A stretch of 48,885 nt of DNA from Nitrospirota bacterium (GCA_015233245.1 JADFYB010000007.1:1-48885), one strand, 5' to 3'; shown: positions 1 to 48,885, numbered from the stretch's first letter. Notes: generated from the letters alone by a model not told the origin. A program made the numbers and translations.

Positions 1-1
1 G

Positions 2-1957
2 AAATCGTCCGCTAAAACAGTATTAAACAATGTTTACGAAATAGTGCATACCATTGACCACGGCATGGAGTCATACAGAGAGTCAGCGCTTGCGGCAAAA
101 AAAAGAGAGCTTAAAAACGTCATCATGATGGCTGAAAGTTACATTAACATAATGGAGGCTCAGGCTAAGGCAGGCACTATCTCCCAAGGCAATGTTGAAA
201 AAGAGATTTTGGAAACTCTCAGTAACTTTAAATACGGCAACAATGATTACATCTTTGTCACTGATTATAATTCATTTATACTGGCACACCCGGACAAGAA
301 GGTTCTGCATACCGACTGTTCAAAGTTAGCCGATGTTACAGGCAAACTGGTGGTGTCCCCTATTGTAGAAGGGGCTTTAACGTACGGTGAGGGGTACCAT
401 ACTTATAAGTGGAAAAGGCTTGAAACCGGCGATGAACCACTGGATAAGTTAACCTATTATAAAAATATGCAGGAGCGTAAATGGGTTCTTGCTACCGGAG
501 TTTACATTGATGATATAGAAAAGGCAATGAACTCTATGAAGATATCTGCCATTGACAACTTGCGGCAGATACTGAGGGATGTTAAACTGGCAAAAACAGG
601 CTATGTGTTTATATTTGGCGCGCAAGGCAGTGGATACTATATGACCATTCATCCTATTAAGGCCATGGAATCTACAAATATGAAGCAATACCTTGACCCG
701 GTAACAAAAATACCGCTTTATATAGAGCTGATTTCAGTTGCGGACAAACCCGACGGCTTAAGATATAAGTGGGACAGACCCAACGACCCCGGGAACTATG
801 CTTACGACAAAATTGCCTTTGTTAGGTATTACAAACCGTTTGGCTGGTACATCGGCTCCTCTGTGTATGTGGATGAACTTGAGAGCAGCTCACACATACT
901 TGGCAACCGTATTTTGGCCATTGCATTTTTAAGCCTTATATTTTTGGTATTTTTAGGATATGTTTTTTCAAAGAAAATGGTTGCTCCTCTGAAGATGCTT
1001 GCAGAGACGGCATTACGCATTAAGGGAGGGGATTTAACTGCCACAATTACTATTAATCGTGATGACGAGATAGGCATACTTGCCGATGCCTTTAACAGTA
1101 TGGTGGGGGAGCTTAAGGAAAACATCATGTCCCTGGATGCAAAGGTAAATGAACGAACCTCTGAGCTCCAGGCAGCTTACGATAAACTAAAAGCCGTTGA
1201 TGAGATGAAATCAGCGTTCCTCTCTAACGTCTCTCACGAGTTGCGGACTCCGTTGACGTCAGTGCTGGGGTTTGCAGAGATTATAAAGCAGTCTTTTGAA
1301 GAGACCGTTATGCCACATGTTAATGTGGAAAGTAAAAAGGTGGATCGCTCTGCAAAACGCATTAAAGAAAACATAGAAATTATAATATCGGAAAGTGAGC
1401 GCCTTACGGCTCTTATAAACGATGTGTTAGATATTACAAAAATGGAGGCAGGTAAGATGGTTTGGAAAAAGGATCCCATTAACCTCCAACAACTTCTAAA
1501 CCATGCTGCCAGGGTAACCTCCTCTCTTTTCCAGAGAAAAAACTCCGTACGGCTCGTTATTGAGACAGAAGAGAATATGCCTGACACAGTAGGAGATAAT
1601 TACAGAATTCTACAGGTAGTAATAAACCTGATTTCAAATGCTGTGAAATTTAGTAAACAAGGCGATATCAAAATAAGAGCCTCTTACGATAATAGCAAGG
1701 AGGAGATCCTGGTATCTGTAACAGATACTGGTATAGGCATTCCGAAGGAGGAGCAGGATATGGTTTTTGAGAAATTCAAACAAATTGGTGACACTCTTAC
1801 AGATAAACCAAGAGGGTCAGGGCTTGGGCTTCCCATTAGCAAAGAAATTGTAGAGCACCATCGGGGGCGAATCTGGGTTGAAAGTGAGCTCGGGCATGGG
1901 AGCACTTTTTGTTTTACAATGCCAATGATACAGGCTGAGGCTGCCACCTCAGGATAA
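2..1957 (+). CDS. Sensor histidine kinase: tandem Cache domains, TM, HAMP, HisKA, HATPase_c (5' truncated by window start)
   Basis: Frame is open from base 2 upstream of the listed GTG at 44; Cache-like YIFVTDYNSFILAHPDK and YVFIFGAQGSGYYMTIHP; HisKA SNVSHELRTPLTSV; N box NLISNAVKFS; G boxes DTGIGIP and GSGLGLPI. Confidence 0.93.
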   Translation, partial: KSSAKTVLNNVYEIVHTIDHGMESYRESALAAKKRELKNVIMMAESYINIMEAQAKAGTISQGNVEKEILETLSNFKYGNNDYIFVTDYNSFILAHPDKKVLHTDCSKLADVTGKLVVSPIVEGALTYGEGYHTYKWKRLETGDEPLDKLTYYKNMQERKWVLATGVYIDDIEKAMNSMKISAIDNLRQILRDVKLAKTGYVFIFGAQGSGYYMTIHPIKAMESTNMKQYLDPVTKIPLYIELISVADKPDGLRYKWDRPNDPGNYAYDKIAFVRYYKPFGWYIGSSVYVDELESSSHILGNRILAIAFLSLIFLVFLGYVFSKKMVAPLKMLAETALRIKGGDLTATITINRDDEIGILADAFNSMVGELKENIMSLDAKVNERTSELQAAYDKLKAVDEMKSAFLSNVSHELRTPLTSVLGFAEIIKQSFEETVMPHVNVESKKVDRSAKRIKENIEIIISESERLTALINDVLDITKMEAGKMVWKKDPINLQQLLNHAARVTSSLFQRKNSVRLVIETEENMPDTVGDNYRILQVVINLISNAVKFSKQGDIKIRASYDNSKEEILVSVTDTGIGIPKEEQDMVFEKFKQIGDTLTDKPRGSGLGLPISKEIVEHHRGRIWVESELGHGSTFCFTMPMIQAEAATSG

Positions 1958-2004
1958 CATTAAATTGAGGAAATAACGTATAATGTTTATAAAGAGGAGG
2001 ATAA

Positions 2005-3360
2005 GTGGATCTTTTTAATTTACGAAAGTTCCTTCAGAAAAAAGATACAATTAAACTGATAGACTCGCTTACTAACTCTCTGGGGATAAACGTCTGCATA
2101 GCAGACAGCACTGACACTGTCATATACGGTGCTGACAACCGTAACCACTCAGGGCTCCCTGTAATAGTTAATGATGCAAGCGTCGGGTGGGTCTATGGGC
2201 AGGATACAGCTAAGAGTGAAACGATTGTCACACTGCTTCATCACATGGTAAAAACAGAGATGGAGAGAAAAGCGCTGGCAACTGAGACACTTGATAAATA
2301 CAACGAAATCACAATGCTCTACGATTTTGTAGAAAAAGTTAACACCTTTAATGTTAAAGAGATAGCAAACTTTCTTATAAATCAGGTGTTAGCACAAATC
2401 AAAGCCGATAACGTGTTGGTTATTCTTAAAAACGAAATAAGTGGCAAGCTTGAGATAGCGGCTGGATATGGTACAACCTATGACATTGGTAAGGAGCTGC
2501 CACAACAAACAGGAGCTGTCTGTGACATTATGCTTAGTGGCAAGGCTGCAATAATAAATGACTGCCGCTCAAACTCCTCATGTGTGTTGGATATAGGTAA
2601 CATAAACTCCATGATATGTGCTCCGTTAAAAGCAAAGGAAAAGACCCTTGGTGTTGTAACAGCAAGCACAGAAAAGTCATATAATTATTGTGCGGATGAT
2701 CTCAGGTTTTTCTGCACTTTGGTCTCTCAGGCGGCCTTTGCCATTGATAACGCAAGGCTTTACGAGTCTCTTAAGGGAGCTTTTATTAAAACAGTTCACA
2801 CACTTGCTGAGACCATTGAACAGAGGGATCCCTACACAGGAGGGCATACAAAGCGGGTAATGAGCTTTAGCATTGCTATAGCCGAGACCCTCAAGTTATC
2901 AAGCAGGGAGAGAGAGAGGCTTGAACTTGCCTCGGTCCTTCACGACATAGGAAAGATAGGGGTCAGTGATAATGTGCTGCGTAAGACAACTAAGCTTACT
3001 GATGAGGAGTTTGAAGAGATCAAAACACATCCGGCCAGCGGACAACAGATACTGTCTTACATAGAAGAGCTAAGAGACATAATACCGGGGGTTAAGTCTC
3101 ACCATGAGCGTTTTGATGGCAAGGGGTATCCTGAGGGGCTTAAGGGCACGGATATAGACCTGATAGCACGGATAATAGCCGTTGCTGACTCCTTCGATGC
3201 TATGACCTCAGACAGACCTTACAGAAAGGGACTGCCTTTTGAAGTTGCTCTATCTGAAGTGAAAAAATGCTCAGGTACTCAGTTTGATGCTGATGTTGTT
3301 GAGGCTTTTATAAAGGCATGTAGCGAAAACAAGATTAGACCCGCCGAACCGGGGAAATAA
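2005..3360 (+). CDS. GAF domain plus HD-GYP domain protein (putative c-di-GMP phosphodiesterase)
   Basis: HD motif VLHDIGKIG, HHERFDGKGYPEGLKG, ADSFDAMTSDRPYRKG; GTG start with GAGGAGG upstream. Confidence 0.92.
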   Translation: MDLFNLRKFLQKKDTIKLIDSLTNSLGINVCIADSTDTVIYGADNRNHSGLPVIVNDASVGWVYGQDTAKSETIVTLLHHMVKTEMERKALATETLDKYNEITMLYDFVEKVNTFNVKEIANFLINQVLAQIKADNVLVILKNEISGKLEIAAGYGTTYDIGKELPQQTGAVCDIMLSGKAAIINDCRSNSSCVLDIGNINSMICAPLKAKEKTLGVVTASTEKSYNYCADDLRFFCTLVSQAAFAIDNARLYESLKGAFIKTVHTLAETIEQRDPYTGGHTKRVMSFSIAIAETLKLSSRERERLELASVLHDIGKIGVSDNVLRKTTKLTDEEFEEIKTHPASGQQILSYIEELRDIIPGVKSHHERFDGKGYPEGLKGTDIDLIARIIAVADSFDAMTSDRPYRKGLPFEVALSEVKKCSGTQFDADVVEAFIKACSENKIRPAEPGK

Positions 3361-3381
3361 ATTAAAGGAGGGACAGTAATA

Positions 3382-3759
3382 ATGCCGATAATACTTATAG
3401 CAGATGATGAACAGCACATACGCATGTTAATCGAACAGACCCTCGAGACTCTGGAGGATGAGGGAGTGGAGATTCTTACAGCGGAAAATGGCGCTGAGGC
3501 GCTTGAAATAATTAAGGAAAAACGCCCTGAGCTTGTTTTTCTTGACGTTATGATGCCAAAGATGAACGGCTTTGACGTGTGCCACACTGTTAAGAATGTA
3601 CTTTGTATCACAGGAGTATATATAATAATGCTAACAGCTAAGGGTCAGGAATTTGACAAGGAAAAAGGCGTCGAGAGCGGCTGTAATGAGTATGTCACAA
3701 AACCCTTCAGTCCGAGGGAATTGAAAAACAAGGCTAAGGAAATACTTGGGCTTATATGA
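3382..3759 (+). CDS. Single-domain response regulator (REC)
   Basis: DDE acidic pocket, LVFLDVMMPKMNG phospho-acceptor, MLTAKG, KPF. Confidence 0.93.
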   Translation: MPIILIADDEQHIRMLIEQTLETLEDEGVEILTAENGAEALEIIKEKRPELVFLDVMMPKMNGFDVCHTVKNVLCITGVYIIMLTAKGQEFDKEKGVESGCNEYVTKPFSPRELKNKAKEILGLI

Positions 3760-4360
3760 GAGGATAACTGTTGTGAAGGCTTACGGCATGAGGCGGATTG
3801 CGTTATCTGCCCTTGTGGTTGTTGTGTTACTTTTAGCAACAGGGTGCGCTAAGAAGCAGGTGATACGTGAGCCTGAATCTCTGGAGCAGGAGACAAAAAC
3901 ACCATATGATGTTTTAGAGAAAAACATTTACAGCGCAACCAAGCCTTTCATAGGAAAAAAATACAAGACAGGAGCTAATCCTGAAAAATCTCCGTACACC
4001 GATTGCTCTCACCTTGTATGTGCAGTAACAAAAAACTCACTATCTGGCAGCGGCTTTGATTTTAAACCTCAGTACCTGCCCTCCGATAAGATATACGACA
4101 TGTCTTACGAGGTAACAAAACATGAAATCCGGCCAGGTGATCTGATGTTTTTCACAGACAGTAAAAACAGCCAAAACCATGTAGGTTTAATCACAAGGAT
4201 ACACAAAGGGGCGGTTTATTTTGTGCAAGCATCTTCACAGGCAGGCGTGGTGGAAAGTTCAACTAAATCGGATGCATGGGAGTATTACTGGAAAAGGCGG
4301 TTTGATTCTTTCAGGAGATGGAAAAAGATAGTTTTTAAAGAACTCGGATTAAAATATTAG
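3746..4360 (+). CDS. NlpC/P60-family lipoprotein (putative peptidoglycan hydrolase)
   Basis: Lipobox-like LLLATGCAKK; YTDCSHLVCAV catalytic Cys region; HVGLI catalytic His region. Confidence 0.8.
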   Translation: MGLYERITVVKAYGMRRIALSALVVVVLLLATGCAKKQVIREPESLEQETKTPYDVLEKNIYSATKPFIGKKYKTGANPEKSPYTDCSHLVCAVTKNSLSGSGFDFKPQYLPSDKIYDMSYEVTKHEIRPGDLMFFTDSKNSQNHVGLITRIHKGAVYFVQASSQAGVVESSTKSDAWEYYWKRRFDSFRRWKKIVFKELGLKY

Positions 4361-4440
4361 TAATTGAGTTGAAATAATTATTATTTGATGTTAAAATAAC
4401 TTATAGTTACCAAAGAAAGGTTTACAGAGACGGGGAGAAT

Positions 4441-4677
4441 ATGAAGAAAAAAACATTTATACTAACGGTTACGGTTCTTTTGTTACCGCTTGTGCCTTTT
4501 TTTCTGCCAATAGCGTTGATATACTTGTTTGCGGCAATTAATTTGAGCAAAGGTTACAGCAGACTTTATTGCGGAGGGGTTAAACCTACAACACGGGAAA
4601 TTATCATCGAGAGCCTGCAGGACAAGGGAGTAGCAGTGCCAGCATGGCTTAAGACCAAGCCAAGACCATGTTACTAA
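4441..4677 (+). CDS. Small putative membrane protein, unknown function
   Basis: 78-aa ORF with hydrophobic N-terminus in a + strand gap; GGGGA upstream. Confidence 0.5.
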   Translation: MKKKTFILTVTVLLLPLVPFFLPIALIYLFAAINLSKGYSRLYCGGVKPTTREIIIESLQDKGVAVPAWLKTKPRPCY

Positions 4678-4700
4678 GCCTTAGTTCCTTCTAAACAAAG

Positions 4701-6209
4701 CTAGTTGCTGACCTTTTTATCATTGCCTTTAATTTCCACGTATAGCCGTATTAGCGATTTTTCATCCTCAGTAAGGTCAAGAAACTGCCCGCCTGCGAAT
4801 TGGTAACCGCCTGTGATTTTTGAGTTTTTTATCTGAAGACGGATGTTTTTAAGGTGTTTGTCAAAAATCTCAAACTGCAGCTCATACACACGTTTTACTT
4901 TTAATGATTCGTGGCCTGTGGCAAATGCCATGGTTGAAATCTTAAGCAGACAGCCACTGACGCTGAAGTTAAGAATAAGAGAGCGGACGGAAAACCCTGT
5001 TTCCGGCTCTTTAACAACAGCACTACAGTTTGCAATAAATCTGCTGTGGCGTCTTTTTTTGGCAGGGGATTTCTCAAAATCTGAAAATCCCCAAAGTTTA
5101 TGCGGATTTATGTGAAGATTTACGTCCGAGTATGAAAGCATCTCCACTACGGCGTAATCGTCCTCAGACGTGTCACGTTTTATTGGGTTAGACGATGGAA
5201 ATCCATTTGCCTTCAATATGGTTTTAACCACAGGGGTATTAGCAAGTTTTCCTCTTGCTATAACTACAGCAACCTCCTTATTCTTAAGTTTAACAAATGA
5301 CCCGGGAGGATAAATCCCCAGATGTTTTATAAACAACATGGCAAGCGTTTCATCCACATCTTTTCCCTTTTGAAGAAAAATCCTTTTCATTGCCTCGTTA
5401 GCATAAAGAGGCCCCCTGTAGTTTCTCTCAGATACCATAGTGCAGTATATGTCGGCAAGACGGGCAACCCGTGAGCTTTCTGAGATTTCCTCTCCTTTAA
5501 GTTTCATGGGATAACCGCCTCCGTCATAGGATTCATGGTGTTCCATGACAGTGCGCAGCCATAGTTCATCCTTTACCCCGTGTGCCTCCAGCATTTCAAC
5601 ACTTTTTGCAGGGTGGTTCTCTATTTCCTTGCGTTGGGATTGTGTCAGAGGAAGAGTTTGGCGCAGCAGTACGTTTTGAAGTTCTACAATTGATATATTC
5701 ATAGTGACAACGGCGGCTATCAGTGATTTTCGCCACTCAGAGCTCCGGTTGAGCCTCCTTGCTATGATTTCAGCCACTGTTGCCGTATGAATAGGGTGTT
5801 TTACAGTGTATGAAAGACTTCTGTCCATGTAGAGAGCACCCAAAGATAAGTCCTCGTCATCATAGCAGCACTGCTGAATACTATCGGTTATCTGATTGAC
5901 ACGCAACGACATGTTTAACTTTTCAGATGTATCTTTTACGAGGCTGTTGTAGTTATCTGTTACGCTTTGGATTATCTCAAACGGGGTTTCAACCATTAAG
6001 CTGCCCTCACCTGCCGATAAATCTTGCTCGAACTCGTGGTAAACCGTCTTTGCATATGGAGTCATGAGGTCGTTTAACATTCTGAGTTCGCCCTCGTTTC
6101 TTACCACATAACCACGCTGCAGCATGAGTTTTCCATGAACGTCATAAACGGGATGTGTAAGAGGTACACCAACACGGATGTCTTTAAGTCCTATGAGTCT
6201 GCTTTCCAT
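4701..6209 (-). CDS. HD-GYP domain protein with C-terminal PilZ-like domain
   Basis: MEHHESYDGGGYPMKLKGEEI, ADIYCTMVSERNYRGPL; C-terminal RHSRFIANCSAVVKEPETGFSVRSLILNFSVSGCLLKI resembles PilZ. The first HD residues are not obvious, so activity is uncertain. Confidence 0.8.
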   Translation of the reverse strand: MESRLIGLKDIRVGVPLTHPVYDVHGKLMLQRGYVVRNEGELRMLNDLMTPYAKTVYHEFEQDLSAGEGSLMVETPFEIIQSVTDNYNSLVKDTSEKLNMSLRVNQITDSIQQCCYDDEDLSLGALYMDRSLSYTVKHPIHTATVAEIIARRLNRSSEWRKSLIAAVVTMNISIVELQNVLLRQTLPLTQSQRKEIENHPAKSVEMLEAHGVKDELWLRTVMEHHESYDGGGYPMKLKGEEISESSRVARLADIYCTMVSERNYRGPLYANEAMKRIFLQKGKDVDETLAMLFIKHLGIYPPGSFVKLKNKEVAVVIARGKLANTPVVKTILKANGFPSSNPIKRDTSEDDYAVVEMLSYSDVNLHINPHKLWGFSDFEKSPAKKRRHSRFIANCSAVVKEPETGFSVRSLILNFSVSGCLLKISTMAFATGHESLKVKRVYELQFEIFDKHLKNIRLQIKNSKITGGYQFAGGQFLDLTEDEKSLIRLYVEIKGNDKKVSN

Positions 6210-6294
6210 TGCAGGCGCCTTATTGAGAAGTTATACCAATTATATTTTACTAAATGAAAGACTCACCCCATAACGGCAGGAGTGACTCACTCCC

Positions 6295-6588
6295 TCAGAC
6301 TTTCTTTACTTTAAGCACATCTTTTAGATTTAATGTTTCAAGCAAAGTGAACAATCTCTCATCTTTTACCAAAAGTTTAATTCCTATTTGATTTTCCAGT
6401 ACAATCTTTAGCAAGTAACCTATTAATGAGGACGGCATCGAGACTGAATCAACGACCTTGATTGACAAGCTGTTTGTCCCCTTTTCTAAAAGGCTGCTGA
6501 GCGAGCCTTTGATTTTTAAATAATCATCTATTGTTTTAATATGGCCAGTTACTGTTAGCTCAGAGTCACTTGTTAACATGATTTCCAT
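6295..6588 (-). CDS. STAS-domain anti-sigma factor antagonist-like protein
   Basis: Size and fold pattern of SpoIIAA/RsbV; DSVSMPSSLIGYLLK around the usual phospho-Ser site; adjacent to a PP2C/HATPase protein. Confidence 0.75.
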   Translation of the reverse strand: MEIMLTSDSELTVTGHIKTIDDYLKIKGSLSSLLEKGTNSLSIKVVDSVSMPSSLIGYLLKIVLENQIGIKLLVKDERLFTLLETLNLKDVLKVKKV

Positions 6589-6595
6589 AGTTTCC

Positions 6596-8275
6596 TCATC
6601 CTATCGCGTTTATCAGTACCGCAATGGTACCTGGTTCATTATACAATACCTTATTTGAAAGAGTTTTTGCAATTTTAATTCCCCTGCCAGACAATTGTTT
6701 ATTATCCGGATTTGCGTCGTTAAGTTTAGAAACATCAAAACCAAAACCTTCATCCTCAATTTTTATCACTAAAAATTCTCGTATTTGATGTTTAATGGTA
6801 TTAATGGTTACTGTTATTTTTTTGTCAACGAGTTTTTCTTTCTCAAGCAGAAAATCCTCGTATGTGCCTTTTTTGACCATTTCATTTTTTTCGCTTGATT
6901 TTATGTTCAGATTGCCGTGTTCGTAAGCGTTTATCAGAAGTTCATTGAAAGAACTTATAGTTGCAACATTCAGCTCTTCTTTTAAACCTATAGAGGACAG
7001 ATATTTTTCCACCTCACATCCAAGGTAGTTAACCTGTTCAATCCGGTTCTCTATTACGAAGGTCTGTTGGTTTTTGCTAGGGCAGTTTAACCTCTGAAGC
7101 AGGATAAATGTAATATCGTCTTCGGATGTTTCCGTTGCTGCTTTGAATTTTTCGTATAAATCATCTTTGAAAGCAGAGTTAAGGAAATCGTCTTCAAGCT
7201 CCTCTTGGTAAATGCCGCTCTTGTTTATAGTGCGGCATTCATTTAAGCCATCGCTATAGATGAGGATCTTTGTTATGTTTTTAAGGCTGCAACTGTTAAT
7301 AACATGAGAGTTGATATATCGCATAATTGGCAGGTTATTACATCTCAATTTAAGCAGTGAGCCGTCAGATTTTTCTATAAGCACAGGCGGCATGGAATAT
7401 ATGGCATAGTCCATGGTTTCATTTTGAAAATCGAAAAAGACAAAAGCTGCACACAGGATTTCCTCAGATAGAAGCTCTTTTTTTATAAACTCAGTATAGT
7501 TTACTACAAAATCCTTAAAGTCAAAATTGCCGCTTTGTTTACTTTGGTCAATCATGTGATTAATGAAAGAGGTTGTAAGGATGGTTGTGACTGAGGCAGA
7601 AAGACCCTTACCCATAGCATCGGATATACAAAACAGGTACTTTTGGCTTGACACTTCTCGTATGGAGTAGCTGTCACCGCTTAATATATCCAATGGTACG
7701 TAGCAAACCCCCACAAACCATAAACTTTTGTCAGGGGATTCAATTGTTCTATGGCTGAGATCGTTTTTTATTATTTTAAGCTCTTTTAGAAAAGCCATCT
7801 CCTGTTGTGCCGAGTGGTATTTTTCCTTATACCGGAGAATTTCAAGTTCCTGGGCCTGATTTTTTTGTACAATATCCTCCACCACGTACTGTGAAACAGC
7901 CATTTCAATGGCATCAATAAGGGCTGGCATCTGAATCGGTTTTATGACAAACTGTGTTACGCCGAGATTGATTGATTCAATTAAGAAATCCGTGTCAACA
8001 TAACCTGTTATCAGGATAATAGGAATCCGCTGGTTAATTTTTCGTATTTTCCTTATGAGATCGAGGCCGTTTAGCTCAGGCATCATGTAATCTGTGAGGA
8101 TGAGGTCAATGTGGTTTTGGTTAAACTTCATGAGTGCTTTCATCCCGTCCTCAGCCACTATGACATCTTTAAATATGCGCATCAGCTTTCTGATAAGCCA
8201 CGGTGCCGACTCGTCATCAACATAGAGAACGGTTAATCCCTTTTTTATTTCAAATAATTGGTTGAAATCAAGCAT
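6596..8275 (-). CDS. REC - PP2C (SpoIIE/RsbU) - HATPase (RsbW-like) fusion regulator
   Basis: MLDFNQLFEIKKGLTVLYVDDESAPWL with LILTDYMMPELNGLD; PP2C GDSYSI...ISDAMGKGLSAS...DDITFI; HATPase FNELLINAYEHGNLNI and DEGFGFD...GRGIKIAK. Start set at ATG 8275 rather than 8614 because the listed extension runs antisense through gspG. Confidence 0.85.
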   Translation of the reverse strand: MLDFNQLFEIKKGLTVLYVDDESAPWLIRKLMRIFKDVIVAEDGMKALMKFNQNHIDLILTDYMMPELNGLDLIRKIRKINQRIPIILITGYVDTDFLIESINLGVTQFVIKPIQMPALIDAIEMAVSQYVVEDIVQKNQAQELEILRYKEKYHSAQQEMAFLKELKIIKNDLSHRTIESPDKSLWFVGVCYVPLDILSGDSYSIREVSSQKYLFCISDAMGKGLSASVTTILTTSFINHMIDQSKQSGNFDFKDFVVNYTEFIKKELLSEEILCAAFVFFDFQNETMDYAIYSMPPVLIEKSDGSLLKLRCNNLPIMRYINSHVINSCSLKNITKILIYSDGLNECRTINKSGIYQEELEDDFLNSAFKDDLYEKFKAATETSEDDITFILLQRLNCPSKNQQTFVIENRIEQVNYLGCEVEKYLSSIGLKEELNVATISSFNELLINAYEHGNLNIKSSEKNEMVKKGTYEDFLLEKEKLVDKKITVTINTIKHQIREFLVIKIEDEGFGFDVSKLNDANPDNKQLSGRGIKIAKTLSNKVLYNEPGTIAVLINAIG

Positions 8276-8426
8276 AATTATATCAGCCGATGATAGATTA
8301 TAGTTTATTGCGGCCTTTGCCGTCAACTTTACTAAAATTTTATAAAACTTTACACATTGACGCTTTGACTGTAAAAATGGTTGAATACATAGGATACTTA
8401 TATTCGATAAAAAGATTTTATAGAAA

Positions 8427-8870
8427 ATGATTGGAGCAAACGCAATGACAGAACAAAGAATTATTAAGAGGTCGTCGGCAGAGATGGTTAATAATAGAAA
8501 GGGTTTTACGCTTATGGAGATACTCATAGTGGTTATGATTATAGGTCTTATTGCCTCTTTGATAGCTCCTAATATTATGGGCAGATTTGCTAGATCACAG
8601 GAGGAAATAGCCAAGGCGCAAGTGGAGATGCTCTCCTCCTCGGTACAGTCCTTCTACCTTGATATTGGGCGCTGTCCGGCTGATTTAAATGAACTGATTG
8701 CTTCTACGGAAAAGCTATGGAGAGGACCGTATCTTTCTAAAAAAATCATTCCCGATGACCCCTGGCACAGAGCCTATCAGTACAAGTGTCCCGGCGAACA
8801 CGGCACTTTTGACCTCTATTCCCTTGGGCCTAACGGCAAAGTGGATGACCAGATAATAAAAAATTGGTAA
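8427..8870 (+). CDS. gspG: Type II secretion major pseudopilin GspG (true start possibly ATG 8484)
   Basis: Prepilin site RKG/FTLMEILIVVMIIGLIASLIAPNIMGR; DPWHRAYQYKCPGEHGTFDLYSLGPNGK. Confidence 0.93.
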   Translation: MIGANAMTEQRIIKRSSAEMVNNRKGFTLMEILIVVMIIGLIASLIAPNIMGRFARSQEEIAKAQVEMLSSSVQSFYLDIGRCPADLNELIASTEKLWRGPYLSKKIIPDDPWHRAYQYKCPGEHGTFDLYSLGPNGKVDDQIIKNW

Positions 8871-10645
8871 ACGAACTCCTGACAGACACCACACCTGCCG
8901 CTGACTCCCAATCGCTTAACTCAACCGGCGATAATGCTCCCCACGGGCTTTTTTCATCCTCACCGCTGATAGGACAGATACTTACCGATAAGTTTGGTAT
9001 AAGACAAGAGGAGATAGCAAAGGCTCTTGACGTTCAAAATGAAATCGGTGGGTTCATTGGACAGATTCTTATCAGCACCGGCGCCATTACCGACTATCAA
9101 CTGATTGAAAGTCTCTCCATCCAGCTTGGAATCCCAGCCTTTGACAGAGAGGCCTTCGGAGAGCCAAAAGATGATTTGGTTCAAGCGTTTGCCGGAAAAC
9201 TTAATATTGACTACTTGATAAGAAACCGCTTTGTTCCCATTGAGTTACAACAAACCCCACCTGGGCTATCTGTCACGCTTATTACAAACGATCCGCTTAA
9301 CGCTCCAATTATTGACTACATTACGATGGCGCTGAACGCCGATGTCACGGTGCTTCTTGCCACAGAACAGACCATCAACGAGTTTTCAAGACCATTTAAA
9401 GTGTCCGACAAAGACCTCGTATCACTTAGTCTTGACGATAATCCGGAGTTGCTTAAGGAGATGGCATCAGAAGCTCCTGTCATTAAGTTTTTAAATAATC
9501 TGCTTAGTTCTGCCGTTGAACTCAGAGCCTCAGACATTCACATAGAACCCTCAGAAAGCGCCCATCGGATAAAGATGCGCATTGACGGAGTCCTCCACGA
9601 AACGCAGGATGTTGAGGATAAGCTATATCTTGCCATTATTTCAAGAATAAAACTCCTTGCAGGGCTTGACATTGCCGAAAAGAGACTGCCGCAGGACGGT
9701 AAATTCAGCACTAAAATCGCATCGGCGTTGATTGATATCAGAGTGTCCTCAATTCCTTTTGCAATAGGCGAGGGCGTGGTTATGAGGCTTCTATACAGAG
9801 AGCGCCTCACATTTGACATCACAAAACTTGGCATCGAGCCCGATGTGGCACCTGTTATTTTAGACCTTATTAATGTGCCCTTTGGAATTTTGCTTGTAAC
9901 AGGCCCCACAGGCTCCGGAAAAACCACCTCGCTCTACTCTATGATTAGCACACTGGACAGGAAAGAGAAAAAGATAATAACAGTTGAGGACCCCGTTGAG
10001 TACAAACTTGACGGAATAAACCAGATACAGGTCAAATCGGAAATAGCCCTCACATTTGCCGCCGCTCTTCGTTCCATTTTAAGACATGACCCTGATGTCA
10101 TAATGGTCGGTGAAATCAGAGACCCGGAAACGGCTGAGGTTGCCGTGCAATCTGCCCTTACAGGGCACCTTGTGCTCTCAACACTGCACACAAACGATGC
10201 TCCAAGCAGTTTGTTTCGCTTAATTGAAATGGGGCTTGAGGACTATTTGCTTAATGCCTCTGTGCTTGGCATTATTGCCCAAAGAATTGTCAGAAGGAAT
10301 TGCCCTCACTGCTCTGTTGCAATTGAAGCGCCAGAGCACATTGTTAAAAAGTATAACCTTAACGAGCTGATTAAACGATTCAGCGGACTAGATCTCTCTC
10401 TTAATTTGAAAAAAGGACAGGGCTGCAAAAAATGCTCCGGCACCGGCTATCGGGGGATGCTTGCCATTTACGAGGTGTTTAAATATACCGAGGATCTTAA
10501 GGAATTGTTTATAAAAGAGCACTCCATTGTCTCACTAAAACGGCGGCTTGTTGAGGTGCATAACTTCAGAACCCTCAGAGAGGACGGACTGATTAAGGTA
10601 ATCTCAGGTATAACGACAATTGAGGAGGTGCTCAGGGTTACGTGA
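8864..10645 (+). CDS. gspE: Type II secretion ATPase GspE
   Basis: Walker A GPTGSGKTTSLY; DPDVIMVGEIRDPETAE; TGHLVLSTLHTND; zinc tetracysteine CPHC...CKKC. Confidence 0.96.
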   Translation: MVNELLTDTTPAADSQSLNSTGDNAPHGLFSSSPLIGQILTDKFGIRQEEIAKALDVQNEIGGFIGQILISTGAITDYQLIESLSIQLGIPAFDREAFGEPKDDLVQAFAGKLNIDYLIRNRFVPIELQQTPPGLSVTLITNDPLNAPIIDYITMALNADVTVLLATEQTINEFSRPFKVSDKDLVSLSLDDNPELLKEMASEAPVIKFLNNLLSSAVELRASDIHIEPSESAHRIKMRIDGVLHETQDVEDKLYLAIISRIKLLAGLDIAEKRLPQDGKFSTKIASALIDIRVSSIPFAIGEGVVMRLLYRERLTFDITKLGIEPDVAPVILDLINVPFGILLVTGPTGSGKTTSLYSMISTLDRKEKKIITVEDPVEYKLDGINQIQVKSEIALTFAAALRSILRHDPDVIMVGEIRDPETAEVAVQSALTGHLVLSTLHTNDAPSSLFRLIEMGLEDYLLNASVLGIIAQRIVRRNCPHCSVAIEAPEHIVKKYNLNELIKRFSGLDLSLNLKKGQGCKKCSGTGYRGMLAIYEVFKYTEDLKELFIKEHSIVSLKRRLVEVHNFRTLREDGLIKVISGITTIEEVLRVT

Positions 10646-11853
10646 GCAGCTTTAAGTATCAGTGTGTTGATCTTACAGGTAAAGAAACAAGCGGGAATCT
10701 TAATGCCTCAACTATCTCTGAGGCTCGGACTGTGCTTAAAGACAAGGGGCTCAGGGTTGTCTCAATTACTGAGTCTGTATCCATTAAATCACCGTTTTCC
10801 TCTGCATCGTTTTCCATAAAAAAAACAACAGTCGGTGAAACCGATCTCTACAACATGTCCAAAGAACTGAGTGTGCTCTTAAGAGCAGGGTTGAGGATTG
10901 ACAACTCCCTTGAAATTGTAACGCAAACGGCAGCAAATCAGGCCCTTAAGGAGTGCCTGCGCAGTGCGGTTAAGGAAATCAGAGCCGGTAAAAGTGTAGC
11001 CGATGCCTTCGAAAAGACAGGCACATTTAACAACCTCATGCTCTCAGTGATAAGAGTTGGTGAAAGTGTGGGCGATCTAAAAATGTCTTTTGAGCAAATC
11101 GCCGGCAATCTGCAGTTTCAAATTCAATTTAAGGCTGAAATCAAAAACAACCTGACATATCCTGTTTTTCTCATTCTTGCCAGTATGGTGACACTGTTTA
11201 TTATCTTTAAATTCATAATCCCAAGGTTTTTCAGCGTTTTTGGCGCAGATCAACTGCAACACCTTCCCGCTGTCTCAAAAATGCTTTTTGCAATGTCAGA
11301 GTACTTAAATATGTATGCAATTTTTGGAGTTATCACAGCTATTGTGTTGTTTTTTAAATATGTCGGAGTTAAAAAACTCTTTCACAGCGCTTATGCCCGT
11401 GCTTTGTCCCTACCTGTGTTTAGAACCCTGATACTAAACCTTGAACTTTCCAGATTTTCATATTCTATGCACACAATGCTCAGTAGCGGCATAGAGTTCA
11501 TAAAGGCACTTAAGTACTCGATAGATTTAATTCAAAACGAAAGAATACGAAATGTGTTTCAACCTGCGCTGAAACTTATAAAGGAGGGGCGCTCTATAGG
11601 AGAGGTGTTTTCAGGCATTGAGATGCTCCCCGACATTGTGCCCAGCATGGTCACGGTTGGAGAGAAAAGCGGCAATATGAAAGAGATTTTCCTTGAGCTT
11701 TTTAACGTCTTTGACGACAGATTTAAACGCGCGGTTAAGAAAATCGTTATTCTCATTGAGCCTGCCATAATAATACTTATGGGTATAATTGTGGGGTTTA
11801 TAGTGATTTCACTTATTCTTACCGTGATGAATGTGGGAAACATAAAACTGTGA
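10642..11853 (+). CDS. gspF: Type II secretion inner-membrane platform GspF
   Basis: Two T2SSF repeats (LRAGLRIDNSLEIV, LSSGIEFIKALKYS, VGEKSGNMKEIF); overlaps gspE stop. Confidence 0.94.
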   Translation: MSSFKYQCVDLTGKETSGNLNASTISEARTVLKDKGLRVVSITESVSIKSPFSSASFSIKKTTVGETDLYNMSKELSVLLRAGLRIDNSLEIVTQTAANQALKECLRSAVKEIRAGKSVADAFEKTGTFNNLMLSVIRVGESVGDLKMSFEQIAGNLQFQIQFKAEIKNNLTYPVFLILASMVTLFIIFKFIIPRFFSVFGADQLQHLPAVSKMLFAMSEYLNMYAIFGVITAIVLFFKYVGVKKLFHSAYARALSLPVFRTLILNLELSRFSYSMHTMLSSGIEFIKALKYSIDLIQNERIRNVFQPALKLIKEGRSIGEVFSGIEMLPDIVPSMVTVGEKSGNMKEIFLELFNVFDDRFKRAVKKIVILIEPAIIILMGIIVGFIVISLILTVMNVGNIKL

Positions 11854-12308
11854 GACAAAAGGGTTTTACCCTTATAGAGCTGCTTATCGTGATAGTAATC
11901 ATAGGCCTTATTTTTGCTGTGACAGTGCCGGTCTCTGTCAGGATGTACAACAGGTATATGGCCTCCCTTGAAGCTGAAAAGGTTATGCTCTTTATGTTTA
12001 AGCTCCAAAGGGACTCATTTCTTGACGGAGATGAAAAACTGGTAGAAACCGACACAGGGCTAATAACGGTTAACGGAGTTCCCCAAAAATTCTCAGAGGA
12101 GTTCACTGTTAAATCAGAAGGGCCGCCTCCGGAATCACAATCCGGTAAAACCAAAAGTAACTTCGTATATATCCCTACCCCGATACTGTTTTTTACAAAC
12201 GGCACAACCAGCGGAGGCATTGTGATGGTCTATGTAAAGGATTTCATTTTTGCCGTAAAGATAACTCCGCCGTATGGTGAGATTCGTATGAAGGCTCATA
12301 ACACATGA
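11850..12308 (+). CDS. gspH: Type II secretion minor pseudopilin (GspH-like)
   Basis: RQKG/FTLIELLIVIVIIGLIFAVTVPVS; position directly after gspF with 4-bp overlap. Confidence 0.8.
   Translation: MRQKGFTLIELLIVIVIIGLIFAVTVPVSVRMYNRYMASLEAEKVMLFMFKLQRDSFLDGDEKLVETDTGLITVNGVPQKFSEEFTVKSEGPPPESQSGKTKSNFVYIPTPILFFTNGTTSGGIVMVYVKDFIFAVKITPPYGEIRMKAHNT
12292..12308. repeat. Direct repeat copy 1, AGGCTCATAACACATGA
   Basis: Identical to 13018-13034; includes the gspH stop codon. Confidence 0.9.
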
Positions 12309-12386
12309 GTAAATCGTTTCATTTAGCTTTTTACCGGCTCTTAACCGTTTTGTATGGGTAAAAGAATAAGTCCTTTTGTTTAATTA

Positions 12387-12653
12387 TCAATAAACATCAT
12401 CATGAGGACCTATGTTGAGGAGATATATGTTGTCGTCGGATAGCTTAAACGTAATACGGATGTCCTCGGTTACAAAACATGAGTATCTATCTTTCAGATT
12501 GCCTGAGAGTTTATGAGTTTTCAAAGAAGGTGTGAAAGGATTTTCTTGTAAAGTCTTTAAGATTTTCAGTAGTTTTTCATGTATTACTTTTGAGTTTTTG
12601 GTAATCCTGGATGACTGCCGCATAAAGTGCTTTTCGAGTTTAAGAGTGGGCAA
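12387..12653 (-). CDS. RelE/YafQ-type toxin of a type II toxin-antitoxin module
   Basis: HKLSGNLKDRYSCFVTEDIRITFKL...IYLLNIGPHDDVY is typical of RelE/YafQ mRNA interferases. Confidence 0.82.
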   Translation of the reverse strand: MPTLKLEKHFMRQSSRITKNSKVIHEKLLKILKTLQENPFTPSLKTHKLSGNLKDRYSCFVTEDIRITFKLSDDNIYLLNIGPHDDVY

Positions 12654-12656
12654 AAA

Positions 12657-12914
12657 TCATTCTCTCCAGTTTATTATCGCGTCCATAGCCTCTTCAGCAG
12701 TATTAAACGTATAATATTCGCCCCTTTCTTCGGCAGCCAGAGTTTCTTCGATAAATACTTTATTTTTACGTTCTCTCTCAGCAAGATAGGCTGTAAAATC
12801 GGCTATCTCTTTAATGCGCTCAGGGGACAACTCCGGCAGCATATCGATAATGCGTTCAATGTCGGGGTTCATTATAACGGCTACCGGAGCCTTATCAATA
12901 AACGTTTCGCTCAT
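12657..12914 (-). CDS. Cognate antitoxin of the RelE/YafQ-type toxin
   Basis: 85-aa acidic protein ending 4 bp upstream of the toxin start on the same strand; helical, charged. Confidence 0.65.
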   Translation of the reverse strand: MSETFIDKAPVAVIMNPDIERIIDMLPELSPERIKEIADFTAYLAERERKNKVFIEETLAAEERGEYYTFNTAEEAMDAIINWRE

Positions 12915-12983
12915 AAATATATAGTAACATAAGGGAGGTTTGAATGGCTATATCAAACAAAATTAGGTTTGAAGTATTCCTTA

Positions 12984-13014
12984 CGTTGGTGTAATCTTGT
13001 AGATTACACCAACG
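12984..13014. repeat. Perfect palindrome, 14-bp arms, 3-nt spacer: CGTTGGTGTAATCT-TGT-AGATTACACCAACG
   Basis: Arms 12984-12997 and 13001-13014 are exact reverse complements; no flanking T-tract. Confidence 0.9.
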
Positions 13015-13017
13015 CGG

Positions 13018-13034
13018 AGGCTCATAACACATGA
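13018..13034. repeat. Direct repeat copy 2, AGGCTCATAACACATGA
   Basis: Identical to 12292-12308. Confidence 0.9.
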
Positions 13035-13132
13035 ATATATCCATTCTGAACTATGATTTAATTCATAATTCTTGATTCCATGGTTTTAGTCAACTATCAT
13101 AAGAATTCTACTGTTTATGCTCAAAATAGTGC

Positions 13133-13459
13133 CTACCGGCGCTCATCATTATATTTTAACCTGCTAATGTCATCTTCCAATTTATCAAGGTCATGATTTA
13201 TTCTCTCTTTTTCATGATAAGTAAGCTTTCCATCTACTTTCATGCGATCAATTTCTTCGACAATCCTGTCTAACTCTCTATGAAGCCTTTTTGCTTCGTG
13301 CTCTGACAGAGATCTGTTTCTAATCCCGTTTTCAATCTTTTCCTTTGCATGCTTAACCCTTTTGTGTATTCCCCCATGCCAATCCTCTTCAGCATAAGCA
13401 ATTGCAACCATACCAAACATTACTATAACTAACATCGCCGCTAATGTCACTCTTTTCAT
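13133..13459 (-). CDS. Small exported helical protein, unknown function
   Basis: ATG 13459 with AGGGAGAG upstream; signal peptide MKRVTLAAMLVIVMFGMVAIAYAEE; repeated charged helices LSEHEAKRLHRELDRI / LTYHEKERINHDLDKL. Confidence 0.7.
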   Translation of the reverse strand: MKRVTLAAMLVIVMFGMVAIAYAEEDWHGGIHKRVKHAKEKIENGIRNRSLSEHEAKRLHRELDRIVEEIDRMKVDGKLTYHEKERINHDLDKLEDDISRLKYNDERR

Positions 13460-13540
13460 ATCCACTCTCCCTGTACCTTTAATCAATACCGCCTGAACAT
13501 GGCAGCTCACTTACGGAATACCACAAGCCATAAATTAAAT

Positions 13541-13576
13541 AAAACCATACAAAAAGTATCCTTTTTGTATAGTTTT
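13541..13576. repeat. Near-perfect hairpin, 16-bp arms and 4-nt loop (possible terminator)
   Basis: AAAACCATACAAAAAG-TATC-CTTTTTGTATAGTTTT; one non-Watson-Crick position, a G-U wobble in a minus-strand transcript. Confidence 0.75.
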
Positions 13577-13636
13577 AAAAGAACATTTGATAGCCTTTTC
13601 CCAATTAAAAAACTTTTGGGCAATGGATGCAACGTC

Positions 13637-13650
13637 TAAATAAATCTGTC
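13637..13650 (+). repeat. Left inverted repeat TAAATAAATCTGTC
   Basis: Exact reverse complement of 14930-14943. Confidence 0.7.
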
Positions 13651-13690
13651 ACCGTTATTATTATATATGTATGTGTCCGTTTCTTGTCCT

Positions 13691-14214
13691 TTACTTTGTC
13701 CGTCCGTTCCTATTATTGTCGATATGTTCAATTTTAATATCTCTCACTTTAAAAACAGTACCCATAGGGGCAAATCCAACCTTAAACATCACTAAGGCGC
13801 TTATGGATGGATTACCATCAAATTCTGCTTCATATATTTCCTCTTTATTAGCTGGAATATCGAACGATCTATCATTAAGATAACGTTTACGATAATCATT
13901 ATCATTTTGAATGTCTAATATTAATTGAAAAGCTTTATCCGATGATGCTATGAAGGTCATAAGATATTTTTGCCCTTGGTTTGTTTTAATAAAATTAGAC
14001 CCGATGACCTGTATATTCCCCGCGGTTTCAATCAATGTTTTTTTGATCTTAACCTCAAAACCATAGCCGTTTGGGGTGAATTTGCAGGAATGATCCGTAT
14101 TTTCAATATAAGGTTTACGCCATTGATTAACAGTCAACTCCTCTGCTTCAGCTCCAATCAAACAGACAAAAATAGTTACATAGAAATTGTTAATAAAGCA
14201 ATAGACTTTTTCAT
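13691..14214 (-). pseudogene. Frameshifted gene for an exported protein of unknown function
   Basis: ATG 14214 with AGGAG upstream encodes MKKSIALL; the frame must then shift to NNFYVTIFVCLIGAEAEELTVNQWRKPY... to give a complete signal peptide plus the 156-aa ORF. Confidence 0.65.
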
Positions 14215-14247
14215 ATTATTCTCCTTACTTCTTAATCATTTTCTGCT

Positions 14248-14823
14248 CTATTTATTCACGTATAAAATACAGTGAAATTCAGTTGATTTTGCCTCCTTTG
14301 TAACACCCGTAAATGGATTATATAGCATGTAAATATTTTCAGCGATTTTTTTATCTGTCCAATAATAATAGTTTGGTAATTCGTTAACACATTTTTTTTC
14401 ATTTACTATTTGAGATAACTCATCTTTAGTATGCGGCAACCGCTTACCATCCCTTTTTGCTTCAAAAGAAGCATCAAAAAATGTGTCTTTCTTAACATCA
14501 CAGTCCGATTCAGATGGAGCTTTTGTTTTTGGAATCAGATGGTTTGATTCAGTTGGTATAGGCTTTACAGGTTCAGTGCTTTGTGGTAATACTTTATTTG
14601 TTTACAGTTTATTACTCTGTTTCTTGTGGTCTTTTGACCGTTCGCTATTGAAATAGTTAATAATAGTATGTATAGTAACATTGCTATATGTGTTATTGTT
14701 TCCGCCATTCTTTATATCTTTGCTACCCTTATATTGAATTATAGCAACTACAAACGTAATTATAGCAGTTATTAAAGCTACAACAATTATAATTATTTTA
14801 ACAATAGATGTCCATTTTTTCAC
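14248..14823 (-). pseudogene. Membrane-anchored protein gene split by an in-frame TAA (14604-14602)
   Basis: ORFs 14602..14823 and 14248..14439 are in the same frame; the 54 codons between them contain no other stop (TNKVLPQSTEPVKPIPTESNHLIPKTKAPSESDCDVKKDTFFDASFEAKRDGKR). Confidence 0.65.
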
Positions 14824-14852
14824 ATAACCACCTTTGAACTGCGAATTTATTT

Positions 14853-14891
14853 ATAGTTTATATTATATACAATAAACATAATATAAACTAT
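14853..14891. repeat. Perfect 14-bp inverted repeat with 11-nt spacer
   Basis: ATAGTTTATATTAT (14853-14866) / ATAATATAAACTAT (14878-14891), 30 bp upstream of the minus-strand start at 14823. Confidence 0.8.
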
Positions 14892-14929
14892 TTATCAAAT
14901 TATGACAGAATAATATATATAGTAATATG

Positions 14930-14943
14930 GACAGATTTATTTA
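14930..14943 (-). repeat. Right inverted repeat GACAGATTTATTTA
   Basis: Exact reverse complement of 13637-13650. Confidence 0.7.
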
Positions 14944-15121
14944 CATTTTCCTTAAGCACCTAAACTGGACAGAATGATTAAGGCAGCAAAATCTTGCGTA
15001 AGTGTACATTATTTATAGAGGCTTGTTATATTCCTACTGAGTGTTGTGTTATAGCCGATTTTGAGGTATAATATAGTAGGGCTGACGTTTTTAGAGGAGA
15101 TTGCAAGCATTACAAAGGAGT

Positions 15122-15310
15122 ATGATGGAAAAATACGTCTATTGGCAGAATGAGGTTGTGTGGCTTGGATATTTGGAGAAATATCCAGATTACATGACAC
15201 AAGGTGAGACCATAGAAGAGTTAGAGGAAAATCTCAAAGATATTCTTAAAGAACTTTCAGGGAACGATATTCCTTGTGTTCGTAGAGTTGCCGAACTACA
15301 AGTCTCTTGA
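15122..15310 (+). CDS. hicB: HicB-like antitoxin (short form)
   Basis: WLGYLEKYPDYMTQGETIEELEENLKDILKEL matches the HicB partial RNase H-like fold; ORF track starts at 15101. Confidence 0.82.
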   Translation: MMEKYVYWQNEVVWLGYLEKYPDYMTQGETIEELEENLKDILKELSGNDIPCVRRVAELQVS

Positions 15311-15480
15311 AAAGAAAAGACCTTATTTATAAGATAGAACATAATGGCTGTATCTTGATCAGGCATGGAGGGAGACACGATTGGTATCAGAATCCTAGTA
15401 CACAAATTTCACAACCAATTCCAAGACATAACGAAATCAACGAATATCTCGCCAAACATATTATTAAGAGATTAAAATAG
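15307..15480 (+). CDS. hicA: HicA-like toxin, TTG start overlapping the hicB stop; absent from the ORF track
   Basis: Manual translation of 15307-15480: (M)KRKDLIYKIEHNGCILIRHGGRHDWYQNPSTQISQPIPRHNEINEYLAKHIIKRLK*; HicA HGG-H and QPIPRHNEI motifs. Confidence 0.88.
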   Translation: MKRKDLIYKIEHNGCILIRHGGRHDWYQNPSTQISQPIPRHNEINEYLAKHIIKRLK

Positions 15481-15613
15481 AGTACGGCTTGTAATCATGG
15501 CCGTAGTTGATATTACGTTTTTAATTTTGCTAAAACCTGACATTTTCACTTTGGCTAAACAGAGTCAATTCGCGTTCTTGAAATAAAAAACCATAGGGTG
15601 TATAATCTTTTAA

Positions 15614-16024
15614 ATGCTTAAGCAGTCAACGCCGCTAAAAAAACAGTTAACAAACAAAGGGTTTCTTGTAATAGAGATTCTGATTTCCGGTCTTATCCTT
15701 ACAGCCTCCATAGCGGCCAGCATGTACCTTTTCAGGATTGGCTACGAAAGCCTCTCACGCGCTCGGGATTCCAACATGATCTCAGCAAAAATGCCTGAGA
15801 TAATAGATTTTCTTAAAAACTCCGACTTAGTAGAGACTAAAACCAGCGTTGATATGGGTGATGACGTCATACTTACGTGGAGAGCAACCCCTATAAGGCA
15901 AGGGAAACCTTCTTTGATAATTAATCCGATTAAAGACTACTCACTAACCCTGTATAGGATAGAGTTTGGTGTAACTTACAACCGATTAGGCAGAGAATAT
16001 ATACTAAATGTGCTCAGATATTAA
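15614..16024 (+). CDS. gspI: Type II secretion minor pseudopilin (GspI-like)
   Basis: NKG/FLVIEILISGLILTASIAASMYLF; position before gspJ/K. Confidence 0.75.
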   Translation: MLKQSTPLKKQLTNKGFLVIEILISGLILTASIAASMYLFRIGYESLSRARDSNMISAKMPEIIDFLKNSDLVETKTSVDMGDDVILTWRATPIRQGKPSLIINPIKDYSLTLYRIEFGVTYNRLGREYILNVLRY

Positions 16025-16721
16025 AAAAAATACACGTTTCCTTACGTGGATTAAAGGTTCAAAAGGTTACACTTTAATTGAGGCGGTGGTGGCTGTGGCA
16101 ATATTTTCTGCCATGATGATGCTTGCAATGGCAGCACTTAATCAGGGATTTAAGCAGTACAAGGCTGTAATGGAGGAGGGTGTTAACTTCTGGAAAATAG
16201 CCAGAAGCTACTGGCTGCATAAAAGTGTAAGTGGTGTGGTCTATTACTATGTGAGTGACGAGAAAAGACTTAGCTGGAACACATGGCGTCCTTACATCGT
16301 GTGCAGACCGGATCTGTTAAGCTATGTAAGTAACACCCCGATGGCAGGAGAGCTGCCCGTTGTCGTCTGGATAGTGACAGAGAAAAACTCCGCTAAAGAT
16401 GCCCTCAATCTCATGTACTATGAGCTGCCGGTTTATACAAAAAACATGGAGGATATTAAGCAAGAATTTATAAGCGGAGCGTATAAAAACGGAAACTCCT
16501 TTTCAATTGTTGAAGATGTCACAGATGTTACAATGGAGTGTTACGCAATGGATTCGTTAACAAAGCTCTGGAGCTGGGTACAGAAATACGAGACGAAACC
16601 CGGCGTAACAATTTTACCCTCTGCTGTCAGAATAAATTACAGAAAACATAATAAAAATGAAAGTATTTTTTTTAATATCAGGGTAAATGGAACTTTTCAC
16701 TCAGATCCTAATGTAATATAG
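16008..16721 (+). CDS. gspJ: Type II secretion minor pseudopilin (GspJ-like)
   Basis: SKG/YTLIEAVVAVAIFSAMMMLAMAALNQGF; position before gspK. Confidence 0.8.
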   Translation: MCSDIKKNTRFLTWIKGSKGYTLIEAVVAVAIFSAMMMLAMAALNQGFKQYKAVMEEGVNFWKIARSYWLHKSVSGVVYYYVSDEKRLSWNTWRPYIVCRPDLLSYVSNTPMAGELPVVVWIVTEKNSAKDALNLMYYELPVYTKNMEDIKQEFISGAYKNGNSFSIVEDVTDVTMECYAMDSLTKLWSWVQKYETKPGVTILPSAVRINYRKHNKNESIFFNIRVNGTFHSDPNVI

Positions 16722-16727
16722 TATAAT

Positions 16728-17699
16728 ATGTGTGGTTTGAAGGACTTGCACAGAATAAATTTAACATTATTACGGAACGAAAGCGGCTCAGCTGTTTTGT
16801 TGACGATAATGATAGCGTCAATAATAATAACGGTAGGGTTAGGGTTCAACTGGATTATCAAAGAGCATATAAAAACTGCAGGAGCGCTTAAGGATAAATC
16901 TGAGGCGATGATTTTAGCCGAATCGTCCTTCGATACTTCGATGTTTGCTATCCTAACCGGAAAACTAACCCAGGACGGAGTTGCCTTTACGGATGATTCA
17001 CTCCTTGGAGCCTCTCAGATAATAGCTAATGGTAGTCCATTGTGGGTTAACGAAAACATTATCCTGCGCCTACAGGATGCTAACGGTATGGTTTCTCTGG
17101 CAGCTAACGGTAACACCCTGACAGAAGACTCCGCCTCTGATCTCAAAAAGCTGATAAACACTATTGCACCGGGAAAAAATGCAGACGAAATAGTTGATTG
17201 CATAAATGACTGGATTGATCCTGATGACCTGGTGCGTACAAATGGTGCTGAGTCAGACTACTACAGGATGATAGGCACAGGGTTTGAACCCAGAAATTTT
17301 CACCTGCAGTACCTTGAGGAAATTCTCCTTGTTAAGGGTATGGACATTCAGCTATTTAATAAACTTAAACCCTTTATCACTATGCTAAGAAATGAGGGTT
17401 TTAATGTTAACACAGCAAAACCAGAATTAATAGCAGCTCATTATGGCTTAAGTTCTGATGTTATCGAGCCTCTGAGGCAGCATATGAAAACTAACGCTAC
17501 AGGGGCCATGGAGGCTCTAAAACAGATAGGGGTTGATACGTTATCCTTTTCAGGCACTCAGGCGCGTCCAACCGAGTTTTTTGAAATAACGCTTGCCGTC
17601 AGATCAGGCGAAAGTCTGTACCATATAAAGTCCGGAATCAGTATAAGAGACACGACAGGGTTTTCACCACATTCGGTTTACTATTGGAAAGAGGGGTGA
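16728..17699 (+). CDS. gspK: Type II secretion minor pseudopilin GspK
   Basis: GSAVLLTIMIASIIITVGLGF; LRLQDANGMVSL; DWIDPDDLVRTNGAESDYY; FNVNTAKPELIAA. Confidence 0.9.
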   Translation: MCGLKDLHRINLTLLRNESGSAVLLTIMIASIIITVGLGFNWIIKEHIKTAGALKDKSEAMILAESSFDTSMFAILTGKLTQDGVAFTDDSLLGASQIIANGSPLWVNENIILRLQDANGMVSLAANGNTLTEDSASDLKKLINTIAPGKNADEIVDCINDWIDPDDLVRTNGAESDYYRMIGTGFEPRNFHLQYLEEILLVKGMDIQLFNKLKPFITMLRNEGFNVNTAKPELIAAHYGLSSDVIEPLRQHMKTNATGAMEALKQIGVDTLSFSGTQARPTEFFEITLAVRSGESLYHIKSGISIRDTTGFSPHSVYYWKEG

Positions 17700-17706
17700 G
17701 CAGGAC

Positions 17707-19218
17707 TTGAAATCTGCTAATAAAATAGTTGATGGCATGAAAACCTACCTGAAAAAGACTTTTAAACGTAATACGACAGAAAGTAAGGCAGCCATAACAG
17801 CCTGCTATATATACGAAAGCGGATTTGATTACTTTAAAATTGGAAAAGACAAGGTTGACAGAGCTCTAAATGGCAGAGTTTCCTTTATAAACAAGATTTT
17901 TGGCAAAAACGTCCTCATAATCGGTAAGGAGCTCTCCTTTTACTTAAGGAGCAAGTATCCGCCCACAGGAGATAAAAACCTGATGGGAATGATTTCAAAT
18001 GAACTGGATGAGCTCTTTCCAATGATCACATCCCCGGCATTTTATTTTCATGTATTTGAAAAACACGAAAACTACGTCCTTGTTGATATATGGGCGTGGG
18101 AAAGCGGGATTTCAGGCCGTATAGCCGATGAATTTCCCTATAACTACACAGTACCTGAGGATGTTTTGTTTAAATCCCCTGATTACGAGATCTCTGTGTT
18201 GCAAAATCATGGAAAAACCTTTCTGATAGCTCACGGACCGGAGGGTTTTGTCGGCACACGAGTGTTTGTCAGAGCTGTCAACCAAAGGGACGTGGAAACG
18301 TTCGTTAGAGGACTTGGAGCAGTAAGAGAGAAAATTAAGCTTATCAGGTTTTTTGTTTCAGAAGCGGCAGCGGGTATTAGTAAAGGGTTTTCGCTTACAA
18401 TTCCTGTTTTGGAAACTGAGCCAAAGGACTATCCGGCAGTCCTTGATAATATAGCCGCCTTTAATCTCAGTCCATTTTTATCGAAACCGTGGTATGCAGG
18501 CATTGACATAGAGTTTGTTATGAGAGTTTCTGCTTATTCCTTTGTCTGTTACATGATTTCAACATACATGTCGCTACACAGACTGGATAACACTGCCACA
18601 GAGCTGCAGAGTAAGATTTCAGAGACAAATAAAAAAGTCTTGCTCTTAGCTGAGGTACAGTCTAAGGACATTACATCAAAAGTGCTGACAGCTCTTGCCA
18701 CTAAAGTGAAGGAGACTATGCCGCCTCTTGAAGTTCTGGATGCGCTTGCACTTGCCTCACCGCAGGGTGACCGGTATCAGCAGATTCAGATAACCAACAG
18801 AAACGTAAATGCCATGATGCTTACAGCTGACCCAGCCTCTGCCATAAAAAGCCTTAGCACTAACCCTGCTGTGGAGTTTGTTCAGTTAGTGGGTGAACCT
18901 CAAAAGGATGCCAAAAACTCATACAAGATAAATCTGAGCATAACTATTGCAGATAAAGATAAACTTGAACAGGCTCTTATGATACAAAAAAACATTGTCA
19001 CAGCCTCGTTGCCTTCTTTAAAAGTTGGAGATAGCAATCTTAACTCAATGAAAGCGCCCTCATCACCTCAGTCTGTGATTAAATCTGATAACAATCTTAA
19101 CTCACTAAAAGCGCCCTCAACCCCTCAACCTGCTATTAAGTCCGATAACAAGGTTAACAACTCACTAAGGACGCCGTCGTCTCCTCAGGTACAGTTTAAA
19201 TCTGGTAAGGAGTTTTAG
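17707..19218 (+). CDS. gspL: GspL-like type II secretion protein with C-terminal tandem repeats
   Basis: Position between gspK and gspM; cytoplasmic actin-like N-half, single TM, fimbrial-assembly-like C-half. Confidence 0.7.
   Translation: MKSANKIVDGMKTYLKKTFKRNTTESKAAITACYIYESGFDYFKIGKDKVDRALNGRVSFINKIFGKNVLIIGKELSFYLRSKYPPTGDKNLMGMISNELDELFPMITSPAFYFHVFEKHENYVLVDIWAWESGISGRIADEFPYNYTVPEDVLFKSPDYEISVLQNHGKTFLIAHGPEGFVGTRVFVRAVNQRDVETFVRGLGAVREKIKLIRFFVSEAAAGISKGFSLTIPVLETEPKDYPAVLDNIAAFNLSPFLSKPWYAGIDIEFVMRVSAYSFVCYMISTYMSLHRLDNTATELQSKISETNKKVLLLAEVQSKDITSKVLTALATKVKETMPPLEVLDALALASPQGDRYQQIQITNRNVNAMMLTADPASAIKSLSTNPAVEFVQLVGEPQKDAKNSYKINLSITIADKDKLEQALMIQKNIVTASLPSLKVGDSNLNSMKAPSSPQSVIKSDNNLNSLKAPSTPQPAIKSDNKVNNSLRTPSSPQVQFKSGKEF
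19030..19203 (+). repeat. Three in-frame tandem repeats (57, 57, 60 bp) within gspL
   Basis: DSNLNSMKAPSSPQSVIKS / DNNLNSLKAPSTPQPAIKS / DNKVNNSLRTPSSPQVQFKS. Confidence 0.9.
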
Positions 19219-19223
19219 CGGAA

Positions 19224-19784
19224 ATGTCTCCGAACATAAAACAAACCGGAGCTGGTATAAGCAAGGACAGGATCCGAAAGATCGGATTTTTTCTGGTAGC
19301 ACTTCTCACAATAGCGCGTTTTGGCATAGTGCCTCTGATAACTGAGGTAGAGAAAAAGAAGTCTGTCATTGAAGACTATAAGGTCACTTACGCCTCTAAA
19401 ATGGAGCTCCTGAAACGCTACATGTCGATAGATATGAACGACTACCCTGAGGTAAATCAGGAGCTATCCCAGCTTGTTTTTCCAAAGGAAAGCAATAAAA
19501 CCTCAGTTCAGACCGATATTGTCAAGTTTTTGACTACAACTGCTGAAGGCAGGCAATTAAACGTGTCAAACTTTCAGATGGTTGAGGGCTCAGAGGGTTC
19601 TGTTATTACAGAGGTTACCGTCATCATTAAACTTAGGGGTAAACCAAAAAAAATTATAGAATTTTTGAGAGAAGTCCAAAATCATAAACCTCTTGTCAGA
19701 ATAAAAAACATTGAACTAAATCAATCCGGTGACACAGAGTATGCAGCTAAAATTGTTGCCTCTGCGTACATCAGAAAACCATAA
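19224..19784 (+). CDS. gspM: GspM/PilO-like type II secretion protein
   Basis: Single N-terminal TM, coiled coil, ferredoxin-like C-half; position after gspL. Confidence 0.7.
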   Translation: MSPNIKQTGAGISKDRIRKIGFFLVALLTIARFGIVPLITEVEKKKSVIEDYKVTYASKMELLKRYMSIDMNDYPEVNQELSQLVFPKESNKTSVQTDIVKFLTTTAEGRQLNVSNFQMVEGSEGSVITEVTVIIKLRGKPKKIIEFLREVQNHKPLVRIKNIELNQSGDTEYAAKIVASAYIRKP

Positions 19785-19795
19785 CTTGACAAATT

Positions 19796-20329
19796 ATGAT
19801 GATAAAAGAATATATTAAGGGTGTAACGAAACATTTCAGAGGGGGTACGGGGATAGTTAAACGTTTGCTTCCCGAACTGAAAAAACACAGAAAGGATGTC
19901 TTTATATTGTTGGCCATGCTCAGTCTGATACCAGTGTTGGTGGTTAAAAAGCCTGATATCAGTTTAATAACCACAGGACATGGCGAAAAAAACAAATATA
20001 TTGACAAAAAAACACTCCTTAAGTTAGTTTCAAACGGGATTGATAAACAATATGTGGGGATCAATGACAGAAATATATTCTCTCAGGATGGCAAATACGA
20101 GGCTGAAGCCCCGCCAAAACCAACAAAGACTTACACACTTGTGGGGATAATCAGGGCCAAGATAATTCAAGTGTTTTTAGTGGATAATCTTGGAGGAACT
20201 TATATCATAAAACAGGGTGATACTCTTGATGACGGAACTGTGGTAGCCAGTGTGGATAACATATCAGTGGTGTTGAAAAATGGAACGGAGGAGAAGAAAT
20301 TGAAGATTTTGACGGTGGAAAAGAAATGA
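19796..20329 (+). CDS. gspC: GspC-like protein (TM plus HR domain)
   Basis: DRNIFSQDGK...TYTLVGIIRAKIIQVFLVDNLGGTYIIKQGDTLDDGTVVASV; directly before the secretin. Confidence 0.75.
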   Translation: MMIKEYIKGVTKHFRGGTGIVKRLLPELKKHRKDVFILLAMLSLIPVLVVKKPDISLITTGHGEKNKYIDKKTLLKLVSNGIDKQYVGINDRNIFSQDGKYEAEAPPKPTKTYTLVGIIRAKIIQVFLVDNLGGTYIIKQGDTLDDGTVVASVDNISVVLKNGTEEKKLKILTVEKK

Positions 20330-22548
20330 AATTAAAATATTTTTTAATTATAATACCTGTATTATTTATGTTTTTGTCCTGCTCGATGTTTTATAAAGCT
20401 ACAAAGACTGAAAACGATTCATTTACCAGTGTTTCAGGTAAAGACAATACAACAGCAGACAACATATCGCGGCGTTCTCCAGGCACTGGCTCTTTGCTTA
20501 ATTTTGACGAAAAGAAAAAAGAGGGAAAGGATGAGGAGATTCCATATCCGGTTTACGAGAAAACCTCATCCGAAAAACTGGCAGCTGCGCTTGAACCTAT
20601 AGATTATAAGAAGCTTGTGACTGAAACAAAACCTGTGATGATAAATGTGGATGGAATGCCGTTAAGCGATTTTATCATATATGCTGTGGGAGATGCCTTA
20701 AAGGTGACCTTTTTCATTGATGAGGCAGTAAAGGCGCTTAAGACCCCTGTTACTATCAGAATGACAAAGGAGCTTCCGCCTGAGACAGTGCTTGAGATTG
20801 TTGTTGAGCAACTTAGACAAAACGGCCTTCTTGTGGGAGCCCGTGGCCCAAGCCTGTACATCCTAAAACCTGCCGCCATTGGAGAGCCCACAGATGTGAA
20901 GTTAGGGCGTGGCCTTGTTGCAAGTTCCGCACGAATTGTTCAGGTGGTTCCACTTAGCTACGTAAACTCTGCAGATATTGTACCCCTCATAGGTGAGCTC
21001 TATAAAACAAGCGCAATTGTTAAGAACTATCACAAGGACAATTCAGTTATTCTTATTGGCACGGCTGCCTCAATGAAGGACATATTAAACTTCATAGAGG
21101 TTTTGGACGTACCGTACTTGAATAAGAAAAAAATCATGCTCATGAAACTTGTTTATTGGAAACCAGAGGAGTTCGTAACCCAGATGGCCTCAATTCTGGC
21201 AGGTACCGGAGTCACAGTATCATTAGACCCTAAGATGCCTGGCGTTACGTTTATTCCGATTAAGTTTTTAAACAGCGTACTTGCCATAAGTCCTGATGAC
21301 ACCTCAATGGAGTTGGTGATGAAGTGGAAAAATCGCCTTGATACCTCAGAATCGGCAGGGGCAGAAGAAAAAATTTACGTTTATACCCCCCGGTTTTCAA
21401 TGGCGTCCGAACTGGTTGACTCCATACAGAGGCTTTATGGTTTAAAAACCGGCGTTACACAGCCAAAAAGTAAAACAACCACAGGTGGGCTGCCCTCATC
21501 CTCGTCAAAGCCAGCTGCCGGGAAATCTCAAACTGACGGTGAATTCGCGGTGCCTGCGGCGCTACCCAAAACTGCGGCTACGGCTTCAACAGGGCTTTTA
21601 CCTACAGCACCGGGAGCAGTGGCACCAGAGGTTCCCGGCCTTAAGATAACTGCTGACGATAAAAGAAACGCTGTGCTAATGATGGCATCTCCGTCTATGT
21701 ACCGAACACTGCTGGGTCTCCTTAAGGAGCTTGACACCCCGCCCAGACAGGTGTCAATAGAGGCAACGGTTGCCGAGTTGACTCTTGACGATGAAAACAA
21801 TATGGGCTTTGAGTGGTACCTTGCCGGCAGGATGCTGGGTAACGTGCTTGGAAGTAAATATATTGGACCTTATACATTGGGCACCCTCGGCAACCTTGGA
21901 GTAAGCAGCGGTACAGGCTTGTCTTATTCTTTCACTGCTGACACTGGCAACCTGCAAGCGCTTATAAGTATGTTGGCAAAAGACAAAAAGGTTGAAATCC
22001 TCTCTAAGCCACACCTTATGGTACTTGACAACGAGGAGGCGACAATTCAGGTAGGAAATGAGGTTCCTGTTATAACAAGCGAGGTATCCAGCACAGACCT
22101 AACCTCAACCTCTTCAACGACTCCCAGCGTGTTAAGGAATGTCCAGTACCGGAGCACTGGAGTGATCCTGACTTTAAAACCGACTATAAATTCCGAGGGC
22201 CTTGTCACAGTTGATGTCAATCAGGAGGTAAGCGAGGCTGATACTAACACTACGTCAAGCATAGACTCCCCTTTGATTCTTAAACGGTCAATACATACAA
22301 AAGTAGTGGTTTCTGACGGAAATACAGTAGTGCTTGGCGGTATGAGATCGAAGTCGAGATCACACTCTGTAACTAAGATACCGTTTTTAGGGGATATTCC
22401 TATACTGGGATATTTATTTAAGGCAGATTCAGCAAGCGAGATAAAAACTGAATTGATAATCCTTATAACACCTAAAATAATTCATAATACCGAGGATGCT
22501 ACATCGGTTACTAAAGAATTAAGGGAGGGTTTAGGCTGGTTTCACTAA
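20326..22548 (+). CDS. gspD: Type II secretion secretin GspD
   Basis: N-domains; VEILSKPHLMVLDNEEATIQVGNEVPV; STGVILTLKPTIN; VVLGGMRSKSRSHSVTKIPFLGDIPILGYLF. Confidence 0.95.
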   Translation: MKLKYFLIIIPVLFMFLSCSMFYKATKTENDSFTSVSGKDNTTADNISRRSPGTGSLLNFDEKKKEGKDEEIPYPVYEKTSSEKLAAALEPIDYKKLVTETKPVMINVDGMPLSDFIIYAVGDALKVTFFIDEAVKALKTPVTIRMTKELPPETVLEIVVEQLRQNGLLVGARGPSLYILKPAAIGEPTDVKLGRGLVASSARIVQVVPLSYVNSADIVPLIGELYKTSAIVKNYHKDNSVILIGTAASMKDILNFIEVLDVPYLNKKKIMLMKLVYWKPEEFVTQMASILAGTGVTVSLDPKMPGVTFIPIKFLNSVLAISPDDTSMELVMKWKNRLDTSESAGAEEKIYVYTPRFSMASELVDSIQRLYGLKTGVTQPKSKTTTGGLPSSSSKPAAGKSQTDGEFAVPAALPKTAATASTGLLPTAPGAVAPEVPGLKITADDKRNAVLMMASPSMYRTLLGLLKELDTPPRQVSIEATVAELTLDDENNMGFEWYLAGRMLGNVLGSKYIGPYTLGTLGNLGVSSGTGLSYSFTADTGNLQALISMLAKDKKVEILSKPHLMVLDNEEATIQVGNEVPVITSEVSSTDLTSTSSTTPSVLRNVQYRSTGVILTLKPTINSEGLVTVDVNQEVSEADTNTTSSIDSPLILKRSIHTKVVVSDGNTVVLGGMRSKSRSHSVTKIPFLGDIPILGYLFKADSASEIKTELIILITPKIIHNTEDATSVTKELREGLGWFH

Positions 22549-22780
22549 ATTAATTAAAATATACTTAAGTTTTTGAATTTATATACCGATAATATGATTA
22601 AAAACAACGGGTCGGGCAGGAGTCCGCAAAGGAGGTGGATTGGAACTAAGGGACAGAGAGCCGGGCGCAGGATGCTAAAGATTTATCATACAGGATGTGT
22701 GGGGCCGGTGTTAACAAGGTAGATTGTTTGCGTTAAAACGTTGTAGTATTATAGAGTTTTGGGCAAAGATTTTAAGTCTG

Positions 22781-22809
22781 TTGACATTGGAGGCAACAAG
22801 TGTTATTAT
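22781..22809 (+). promoter_or_regulatory. Candidate sigma70 promoter TTGACA-N17-TATTAT
   Basis: -35 at 22781-22786 is exact consensus, 17-bp spacer, -10 TATTAT at 22804-22809; ~150 bp upstream of the first secreted-protein gene. Confidence 0.75.
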
Positions 22810-22961
22810 TTAAAGTGCGTTGTCAGGGAGAGCTCTGAACGCTGGATGATTTTAAAACGTAAATATATAGAAAGGGGGTGTGGAGGGCAGACTTTTTGAA
22901 GGGAACTGCGTAGCAGGTTTTTTTATTCACTTATATAGAAAAAAATAGTAAGGAGGATGTA

Positions 22962-23582
22962 ATGAAAAAGAGATTGGTATTAGTTTTTTTACTGGCTCTT
23001 GTTTTAACCGTGTTTGTTATAAAGGTTGGCACATATACAGCAACTGCTGCTGACAACGTAACTTACACATTGCCGTTCATTGGTGTTTCCACAAATAACG
23101 TGGTCTATTGCTGGGCATCAAACATGTCAAATGATAATGTGACAGTTTGGGTCTCTACGATGGCTAATACTCTAACCTCGGCACCGCCTGACCAGGTCAA
23201 CTATCAGCTTGGCGGTATGATTATCTATGCAAAACAGTCAAATATGATAACTTTTACGGGAGCAACGACAACATTGGGTTCGGCTGTAGCTGACTTGTCA
23301 CAGCAAGTAGGAACAAACCCAGCTACCTTATTTGGGGCAGCTCTTACATTCATAGGTAGTTATAACGGCGTAACCACAACGATAATAACTGCAGGACCAA
23401 ACACAGTTTTTGGACCGCAGGTTACTACGACTATGAGTACGAACGGCTTGCCAACCGTGCCACTTAGCTGCTTAAATATGGGACTTGCTTGCTACCAGGG
23501 TACCACATCACCTAAACGTAACTTAGTTGGCTACTCTTGTATGGACAGTATTAATACGTATATCAATCCAATTAGTTACTAA
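22962..23582 (+). CDS. Secreted Ser/Thr-rich protein, paralog A, unknown function
   Basis: Signal peptide MKKRLVLVFLLALVLTVFVIKVGTYTATAA; AAGGAGG RBS; shares motifs with the next gene. Confidence 0.85.
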   Translation: MKKRLVLVFLLALVLTVFVIKVGTYTATAADNVTYTLPFIGVSTNNVVYCWASNMSNDNVTVWVSTMANTLTSAPPDQVNYQLGGMIIYAKQSNMITFTGATTTLGSAVADLSQQVGTNPATLFGAALTFIGSYNGVTTTIITAGPNTVFGPQVTTTMSTNGLPTVPLSCLNMGLACYQGTTSPKRNLVGYSCMDSINTYINPISY

Positions 23583-23601
23583 GGTGAAGGAGGAAACTAT
23601 G

Positions 23602-24339
23602 ATGAAGAAAAGATTTATATATTTTCTGGCTCTTCTGCTGGTAATAACCGCAGTGGCTGCTAATGAAAGCAGTAAAAGCGTTATGGCTATGGATAATGTT
23701 TCATACATAATGCCGTTTTTGCACACTAGCTCCAATAATGTTGTGTATTGCATTGCCTCTAATATGTCATCAGATAATGCAACTGTCAATGTAACTGTAA
23801 TGTCAAATCAAACAGGATACACTTTGGCCTGGAGCCCTGTATCTGTCTCAGGAACTCTGTATGCCAGAAATACGATGATGCTTACTTTCTCAGGAACAAA
23901 TGTCACATCTAGCACAGGTGGATCCGGAGATATAAGCAGCTTTGTTACAGCAGATGCCCAAGCTTATGGTGCTATTATTAATTTCTCCGGCTCAAACGTT
24001 CAAACCTCTACATCGGGAGTATGGTATTTGGCTCCTACCTGTGATACACAAATAACCATGGGAAAAGCCTGTGGCAGTGGCAGCCCTGATAGCAACTCTG
24101 ATAAGGGTGGAACTGTTCAACGGGGTGTCACAGCGCTGCCACGTTATACTTTCGGGCGAAGCAATCGTTTGGTAGGAACAACTTTATATGATGTGTATAA
24201 TGGCCGGACGACTGTACCTTTGACTTGTCAGACTCTTCAGATGGCATGTTTCCAGGGTACAACCAGCCCTAAGAGAAATCTCGTTGGTTACATGTGTATG
24301 GATACCATCAATTCCATGTATCCTCCACGCGGTTTATAA
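23602..24339 (+). CDS. Secreted Ser/Thr-rich protein, paralog B, unknown function
   Basis: Start placed at the MKKRFIYFLALLLVITAVAANES signal peptide after GAAGGAGG (ORF track starts at 23527); shares DNVxYxxPF...NNVVYCxASNMSxDN and ACxQGTTSPKRNLVGYxCMDxIN with paralog A. Confidence 0.85.
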   Translation: MKKRFIYFLALLLVITAVAANESSKSVMAMDNVSYIMPFLHTSSNNVVYCIASNMSSDNATVNVTVMSNQTGYTLAWSPVSVSGTLYARNTMMLTFSGTNVTSSTGGSGDISSFVTADAQAYGAIINFSGSNVQTSTSGVWYLAPTCDTQITMGKACGSGSPDSNSDKGGTVQRGVTALPRYTFGRSNRLVGTTLYDVYNGRTTVPLTCQTLQMACFQGTTSPKRNLVGYMCMDTINSMYPPRGL

Positions 24340-24351
24340 TTTTTGATGCAG

Positions 24352-24373
24352 GGCAGGCCTGAAAAGGCCTGCC
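24352..24373 (+). terminator. Hairpin terminator GGCAGGCCT-GAAA-AGGCCTGCC followed by TTACTTTT
   Basis: Perfect 9-bp GC-rich stem with GAAA tetraloop right after paralog B. Confidence 0.85.
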
Positions 24374-24399
24374 TTACTTTTCACCGCTTATCAAACGTT

Positions 24400-26472
24400 A
24401 TGAAATTCACTCATTTCCTTCCTAAAAGTGAGTTTTTTTTTAGAGTGTTGTATCCTTTATTAATAGTTTTATTTGCACTATTAACATATTCCAATACGCT
24501 TAACTGTCCTTTTATCTTTGACGACGATGCTATCAGAAAAGGGACCTCGCTTCCAACTCTGCTTGACCCCAGATTTTTAGTGAATCTCTCTTTCTTACTC
24601 AATTACAAACTTAACTATCTCAGCGTTAAAGGCTACCATGTTTTTAATATTATTATCCATGTAATAAATGGGCTCTTAATATATTCCCTTATTTCGCTTA
24701 TTAGCAAGATTGAAGCAAATGAAAAAAACTACGGTTCTTGTCACAATAATACGCTGGCATTTTTTATTTCCTTAATTTTTATTACCCATCCTATAGAGTT
24801 GTTTGCCGTGACTTATGTTGTGCAAAGAGCTGCTTCAATGGCTGCTATGTTTTATCTGCTAACACTTATTTTCTATGTAAAATTCCGAATCTCACAAAGT
24901 ACTGCTTTAGGAACAAAGAAATTTTACGCATTGTCGTTGCTATTTACTGTTATGGCTGCAAAAACCAAGGAAATCACCATTACATTACCCGTTATGCTTG
25001 CAATGTGTGAGTTTGTTTTTTTTGACGGTAGCATCAAAAAAAGGCTGGCTTTTGTGCTTCCTTTTTTTTTGATGATACCACTAATCATCATTCAGGTAAA
25101 TGCAGTTGGAGTTGATCTTGTTTTCAGTGAACCGCAAAGTAAAATCTATGCACATTCCTCTGTTTCAGGCGCCATTGCTAAATCCCCACTTATTGCCAGT
25201 AACCGTTGGGAGTACCTCTTTACGCAGTTTAAGGTTATAACGACATACCTTCGAATGCTTTTTTATCCCCAGAACCTCACACTTATACATTATTTTACAG
25301 TGTCAAAAACATTTTTTGAACCAAAGGTGATTTTGTCTTTTCTACTACTGCTGACTTTATTTTCATTTGGGGCATATTTTGTATTCATTGACAACAAGAA
25401 AAGCAAATTAACCGGATTTGGTTTGATATGGTTTTTTGTGACCATATCCCCGCAGTCAAGCATAGTGCCAATTCAGGGGTGGATGATTTTCGAGTACAGG
25501 GCATATTTAGCCTCAGTAGGTATTTATATAGCTGTTATTGTGACAGTTTTTGAACTTTTAAAGACTCATTATAGGATTGTTTATATGTTGATGCTGTCGC
25601 TTTTTATTTTACTTACAATTTTGACTTATAACAACAACAAAATCTGGATAACTGAGATATCCATGTGGGAAAGAAATGTGAAAGTGGAGCCGCTGCATCC
25701 TGTCCCACACATAAACCTTGGAAGCGCTTACTTTGCTGCTAAAAGATATGACGCTGCTATAGCACAATTTAAACTTGCGATAGATTTGAGTCCTAACACG
25801 GCTGAAGCCTATAATGATCTTGGGTTAGTGTATGAACGTAAGGGGCTCTTTAAGGAGGCTCTGGAGAAATTTAAATACGCAATGAGTCTTGACCGCTCTT
25901 ATGCCTCCCCTGTCGTTAACCTTGGTATGATGTATATGACAAGAGGAATGAATGAGCAAGCTTTGGAGGAGTTTAAGGCAGCTTTAGAAATCAACCGCTC
26001 TAATCCCGGCGCTCATATCAATCTCGGAGCACTTTACGCAAAAATGGGGCAAAAGGAAAAAGCAATAGAGGAATTTAAGAGAGTAATCGTTACCAATCCA
26101 AATATAGTTGAGCCATATGTTAACCTTGCAGCACTGTATGCAGAGCAGGGACTTAGTGCTTTAGCAGAGGATAATCTGAAAAAGGCCATGAAGGTTGATC
26201 CATACTTCTCGGACACATATAACATAATGGGCACAATATACGAGGAAAGAGGAGCTTTTAATGAGGCTTCTGCCAATTATCAAAAAGCAATCCGATATAA
26301 TAATGACAATATAAATGCCCGCCGCAATCTTGCAGTGATTTATCTAAAACAGGGATTGATAAGCGATGCTGCTAATCAGTACCGCTATATTTTAAGCGTA
26401 GCACCGGATGACGTTGAAGCAAAGGGATCACTATTTTCAATACAACGGCAGTTAAACGGGCAGAGGCCTTAA
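24400..26472 (+). CDS. Multi-TM TMTC/PMT-like glycosyltransferase with C-terminal TPRs, copy 1
   Basis: NCPFIFDDD acidic loop after TM1, GYHVFNIIIHVING, PQSSIVPIQGWMIFEYRAYL; then ~6 TPRs (AEAYNDLGLVYERKGLFKEALEKFKYA etc.). Start moved from 24343, which lies in the terminator. Confidence 0.82.
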   Translation: MKFTHFLPKSEFFFRVLYPLLIVLFALLTYSNTLNCPFIFDDDAIRKGTSLPTLLDPRFLVNLSFLLNYKLNYLSVKGYHVFNIIIHVINGLLIYSLISLISKIEANEKNYGSCHNNTLAFFISLIFITHPIELFAVTYVVQRAASMAAMFYLLTLIFYVKFRISQSTALGTKKFYALSLLFTVMAAKTKEITITLPVMLAMCEFVFFDGSIKKRLAFVLPFFLMIPLIIIQVNAVGVDLVFSEPQSKIYAHSSVSGAIAKSPLIASNRWEYLFTQFKVITTYLRMLFYPQNLTLIHYFTVSKTFFEPKVILSFLLLLTLFSFGAYFVFIDNKKSKLTGFGLIWFFVTISPQSSIVPIQGWMIFEYRAYLASVGIYIAVIVTVFELLKTHYRIVYMLMLSLFILLTILTYNNNKIWITEISMWERNVKVEPLHPVPHINLGSAYFAAKRYDAAIAQFKLAIDLSPNTAEAYNDLGLVYERKGLFKEALEKFKYAMSLDRSYASPVVNLGMMYMTRGMNEQALEEFKAALEINRSNPGAHINLGALYAKMGQKEKAIEEFKRVIVTNPNIVEPYVNLAALYAEQGLSALAEDNLKKAMKVDPYFSDTYNIMGTIYEERGAFNEASANYQKAIRYNNDNINARRNLAVIYLKQGLISDAANQYRYILSVAPDDVEAKGSLFSIQRQLNGQRP

Positions 26473-26476
26473 GTTA

Positions 26477-28651
26477 ATGTTTAGAAAAAACTCAATAATT
26501 TTGTTAGCCATTTTGGCTTCTGCATTTGTTCCTTATTTGAATGTGCTAAACGCACCATTTGTTTTTGACGATACTGTTATTTCTAATTTTATTAAGATGA
26601 GGAGTTTTACAGAAGTCAGGTTTATTACAGAAACTACTTTTACTCTTAACTACTTAATTAACGGCTTTTGGCTACCTGGCTACCATTTAGTAAATATAAC
26701 ATTACATGCGTTAAATGGAATATTTGTGTATTTGCTCATAGTTCAAACATTGAAAATACAATTTTCGCCAGTCAGCTCTGCTAAGAAGTATGCATTGTTC
26801 ATTTCGCTGCTTTTTCTCGCACATCCGCTGCAGATTCAAGCTGTGACATATATCTCACAAAGATATACATCACTTGTTACTCTTTTTATTTTGTGTGCAT
26901 TAAACATGTACATACTATGGAGGCGAGCCGTTACTGTGGAGGACAGCAGCGATGCATTAATAAAATATACTAAAAAGAAATCAGTCGGACTGTACATGTC
27001 GGCAATCATAATTGCCATGTTGTCCGTAAAAGTTAAAGAACTTGCAGTTGTGCTGCCGTTTTTAATAACTCTTGTAGAATTTACCTTTTTTAGCGGTAAA
27101 GTTAAATCCAGAATATTATGTGTTGTACCGTTTTTTTTGATTTTGCCAGCTGTGTTTTTTAATGCTTTGGGCGTATCCAGTATTTCGTTTGACAACCAGG
27201 TGCAAACCCAGTTTGTAACAGCTGGGAATATTCAGGATGTTGCTATAGTGTATGACGTAAAAAGCCCTCTGATAGCAAATACCAGGATGGAGTATATTCT
27301 TACAGAATTCAGAGTTATTGTTACCTATTTAAGAATGCTTGTGTTGCCTCTTAACCTGACTTTAGTTCATTATTATCCTGTTTCAAGGAGTTTTTTTGAT
27401 TTAAGGGTTATTCTTTCGCTTTTATTTCTTTTGGCAATATTTCTTTTTGGAGTTTTTATGTTCTCACAGGGATATAAACAAAAAGATATCATGAAAAAAC
27501 TCATCTCTTTCGGGATATTTTGGTTTTTCATAGGGATTTTACCCCAGTCAAGCCTTATCAATAAGTACGGTTGGACTATTTTTGAGTACAGAGTTTATAT
27601 GGGATCCCCTGGATTCTTTATTGCCGCATTTTTTCTGACACTACACGTTTTTAGAAATAAACCTATGCAGATTTTCAATTATTTGATTTTGACTATAATT
27701 GTTCTCAGCACTGTTTCGACACTTTACCTTAACCGGAACTGGAGGTCTGATGTAAATCTTTGGGAGGATAATGTAAAAAAGGAACCGTTACATCCTGTTC
27801 CCTGCATACAATTAGGAATTGCCTACGGCAATGCTAAACGCTTTAAAGAGGCACACAGGGAATTTGAAAAGGCTGCTCAGATGGAGCCAGACTTTCCTGA
27901 AATACCCTATCACAACGGTAAAGTGTATGTTATGGAGGGGCAATATGACAAAGCACTTGAGCAATTCAATAAATCTATCAGTATAAACGATTCGCTGTCC
28001 TTTACACACCTCGATAAGGCCACAGTGCTTGCAATTAAAAATAAGTGGCCAGAGGTTATAGAAGAGCTAAGACTTACTTTGCAATGTGGAGAGAGCTCTT
28101 TTGCCCTTTATGACTTACTTGGACGGGCATTAACCGCAATCGGTAACATCAGGGAGGCGATAAAGACCTATGAATATGCTCTGAGCCAATACTCTGGCAG
28201 CGCTGAAATGCACAACACTCTGGGCAACCTATACACTCAGACAGGTAATTTTGCTTTGGCTGACTCAGAAATTTTAACTGCACTTAAGCTTAACCCTAAC
28301 CTGTACGAGGGCTATAACAACCTTGGCGTTTTGTATGCTAACACTGGCAGGTTGACAGATGCGGTAAAGGAATTTCAGAGGGCACTTTCAATAAAAAAAG
28401 ATTACATAACGGGATTTACAAATCTTGCTAATGCCTATATGGGACTTAAGATGTTTGACGATGCTGGCAGCACTCTTAATGTAGCAATAGAAATGAACCC
28501 TGAGAGCTTTGAAATATTAACCACAATAGGTAATATGCATCTGCTTAAAGGAAATAAAGCGATGGCCAGGGAATTTTACTTAAAAGCCTTAAAAATAAAC
28601 CCTTCTTATACAGAGGCACTAAGAAACATCGAATTAACTAAAACCAATTAA
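26477..28651 (+). CDS. Multi-TM TMTC/PMT-like glycosyltransferase with C-terminal TPRs, copy 2
   Basis: NAPFVFDDT, GYHLVNITLHALNGI, PQSSLINKYGWTIFEYRVYM; TPRs; clear paralog of copy 1. Confidence 0.82.
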   Translation: MFRKNSIILLAILASAFVPYLNVLNAPFVFDDTVISNFIKMRSFTEVRFITETTFTLNYLINGFWLPGYHLVNITLHALNGIFVYLLIVQTLKIQFSPVSSAKKYALFISLLFLAHPLQIQAVTYISQRYTSLVTLFILCALNMYILWRRAVTVEDSSDALIKYTKKKSVGLYMSAIIIAMLSVKVKELAVVLPFLITLVEFTFFSGKVKSRILCVVPFFLILPAVFFNALGVSSISFDNQVQTQFVTAGNIQDVAIVYDVKSPLIANTRMEYILTEFRVIVTYLRMLVLPLNLTLVHYYPVSRSFFDLRVILSLLFLLAIFLFGVFMFSQGYKQKDIMKKLISFGIFWFFIGILPQSSLINKYGWTIFEYRVYMGSPGFFIAAFFLTLHVFRNKPMQIFNYLILTIIVLSTVSTLYLNRNWRSDVNLWEDNVKKEPLHPVPCIQLGIAYGNAKRFKEAHREFEKAAQMEPDFPEIPYHNGKVYVMEGQYDKALEQFNKSISINDSLSFTHLDKATVLAIKNKWPEVIEELRLTLQCGESSFALYDLLGRALTAIGNIREAIKTYEYALSQYSGSAEMHNTLGNLYTQTGNFALADSEILTALKLNPNLYEGYNNLGVLYANTGRLTDAVKEFQRALSIKKDYITGFTNLANAYMGLKMFDDAGSTLNVAIEMNPESFEILTTIGNMHLLKGNKAMAREFYLKALKINPSYTEALRNIELTKTN

Positions 28652-29164
28652 TCGTAAGTAATTATGAAACTCGTGTTCAAAGTTATCACTAAACAGGCCA
28701 GTTCCGAGTTTCTCTTCAATCTCTCGTATAGGATAGTATTTTACTGATTCTATTTCATCTTTGTTAAATACGACCTGTCCGTCATGGGTAAACGAGTACG
28801 AATAAACTAGTTCCGATTCATAGTCGTTAGAGTGAATGTATTTATAGAGGAAAACAGGGACATTTTTATCTGAGGCTATACCAAGTTCCTCCTCCATTTC
28901 CCTTTGCATGGCAACCTCTATGCTTTCGCCAAAGTCAACGTGTCCGCCCACTGAGGTGTCCCATTTGCCCGGTGCTACGTCCTTGTTGAGTGATCGCTGC
29001 TGAAGGAGAAGTTCGCCTTTGCTGTTAAAAACAAACACATGCACCACACGGTGTAAAAGCGTGTTATTGCCGTGAACCTCGCGTCTGAGCGCAGTTCCTA
29101 TTACAGCTCCGTCAGTGGTTACGATTTCAACCAGATCATTTCCAACGTCGTTCATATTAAACAA
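28634..29164 (-). CDS. NUDIX hydrolase
   Basis: GGHVDFGESIEVAMQREMEEELGI Nudix box. Confidence 0.9.
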   Translation of the reverse strand: MFNMNDVGNDLVEIVTTDGAVIGTALRREVHGNNTLLHRVVHVFVFNSKGELLLQQRSLNKDVAPGKWDTSVGGHVDFGESIEVAMQREMEEELGIASDKNVPVFLYKYIHSNDYESELVYSYSFTHDGQVVFNKDEIESVKYYPIREIEEKLGTGLFSDNFEHEFHNYLRLIGFS

Positions 29165-30587
29165 GTTTCTTTTTCAGGATTTCGTTGACAAGTTTGGGGT
29201 TAGCCTTACCCTTTGTTTGTTTCATAACCTCGCCGACAAAAAAACCGGTTAGTTTAACCTCGCCGGCCTTAAATCTCTCCACCTCAGAACTGTACTGTTT
29301 TAAAATGCCATCTATAACGCTATCCAGTTCACCCTCGTTACTTATCTGAAGGAGTCCCTTCGATTTTACAATTTTTTCGGCTTGTTCTCCGCTATTAAAC
29401 ATTTCCTCAAATACGGTTTTCCCTATTTTAACGTTTATAGCGCCGCTATCCACAAGTTTAATAAGGCCTATGAGGTGTTCAGGAGTTACCTTACAGTCTT
29501 CAATCCGGGTAGAAGTTTCGTTAAGAAGCCTCATCAGCTCACCCATCATCCAGTTACTTACGGCCTTTGGGTTGCCTCCTTTATTTACAGCGTCTTCAAA
29601 CCAATGGGCAATGCTCTTTTCCTGTGACAGCAGCTCGGCATCATAGAGGGGCAATCCAAAGCTGTTAACATATCGTCCCACTTTCTCATCAGGAAGCTCC
29701 ACAATTGTTGCTTTTACCTCTTTAAGCATGGTATCGGAAACGACAATTGGCACAAGGTCAGGCTCAGGGAAATACCTGTAGTCGTGAGCCTCTTCTTTTG
29801 AGCGCATAGATTCCGTAGTGCCAGTTGATGTATTATAAAGACGGGTCTCCTGAATAACACGTCCACCTTCTTTAAGCACCTCCTCCTGACGCCATATTTC
29901 GTATTCAATCGCTTTTTCAACAAATCTGAATGAGTTTATGTTTTTGATTTCTGCTTTAACGCCGAGTTCTGAGGAGCCGATAGGCCTAAGTGATACATTA
30001 GCATCGCAGCGCAGTGAGCCCTCCTCCATGTTACCGTCACACACTTCAAGATAGCGCAAAACAGAGCGGAGTTTTTTCATAAACGCAGAGGCCTCTTTTG
30101 GAGAGCGAATCTGAGGCTCTGTTACAATTTCCATAAGCGGCACCCCTGCCCTGTTTAAATCAACACAGCTGAAGTCCTTCATTCCTTCATGGATATTTTT
30201 TCCCGCGTCCTCCTCCATATGGATTCGTGTAAGCTCAATCGTACTCTGTCCGTTTTCCATATTAAGCACAACCACTCCGCCCAGACAAATGGGTAGTTCG
30301 TACTGGCTTATCTGGTAGCCTTTGGGAAGATCTGGATAGAAATAGTTTTTCCTTGCAAACCGGTTGTATGGTGAAATTTTGCAGCCGAGCGCTAACCCCG
30401 CCCTAACAGTAAATTCAACAGCTTTTTTATTTATAACCGGCAACACTCCCGGCATTCCGATACACACAGGACAGGTCTGAGAGTTAGGCTCTGAGCCAAA
30501 CCTGGTGCTGCAGCCGCAGAACATCTTAGTTTTAGTAAGCATCTGGGCATGTATTTCAAGCCCAATAACGGCCTCATATTTTTTCAT
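29157..30587 (-). CDS. gatB: Asp-tRNA(Asn)/Glu-tRNA(Gln) amidotransferase subunit B
   Basis: [45 protein letters not shown]. Confidence 0.97.
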
Positions 30588-32029
30588 AGCGTTGGCCTCC
30601 TTGTATGATGTGGGGTTGAGGCCTCATAGGCATAAGCAGCTTTTAGAATAGTTTCCTCATCAAAAGCCTTTCCAATTAGCTGAAGCCCAATGGGAAGACC
30701 CTTTTGGTCAAATCCACAGGGCAGAGATATGGCAGGCACTCCTGCCAAATTTACCGATATGGTAAAAATATCGCTTAAGTACATTTGAAGCGGATCGTTT
30801 ACCTTTTCACCGATTTTAAATGCCGTGGTGGGAGCGGTTGGAGTGGCTATTATATCCACTTTTTCAAACGAGCGGTCAAAATCATGTTTTATCAGGGTTC
30901 TTACCTGTTGGGCTTTTTTATAGTAAGCATCGTAGTAACCCGATGACAGTGCATACGTGCCAAGCATTATTCGTCTTTTAACCTCAGTACCAAACCCTGC
31001 GGCACGGCTTGTCATGTATGTATCAATTAAATCATCGGCTGGTACTCTGAGACCATACTTTATGCCGTCAAATCTAGCGAGGTTTGAGCTTGCCTCGGAC
31101 GTTGCCAGTATGTAGTATGTGGCCACAGCGTAACCGGTGTGAGGAAGGGAGATTTCCACAATTTGAGCTCCAAGGGATTCAATATGGGAAATTGCAGCCT
31201 TCACCGATTGCTCCACCTGGCTGTCCATGCCATCAATAAAGTACTCAGAGGGAATACCAACCCTCAATCCTTTAATATCCTTACCAATACAGGAGGTAAA
31301 ATCCGGCACGTTAACTGTTGCCGATGTGCTGTCAAGCGGATCATGACCGGATATTAAATTAAGTAAAATTGCTGAGTCCTCGACAGTCTTAGTGATAGGG
31401 CCGATTTGGTCAAGCGAGGAGGCAAATGCAACAAGTCCAAATCTTGATACTCTGCCATATGTGGGTTTAAGTCCTACAACGCCGCAGAAAGAGGCCGGCT
31501 GACGAATGGAGCCTCCGGTATCAGAGCCAAGAGCTGCAATACATTCATCGGCGCACACTGCCGCCGCAGAGCCGCCGCTGCTGCCTCCAGGCGCCCTTTC
31601 AGTATCCCATGGATTTTTGGTTGTGAAAAACCCAGAGTTTTCCGTTGACGATCCCATTGCAAACTCATCCATGTTAGCCTTACCTGTCAGAATATAACCT
31701 GATTTCATCAGTTTATCTGTCACAGTGCTTTCATACGGAGGAATGAAGTTAGCAAGAATTTTAGATGAACAAGTGGTCTTAATACCCCTTGTACACATGT
31801 TGTCTTTTATTGCCATGGGTATTCCAAAGAGGTTTGAGCTTTGGTATGGCGGGAGTTCTTCAACCATCTCAAATGCTTTATCTGTGGTTACGGTAACAAA
31901 GGCATTTACAGTCTTTTCTACCACCTCTATTCGTTGAAACACGCTTTCAGTTAGTTCTTTGACTGTTATATCTTTATTTTGCAGCAACGCATTAGCTTCT
32001 TTTATGTTAAGTTTGAAATATTCCACCAA
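30584..32029 (-). CDS. gatA: Asp-tRNA(Asn)/Glu-tRNA(Gln) amidotransferase subunit A
   Basis: Amidase signature [51 protein letters not shown]. Confidence 0.97.
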
Positions 32030-32284
32030 ATTACCTCCGGCAGATTTTAATATTTTTATACAAGTTTAAGTTTATCATTAAATTATGAAACTTTTCAACA
32101 ATTTTCCCCGGGAAGTACCACACCCTGGCAGCAGTGCTGCATTGATTGATTTAAGTGTTTTTATTTGTTATATTACTAAAATGATAGCAATAGAGACTGC
32201 AATAATAAGTAATAAAGGCATGCAGTTCTGTATGATGACAATACAAATGGCACTACACTTACAGATAGTGAATAGTCGTGCGAA

Positions 32285-33580
32285 ATGCAACGTATAACAA
32301 AAGCCAACCTCTTTGATAGCGCTAAAAATGTAAAAATCATTTTGTTTTTTATTGCATTCGCTGTTTTTTCTCTGATTACTGTTTTCCGAAGAGTTGATGT
32401 GCTTTTATATCCGCAATTTTGGGCTGAGGATGGATTTATATGGTATTCAGATGCATATGCTGCAAGTAATTCTCTTCAGCCATTTTTAGTGCCAGTACAG
32501 AGGTATTTACAAACACTTAATCGTGTTGGAGCTTATGTTAGTATGTTTTTTGATATTAAGTATGCTCCGCTAATATTCAATATAATCGCAATAACCGTCC
32601 AGATATTGCCCGCAATGTTTTTTACTTCAGAACGTTTTGAACAAGTAGTCTCAAAATACTATCAGCGTTTCTTATTAGGGATTGTATATCTGACTTTACC
32701 TGGAGCATTTGAAACACATGCAAACCTAACTAATGGGCAGTGGCGTCTTGCACTGCTTATGTTTCTTATTGTTATTGCATCAACAAGCAAAAAGATTTGG
32801 TGGAGGATTGTTGATTGTGTTGTTTTACTACTTGCAGGCCTAAGCGGCCCATTGGTTTTTTTCGTGTTTCCACTTGCATTATTCCAATCATACCTGAAAT
32901 CGTTTAAGACTTCTATTTCACATCTCATTGTGCTTGCAGGAGCATTTCTTTTACAAGCTTATAGTTTTATTTTTATAGTTAATCCAGGCGCTATGCGCTC
33001 AACTGCTACACTTGGTGCTGGGGTTTCTACGTTTATCAAAATTTTAGCCGGCAAAGTCTTTATGACAGGAACTTTTGGCGTAAGAACATATGATGTAGTG
33101 ATGAATTGGCATATGTGGCAAAGCGGGATGCCTCCGGTTATAATTGCTACTTTGGGAATCTGTTTGATGGGTTACGCTTTTTGGAGAGGTACGTTGGAAC
33201 TCAAATTATTAATAAGCCTTTCTATTGTCATTTTTGCTTCAATGCTTGTGACACCGCAAGTGTCTAATGTACAACCACAATGGACGGTTATGCTCGGGGC
33301 TGATGCTGGAAACCGATATTTTCTTTTTCCAGTCCTTGCATGGGTTATTGCGCTCATTTGGCTTTTTGTAAAAGCACAAAATAAATTTTTAAAAAATACC
33401 GCTGGAGTTTTACTGGTTTGTATGGTATTAGTCGGCATACCGAAAGATTTCTTTATTATGCCTTATGAGAATTATCACTTTCAAAAGCAGGCGATTGAGT
33501 TCAAAAAACTCTCACCCGGGCAAAAATATACCTTCATAATAAATCCTTCTGGCTGGAGGATGACACTCATAAGGAAATAA
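32285..33580 (+). CDS. Multi-TM membrane protein, possibly a glycosyltransferase-like integral membrane protein
   Basis: Many hydrophobic segments; YPQFWAEDGFIWYSDAY acidic motif after TM1 resembles GT-C-like proteins. Confidence 0.6.
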   Translation: MQRITKANLFDSAKNVKIILFFIAFAVFSLITVFRRVDVLLYPQFWAEDGFIWYSDAYAASNSLQPFLVPVQRYLQTLNRVGAYVSMFFDIKYAPLIFNIIAITVQILPAMFFTSERFEQVVSKYYQRFLLGIVYLTLPGAFETHANLTNGQWRLALLMFLIVIASTSKKIWWRIVDCVVLLLAGLSGPLVFFVFPLALFQSYLKSFKTSISHLIVLAGAFLLQAYSFIFIVNPGAMRSTATLGAGVSTFIKILAGKVFMTGTFGVRTYDVVMNWHMWQSGMPPVIIATLGICLMGYAFWRGTLELKLLISLSIVIFASMLVTPQVSNVQPQWTVMLGADAGNRYFLFPVLAWVIALIWLFVKAQNKFLKNTAGVLLVCMVLVGIPKDFFIMPYENYHFQKQAIEFKKLSPGQKYTFIINPSGWRMTLIRK

Positions 33581-33631
33581 GATATGTTGTTTGTTGTCAC
33601 GTTATAAATAGAATAAAGACAACCTGGAGCT

Positions 33632-34639
33632 TTACCACACCCCTGCAACAGCAGTGCCGCAAGCGGGGCAGTTGCCGTTTTTTATGGCGTTTGAAATTAC
33701 GGTAAATCCGTCTCTTTTAATAAGGAGCTTTTTGCAGGTTGAGCAACTGGTGTTTTCTCCTCCCATGCCAGGCAAGTTTCCCTGATATACAAACTTAAGG
33801 CCGCTTTCATACCCTATTTCACACGCTCTCTTAAGTGTCTCTGCCGGAGTGCCCGGTCGGTCTGTCATCTTATATGTGCCATAAAACCGGCTCACGTGCC
33901 ATGGGATTGAGGCATCTACAGAGACAATGAATTCTGCTATGCCCCTAAGCACCTGCTCACTGTCGTTAAGCCCTGGAATCACAAGAGTTGTAACCTCAAC
34001 CCAAACCCCGCCCTCTTTCATTAATCGTATTGTGTCCTTTACCGGCTCAACCTCTGCTCCACAGATTTCCTTATAAAACCCTGCGTCTCCCTTCAAATCT
34101 ATATTGTCGGCGTGTAGGTAGGGGATTATGACCTCGGCACTTTCAGGCGTCATAAACCCATTACTTACAAACACATTTTTTAGTCCCTTCTCTGCCGCTA
34201 AAATCGCACAGTCCTGTGCAAATTCAAAAAATATCGTTGGCTCTGTGTATGTAAATGAAATGCTCTCGCATCTTTCCGCTATTGCTGCCGCAACGATTGA
34301 CTCAGCAGACACAGGATACCCAATCACGGCACCTTCGTGTTCCCTCGGATACTGTGAGATTGAACTGTTCTGACAGTGCAGACACCTGAAATTGCAACCC
34401 ACGCTTGCTATTGAAAATGTACGGGAGCCTGGCTTAAAATGAAAGAGCGGTTTTTTCTCTATTGGATCCACCTGTGTTGAGCAGACTGAACCATACACAA
34501 GACTCATAAGAACGCCGTCCTGATTTTCCCTTACTCCACAAAGTCCCCGTCTCCCAACCCCAATAGTGCATCTGTGAGCACAGAGACCGCATTTAACGTT
34601 ACCGTTCGGTAGCGGTTCAAAAAAACAAGCTTTTTTCAT
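33632..34639 (-). CDS. amrS: AmmeMemoRadiSam-type radical SAM enzyme (AmrS)
   Basis: CGLCAHRCTIGVGRRGLCGVREN; radical SAM CNFRCLHCQN; DNIDLKGDAGFYKEICGAEVEPV. Confidence 0.9.
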   Translation of the reverse strand: MKKACFFEPLPNGNVKCGLCAHRCTIGVGRRGLCGVRENQDGVLMSLVYGSVCSTQVDPIEKKPLFHFKPGSRTFSIASVGCNFRCLHCQNSSISQYPREHEGAVIGYPVSAESIVAAAIAERCESISFTYTEPTIFFEFAQDCAILAAEKGLKNVFVSNGFMTPESAEVIIPYLHADNIDLKGDAGFYKEICGAEVEPVKDTIRLMKEGGVWVEVTTLVIPGLNDSEQVLRGIAEFIVSVDASIPWHVSRFYGTYKMTDRPGTPAETLKRACEIGYESGLKFVYQGNLPGMGGENTSCSTCKKLLIKRDGFTVISNAIKNGNCPACGTAVAGVW

Positions 34640-34661
34640 CTATCCTCCATTTGTCACGCTC

Positions 34662-35309
34662 TTACGGATTGAATCCATACGCTCCTATAAGTGGAACAAA
34701 TATACATTGCAAATGGTGAGTTTCTTCTGTTTTGTTACCGATTTTTCTGAGTTTGACAATTTTATGGCTATACCGGTCTCCAACAGGCGCTACCAATATG
34801 CCACCATCCGATGAAAGCTGCTCTATCAGGGGTGGAGGCACGGCAGGCGCAGCAGCCGTTATTATTATCTTATCGTATGGTGCATAATCAGCTAAACCAA
34901 GAGTGCCATCCGACACCTTTACGAAAATATTTGTTTTCCCTGCTTGTTCAAATTTCTCCATCGCACCCTTTGCAAGATGCTCTATCCTCTCTATGGTGTA
35001 AACCTCTTTTGCAAGCTCTGAAAGAACCGCTGCCTGATACCCGGAGCCTGTACCTATCTCAAGCACCCTGTCGGTTTCCTTTAGCTCAAGCAGCTCAGTC
35101 ATAATGGCTACCATGTAGGGCTGTGAAATTGTCTGGTCACAGTCTATCTCTAAAGCCATATCACCATAGGCGCGAATTAGGTTTTCCTCAGTAACAAAAT
35201 TGTGCCGCGGAACTTTCAACATCACATCTAAGACTTTTTTATCACTGATGCCGCGGTTTACCAGTTGCTCCTTGCACATGCGTTCTCTTTCTTTTGCGTA
35301 TCTGTCCAT
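34662..35309 (-). CDS. pcm: Protein-L-isoaspartate O-methyltransferase
   Basis: VLEIGTGSGYQAAVLSELAKEVYTIERI; start placed at ATG 35309 (MDRYAKERERM) rather than 35366. Confidence 0.93.
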   Translation of the reverse strand: MDRYAKERERMCKEQLVNRGISDKKVLDVMLKVPRHNFVTEENLIRAYGDMALEIDCDQTISQPYMVAIMTELLELKETDRVLEIGTGSGYQAAVLSELAKEVYTIERIEHLAKGAMEKFEQAGKTNIFVKVSDGTLGLADYAPYDKIIITAAAPAVPPPLIEQLSSDGGILVAPVGDRYSHKIVKLRKIGNKTEETHHLQCIFVPLIGAYGFNP

Positions 35310-35313
35310 ATGC

Positions 35314-36072
35314 TCAGATTTGTAATATATGAGCCCAGTCATCTTTGATACAATCGAGAGCATCATAGTTTGTTAAATCCAGATGAAGCGGAGTAACCGA
35401 AATATACTTTGATTCCACTGCAAGGTAGTCTGTGTTTTCATCATCTGCCCATGAAGGCGTTCCTCCACCTATCCAGTAGTGAAGCCTGCTCCAGGGATCA
35501 AGTGTCTCTTTTATAGAACCGATATATACCCGTTTACCCTGTTTTGTAAATTTTAATCCCATTAACTCATCTTTAGGTACATTGGGTACATTTACATTAA
35601 TCAGTGTATCTTTTGGAAGACCGTTATCAAGTATAATTTTAGCTAATTTAAGGGCAAACTCAGACGCTACTGTAAAATGATAATCCTTCTCGCCAACCAT
35701 TGATATGGCAAAAGAGGAAACTCCTAAAATTGTACCCTCTATTGCGGCAGAAACCGTGCCTGAGTATGTGATGTCATCTCCAAGGTTACCGCCTTTGTTG
35801 ATTCCGGAGGCTATTAAATCCGGCTTTCTACCGAGAACTTTACCTATTCCCAGCGCAACACAATCAGTGGGAGTTCCATTTACTGAATAGATATTTTTTT
35901 TGATTTCTGTCACCTTAAGCGGTCTGTGCATAGTCAGAGAATGGCTCGTTGCGCTTTGCTCCCTGTCAGGAGCTATTATCACAGCCTCAGCTATCTCACT
36001 TAGCGCTCTGTGGAGACTTAATATCCCCTCTGAATACACTCCGTCATCGTTTGTTACAAGTATTAATGCCAT
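35314..36072 (-). CDS. surE: 5'-nucleotidase SurE
   Basis: ILVTNDDGVYSEGI; APDREQSATSHSLT; SGINKGGNLGDDITYSGTVSAA. Confidence 0.96.
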   Translation of the reverse strand: MALILVTNDDGVYSEGILSLHRALSEIAEAVIIAPDREQSATSHSLTMHRPLKVTEIKKNIYSVNGTPTDCVALGIGKVLGRKPDLIASGINKGGNLGDDITYSGTVSAAIEGTILGVSSFAISMVGEKDYHFTVASEFALKLAKIILDNGLPKDTLINVNVPNVPKDELMGLKFTKQGKRVYIGSIKETLDPWSRLHYWIGGGTPSWADDENTDYLAVESKYISVTPLHLDLTNYDALDCIKDDWAHILQI

Positions 36073-36085
36073 AGAAGTCTCCGAG

Positions 36086-36985
36086 TTATGCCCTTGGGTG
36101 GTATTTTTTATATTCTGTTTTAATTCTGTCTGTGGTTATTTTTGTGTATATTTGAGTTGTAGAAATGTCTGAGTGGCCAAGCATCTTCTGAACGGAGCGC
36201 AAATCTGCCCCGCCATCAAGTAAGTGTGTAGCAAAGCAGTGTCGTAACGTGTGAGGGCTAAGTTCCACTCCTGCGGCTTTCCCATAGTTTTTAAGCGTTT
36301 GCCAAAACCTCTGACGCGTCATAATCTCTCCCTTATAATTTAAAAAAAGATACGGAGATGCCTTACCTTTTAGTAAATCCTGCCGAAGTCCTGCCATATA
36401 TACCTTAATGCTCTCCAAAGCCCGTACATTCATAGGTACAATACGATCTTTTGAGCCTTTTCCGGTTATGGTTAAAAAGCCGGCCTGAAAATTTATCCTG
36501 TCAACCTCGACCCCCATAAGCTCGCTAACTCTAAGCCCTGATGAGTACAGAAGCTCAAGCATTGCCCTGTCCCTTACAACCATCCTGCCTGAAACCTTTG
36601 CACTAAGAAGCAACAGCACATCGTCAAAACTTAACGCCTTTGGAATGGATTCCCACCTCTTGGGCAGCCGTATGGTCTCAGCCGGATCATCCTCCCTGAT
36701 TCTCTCAATAACCAGAAACTTACAAAATGTTCTGATTGACGATATAAACCTGCAGATTGAAGTCATTGAGTACTGGCTGTCCTTAGACATCTCGATAAAG
36801 CCCACGATATCCTCTCTTGTAAATGTCTCAAGGGTTTCGTTATTTCCGGACAAATATGACTGAAACTGCACGATATCAAGCTCATAGGAATTCACCGTGT
36901 TTACTGCAGCCCCTCTTTCTACTGTTAAGTAGAGCAAAAACTCTTTCAGGATATTTCGTTTTTTAGCTGATGTCTGCTTACCCAC
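36086..36985 (-). CDS. XerC/XerD-family tyrosine recombinase
   Basis: LLYSSGLRVSELMGV; HTLRHCFATHLLDGGADLRSVQKMLGHSDISTTQIYTKI. Confidence 0.95.
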   Translation of the reverse strand: MGKQTSAKKRNILKEFLLYLTVERGAAVNTVNSYELDIVQFQSYLSGNNETLETFTREDIVGFIEMSKDSQYSMTSICRFISSIRTFCKFLVIERIREDDPAETIRLPKRWESIPKALSFDDVLLLLSAKVSGRMVVRDRAMLELLYSSGLRVSELMGVEVDRINFQAGFLTITGKGSKDRIVPMNVRALESIKVYMAGLRQDLLKGKASPYLFLNYKGEIMTRQRFWQTLKNYGKAAGVELSPHTLRHCFATHLLDGGADLRSVQKMLGHSDISTTQIYTKITTDRIKTEYKKYHPRA

Positions 36986-37763
36986 CGGCAGCGCTCTCAG
37001 TTATATAATCATAAATGCCGGTTGAACGCTTGAGTTCATTATAGACCAGCTTACTGATTGTAAGAAGATTAACGGTGTCTTCTCTGTTATATTTTATCAG
37101 AGTGGAAAGAGAGTCATTATCGCCGCGCTTATACATCTGCCAGAGCCTCACTGCGGCAAACCCATCCATTCCCACCACATCGTCGTCTCTGAGTATTCCT
37201 AAGATACTTTCTATCTTTTTTAATCCCCCATTAAACCCCACCCGTTTGCCCTCAAGACACACGTCAAAGTGAAGCATATCGAGTTCTAACGCAAAGTTAT
37301 TAATTAAAAATGGGATGTCAAAAACAGAGCCATAAAAAGTTATTAACATCTTGAAGGGTTTTAGTGCATTTATGAGATTTTCGCGATTCAGGTTATTTCC
37401 TCTAATCAGACAGTTGTACTCAAAACCGTCATAGAGGCCAACCATGGTAACGTATCCTCCGCCTTTAGAGGGCAGACCGTTTGTTTCTATATCAAGATAA
37501 ACAGTCTCATCCTTAAATCGTTCAAACAGTCTCCAGTGCTCTTTTCGTTTGAGTGACTTATTGAACTCCTCCTGATTGCCGTCTCGCAGACTTTGTGTGA
37601 AGCGCTCCAGTTTACCGTCAAGAGCACCCTTGTGTGTGTCGTTTAAAAATGGAATACTTCGCTCATTTATAAAATCCTGCCACGTATGTATTCCGCGGCT
37701 CCAAAGGCGCTTCTCACCCTTTTGCCCTATGCCGTCTAAAATTGAAAAACTATTCTCTATCAT
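36978..37763 (-). CDS. RNase H-like exonuclease (YprB-type)
   Basis: VYLDIETNGL; YNREDTVNLL; helix-hairpin-helix-like N-terminus. Confidence 0.85.
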   Translation of the reverse strand: MIENSFSILDGIGQKGEKRLWSRGIHTWQDFINERSIPFLNDTHKGALDGKLERFTQSLRDGNQEEFNKSLKRKEHWRLFERFKDETVYLDIETNGLPSKGGGYVTMVGLYDGFEYNCLIRGNNLNRENLINALKPFKMLITFYGSVFDIPFLINNFALELDMLHFDVCLEGKRVGFNGGLKKIESILGILRDDDVVGMDGFAAVRLWQMYKRGDNDSLSTLIKYNREDTVNLLTISKLVYNELKRSTGIYDYITESAAGG

Positions 37764-37886
37764 ACCATAGTATTATACCAGATTATTATTAGAAGGTGTA
37801 ACTTATAAATCCGAATTTTTGCAGCAGCGGTATTTAAGGTTGTTGCGCTATAGTCTTACACAATATTTGGAAATCTACTAATTATC

Positions 37887-38405
37887 CTATTGTTTCTCAT
37901 AAGAGCCGCTACCGATAAAATACTCCGTACCTGCAATTGGCTCAACATAACCAAATTTTTTTATCTCTCTGTTACCGGAAAAATTTTGATCGCCTTCTAT
38001 CGGTTTTTTCCAGTAAAATACTACAAAACCACCACCTTTTTTTGCAACCTCAGAAAGTTCTCTAATTACATATTTCCCTTTGGCATCTTTGTAATCGATT
38101 AGATTTTTACCATCAAAAGTCTTATCCGGGTGAACTATGTTTTTACAATTATAATCGTACACATAAAAATAACCAGACTTATCATCGAGGAATCTTACGG
38201 CATAAACCATTTTTTTAATAATCGCTATCTTTTCACTTTCATCAGAGATATCCTTTAAGATTGCACTAAGACCCAGTGCAGCAGTCTTAACGGCTGAAAC
38301 GACAGAGTCCTTTTCACTTTGGCAGTTTTCCGTATAACCAGTTTTTAAGAATATTGTCAGCAAGACAATGAATGTTATTGTAATAGTGAGTAATCTACCT
38401 TTCAT
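37887..38405 (-). CDS. Stand-alone periplasmic single-Cache domain protein
   Basis: Signal peptide; DDKSGYFYVYDYNCKNIVHPDKTFDGKNLIDYKDAKGKYVIREL...GYVEPIAGTEYFIGSGSY (sCache_2 pattern). Confidence 0.85.
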   Translation of the reverse strand: MKGRLLTITITFIVLLTIFLKTGYTENCQSEKDSVVSAVKTAALGLSAILKDISDESEKIAIIKKMVYAVRFLDDKSGYFYVYDYNCKNIVHPDKTFDGKNLIDYKDAKGKYVIRELSEVAKKGGGFVVFYWKKPIEGDQNFSGNREIKKFGYVEPIAGTEYFIGSGSYEKQ

Positions 38406-38646
38406 TTCACACTCCCCATTTAGAATAAACGATTATATTAAAAAACAAGTTGCAGAGATCCTTTCACTGCACTTTGATATTATAACACAACCATTCAAAA
38501 TTGTTTTCGAAAACTGACTGTATTGCAACAAAACAATATATTTGTTATATTTGCAAAACCAACAAAATTTGTTGACACAGGAATAATCAATATGTTGCAA
38601 TAGCAAACGATGTGAACTAACTTAAACCAAGGGTTATGAGGATGGG

Positions 38647-39000
38647 ATGTTAAAAGTCATGAATGATTTTTTGAGGATAACATTTGTAAGGCATTCTAAA
38701 GTAATATTAGTATGTATTGTAAATATATGCTTTTCCATTGGATTTCTTGCTTTTTCTTATTACCTTAATGGCCGGAGCGATAATTTAAATCAAAAATTAA
38801 ATACTTATCACATAGGGGCCTCAAGAGTATCGGAGCATATGAAAACAAAGAAAGAACTACCCGGAAAAGATACCCCAAATGGCAATTCCAGTGGCTGTGA
38901 TGGCGGCTGCGGCGACACGTTTGTCTCAGGATGTGAGTGGGGCTGTATCGACAGCTGTGATTGCGGAGGTTGCGATGCTTGTGACCTCGGAGGTTGTTAA
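38647..39000 (+). CDS. Membrane-anchored peptide with Cys/Gly-rich C-terminus
   Basis: N-terminal TM followed by SSGCDGGCGDTFVSGCEWGCIDSCDCGGCDACDLGGC* (9 Cys in the last ~36 residues). Confidence 0.75.
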   Translation: MLKVMNDFLRITFVRHSKVILVCIVNICFSIGFLAFSYYLNGRSDNLNQKLNTYHIGASRVSEHMKTKKELPGKDTPNGNSSGCDGGCGDTFVSGCEWGCIDSCDCGGCDACDLGGC

Positions 39001-39028
39001 CCTGCCTTTTAAGAGTTCAACCTAATTT

Positions 39029-39847
39029 ATGGGACGAGCGTTTTTCTACTATTTCTTCAGTTACTTTGGGGGTACTTTCTCTAATATATTTTTACACGGA
39101 TATTGGATTTTTGCAGCAATTGGCACCTGTGTTTTTTTATTCTTTATCCACAGAGAATTAAGGCTACACGCTTTATCATCGAAATATCTTTTATTTCTTA
39201 TTCTAAGCTTGATCATGGGCCTTCTATTGTCAAAGATACCTTCTGTGGTGAATAACTATTCACAGTCCGGATCAATTACGTTAAGAGGAGGATTTGTCTT
39301 TTTCGGCGGTCTTTTAGGAACTTTGGGCGTACTTCTAATATTAATTACGGTATCGAAAATGAAGTTGTATCCGTTTCTGGATATTGTTTGTGTTTATATC
39401 CCTCTTGCCCACTCCTTTGGCCGAATAGGATGTTTTCTTGCAGGTTGTTGTTTTGGTATGGTTTGTAACGGCCCATTGTGCATTGAATATCCCCTTGGGT
39501 CACATGCCTACAGGGAACAGATAAGAGAGGGTCTTATTAATTATACCAGCCACTTGTCACTCCCTGTATTTCCGGTTCAGATTGTTGAATCAATAGGTAA
39601 CCTTTGTATTTTTTGTGTTCTTTACATAATATACAAAAAGGGAGGGTTTAAAAACGGGACTATTGTAAAAGCCTATCTTATTACATATAGTTTGGTAAGG
39701 TTTTTTCTTGAATTTTTACGGGGAGATACTCTTCGTGGAATGTATTTCGGTTTTTCCACATCACAGTACATCAGCGCTGTTATTGTTGCAGTAATCGTAA
39801 TTAGTATTATCTTCGAGGATATAATCAGTAAACTGTGTCAAGTGTGA
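39029..39847 (+). CDS. Atypical Lgt-family (prolipoprotein diacylglyceryl transferase-like) membrane protein
   Basis: RGGFVFFGGLLGTLG at the Lgt HGGL position; HSFGRIGCFLAGCCFG at the Lgt GRIGNFxNGE signature position; multi-TM. Confidence 0.8.
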   Translation: MGRAFFYYFFSYFGGTFSNIFLHGYWIFAAIGTCVFLFFIHRELRLHALSSKYLLFLILSLIMGLLLSKIPSVVNNYSQSGSITLRGGFVFFGGLLGTLGVLLILITVSKMKLYPFLDIVCVYIPLAHSFGRIGCFLAGCCFGMVCNGPLCIEYPLGSHAYREQIREGLINYTSHLSLPVFPVQIVESIGNLCIFCVLYIIYKKGGFKNGTIVKAYLITYSLVRFFLEFLRGDTLRGMYFGFSTSQYISAVIVAVIVISIIFEDIISKLCQV

Positions 39848-39997
39848 AATCACCTTAAACGGTAATATCCAATTTTTAGACTACCCCCAAAAAATAAAGC
39901 AAGTTAGAAAGAGTTTGGCTCCAGTTTCTTAAAGGCTGGTTCCATTTTTTTAAGATATTTTGAATAGACAGATGAAGCAGCTTTAAAAGGGAGGATT

Positions 39998-40159
39998 TTA
40001 CTTGAAAAGCCCCTCCAATCCTTCTTTTTCTATTTTTGCCTTGATGTCATAATAATTCAGATGACTTACACCTAACATCCGGCACTCGCATCACTTATGT
40101 TAACATCGGTATAATATACTCAGTTTACGATTTATGATATACTGTCCTTGAGTCAGTGG
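39998..40159 (-). pseudogene. Degenerate transposase/HTH remnant
   Basis: Minus-strand reading PLTQGQYIINRKLSILYRC*HK*CECRMLGVSHLNYYDIKAKIEKEGLEGLFK*; resembles the N-terminal HTH of IS481-like transposases with internal stops. Confidence 0.5.
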
Positions 40160-40338
40160 CTTTCCTCCTTTTTGTTAAATAGTCACAATGACCATTAAAA
40201 AGTGGTCTTACAAATGAAGTTAGCCAAAATTAAGAAAACCATCCAATTGCAGATTAAAAACCGAGGGGTAGCGGGAAAATCATTTCCTCGTTCAGGTTGG
40301 GGTCTAAGGGGAGGGACAGAGTCCTTCACCTTATCATA

Positions 40339-42042
40339 TTACGGTTTTTCAACCTTTATAATCATTCCCATATTGAGTTCGGTTATCACTCTATTCTTGT
40401 AAACATACGCTTTAACTGCGGTGGAAAACTGTGTGCACATTATGTTATACGTGTATATTTCAAAGGGTAGCGGGAGCCCGTGTTCGTCCTTAAAGGTCTC
40501 CTCGGAGGTTTTATTATATGGAGCTTCACACCGGCTGCTAGTTCTTACTGAGTGCGTATGAGCAAGTTTACGCTCGTACTGCTTAAAGGTAAAACCATAG
40601 TCCATGTAGTGGAAATCACTGTAGAGGACGTTTTTACCGGTTAAAAACCGAAATTTCGCCTCAAACTGCTTTTCCATGTTTTTATATCTATCGTACGAAA
40701 AAAAGTCCGGAAGTATATACACTTTTTCCCCCTCATTTAAATAGTTATCAATCTCCTGTGCAAAGGCTGATGCTTCACTTTCAGATGGGTCTATAGGATG
40801 TACCACACAGGTAAGGCCATTAAAGTAGCGGGCAAACACACAGTCGTCAACACCGGAAACGACAGATTTATTTTTATCAATGTCTAAGTCTTTATATATA
40901 GCCGAGACGGTGTTATATCGGCTGTGCAGATCGAGGGCGGGATATGTTGACAAAAAAAGCGTTGCAGCAACTGTCCCAAAAACTGCATACGTAACTAACT
41001 GCCCAATTTTCTTACTCATTTTGAAACTAATGAGAAAATTCCTGACTGTAAATAGCATAGGAGGGAGGCATAGAAATGAAGTCCACACAAAATGCCTGTA
41101 TTTTACAACGGTAAGATTTGAAATGAAAATCGAAAGAGCAATAAACTGGATACAAAATAATATATAAATTAATGTTTCTTTTTTTGTCTTAGCAAAAAAT
41201 GGAGCTATGAGACATACAAACTGCAAGTAAAATAAAAAAGTACCGACACCGTGCTCCCATGAAGCTAACCCAATAGGAAGTATCTGCGAAAAGACTCCCA
41301 TAAACTGTCCGTCATAAGGGGATGCAGTTTTATGAAAAAGATCTATGAAGTGGTGTCTGTCTATAGCAAAAGACACTAAAAGGGAAAGTAATAAGGCTGT
41401 CAGGATGTTTTTGCAGCCTGTTATAATGTTTTCCTTATTCAACAGTTTTTTGTACGATTGCTCAATCTCTGCACCCATTATGTAGAGATATGAAAAGTAG
41501 TATGGAACAAATATAATTGGCATGTCTTTTGAGACCAGTGCTAGCCCAAAGCAGAGTCCTGAGGCAGGTCTTAAAAGCGACGGCCTGTCTTTTGAGGCCA
41601 TAAGAAACGCCGCAAAAAGAAACATAAACGCAGTAAAATCCTCTTTAACGTGAGTTATTGTTATTATGCTTGCGGGGATAAAGAAAAAAAGAAGGGTTGC
41701 AAGAAATCCCTCGTTAAAACTAAATATCCGCCTTATCCAGAGATAGTAAAAAAACAAAGCCAAAAGAGCCGTAATAACTGTTGTAACCGGAAGGGTTTTT
41801 GCACCAATAAAAATAGACAGCGGGATTAAAATATATGAACTTAAACACCTGGCGCCAAAGAAACACTCAAATCGGGAGGTTTCCTTAAAAACATCAACAC
41901 TTTTCATGTAAAGAACCGAATCAAAATGGTATGGCTCTTTAAGTGTGTATTTATAAAGAACAATAGCAAAAATGAGAAATAAAAACAGTAGAGCAATTTT
42001 TTTTAAACTATCTGTCATTTTCGAATCATCCGCAATTAACAT
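40339..42042 (-). CDS. Membrane glycosyltransferase-like protein (PMT/ArnT-like, GT-C)
   Basis: PYHFDSVLYMKSVDVFKET after TM1; THVKEDFTAFMFLFAAFLMASKDRP; multi-TM. Confidence 0.7.
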   Translation of the reverse strand: MLIADDSKMTDSLKKIALLFLFLIFAIVLYKYTLKEPYHFDSVLYMKSVDVFKETSRFECFFGARCLSSYILIPLSIFIGAKTLPVTTVITALLALFFYYLWIRRIFSFNEGFLATLLFFFIPASIITITHVKEDFTAFMFLFAAFLMASKDRPSLLRPASGLCFGLALVSKDMPIIFVPYYFSYLYIMGAEIEQSYKKLLNKENIITGCKNILTALLLSLLVSFAIDRHHFIDLFHKTASPYDGQFMGVFSQILPIGLASWEHGVGTFLFYLQFVCLIAPFFAKTKKETLIYILFCIQFIALSIFISNLTVVKYRHFVWTSFLCLPPMLFTVRNFLISFKMSKKIGQLVTYAVFGTVAATLFLSTYPALDLHSRYNTVSAIYKDLDIDKNKSVVSGVDDCVFARYFNGLTCVVHPIDPSESEASAFAQEIDNYLNEGEKVYILPDFFSYDRYKNMEKQFEAKFRFLTGKNVLYSDFHYMDYGFTFKQYERKLAHTHSVRTSSRCEAPYNKTSEETFKDEHGLPLPFEIYTYNIMCTQFSTAVKAYVYKNRVITELNMGMIIKVEKP

Positions 42043-42158
42043 TAAATGTATCCCCGTTAGGATAACACAAATGATGCAGTTTGGTTATGTTTTGGTTTTG
42101 TTTTGATATGGACTGTTAAAACAATGAAGAAATGCTATAATTGTCAGGACGTACTTTA

Positions 42159-43025
42159 ATGACAAGTTACAGAACAATAGTCAGAGACCATGTGGTTCTT
42201 ATGAAACCAGGCATCGTGCTGCTTGTTCTGGTAACGGCCTTAAACGGAATGTATATGGCACAGAGGGGATTCCCTACGTTTCATCTCATCCTGCCCACTA
42301 TGTTTGGAATAGGACTTTCGGCTGCCGGTTCTGCAGTTTTAAATAACTTTTTTGATAAAGACATAGACTCTCTGATGAGGCGTACTATGGTCAGAGCTAT
42401 TCCACAAGGACGAATTTATCCTAGATCGGCACTGATATTTGGCCTGGTGCTTATAGTTACCGCAATTGTAATTTTTTTGATTTATATAAACACTTTCTCT
42501 GCCATCCTTACGTTTATAAGTGCATTTATATATGTTATCCCGTACACGGTGTTGATGAAACGGCGCACCCACCTTGTCACTCACGTAGGCAGCATCACTG
42601 GAGCACTGCCCCCTGTCATTGGCTATGTGGCAGTTAAAGGAATAGTGGATATTCAGGCATTTGTACTGTTTGCCATTATGTTTGTCTGGCAGCATCCACA
42701 CTTCTGGGCCTATGCCCTTAAGTATAAGGAGGATTACTCACGAGCAGGGATTCCCATTTTACCAATTTCAAAGGGTATTATGAAAACCAAAACCTTAACT
42801 CTTATTTACACCATTATACTTTTACCCTTTAGTGTGCTGCCGTATTTTTTGGCTATGGCTGGCTACATCTACCTTATCACAAGTGCAGTGCTTGGAATTA
42901 TCTATATAGTGTTCGCTGTTAAGTTTTATTTCTCAGAAAGTAAAAGCGACAAAATACTGTTTGTGTACTCTATTATCTATATAACTACTGTGTTTATACT
43001 GCTTGTAATGGATATGATTAAGTAG
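42159..43025 (+). CDS. ctaB: Protoheme IX farnesyltransferase
   Basis: LMKPGIVLLVLVTALNGMYMA; NNFFDKDIDSLMRRT; YTVLMKRRTHLVTHVGSITGALPPVIGYVA; start set at ATG 42159. Confidence 0.94.
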   Translation: MTSYRTIVRDHVVLMKPGIVLLVLVTALNGMYMAQRGFPTFHLILPTMFGIGLSAAGSAVLNNFFDKDIDSLMRRTMVRAIPQGRIYPRSALIFGLVLIVTAIVIFLIYINTFSAILTFISAFIYVIPYTVLMKRRTHLVTHVGSITGALPPVIGYVAVKGIVDIQAFVLFAIMFVWQHPHFWAYALKYKEDYSRAGIPILPISKGIMKTKTLTLIYTIILLPFSVLPYFLAMAGYIYLITSAVLGIIYIVFAVKFYFSESKSDKILFVYSIIYITTVFILLVMDMIK

Positions 43026-43031
43026 GTCAGC

Positions 43032-44357
43032 CTATATGTGTCTCCAGCTTTCCTCAATTATCTTATAATCACCTGGACAGCCATGCAGCACTAATGTCTT
43101 TATGCCCTTGTCTGAAACTGTGTCAGAGGTGTACTCCTGTATGAATGTTACCTCTATCCGTTTACCCGAGAGAATCTTGAATTTTATATCATTTACGTGT
43201 ACCTTTAAACTCCGTGAAGCCTTAAATACCCCCTTTTTATGAGCTTTCCACTGTTTTGCATTCATACCGTCAGATGAAAATGCTGCTGAGTAATGACTCA
43301 TATATTTTTCAATATCCTTTGCAGCCCAGGCTGCCCTCCATTTGGACACAAGATGGGTTACAAGCTGAGCAATTATCGGATCAATATCCATTTTATTAAA
43401 TTCCTCAGCAATCACCTTATACTCATCACCACGCGCACCCCCACCCGTCAAGTACAGGAGCTTTGTACCATAGGAAAGCACATTATCGGCACAGTAGAGC
43501 TGGTTAAACTTGTACATTATCGCACTTGAATTCTCTGTAAAAATATTTAAATCGGAGGTTACTACTTTTCTGTGAGGGTATATCTTCATAAGCTTCTTTT
43601 TTTCAGCTAAATACTGTTGGGCAGTGTTGCCATTAGCCTCTCCTTTAAACTTTGTATCAAAAAAACTGGCAAAACCCTCGTAATCGCCCTTCTCCCAACT
43701 GGTTATAAACTTTTTGAATATATCCATGTATTTCTTTTTCTTTTTCGTGTACTCGTCTTTGTTAAGGAAATGAAGATGCTCAGAGATAATTACCGGTGTG
43801 CCCAGTACAAGAAAGGTTTTCAACTGCTCGAAATCCTTGTTCTGAAGTGCAACACAGCCTTTGGTCTTGTTGTCGTTTCTCTCTTCACCCATGCCGTGAA
43901 TCCATATGCCATGCCCAGTGCGTCCCATGTTTTTGTCCACTATGTTGGGATAATTCAGCGTTAACGCTCCATCACCAAACAGTTTATGGTCCAACTTATC
44001 CGGAGGAATATATTTTGTTATAAAATAAAAACCTTCAGGGGTTTTCAAATCCCCCTCTTTTACCTTTGAGCCGTTGTTTCCACCTGTGATTACCTTATAG
44101 TCTTGCACTATGTATGGAACTGTGTCTTTAACTATTACAGAGTAAAGAGTGCTTGTATGCTTATCTACGAGTATTACATTGAAATTATTGTTGTTATCTG
44201 TAAAGACATTTCCGGAAAGAGAATCTATATGCGACTGCTGTTTGGCACTACCGCCGTCGCTTGCGTACAAATTACCGCAAAACAACAAAGAAACTACCGC
44301 TGCTGCAATATAGAGCAGCTTGTTTAACTTAGAACACTTGATTTCACAGAGTTTCAA
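43032..44357 (-). CDS. L,D-transpeptidase (YkuD) with C-terminal NTF2/SnoaL-like domains
   Basis: GHGIWIHGMGEERNDNKTKGCVALQNKDFEQL; repeated FKKFITSWEKGDYEGFASFFD / VSKWRAAWAAKDIEKYMSHYS. Confidence 0.88.
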   Translation of the reverse strand: MKLCEIKCSKLNKLLYIAAAVVSLLFCGNLYASDGGSAKQQSHIDSLSGNVFTDNNNNFNVILVDKHTSTLYSVIVKDTVPYIVQDYKVITGGNNGSKVKEGDLKTPEGFYFITKYIPPDKLDHKLFGDGALTLNYPNIVDKNMGRTGHGIWIHGMGEERNDNKTKGCVALQNKDFEQLKTFLVLGTPVIISEHLHFLNKDEYTKKKKKYMDIFKKFITSWEKGDYEGFASFFDTKFKGEANGNTAQQYLAEKKKLMKIYPHRKVVTSDLNIFTENSSAIMYKFNQLYCADNVLSYGTKLLYLTGGGARGDEYKVIAEEFNKMDIDPIIAQLVTHLVSKWRAAWAAKDIEKYMSHYSAAFSSDGMNAKQWKAHKKGVFKASRSLKVHVNDIKFKILSGKRIEVTFIQEYTSDTVSDKGIKTLVLHGCPGDYKIIEESWRHI

Positions 44358-45427
44358 TATACGGATACCCTCAGAATAACTGATAATGCTGCAATCGAGA
44401 CAAACCCGATTAATGTCGCTAAAAATGAAATATTCAGTGCATCGTCTATTTTTGTGAAATCAATCGTTTCATCAGCATTCCCAATGACAGGTTTGTCAAC
44501 TACTTTACCGCCATAATAAGAAGCCCCACCAAGGGCAATTGAAAGTGCACCCGCCATCGCAGCCTCAGGCCTCCCAGCATTTGGGCTTGGATGCTTACCG
44601 CCATCTCTTAATAATACCTTCATAGTGTTACCAATAGACAGCCGACGCTTCTTTACCATCCGACTCTCTGTACCCCCATTTCCTTTAACTATACAAATTA
44701 ACGAATATTGTATCATAAGTGACAACTTTAATGCAATAGTGGCAGCAATAATAAATATAGCGGTCAGACGCGCCGGAATATAATTTGCCACATCGTCCAG
44801 TTTTGCCCCAAATTTTCCAAAATACTGATACCTGGCATTTTTATACCCAACCATTGAGTCTATTGTGTTTATCGCCTTGTATGCAAACGCTAAGGGTAAC
44901 CCTCCTATTGCAAAATAAAACATAGGGGCAATTACTCCGTCTGAGAGATTTTCTGAAAGACTTTCTATTGCTGCTCTAATTATTCTATCAGAGTCCAACC
45001 GCTCTGTATCACGCCCCACAATAGAGCTCAGAGCCTTTCTTGCTCCCTCAGTATCGCCTGCCATTAACCGCTTTAATATAATCACCACTGAGTCTCTAAG
45101 TCCGCTATATGCCAATGAAAATGAACCGATAACACCTATAATTATATCTGAAAGTGCAAATCTGCCACCTGCTATAAAGATATTGGCAAAGACAGTATTT
45201 ATATAGTAAGAAATTAAATAAAAAACTATATAAGTTATTAAAACTACAAATATAGCCATGACAGCTCCGCAAAAAAATTCTCTGCGGTTTGTTTTTGTGA
45301 AGTTCCGGAGAGTTTTTTCTGAGCGTTCAATCAAACCCCCTATCGCTCTTACAGGATGTGGAATCCACCCGGGGTCGCCAATCAATAGGTCAATAACAAA
45401 TGCCGTCAGAAGCGCTGTGCTATTCAT
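44354..45427 (-). CDS. cbiB: Adenosylcobinamide-phosphate synthase
   Basis: DLLIGDPGWIPHPVRAIGGLI; ESLSENLSDGVIAPMFYFAIGGLPLAFAYKAINTIDSMVGYKN; DGGKHPSPNAGRPEAAMAGAL. Confidence 0.95.
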   Translation of the reverse strand: MNSTALLTAFVIDLLIGDPGWIPHPVRAIGGLIERSEKTLRNFTKTNRREFFCGAVMAIFVVLITYIVFYLISYYINTVFANIFIAGGRFALSDIIIGVIGSFSLAYSGLRDSVVIILKRLMAGDTEGARKALSSIVGRDTERLDSDRIIRAAIESLSENLSDGVIAPMFYFAIGGLPLAFAYKAINTIDSMVGYKNARYQYFGKFGAKLDDVANYIPARLTAIFIIAATIALKLSLMIQYSLICIVKGNGGTESRMVKKRRLSIGNTMKVLLRDGGKHPSPNAGRPEAAMAGALSIALGGASYYGGKVVDKPVIGNADETIDFTKIDDALNISFLATLIGFVSIAALSVILRVSVY

Positions 45428-45451
45428 ATGTTAAAGCCTCCACTTTATAAT

Positions 45452-46660
45452 TTAACTTTTTCGGCGGATTATGTCGTTTACTGATGCTTTGGCAGGTAAC
45501 TGAATAACTACTGTTTGTTCATTATGAGCTGATATTACCTCATTTCCTTCTATATCTTTTATGTTAGACACTTCAAATTCTGTGTTTTGTTGGTTTTTGA
45601 TTTGGCAGACAATTTTGTTACCGGCTTTTAAATTATTTCTAAGTGAAACCTCCCCAGTGCCATCAGGGTTAACTGCTCTGATTATACCAATAAGTGCATG
45701 TGTAGCAGTATATATTTCGGAGCTATCGTGATTGTAATCGCTTTGAGGATGCTCTCCTAAAAACATGCCAGTTGTAAAGCCCCTGTTTGACGACATTTTA
45801 AGAGTGTGTAACCATGATTCCCTGACTTTGTACGGAATATCCGAGAGCGAATCTATTGCCTCTCTGTAAACTCCGGTGACACCGCTAAGATAATTAATTC
45901 CCTTGATTCTGCCCTCAATTTTAAAAGAGTTTATGCCGGCTCTGTAGAGTTTATCCAAATGCGAGAGCATACATAAGTCTTTAGAACTCAGGATGTAGCT
46001 GCCGCGTTGGTTTTCATAGACGGGAAAGTATTCACCCGGGCGCTTTTCCTCCATAAGCGTGTATTGCCACCTGCAGGAGTTTGTACAGAGCCCCTCGTTA
46101 GCAGCGCGGTTTGCTAAAAAACTACTAATGTAACATCGGCCAGAATAAGAGATGCAAATTGAGCCGTGAACAAAGCACTCAAGCTCTATGCTAACCTGCT
46201 CCCTAATAGATGAAATCTCCTCTATTGATAACTCCCTTGAAAGCACTAAACGTGAGGCTCCCTGCCGTTGCCAAAATCGGGCACTTTGGTAATTAGTAAT
46301 GTTTGCCTGAGTGCTTATATGAACAGGGATTTGAGGGGCAAGCTTAGTCATTAATTCAAACACCCCTATATCTGAAATTATTACGCCATCAGGAGATGCG
46401 GCTGCCAAAAAACTGATATGATCCTTAATTAAACCAATATCTCTGTTATGAGGGAAAATGTTGATTGTAACGTATGCTTTTTTAGACGCACTATGTATCA
46501 ACTTTATAGCATTTTGTAGTTCCGGTTCTGAAAAACTGCTGGACTTTGCTCTTAAGCTAAACTCGGACAACCCAAGATAAACTGCGTCCGCCCCGTAGTG
46601 CAGAGCCACACGGAGCTTTTCTGAATTTCCTGCCGGAGCAAGCAATTCCGGTAACTTCAT
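45452..46660 (-). CDS. Peptidase U32 family protein
   Basis: PELLAPAGNSEKLRVALHYGADAVYLG; ELECFVHGSICISYSGRCYISSFLANRAANEGLCTNSCRW. Confidence 0.93.
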   Translation of the reverse strand: MKLPELLAPAGNSEKLRVALHYGADAVYLGLSEFSLRAKSSSFSEPELQNAIKLIHSASKKAYVTINIFPHNRDIGLIKDHISFLAAASPDGVIISDIGVFELMTKLAPQIPVHISTQANITNYQSARFWQRQGASRLVLSRELSIEEISSIREQVSIELECFVHGSICISYSGRCYISSFLANRAANEGLCTNSCRWQYTLMEEKRPGEYFPVYENQRGSYILSSKDLCMLSHLDKLYRAGINSFKIEGRIKGINYLSGVTGVYREAIDSLSDIPYKVRESWLHTLKMSSNRGFTTGMFLGEHPQSDYNHDSSEIYTATHALIGIIRAVNPDGTGEVSLRNNLKAGNKIVCQIKNQQNTEFEVSNIKDIEGNEVISAHNEQTVVIQLPAKASVNDIIRRKS

Positions 46661-46675
46661 AAATGGTTTGTCTGC

Positions 46676-46941
46676 TTACTCCACAAACCCGGCGCTGTCT
46701 GAAAGAATCAGAACATTATCGGGTTCAACTTTTGCGTATGCCGATGCAACTTGTACTTTTTTAACGGTTTTGCCTTGTCTAAAGGTAAGAATGCCGGTAG
46801 AAAGTGTAGTAATAAAGTGGGTGTGACCGTAAAGAACGCCAAACTCGCCCTCAGTGCCTGGAGCAACAACCTCGTCAACGTCTTCAGTTATCGAAAAGCC
46901 GTCAGGGGTTATTATCTTAAGTGCGATTTTTCCCTCTTCCA

Positions 46942-46942
<1 letters not shown>
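46676..46942 (-). CDS. atpC: ATP synthase epsilon subunit, short form (N-terminal beta-sandwich only)
   Basis: ITPDGFSITEDVDEVVAPGTEGEFGVLYGHTHFITTLSTGIL; directly downstream of atpD; 88 aa. Confidence 0.92.
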
Positions 46943-48363
<1,421 letters not shown>

Positions 48364-48408
48364 CTATATATCCTCCTAAACTTATTATAAACTCAATTGA
48401 GATAATCT

Positions 48409-48885
48409 CTATTTGCTAATAGCCTCAGCACCGCCCACAATATCCATAAGCTCGGATGTAATGGTGGCCTGACGTGCCTTATTGTACTGAAGAGTCAATG
48501 AGGTCAGAAGCTCTTTGGTGTTTTTAGTGGCATTTTCCATAGCCATCATTCGTGATGCCTCCTCTGAAACCCGTGACTCCAAAATAGCCTTAAACAGCCG
48601 GTTTTCCACATACTTTGGAAGCAGGTTTTTTAAAAACTCCTCCTCAGAGGGTTCATACAGATATTTTGAAATTGCCTGTGAAGCAGCATTATCATGCTCA
48701 GATGTAGTATTCACAGCCTCAATCGGCAGCATTTTAGCACATTTTACGGTTTGCAGCATCATAGATTTAAACTCATTATAGACAAGTATAAACTCATCAA
48801 TCTCCTCGTTAAGATACCTTCCTATTATCTCATCAGCAACTGCTTTAACATCGTCAAAAGTAAATTGTTTATAAAAATCCACCCA
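48409..48885 (-). CDS. atpG: ATP synthase F1 gamma subunit, C-terminal part (truncated by window end)
   Basis: ASRMMAMENATKNTKELLTSLTLQYNKARQATITSELMDIVGGAEAI; frame stays open to the window edge. Confidence 0.95.
   Translation of the reverse strand, partial: WVDFYKQFTFDDVKAVADEIIGRYLNEEIDEFILVYNEFKSMMLQTVKCAKMLPIEAVNTTSEHDNAASQAISKYLYEPSEEEFLKNLLPKYVENRLFKAILESRVSEEASRMMAMENATKNTKELLTSLTLQYNKARQATITSELMDIVGGAEAISK

What the first reader, a model, noticed from the sequence alone, without database searches (positions are those of the whole stretch)
22962..28651. Candidate secretion plus O-glycosylation locus: twin Ser/Thr-rich secreted proteins next to twin TMTC-like glycosyltransferases, downstream of a T2SS
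Seen: two paralogous signal-peptide proteins lie directly after gspD. Two paralogous multi-TM proteins with an acidic DD motif after TM1 and C-terminal TPR arrays follow on the same strand. Established: TMTC/PMT-type GT-C enzymes transfer sugars from lipid carriers to Ser/Thr of exported proteins, and TPR modules bind substrates. Inference: the paired enzymes modify the paired substrates, which exit through the adjacent T2SS. Two substrates beside two enzymes suggests co-duplication.
Basis: partly seen in the sequence, partly recalled or inferred. Interest (0 to 1): 0.82.

Follow-up and report, generated by a model that had tools for sequence, protein, structure and literature searches.

The report
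T2SS-linked C-terminal domain in Nitrospirota surface proteins
In one family of Nitrospirota bacteria (relatives of magnetotactic Magnetobacterium) two secreted proteins beside a type II secretion machine carry an unnamed, highly conserved C-terminal domain that also sits at the very end of dozens of other exported proteins, so it may be an export or surface tag that this machine reads; the neighbouring glycosyltransferase-like genes are a real but lineage-limited companion.

Summary
In detail: gspD, two paralogous signal-peptide proteins, then two paralogous TMTC-like GT-C/TPR membrane proteins. The secreted pair turns out to belong to a large family (about 29 copies in this genome, 43 in a sister genome). 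It shares a ~140-aa beta-sandwich domain that almost always ends the protein, with four Cys, the motif C-x(6)-C[FYL]QGTTxPKRNLxGYxC and a terminal Tyr/Phe/His. The domain follows subtilase, trypsin-like, propeller and BNR passengers. No Pfam or NCBIfam model covers it. In the one GTDB family that carries it, it lies directly after gspD in 14 of 16 assessable genomes. In three other families of the order a larger surface protein takes that place, twice with a recognisable relative of the domain. The first post-gspD gene has a conserved flagellin-type (sigma-28) promoter plus a sigma-70 promoter and a ~390-540-nt leader. A conserved hairpin separates the pair from the TMTC genes. TMTC linkage is fixed in this genus and recurs elsewhere with different TMTC lineages, but most family members lack it and copy numbers do not match. 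Best reading: a lineage-specific C-terminal module on type II secretion cargo, the twin genes being the main surface cargo; local glycosylation is plausible and unproven.

The parts
8864..12308 (+). gspE (8864-10645), gspF (10642-11853), gspG (11850-12308)
   Evidence: Pfam T2SSE, T2SSF, N_methyl; NCBIfam GspE/GspF below curated cut-off
15614..20329 (+). minor pseudopilins, gspK (16728), gspL-like (17707), gspM (19224), gspC-like (19796)
   Evidence: Pfam N_methyl, T2SSK_1st, T2SSM_b/PilO; gspL and gspC by position and by conserved homologues in the same place in relatives
20326..22548 (+). gspD secretin
   Evidence: Pfam Secretin 1.2e-47, Secretin_N; orthologues with the same neighbour across the family
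22568..22591 (+). sigma-28 (FliA) type promoter AGTTTT-N12-CCGATA
   Evidence: same motif 386-540 nt upstream of the first post-gspD gene in four genera; background 0.015 per kb per strand; also upstream of flagellin in G000 and G015
22622..22654 (+). short leader hairpin (22622-22625 with 22651-22654) around AAAGGAGGTGG
   Evidence: 97.9% of cells paired in 12 genomes, two of four pairs with changes on both sides
22781..22809 (+). sigma-70 type promoter TTGACA-N17-TATTAT
   Evidence: best promoter match in the region, 11 of 12 positions; TTGACA with a -10-like box at this place in 11 of 12 genomes compared
22962..23582 (+). secreted protein 1: signal peptide plus the C-terminal domain only
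   Evidence: structure model mean pLDDT 79
23599..24339 (+). secreted protein 2: signal peptide plus the C-terminal domain with an internal insert
24352..24373 (+). hairpin GGCAGGCCTGAAAAGGCCTGCC, terminator-like
   Evidence: conserved with changed outer stem and T-rich tail in G002, G015, G027; the consensus scan did not list it
24400..26472 (+). TMTC-like GT-C/TPR protein 1 (start revised from 24343)
   Evidence: TPR Pfam hits; DD, R, K, Y positions invariant; orthologues in G002, G015, G027
26477..28651 (+). TMTC-like GT-C/TPR protein 2

Best explanation
The twin genes encode domain-only members of a lineage-specific C-terminal module that marks type II secretion cargo. Proposed path: Sec export; folding of the beta-sandwich with two disulfides in the periplasm; recognition through this C-terminal domain by the adjacent T2SS; passage through GspD to the cell surface. 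About 30 other proteins (subtilase, trypsin-like protease, propellers, BNR repeats) would use the same domain as their ticket or surface anchor. The post-gspD pair is the main, probably abundant, surface cargo: it has tandem promoters, one of flagellin type, and a long leader. In this genus the two TMTC-like enzymes probably O-glycosylate these Ser/Thr-rich proteins in the periplasm before export. Shown: the domain, its C-terminal position, its linkage to gspD, promoter conservation and enzyme motifs. Inferred: T2SS dependence, abundance, disulfides, glycosylation.
For: The domain follows gspD in 14 of 16 assessable family genomes, and the one family genome without family members (G092) also lacks this gspD. 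It is found only in that family among 150 order and 396 phylum genomes, bar two weak relatives. In G056, G083, G104 and G347, from three other families, a ~487-aa signal-peptide protein follows gspD on the same strand; in G056 and G347 its C-terminus is a recognisable relative with C-x-Q-x-DPAG-x-KR. The domain is at the extreme C-terminus of varied exported proteins. The last residue is Y/F/H in 26 of 29 and 39 of 40 copies, against about 18% in background ORFs. Four Cys, the QG and PKR motifs are near-invariant. Promoters. Enzymes.
Against: No experiment. G100 and G067 carry the family away from gspD. G116 and G129 have the family but no gspD was found; their assemblies are 84% and 75% complete. 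Adjacency fits a dedicated cargo as well as a shared export signal. The closest fold match is a proposed sugar-binding fold, which fits anchoring better than a signal. Most family genes lack the promoter and the TMTC neighbours.
Confidence: 0.55

Rival explanations
1. The domain is a surface-binding module (glycan or cell-coat binding, like the ASRAH-type beta-sandwich) that holds exported proteins on the cell after secretion; it is not an export signal. The post-gspD pair is simply the main coat protein.
For: Best PDB fold match by probability is Anabaena sensory rhodopsin transducer, 0.96, TM-score by target 0.57-0.61. That superfamily is proposed to bind sugars, and the invariant Asn at the end of strand 2 matches its hallmark.
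Against: Foldseek E-value only 0.13; the hallmark Trp of strand 1 is absent; an anchor alone does not explain the fixed place after gspD or the terminal aromatic residue.
Confidence: 0.3
2. The TMTC pair modifies something else (lipid-linked glycan, flagellin, other exported proteins); its place beside the pair is incidental. (Compatible with the best explanation for the domain.)
For: Other TMTC tandem pairs in this genome sit among glycan genes without family members. A terminator-like hairpin separates the units. Seven Magnetominusculus-type genomes have the pair without a linked TMTC.
Against: Linkage is kept in all four genus genomes and re-arises with different TMTC lineages in L104, L105, L111 and L150.
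Confidence: 0.4
3. The post-gspD proteins are accessory parts of the T2SS or of a T2SS-built surface structure, rather than cargo.
For: Fixed place after gspD; no catalytic domain in the domain-only forms.
Against: Own promoters rather than read-through from the operon alone; amplification to 29-43 copies with enzyme passengers; no N_methyl hit.
Confidence: 0.1

Closest known systems
T9SS C-terminal domain (CTD) cargo
   Same: A conserved beta-rich domain at the extreme C-terminus of many unrelated exported proteins
   Different: Linked here to T2SS genes; different motif (four Cys, QGTTxPKRNLxGY, terminal aromatic); no NCBIfam match
GlyGly-CTERM / MYXO-CTERM sorting tags
   Same: C-terminal tag on many proteins; GlyGly-CTERM protein VesB is a T2SS effector kept at the cell surface (PMC13393428)
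   Different: Those are short tripartite tags with a transmembrane helix and basic tail cut by an intramembrane protease; here a folded ~140-aa domain with no hydrophobic helix
ASRAH (Anabaena sensory rhodopsin transducer) beta-sandwich superfamily (PMC2739507)
   Same: Fold and the Asn at the end of strand 2; secreted versions fused to enzymes
   Different: No Trp at strand 1; extra four-Cys C-terminal segment; no firm sequence link, only one weak DUF5719 hit by one member
Human TMTC1-4 / ArnT, PMT GT-C enzymes (PMC7801869)
   Same: DD after TM1, Arg, Lys and Tyr in the expected loops, C-terminal TPR
   Different: No Pfam TMTC/PMT hit for the transmembrane half; one motif is E-x-R-x-Y rather than ERxxY
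Aeromonas S-layer exported by a dedicated T2SS (own knowledge)
   Same: Surface protein exported by, and encoded beside, T2SS genes
   Different: Not shown here that these proteins form an array

Membership tests
Type II secretion system (locus) | Secretin, ATPase, inner-membrane platform and pseudopilins in one operon | tested here: met
   gspE, F, G, K, M and D by Pfam; gspL, gspC by position and relatives
T2SS substrate | Signal peptide plus export that depends on the T2SS | not testable with these tools
   Signal peptides are seen in the sequence; dependence needs a gspD mutant
TMTC / PMT (GT-C) glycosyltransferase | Catalytic DD in the first external loop, plus the conserved Arg, Lys and Tyr of later loops | tested here: met
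   D40, D41, R142, K189, Y368 invariant in 12 homologues; motif list from PMC7801869
TMTC / PMT (GT-C) glycosyltransferase | Match to a curated TMTC/PMT family model | tested here: not met
   No Pfam hit of that kind for the TM halves; only the paralogue L106:3124 reaches PMT_2
TMTC / PMT (GT-C) glycosyltransferase | GT-C fold | tested here: inconclusive
   Model pLDDT 73, pTM 0.59, five sequences; the top 50 fold matches are TPR or repeat proteins
TMTC / PMT (GT-C) glycosyltransferase | Sugar transfer to Ser/Thr | not testable with these tools
   Needs glycoproteomics
ASRAH superfamily | Eight-stranded beta-sandwich like 1NC7/2II7 | tested here: inconclusive
   Probability 0.96 but E 0.13
ASRAH superfamily | Asn at end of strand 2 | tested here: met
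   Invariant N25 at the end of strand 19-25
ASRAH superfamily | Trp at start of strand 1 | tested here: not met
   Tyr is the conserved aromatic residue of strand 1
GlyGly-/MYXO-/PEP-CTERM tags | Short C-terminal motif, TM helix, basic tail | tested here: not met
   C-termini end in short polar stretches with a terminal aromatic residue; no NCBIfam hit
S-layer protein | Abundant, forms a surface array | not testable with these tools
   Only indirect signs: tandem promoters and long leader

The most novel reading that the evidence does not exclude
A dedicated, folded C-terminal export signal for a type II secretion system: one domain, carried by up to 29-43 cargo proteins per genome and encoded in its simplest form right after the secretin gene, is read by this T2SS, as the T9SS reads its CTD.
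Probability: 0.35. Interest if true: 0.87.

Novelty: new variant of a known kind. Interest (0 to 1): 0.68.

Why it matters
No universal recognition element for T2SS cargo is known; a 2025 paper states this and contrasts it with the T9SS C-terminal domain (PMC12802150). A lineage in which one small conserved domain is shared by dozens of likely cargo proteins, and is encoded beside the secretin gene, would make the recognition question testable by simple domain transplant. It also names a likely surface-protein system in magnetotactic Nitrospirota, for which T2SS export has so far only been mentioned in general terms in the paper read (PMC8353452), and ties it to a flagellin-type promoter.

Tried and rejected
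Rfam scan of the window and of the leader: no credible RNA family. Viral contigs: no relative of the domain. PDB sequence searches with the domain profile: nothing; with the enzyme profile: nothing; a single-sequence enzyme search gave only chance hits. Fold search of the TMTC model was swamped by TPR hits, so the GT-C fold was not confirmed by structure. The viral structure library gave no useful match to the domain. Considered and rejected: Por/T9SS CTD and CTERM tags (no NCBIfam hit, wrong anatomy); pilin or pseudopilin (no N_methyl hit); strict co-duplication of substrates and enzymes. Sigma-28 control of the whole family was tested and rejected: only the post-gspD gene and one pair in G100 have a clear site.

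Full report
What is there. The window is one contig of a 3.47-Mb Nitrospirota draft genome. The phylum is inferred from named relatives of the family, all 29 of which are Nitrospirota: Ca. Magnetobacterium casense, Ca. Magnetominusculus and related MAGs. A type II secretion operon runs from gspE (8864) to gspD (22548). After a 413-bp gap come two paralogous secreted proteins, then two paralogous TMTC-like proteins; the next genes, a NUDIX-like ORF, gatB and gatA, are on the other strand. The stated coordinates are right, but the listed TTG start of the first TMTC-like ORF runs through a conserved hairpin; the in-frame ATG at 24400 is the likelier start.

The secreted pair belongs to a large family. 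A search of the own genome gave 56 match pieces on many contigs. After collecting the loci, 29 proteins remain. The shared part is 130-220 aa long with a compact core of about 140 aa, and it is almost always at the very C-terminus. Conserved are Y-x-[LIM]-P-[YF], a YC-x-x-[ST]N motif, C-x(6)-C[FYL]QGTTxPKRNLxGYxC, and the terminal residue: Y, F or H in 26 of 29 own and 39 of 40 other copies, against roughly 18% of background ORFs. N-terminal passengers include a PQQ propeller, a trypsin-like protease, a subtilase, an SBBP propeller, BNR repeats and weak InlB-type repeats, often with Thr-rich linkers. No NCBIfam model and no curated Pfam match covers the domain.

Distribution. Strong matches occur in one GTDB family only: 18 of 150 genomes of the order, all from that family, and 12 of 14 hits among 396 genomes of the phylum, the other two being weak. 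Within the family 19 of 20 genomes have it, with 1 to 43 copies. The exception, G092, also lacks this gspD. A pattern scan of the GTDB genome collection found only Nitrospirota; viral contigs gave none.

Linkage to gspD. Seventeen family genomes have this gspD; 16 have readable sequence after it. In 14 the next gene on that strand is a family member (1 to 4 copies); G100 and G067 are exceptions. Outside the family, orthologous gspD genes in G056, G083, G104 and G347 are followed on the same strand by a ~487-aa signal-peptide protein (after a 126-aa ORF in G104). In G056 and G347 its last ~120 aa are a weak but recognisable relative (27 bits); the other three proteins align with the G056 one along their length at 23-32% identity. 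So a surface protein after gspD is older than the family, and its C-terminal part seems to have been kept.

Regulation. The gap between gspD and the first secreted gene carries AGTTTT-N12-CCGATA (AGTTTC in one genome) 386 to 540 nt upstream of the start codon in g1, g2, g5 and g7 genomes; the same pattern occurs at 0.015 per kb per strand in all loci held. The same motif precedes flagellin in G000 and G015, and a hit in G015 precedes a gene that reads as FlhF, so it is a sigma-28 type promoter by company. A TTGACA/TATAAT-like promoter lies nearer the gene in 11 of 12. The leader has an invariant AAGGAGGTG in a small covarying hairpin and repeated CAGGATG motifs that resemble CsrA sites (inference). 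Most other family genes lack the sigma-28 site. A hairpin with a T-rich tail follows the second secreted gene in the genomes of the genus (weakest tail in G002); the consensus terminator scan did not list it. The pair is therefore probably its own transcription unit.

The TMTC-like genes. DD, one Arg, one Lys and one Tyr at positions like those described for human TMTCs (PMC7801869) are invariant in 12 homologues. The TM halves have no Pfam match of that kind and the fold was not confirmed. Every family genome except G092 and G067 has relatives, many of those in the own genome in tandem pairs inside glycan gene clusters. The order gspD - secreted genes - TMTC - TMTC is kept in all four genomes of the genus although GspD identity falls to 78% and TMTC1 to 65%. 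TMTC-like genes also lie at or near this site in G076 (between a GH57-like gene and gspM), G084 (two genes on, other strand), G057 (directly after the secreted gene, a distant type, followed by another GT-C-like gene) and G083 of another family (70 bp from the surface protein, convergent). They belong to different TMTC lineages. Three lineages against 0.18 expected gives a rough Poisson P of 9e-4; this treats contigs as long, and the cases were found while looking, so it is a guide only. Seven g2 genomes and one g7 genome have the secreted genes without a linked TMTC, some on contigs that end soon after the pair.

Co-duplication. The secreted pairs of g1 and g2 each form their own clade, so they duplicated separately. 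TMTC1 and TMTC2 are old paralogues within g1. G002 has four secreted genes and two enzymes. A common duplication in the ancestor of g1 is possible, but a one-to-one pairing is not supported.

Structure. The P0001 domain model is good (mean pLDDT 79, pTM 0.76): an all-beta sandwich. The best PDB matches by probability are Anabaena sensory rhodopsin transducer and its Thermotoga relative (probability up to 0.96, TM-score by target about 0.45-0.61, E from 0.13). The Asn at the end of strand 2 fits that superfamily; the Trp does not. I call it ASRAH-like in fold, not a member.

Mechanism. Shown: anatomy, distribution, linkage, promoters, motifs. Inferred: Sec export, disulfide-stabilised folding in the periplasm, recognition by this T2SS, delivery to the surface; glycosylation of the Ser/Thr-rich chains by TMTC-like enzymes where linked. 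The main open choice is between export signal and surface anchor. Both predict a shared C-terminal domain; only the first predicts periplasmic accumulation when the domain is removed.

Novelty. The domain has no curated model in the two libraries searched. No universal T2SS recognition element has been identified (PMC12802150). If the domain is read by the T2SS, this is a new variant of type II secretion with a T9SS-like logic.

Noticed in passing
window 12309-15613: A 3.3-kb stretch between gspG and the next pseudopilin gene holds small ORFs that look like toxin-antitoxin pairs (RelE-like at 12387-12653 with a partner at 12657-12914; HicB/HicA-like at 15101-15480). G002 shares only the first ~650 bp and has about 1.6 kb there; other genera have the two genes adjacent.
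   Followed up: partly
window 22592-22780: The leader of the first secreted gene has conserved CAGGATG repeats that resemble CsrA sites; the flagellin leaders carry GCCGGATGC hairpin-like motifs.
   Followed up: partly
window 40339-42042: A further GT-C-like protein (PMT_2 E 1e-4, below the curated cut-off).
   Followed up: no
L034, L035 (own genome C259, C169): Near-duplicate gene clusters with TMTC tandem pairs near a gene that reads like PseG of pseudaminic acid synthesis.
   Followed up: no
L104, L105, L118: In Magnetobacterium-type genomes a GH57-like gene lies upstream of gspM, so the T2SS operon seems split.
   Followed up: no
L053, L056, L057, L063; L018, L028, L032: Several contigs end in or just after family genes, which may reflect repeats or strain variation at these loci.
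   Followed up: no
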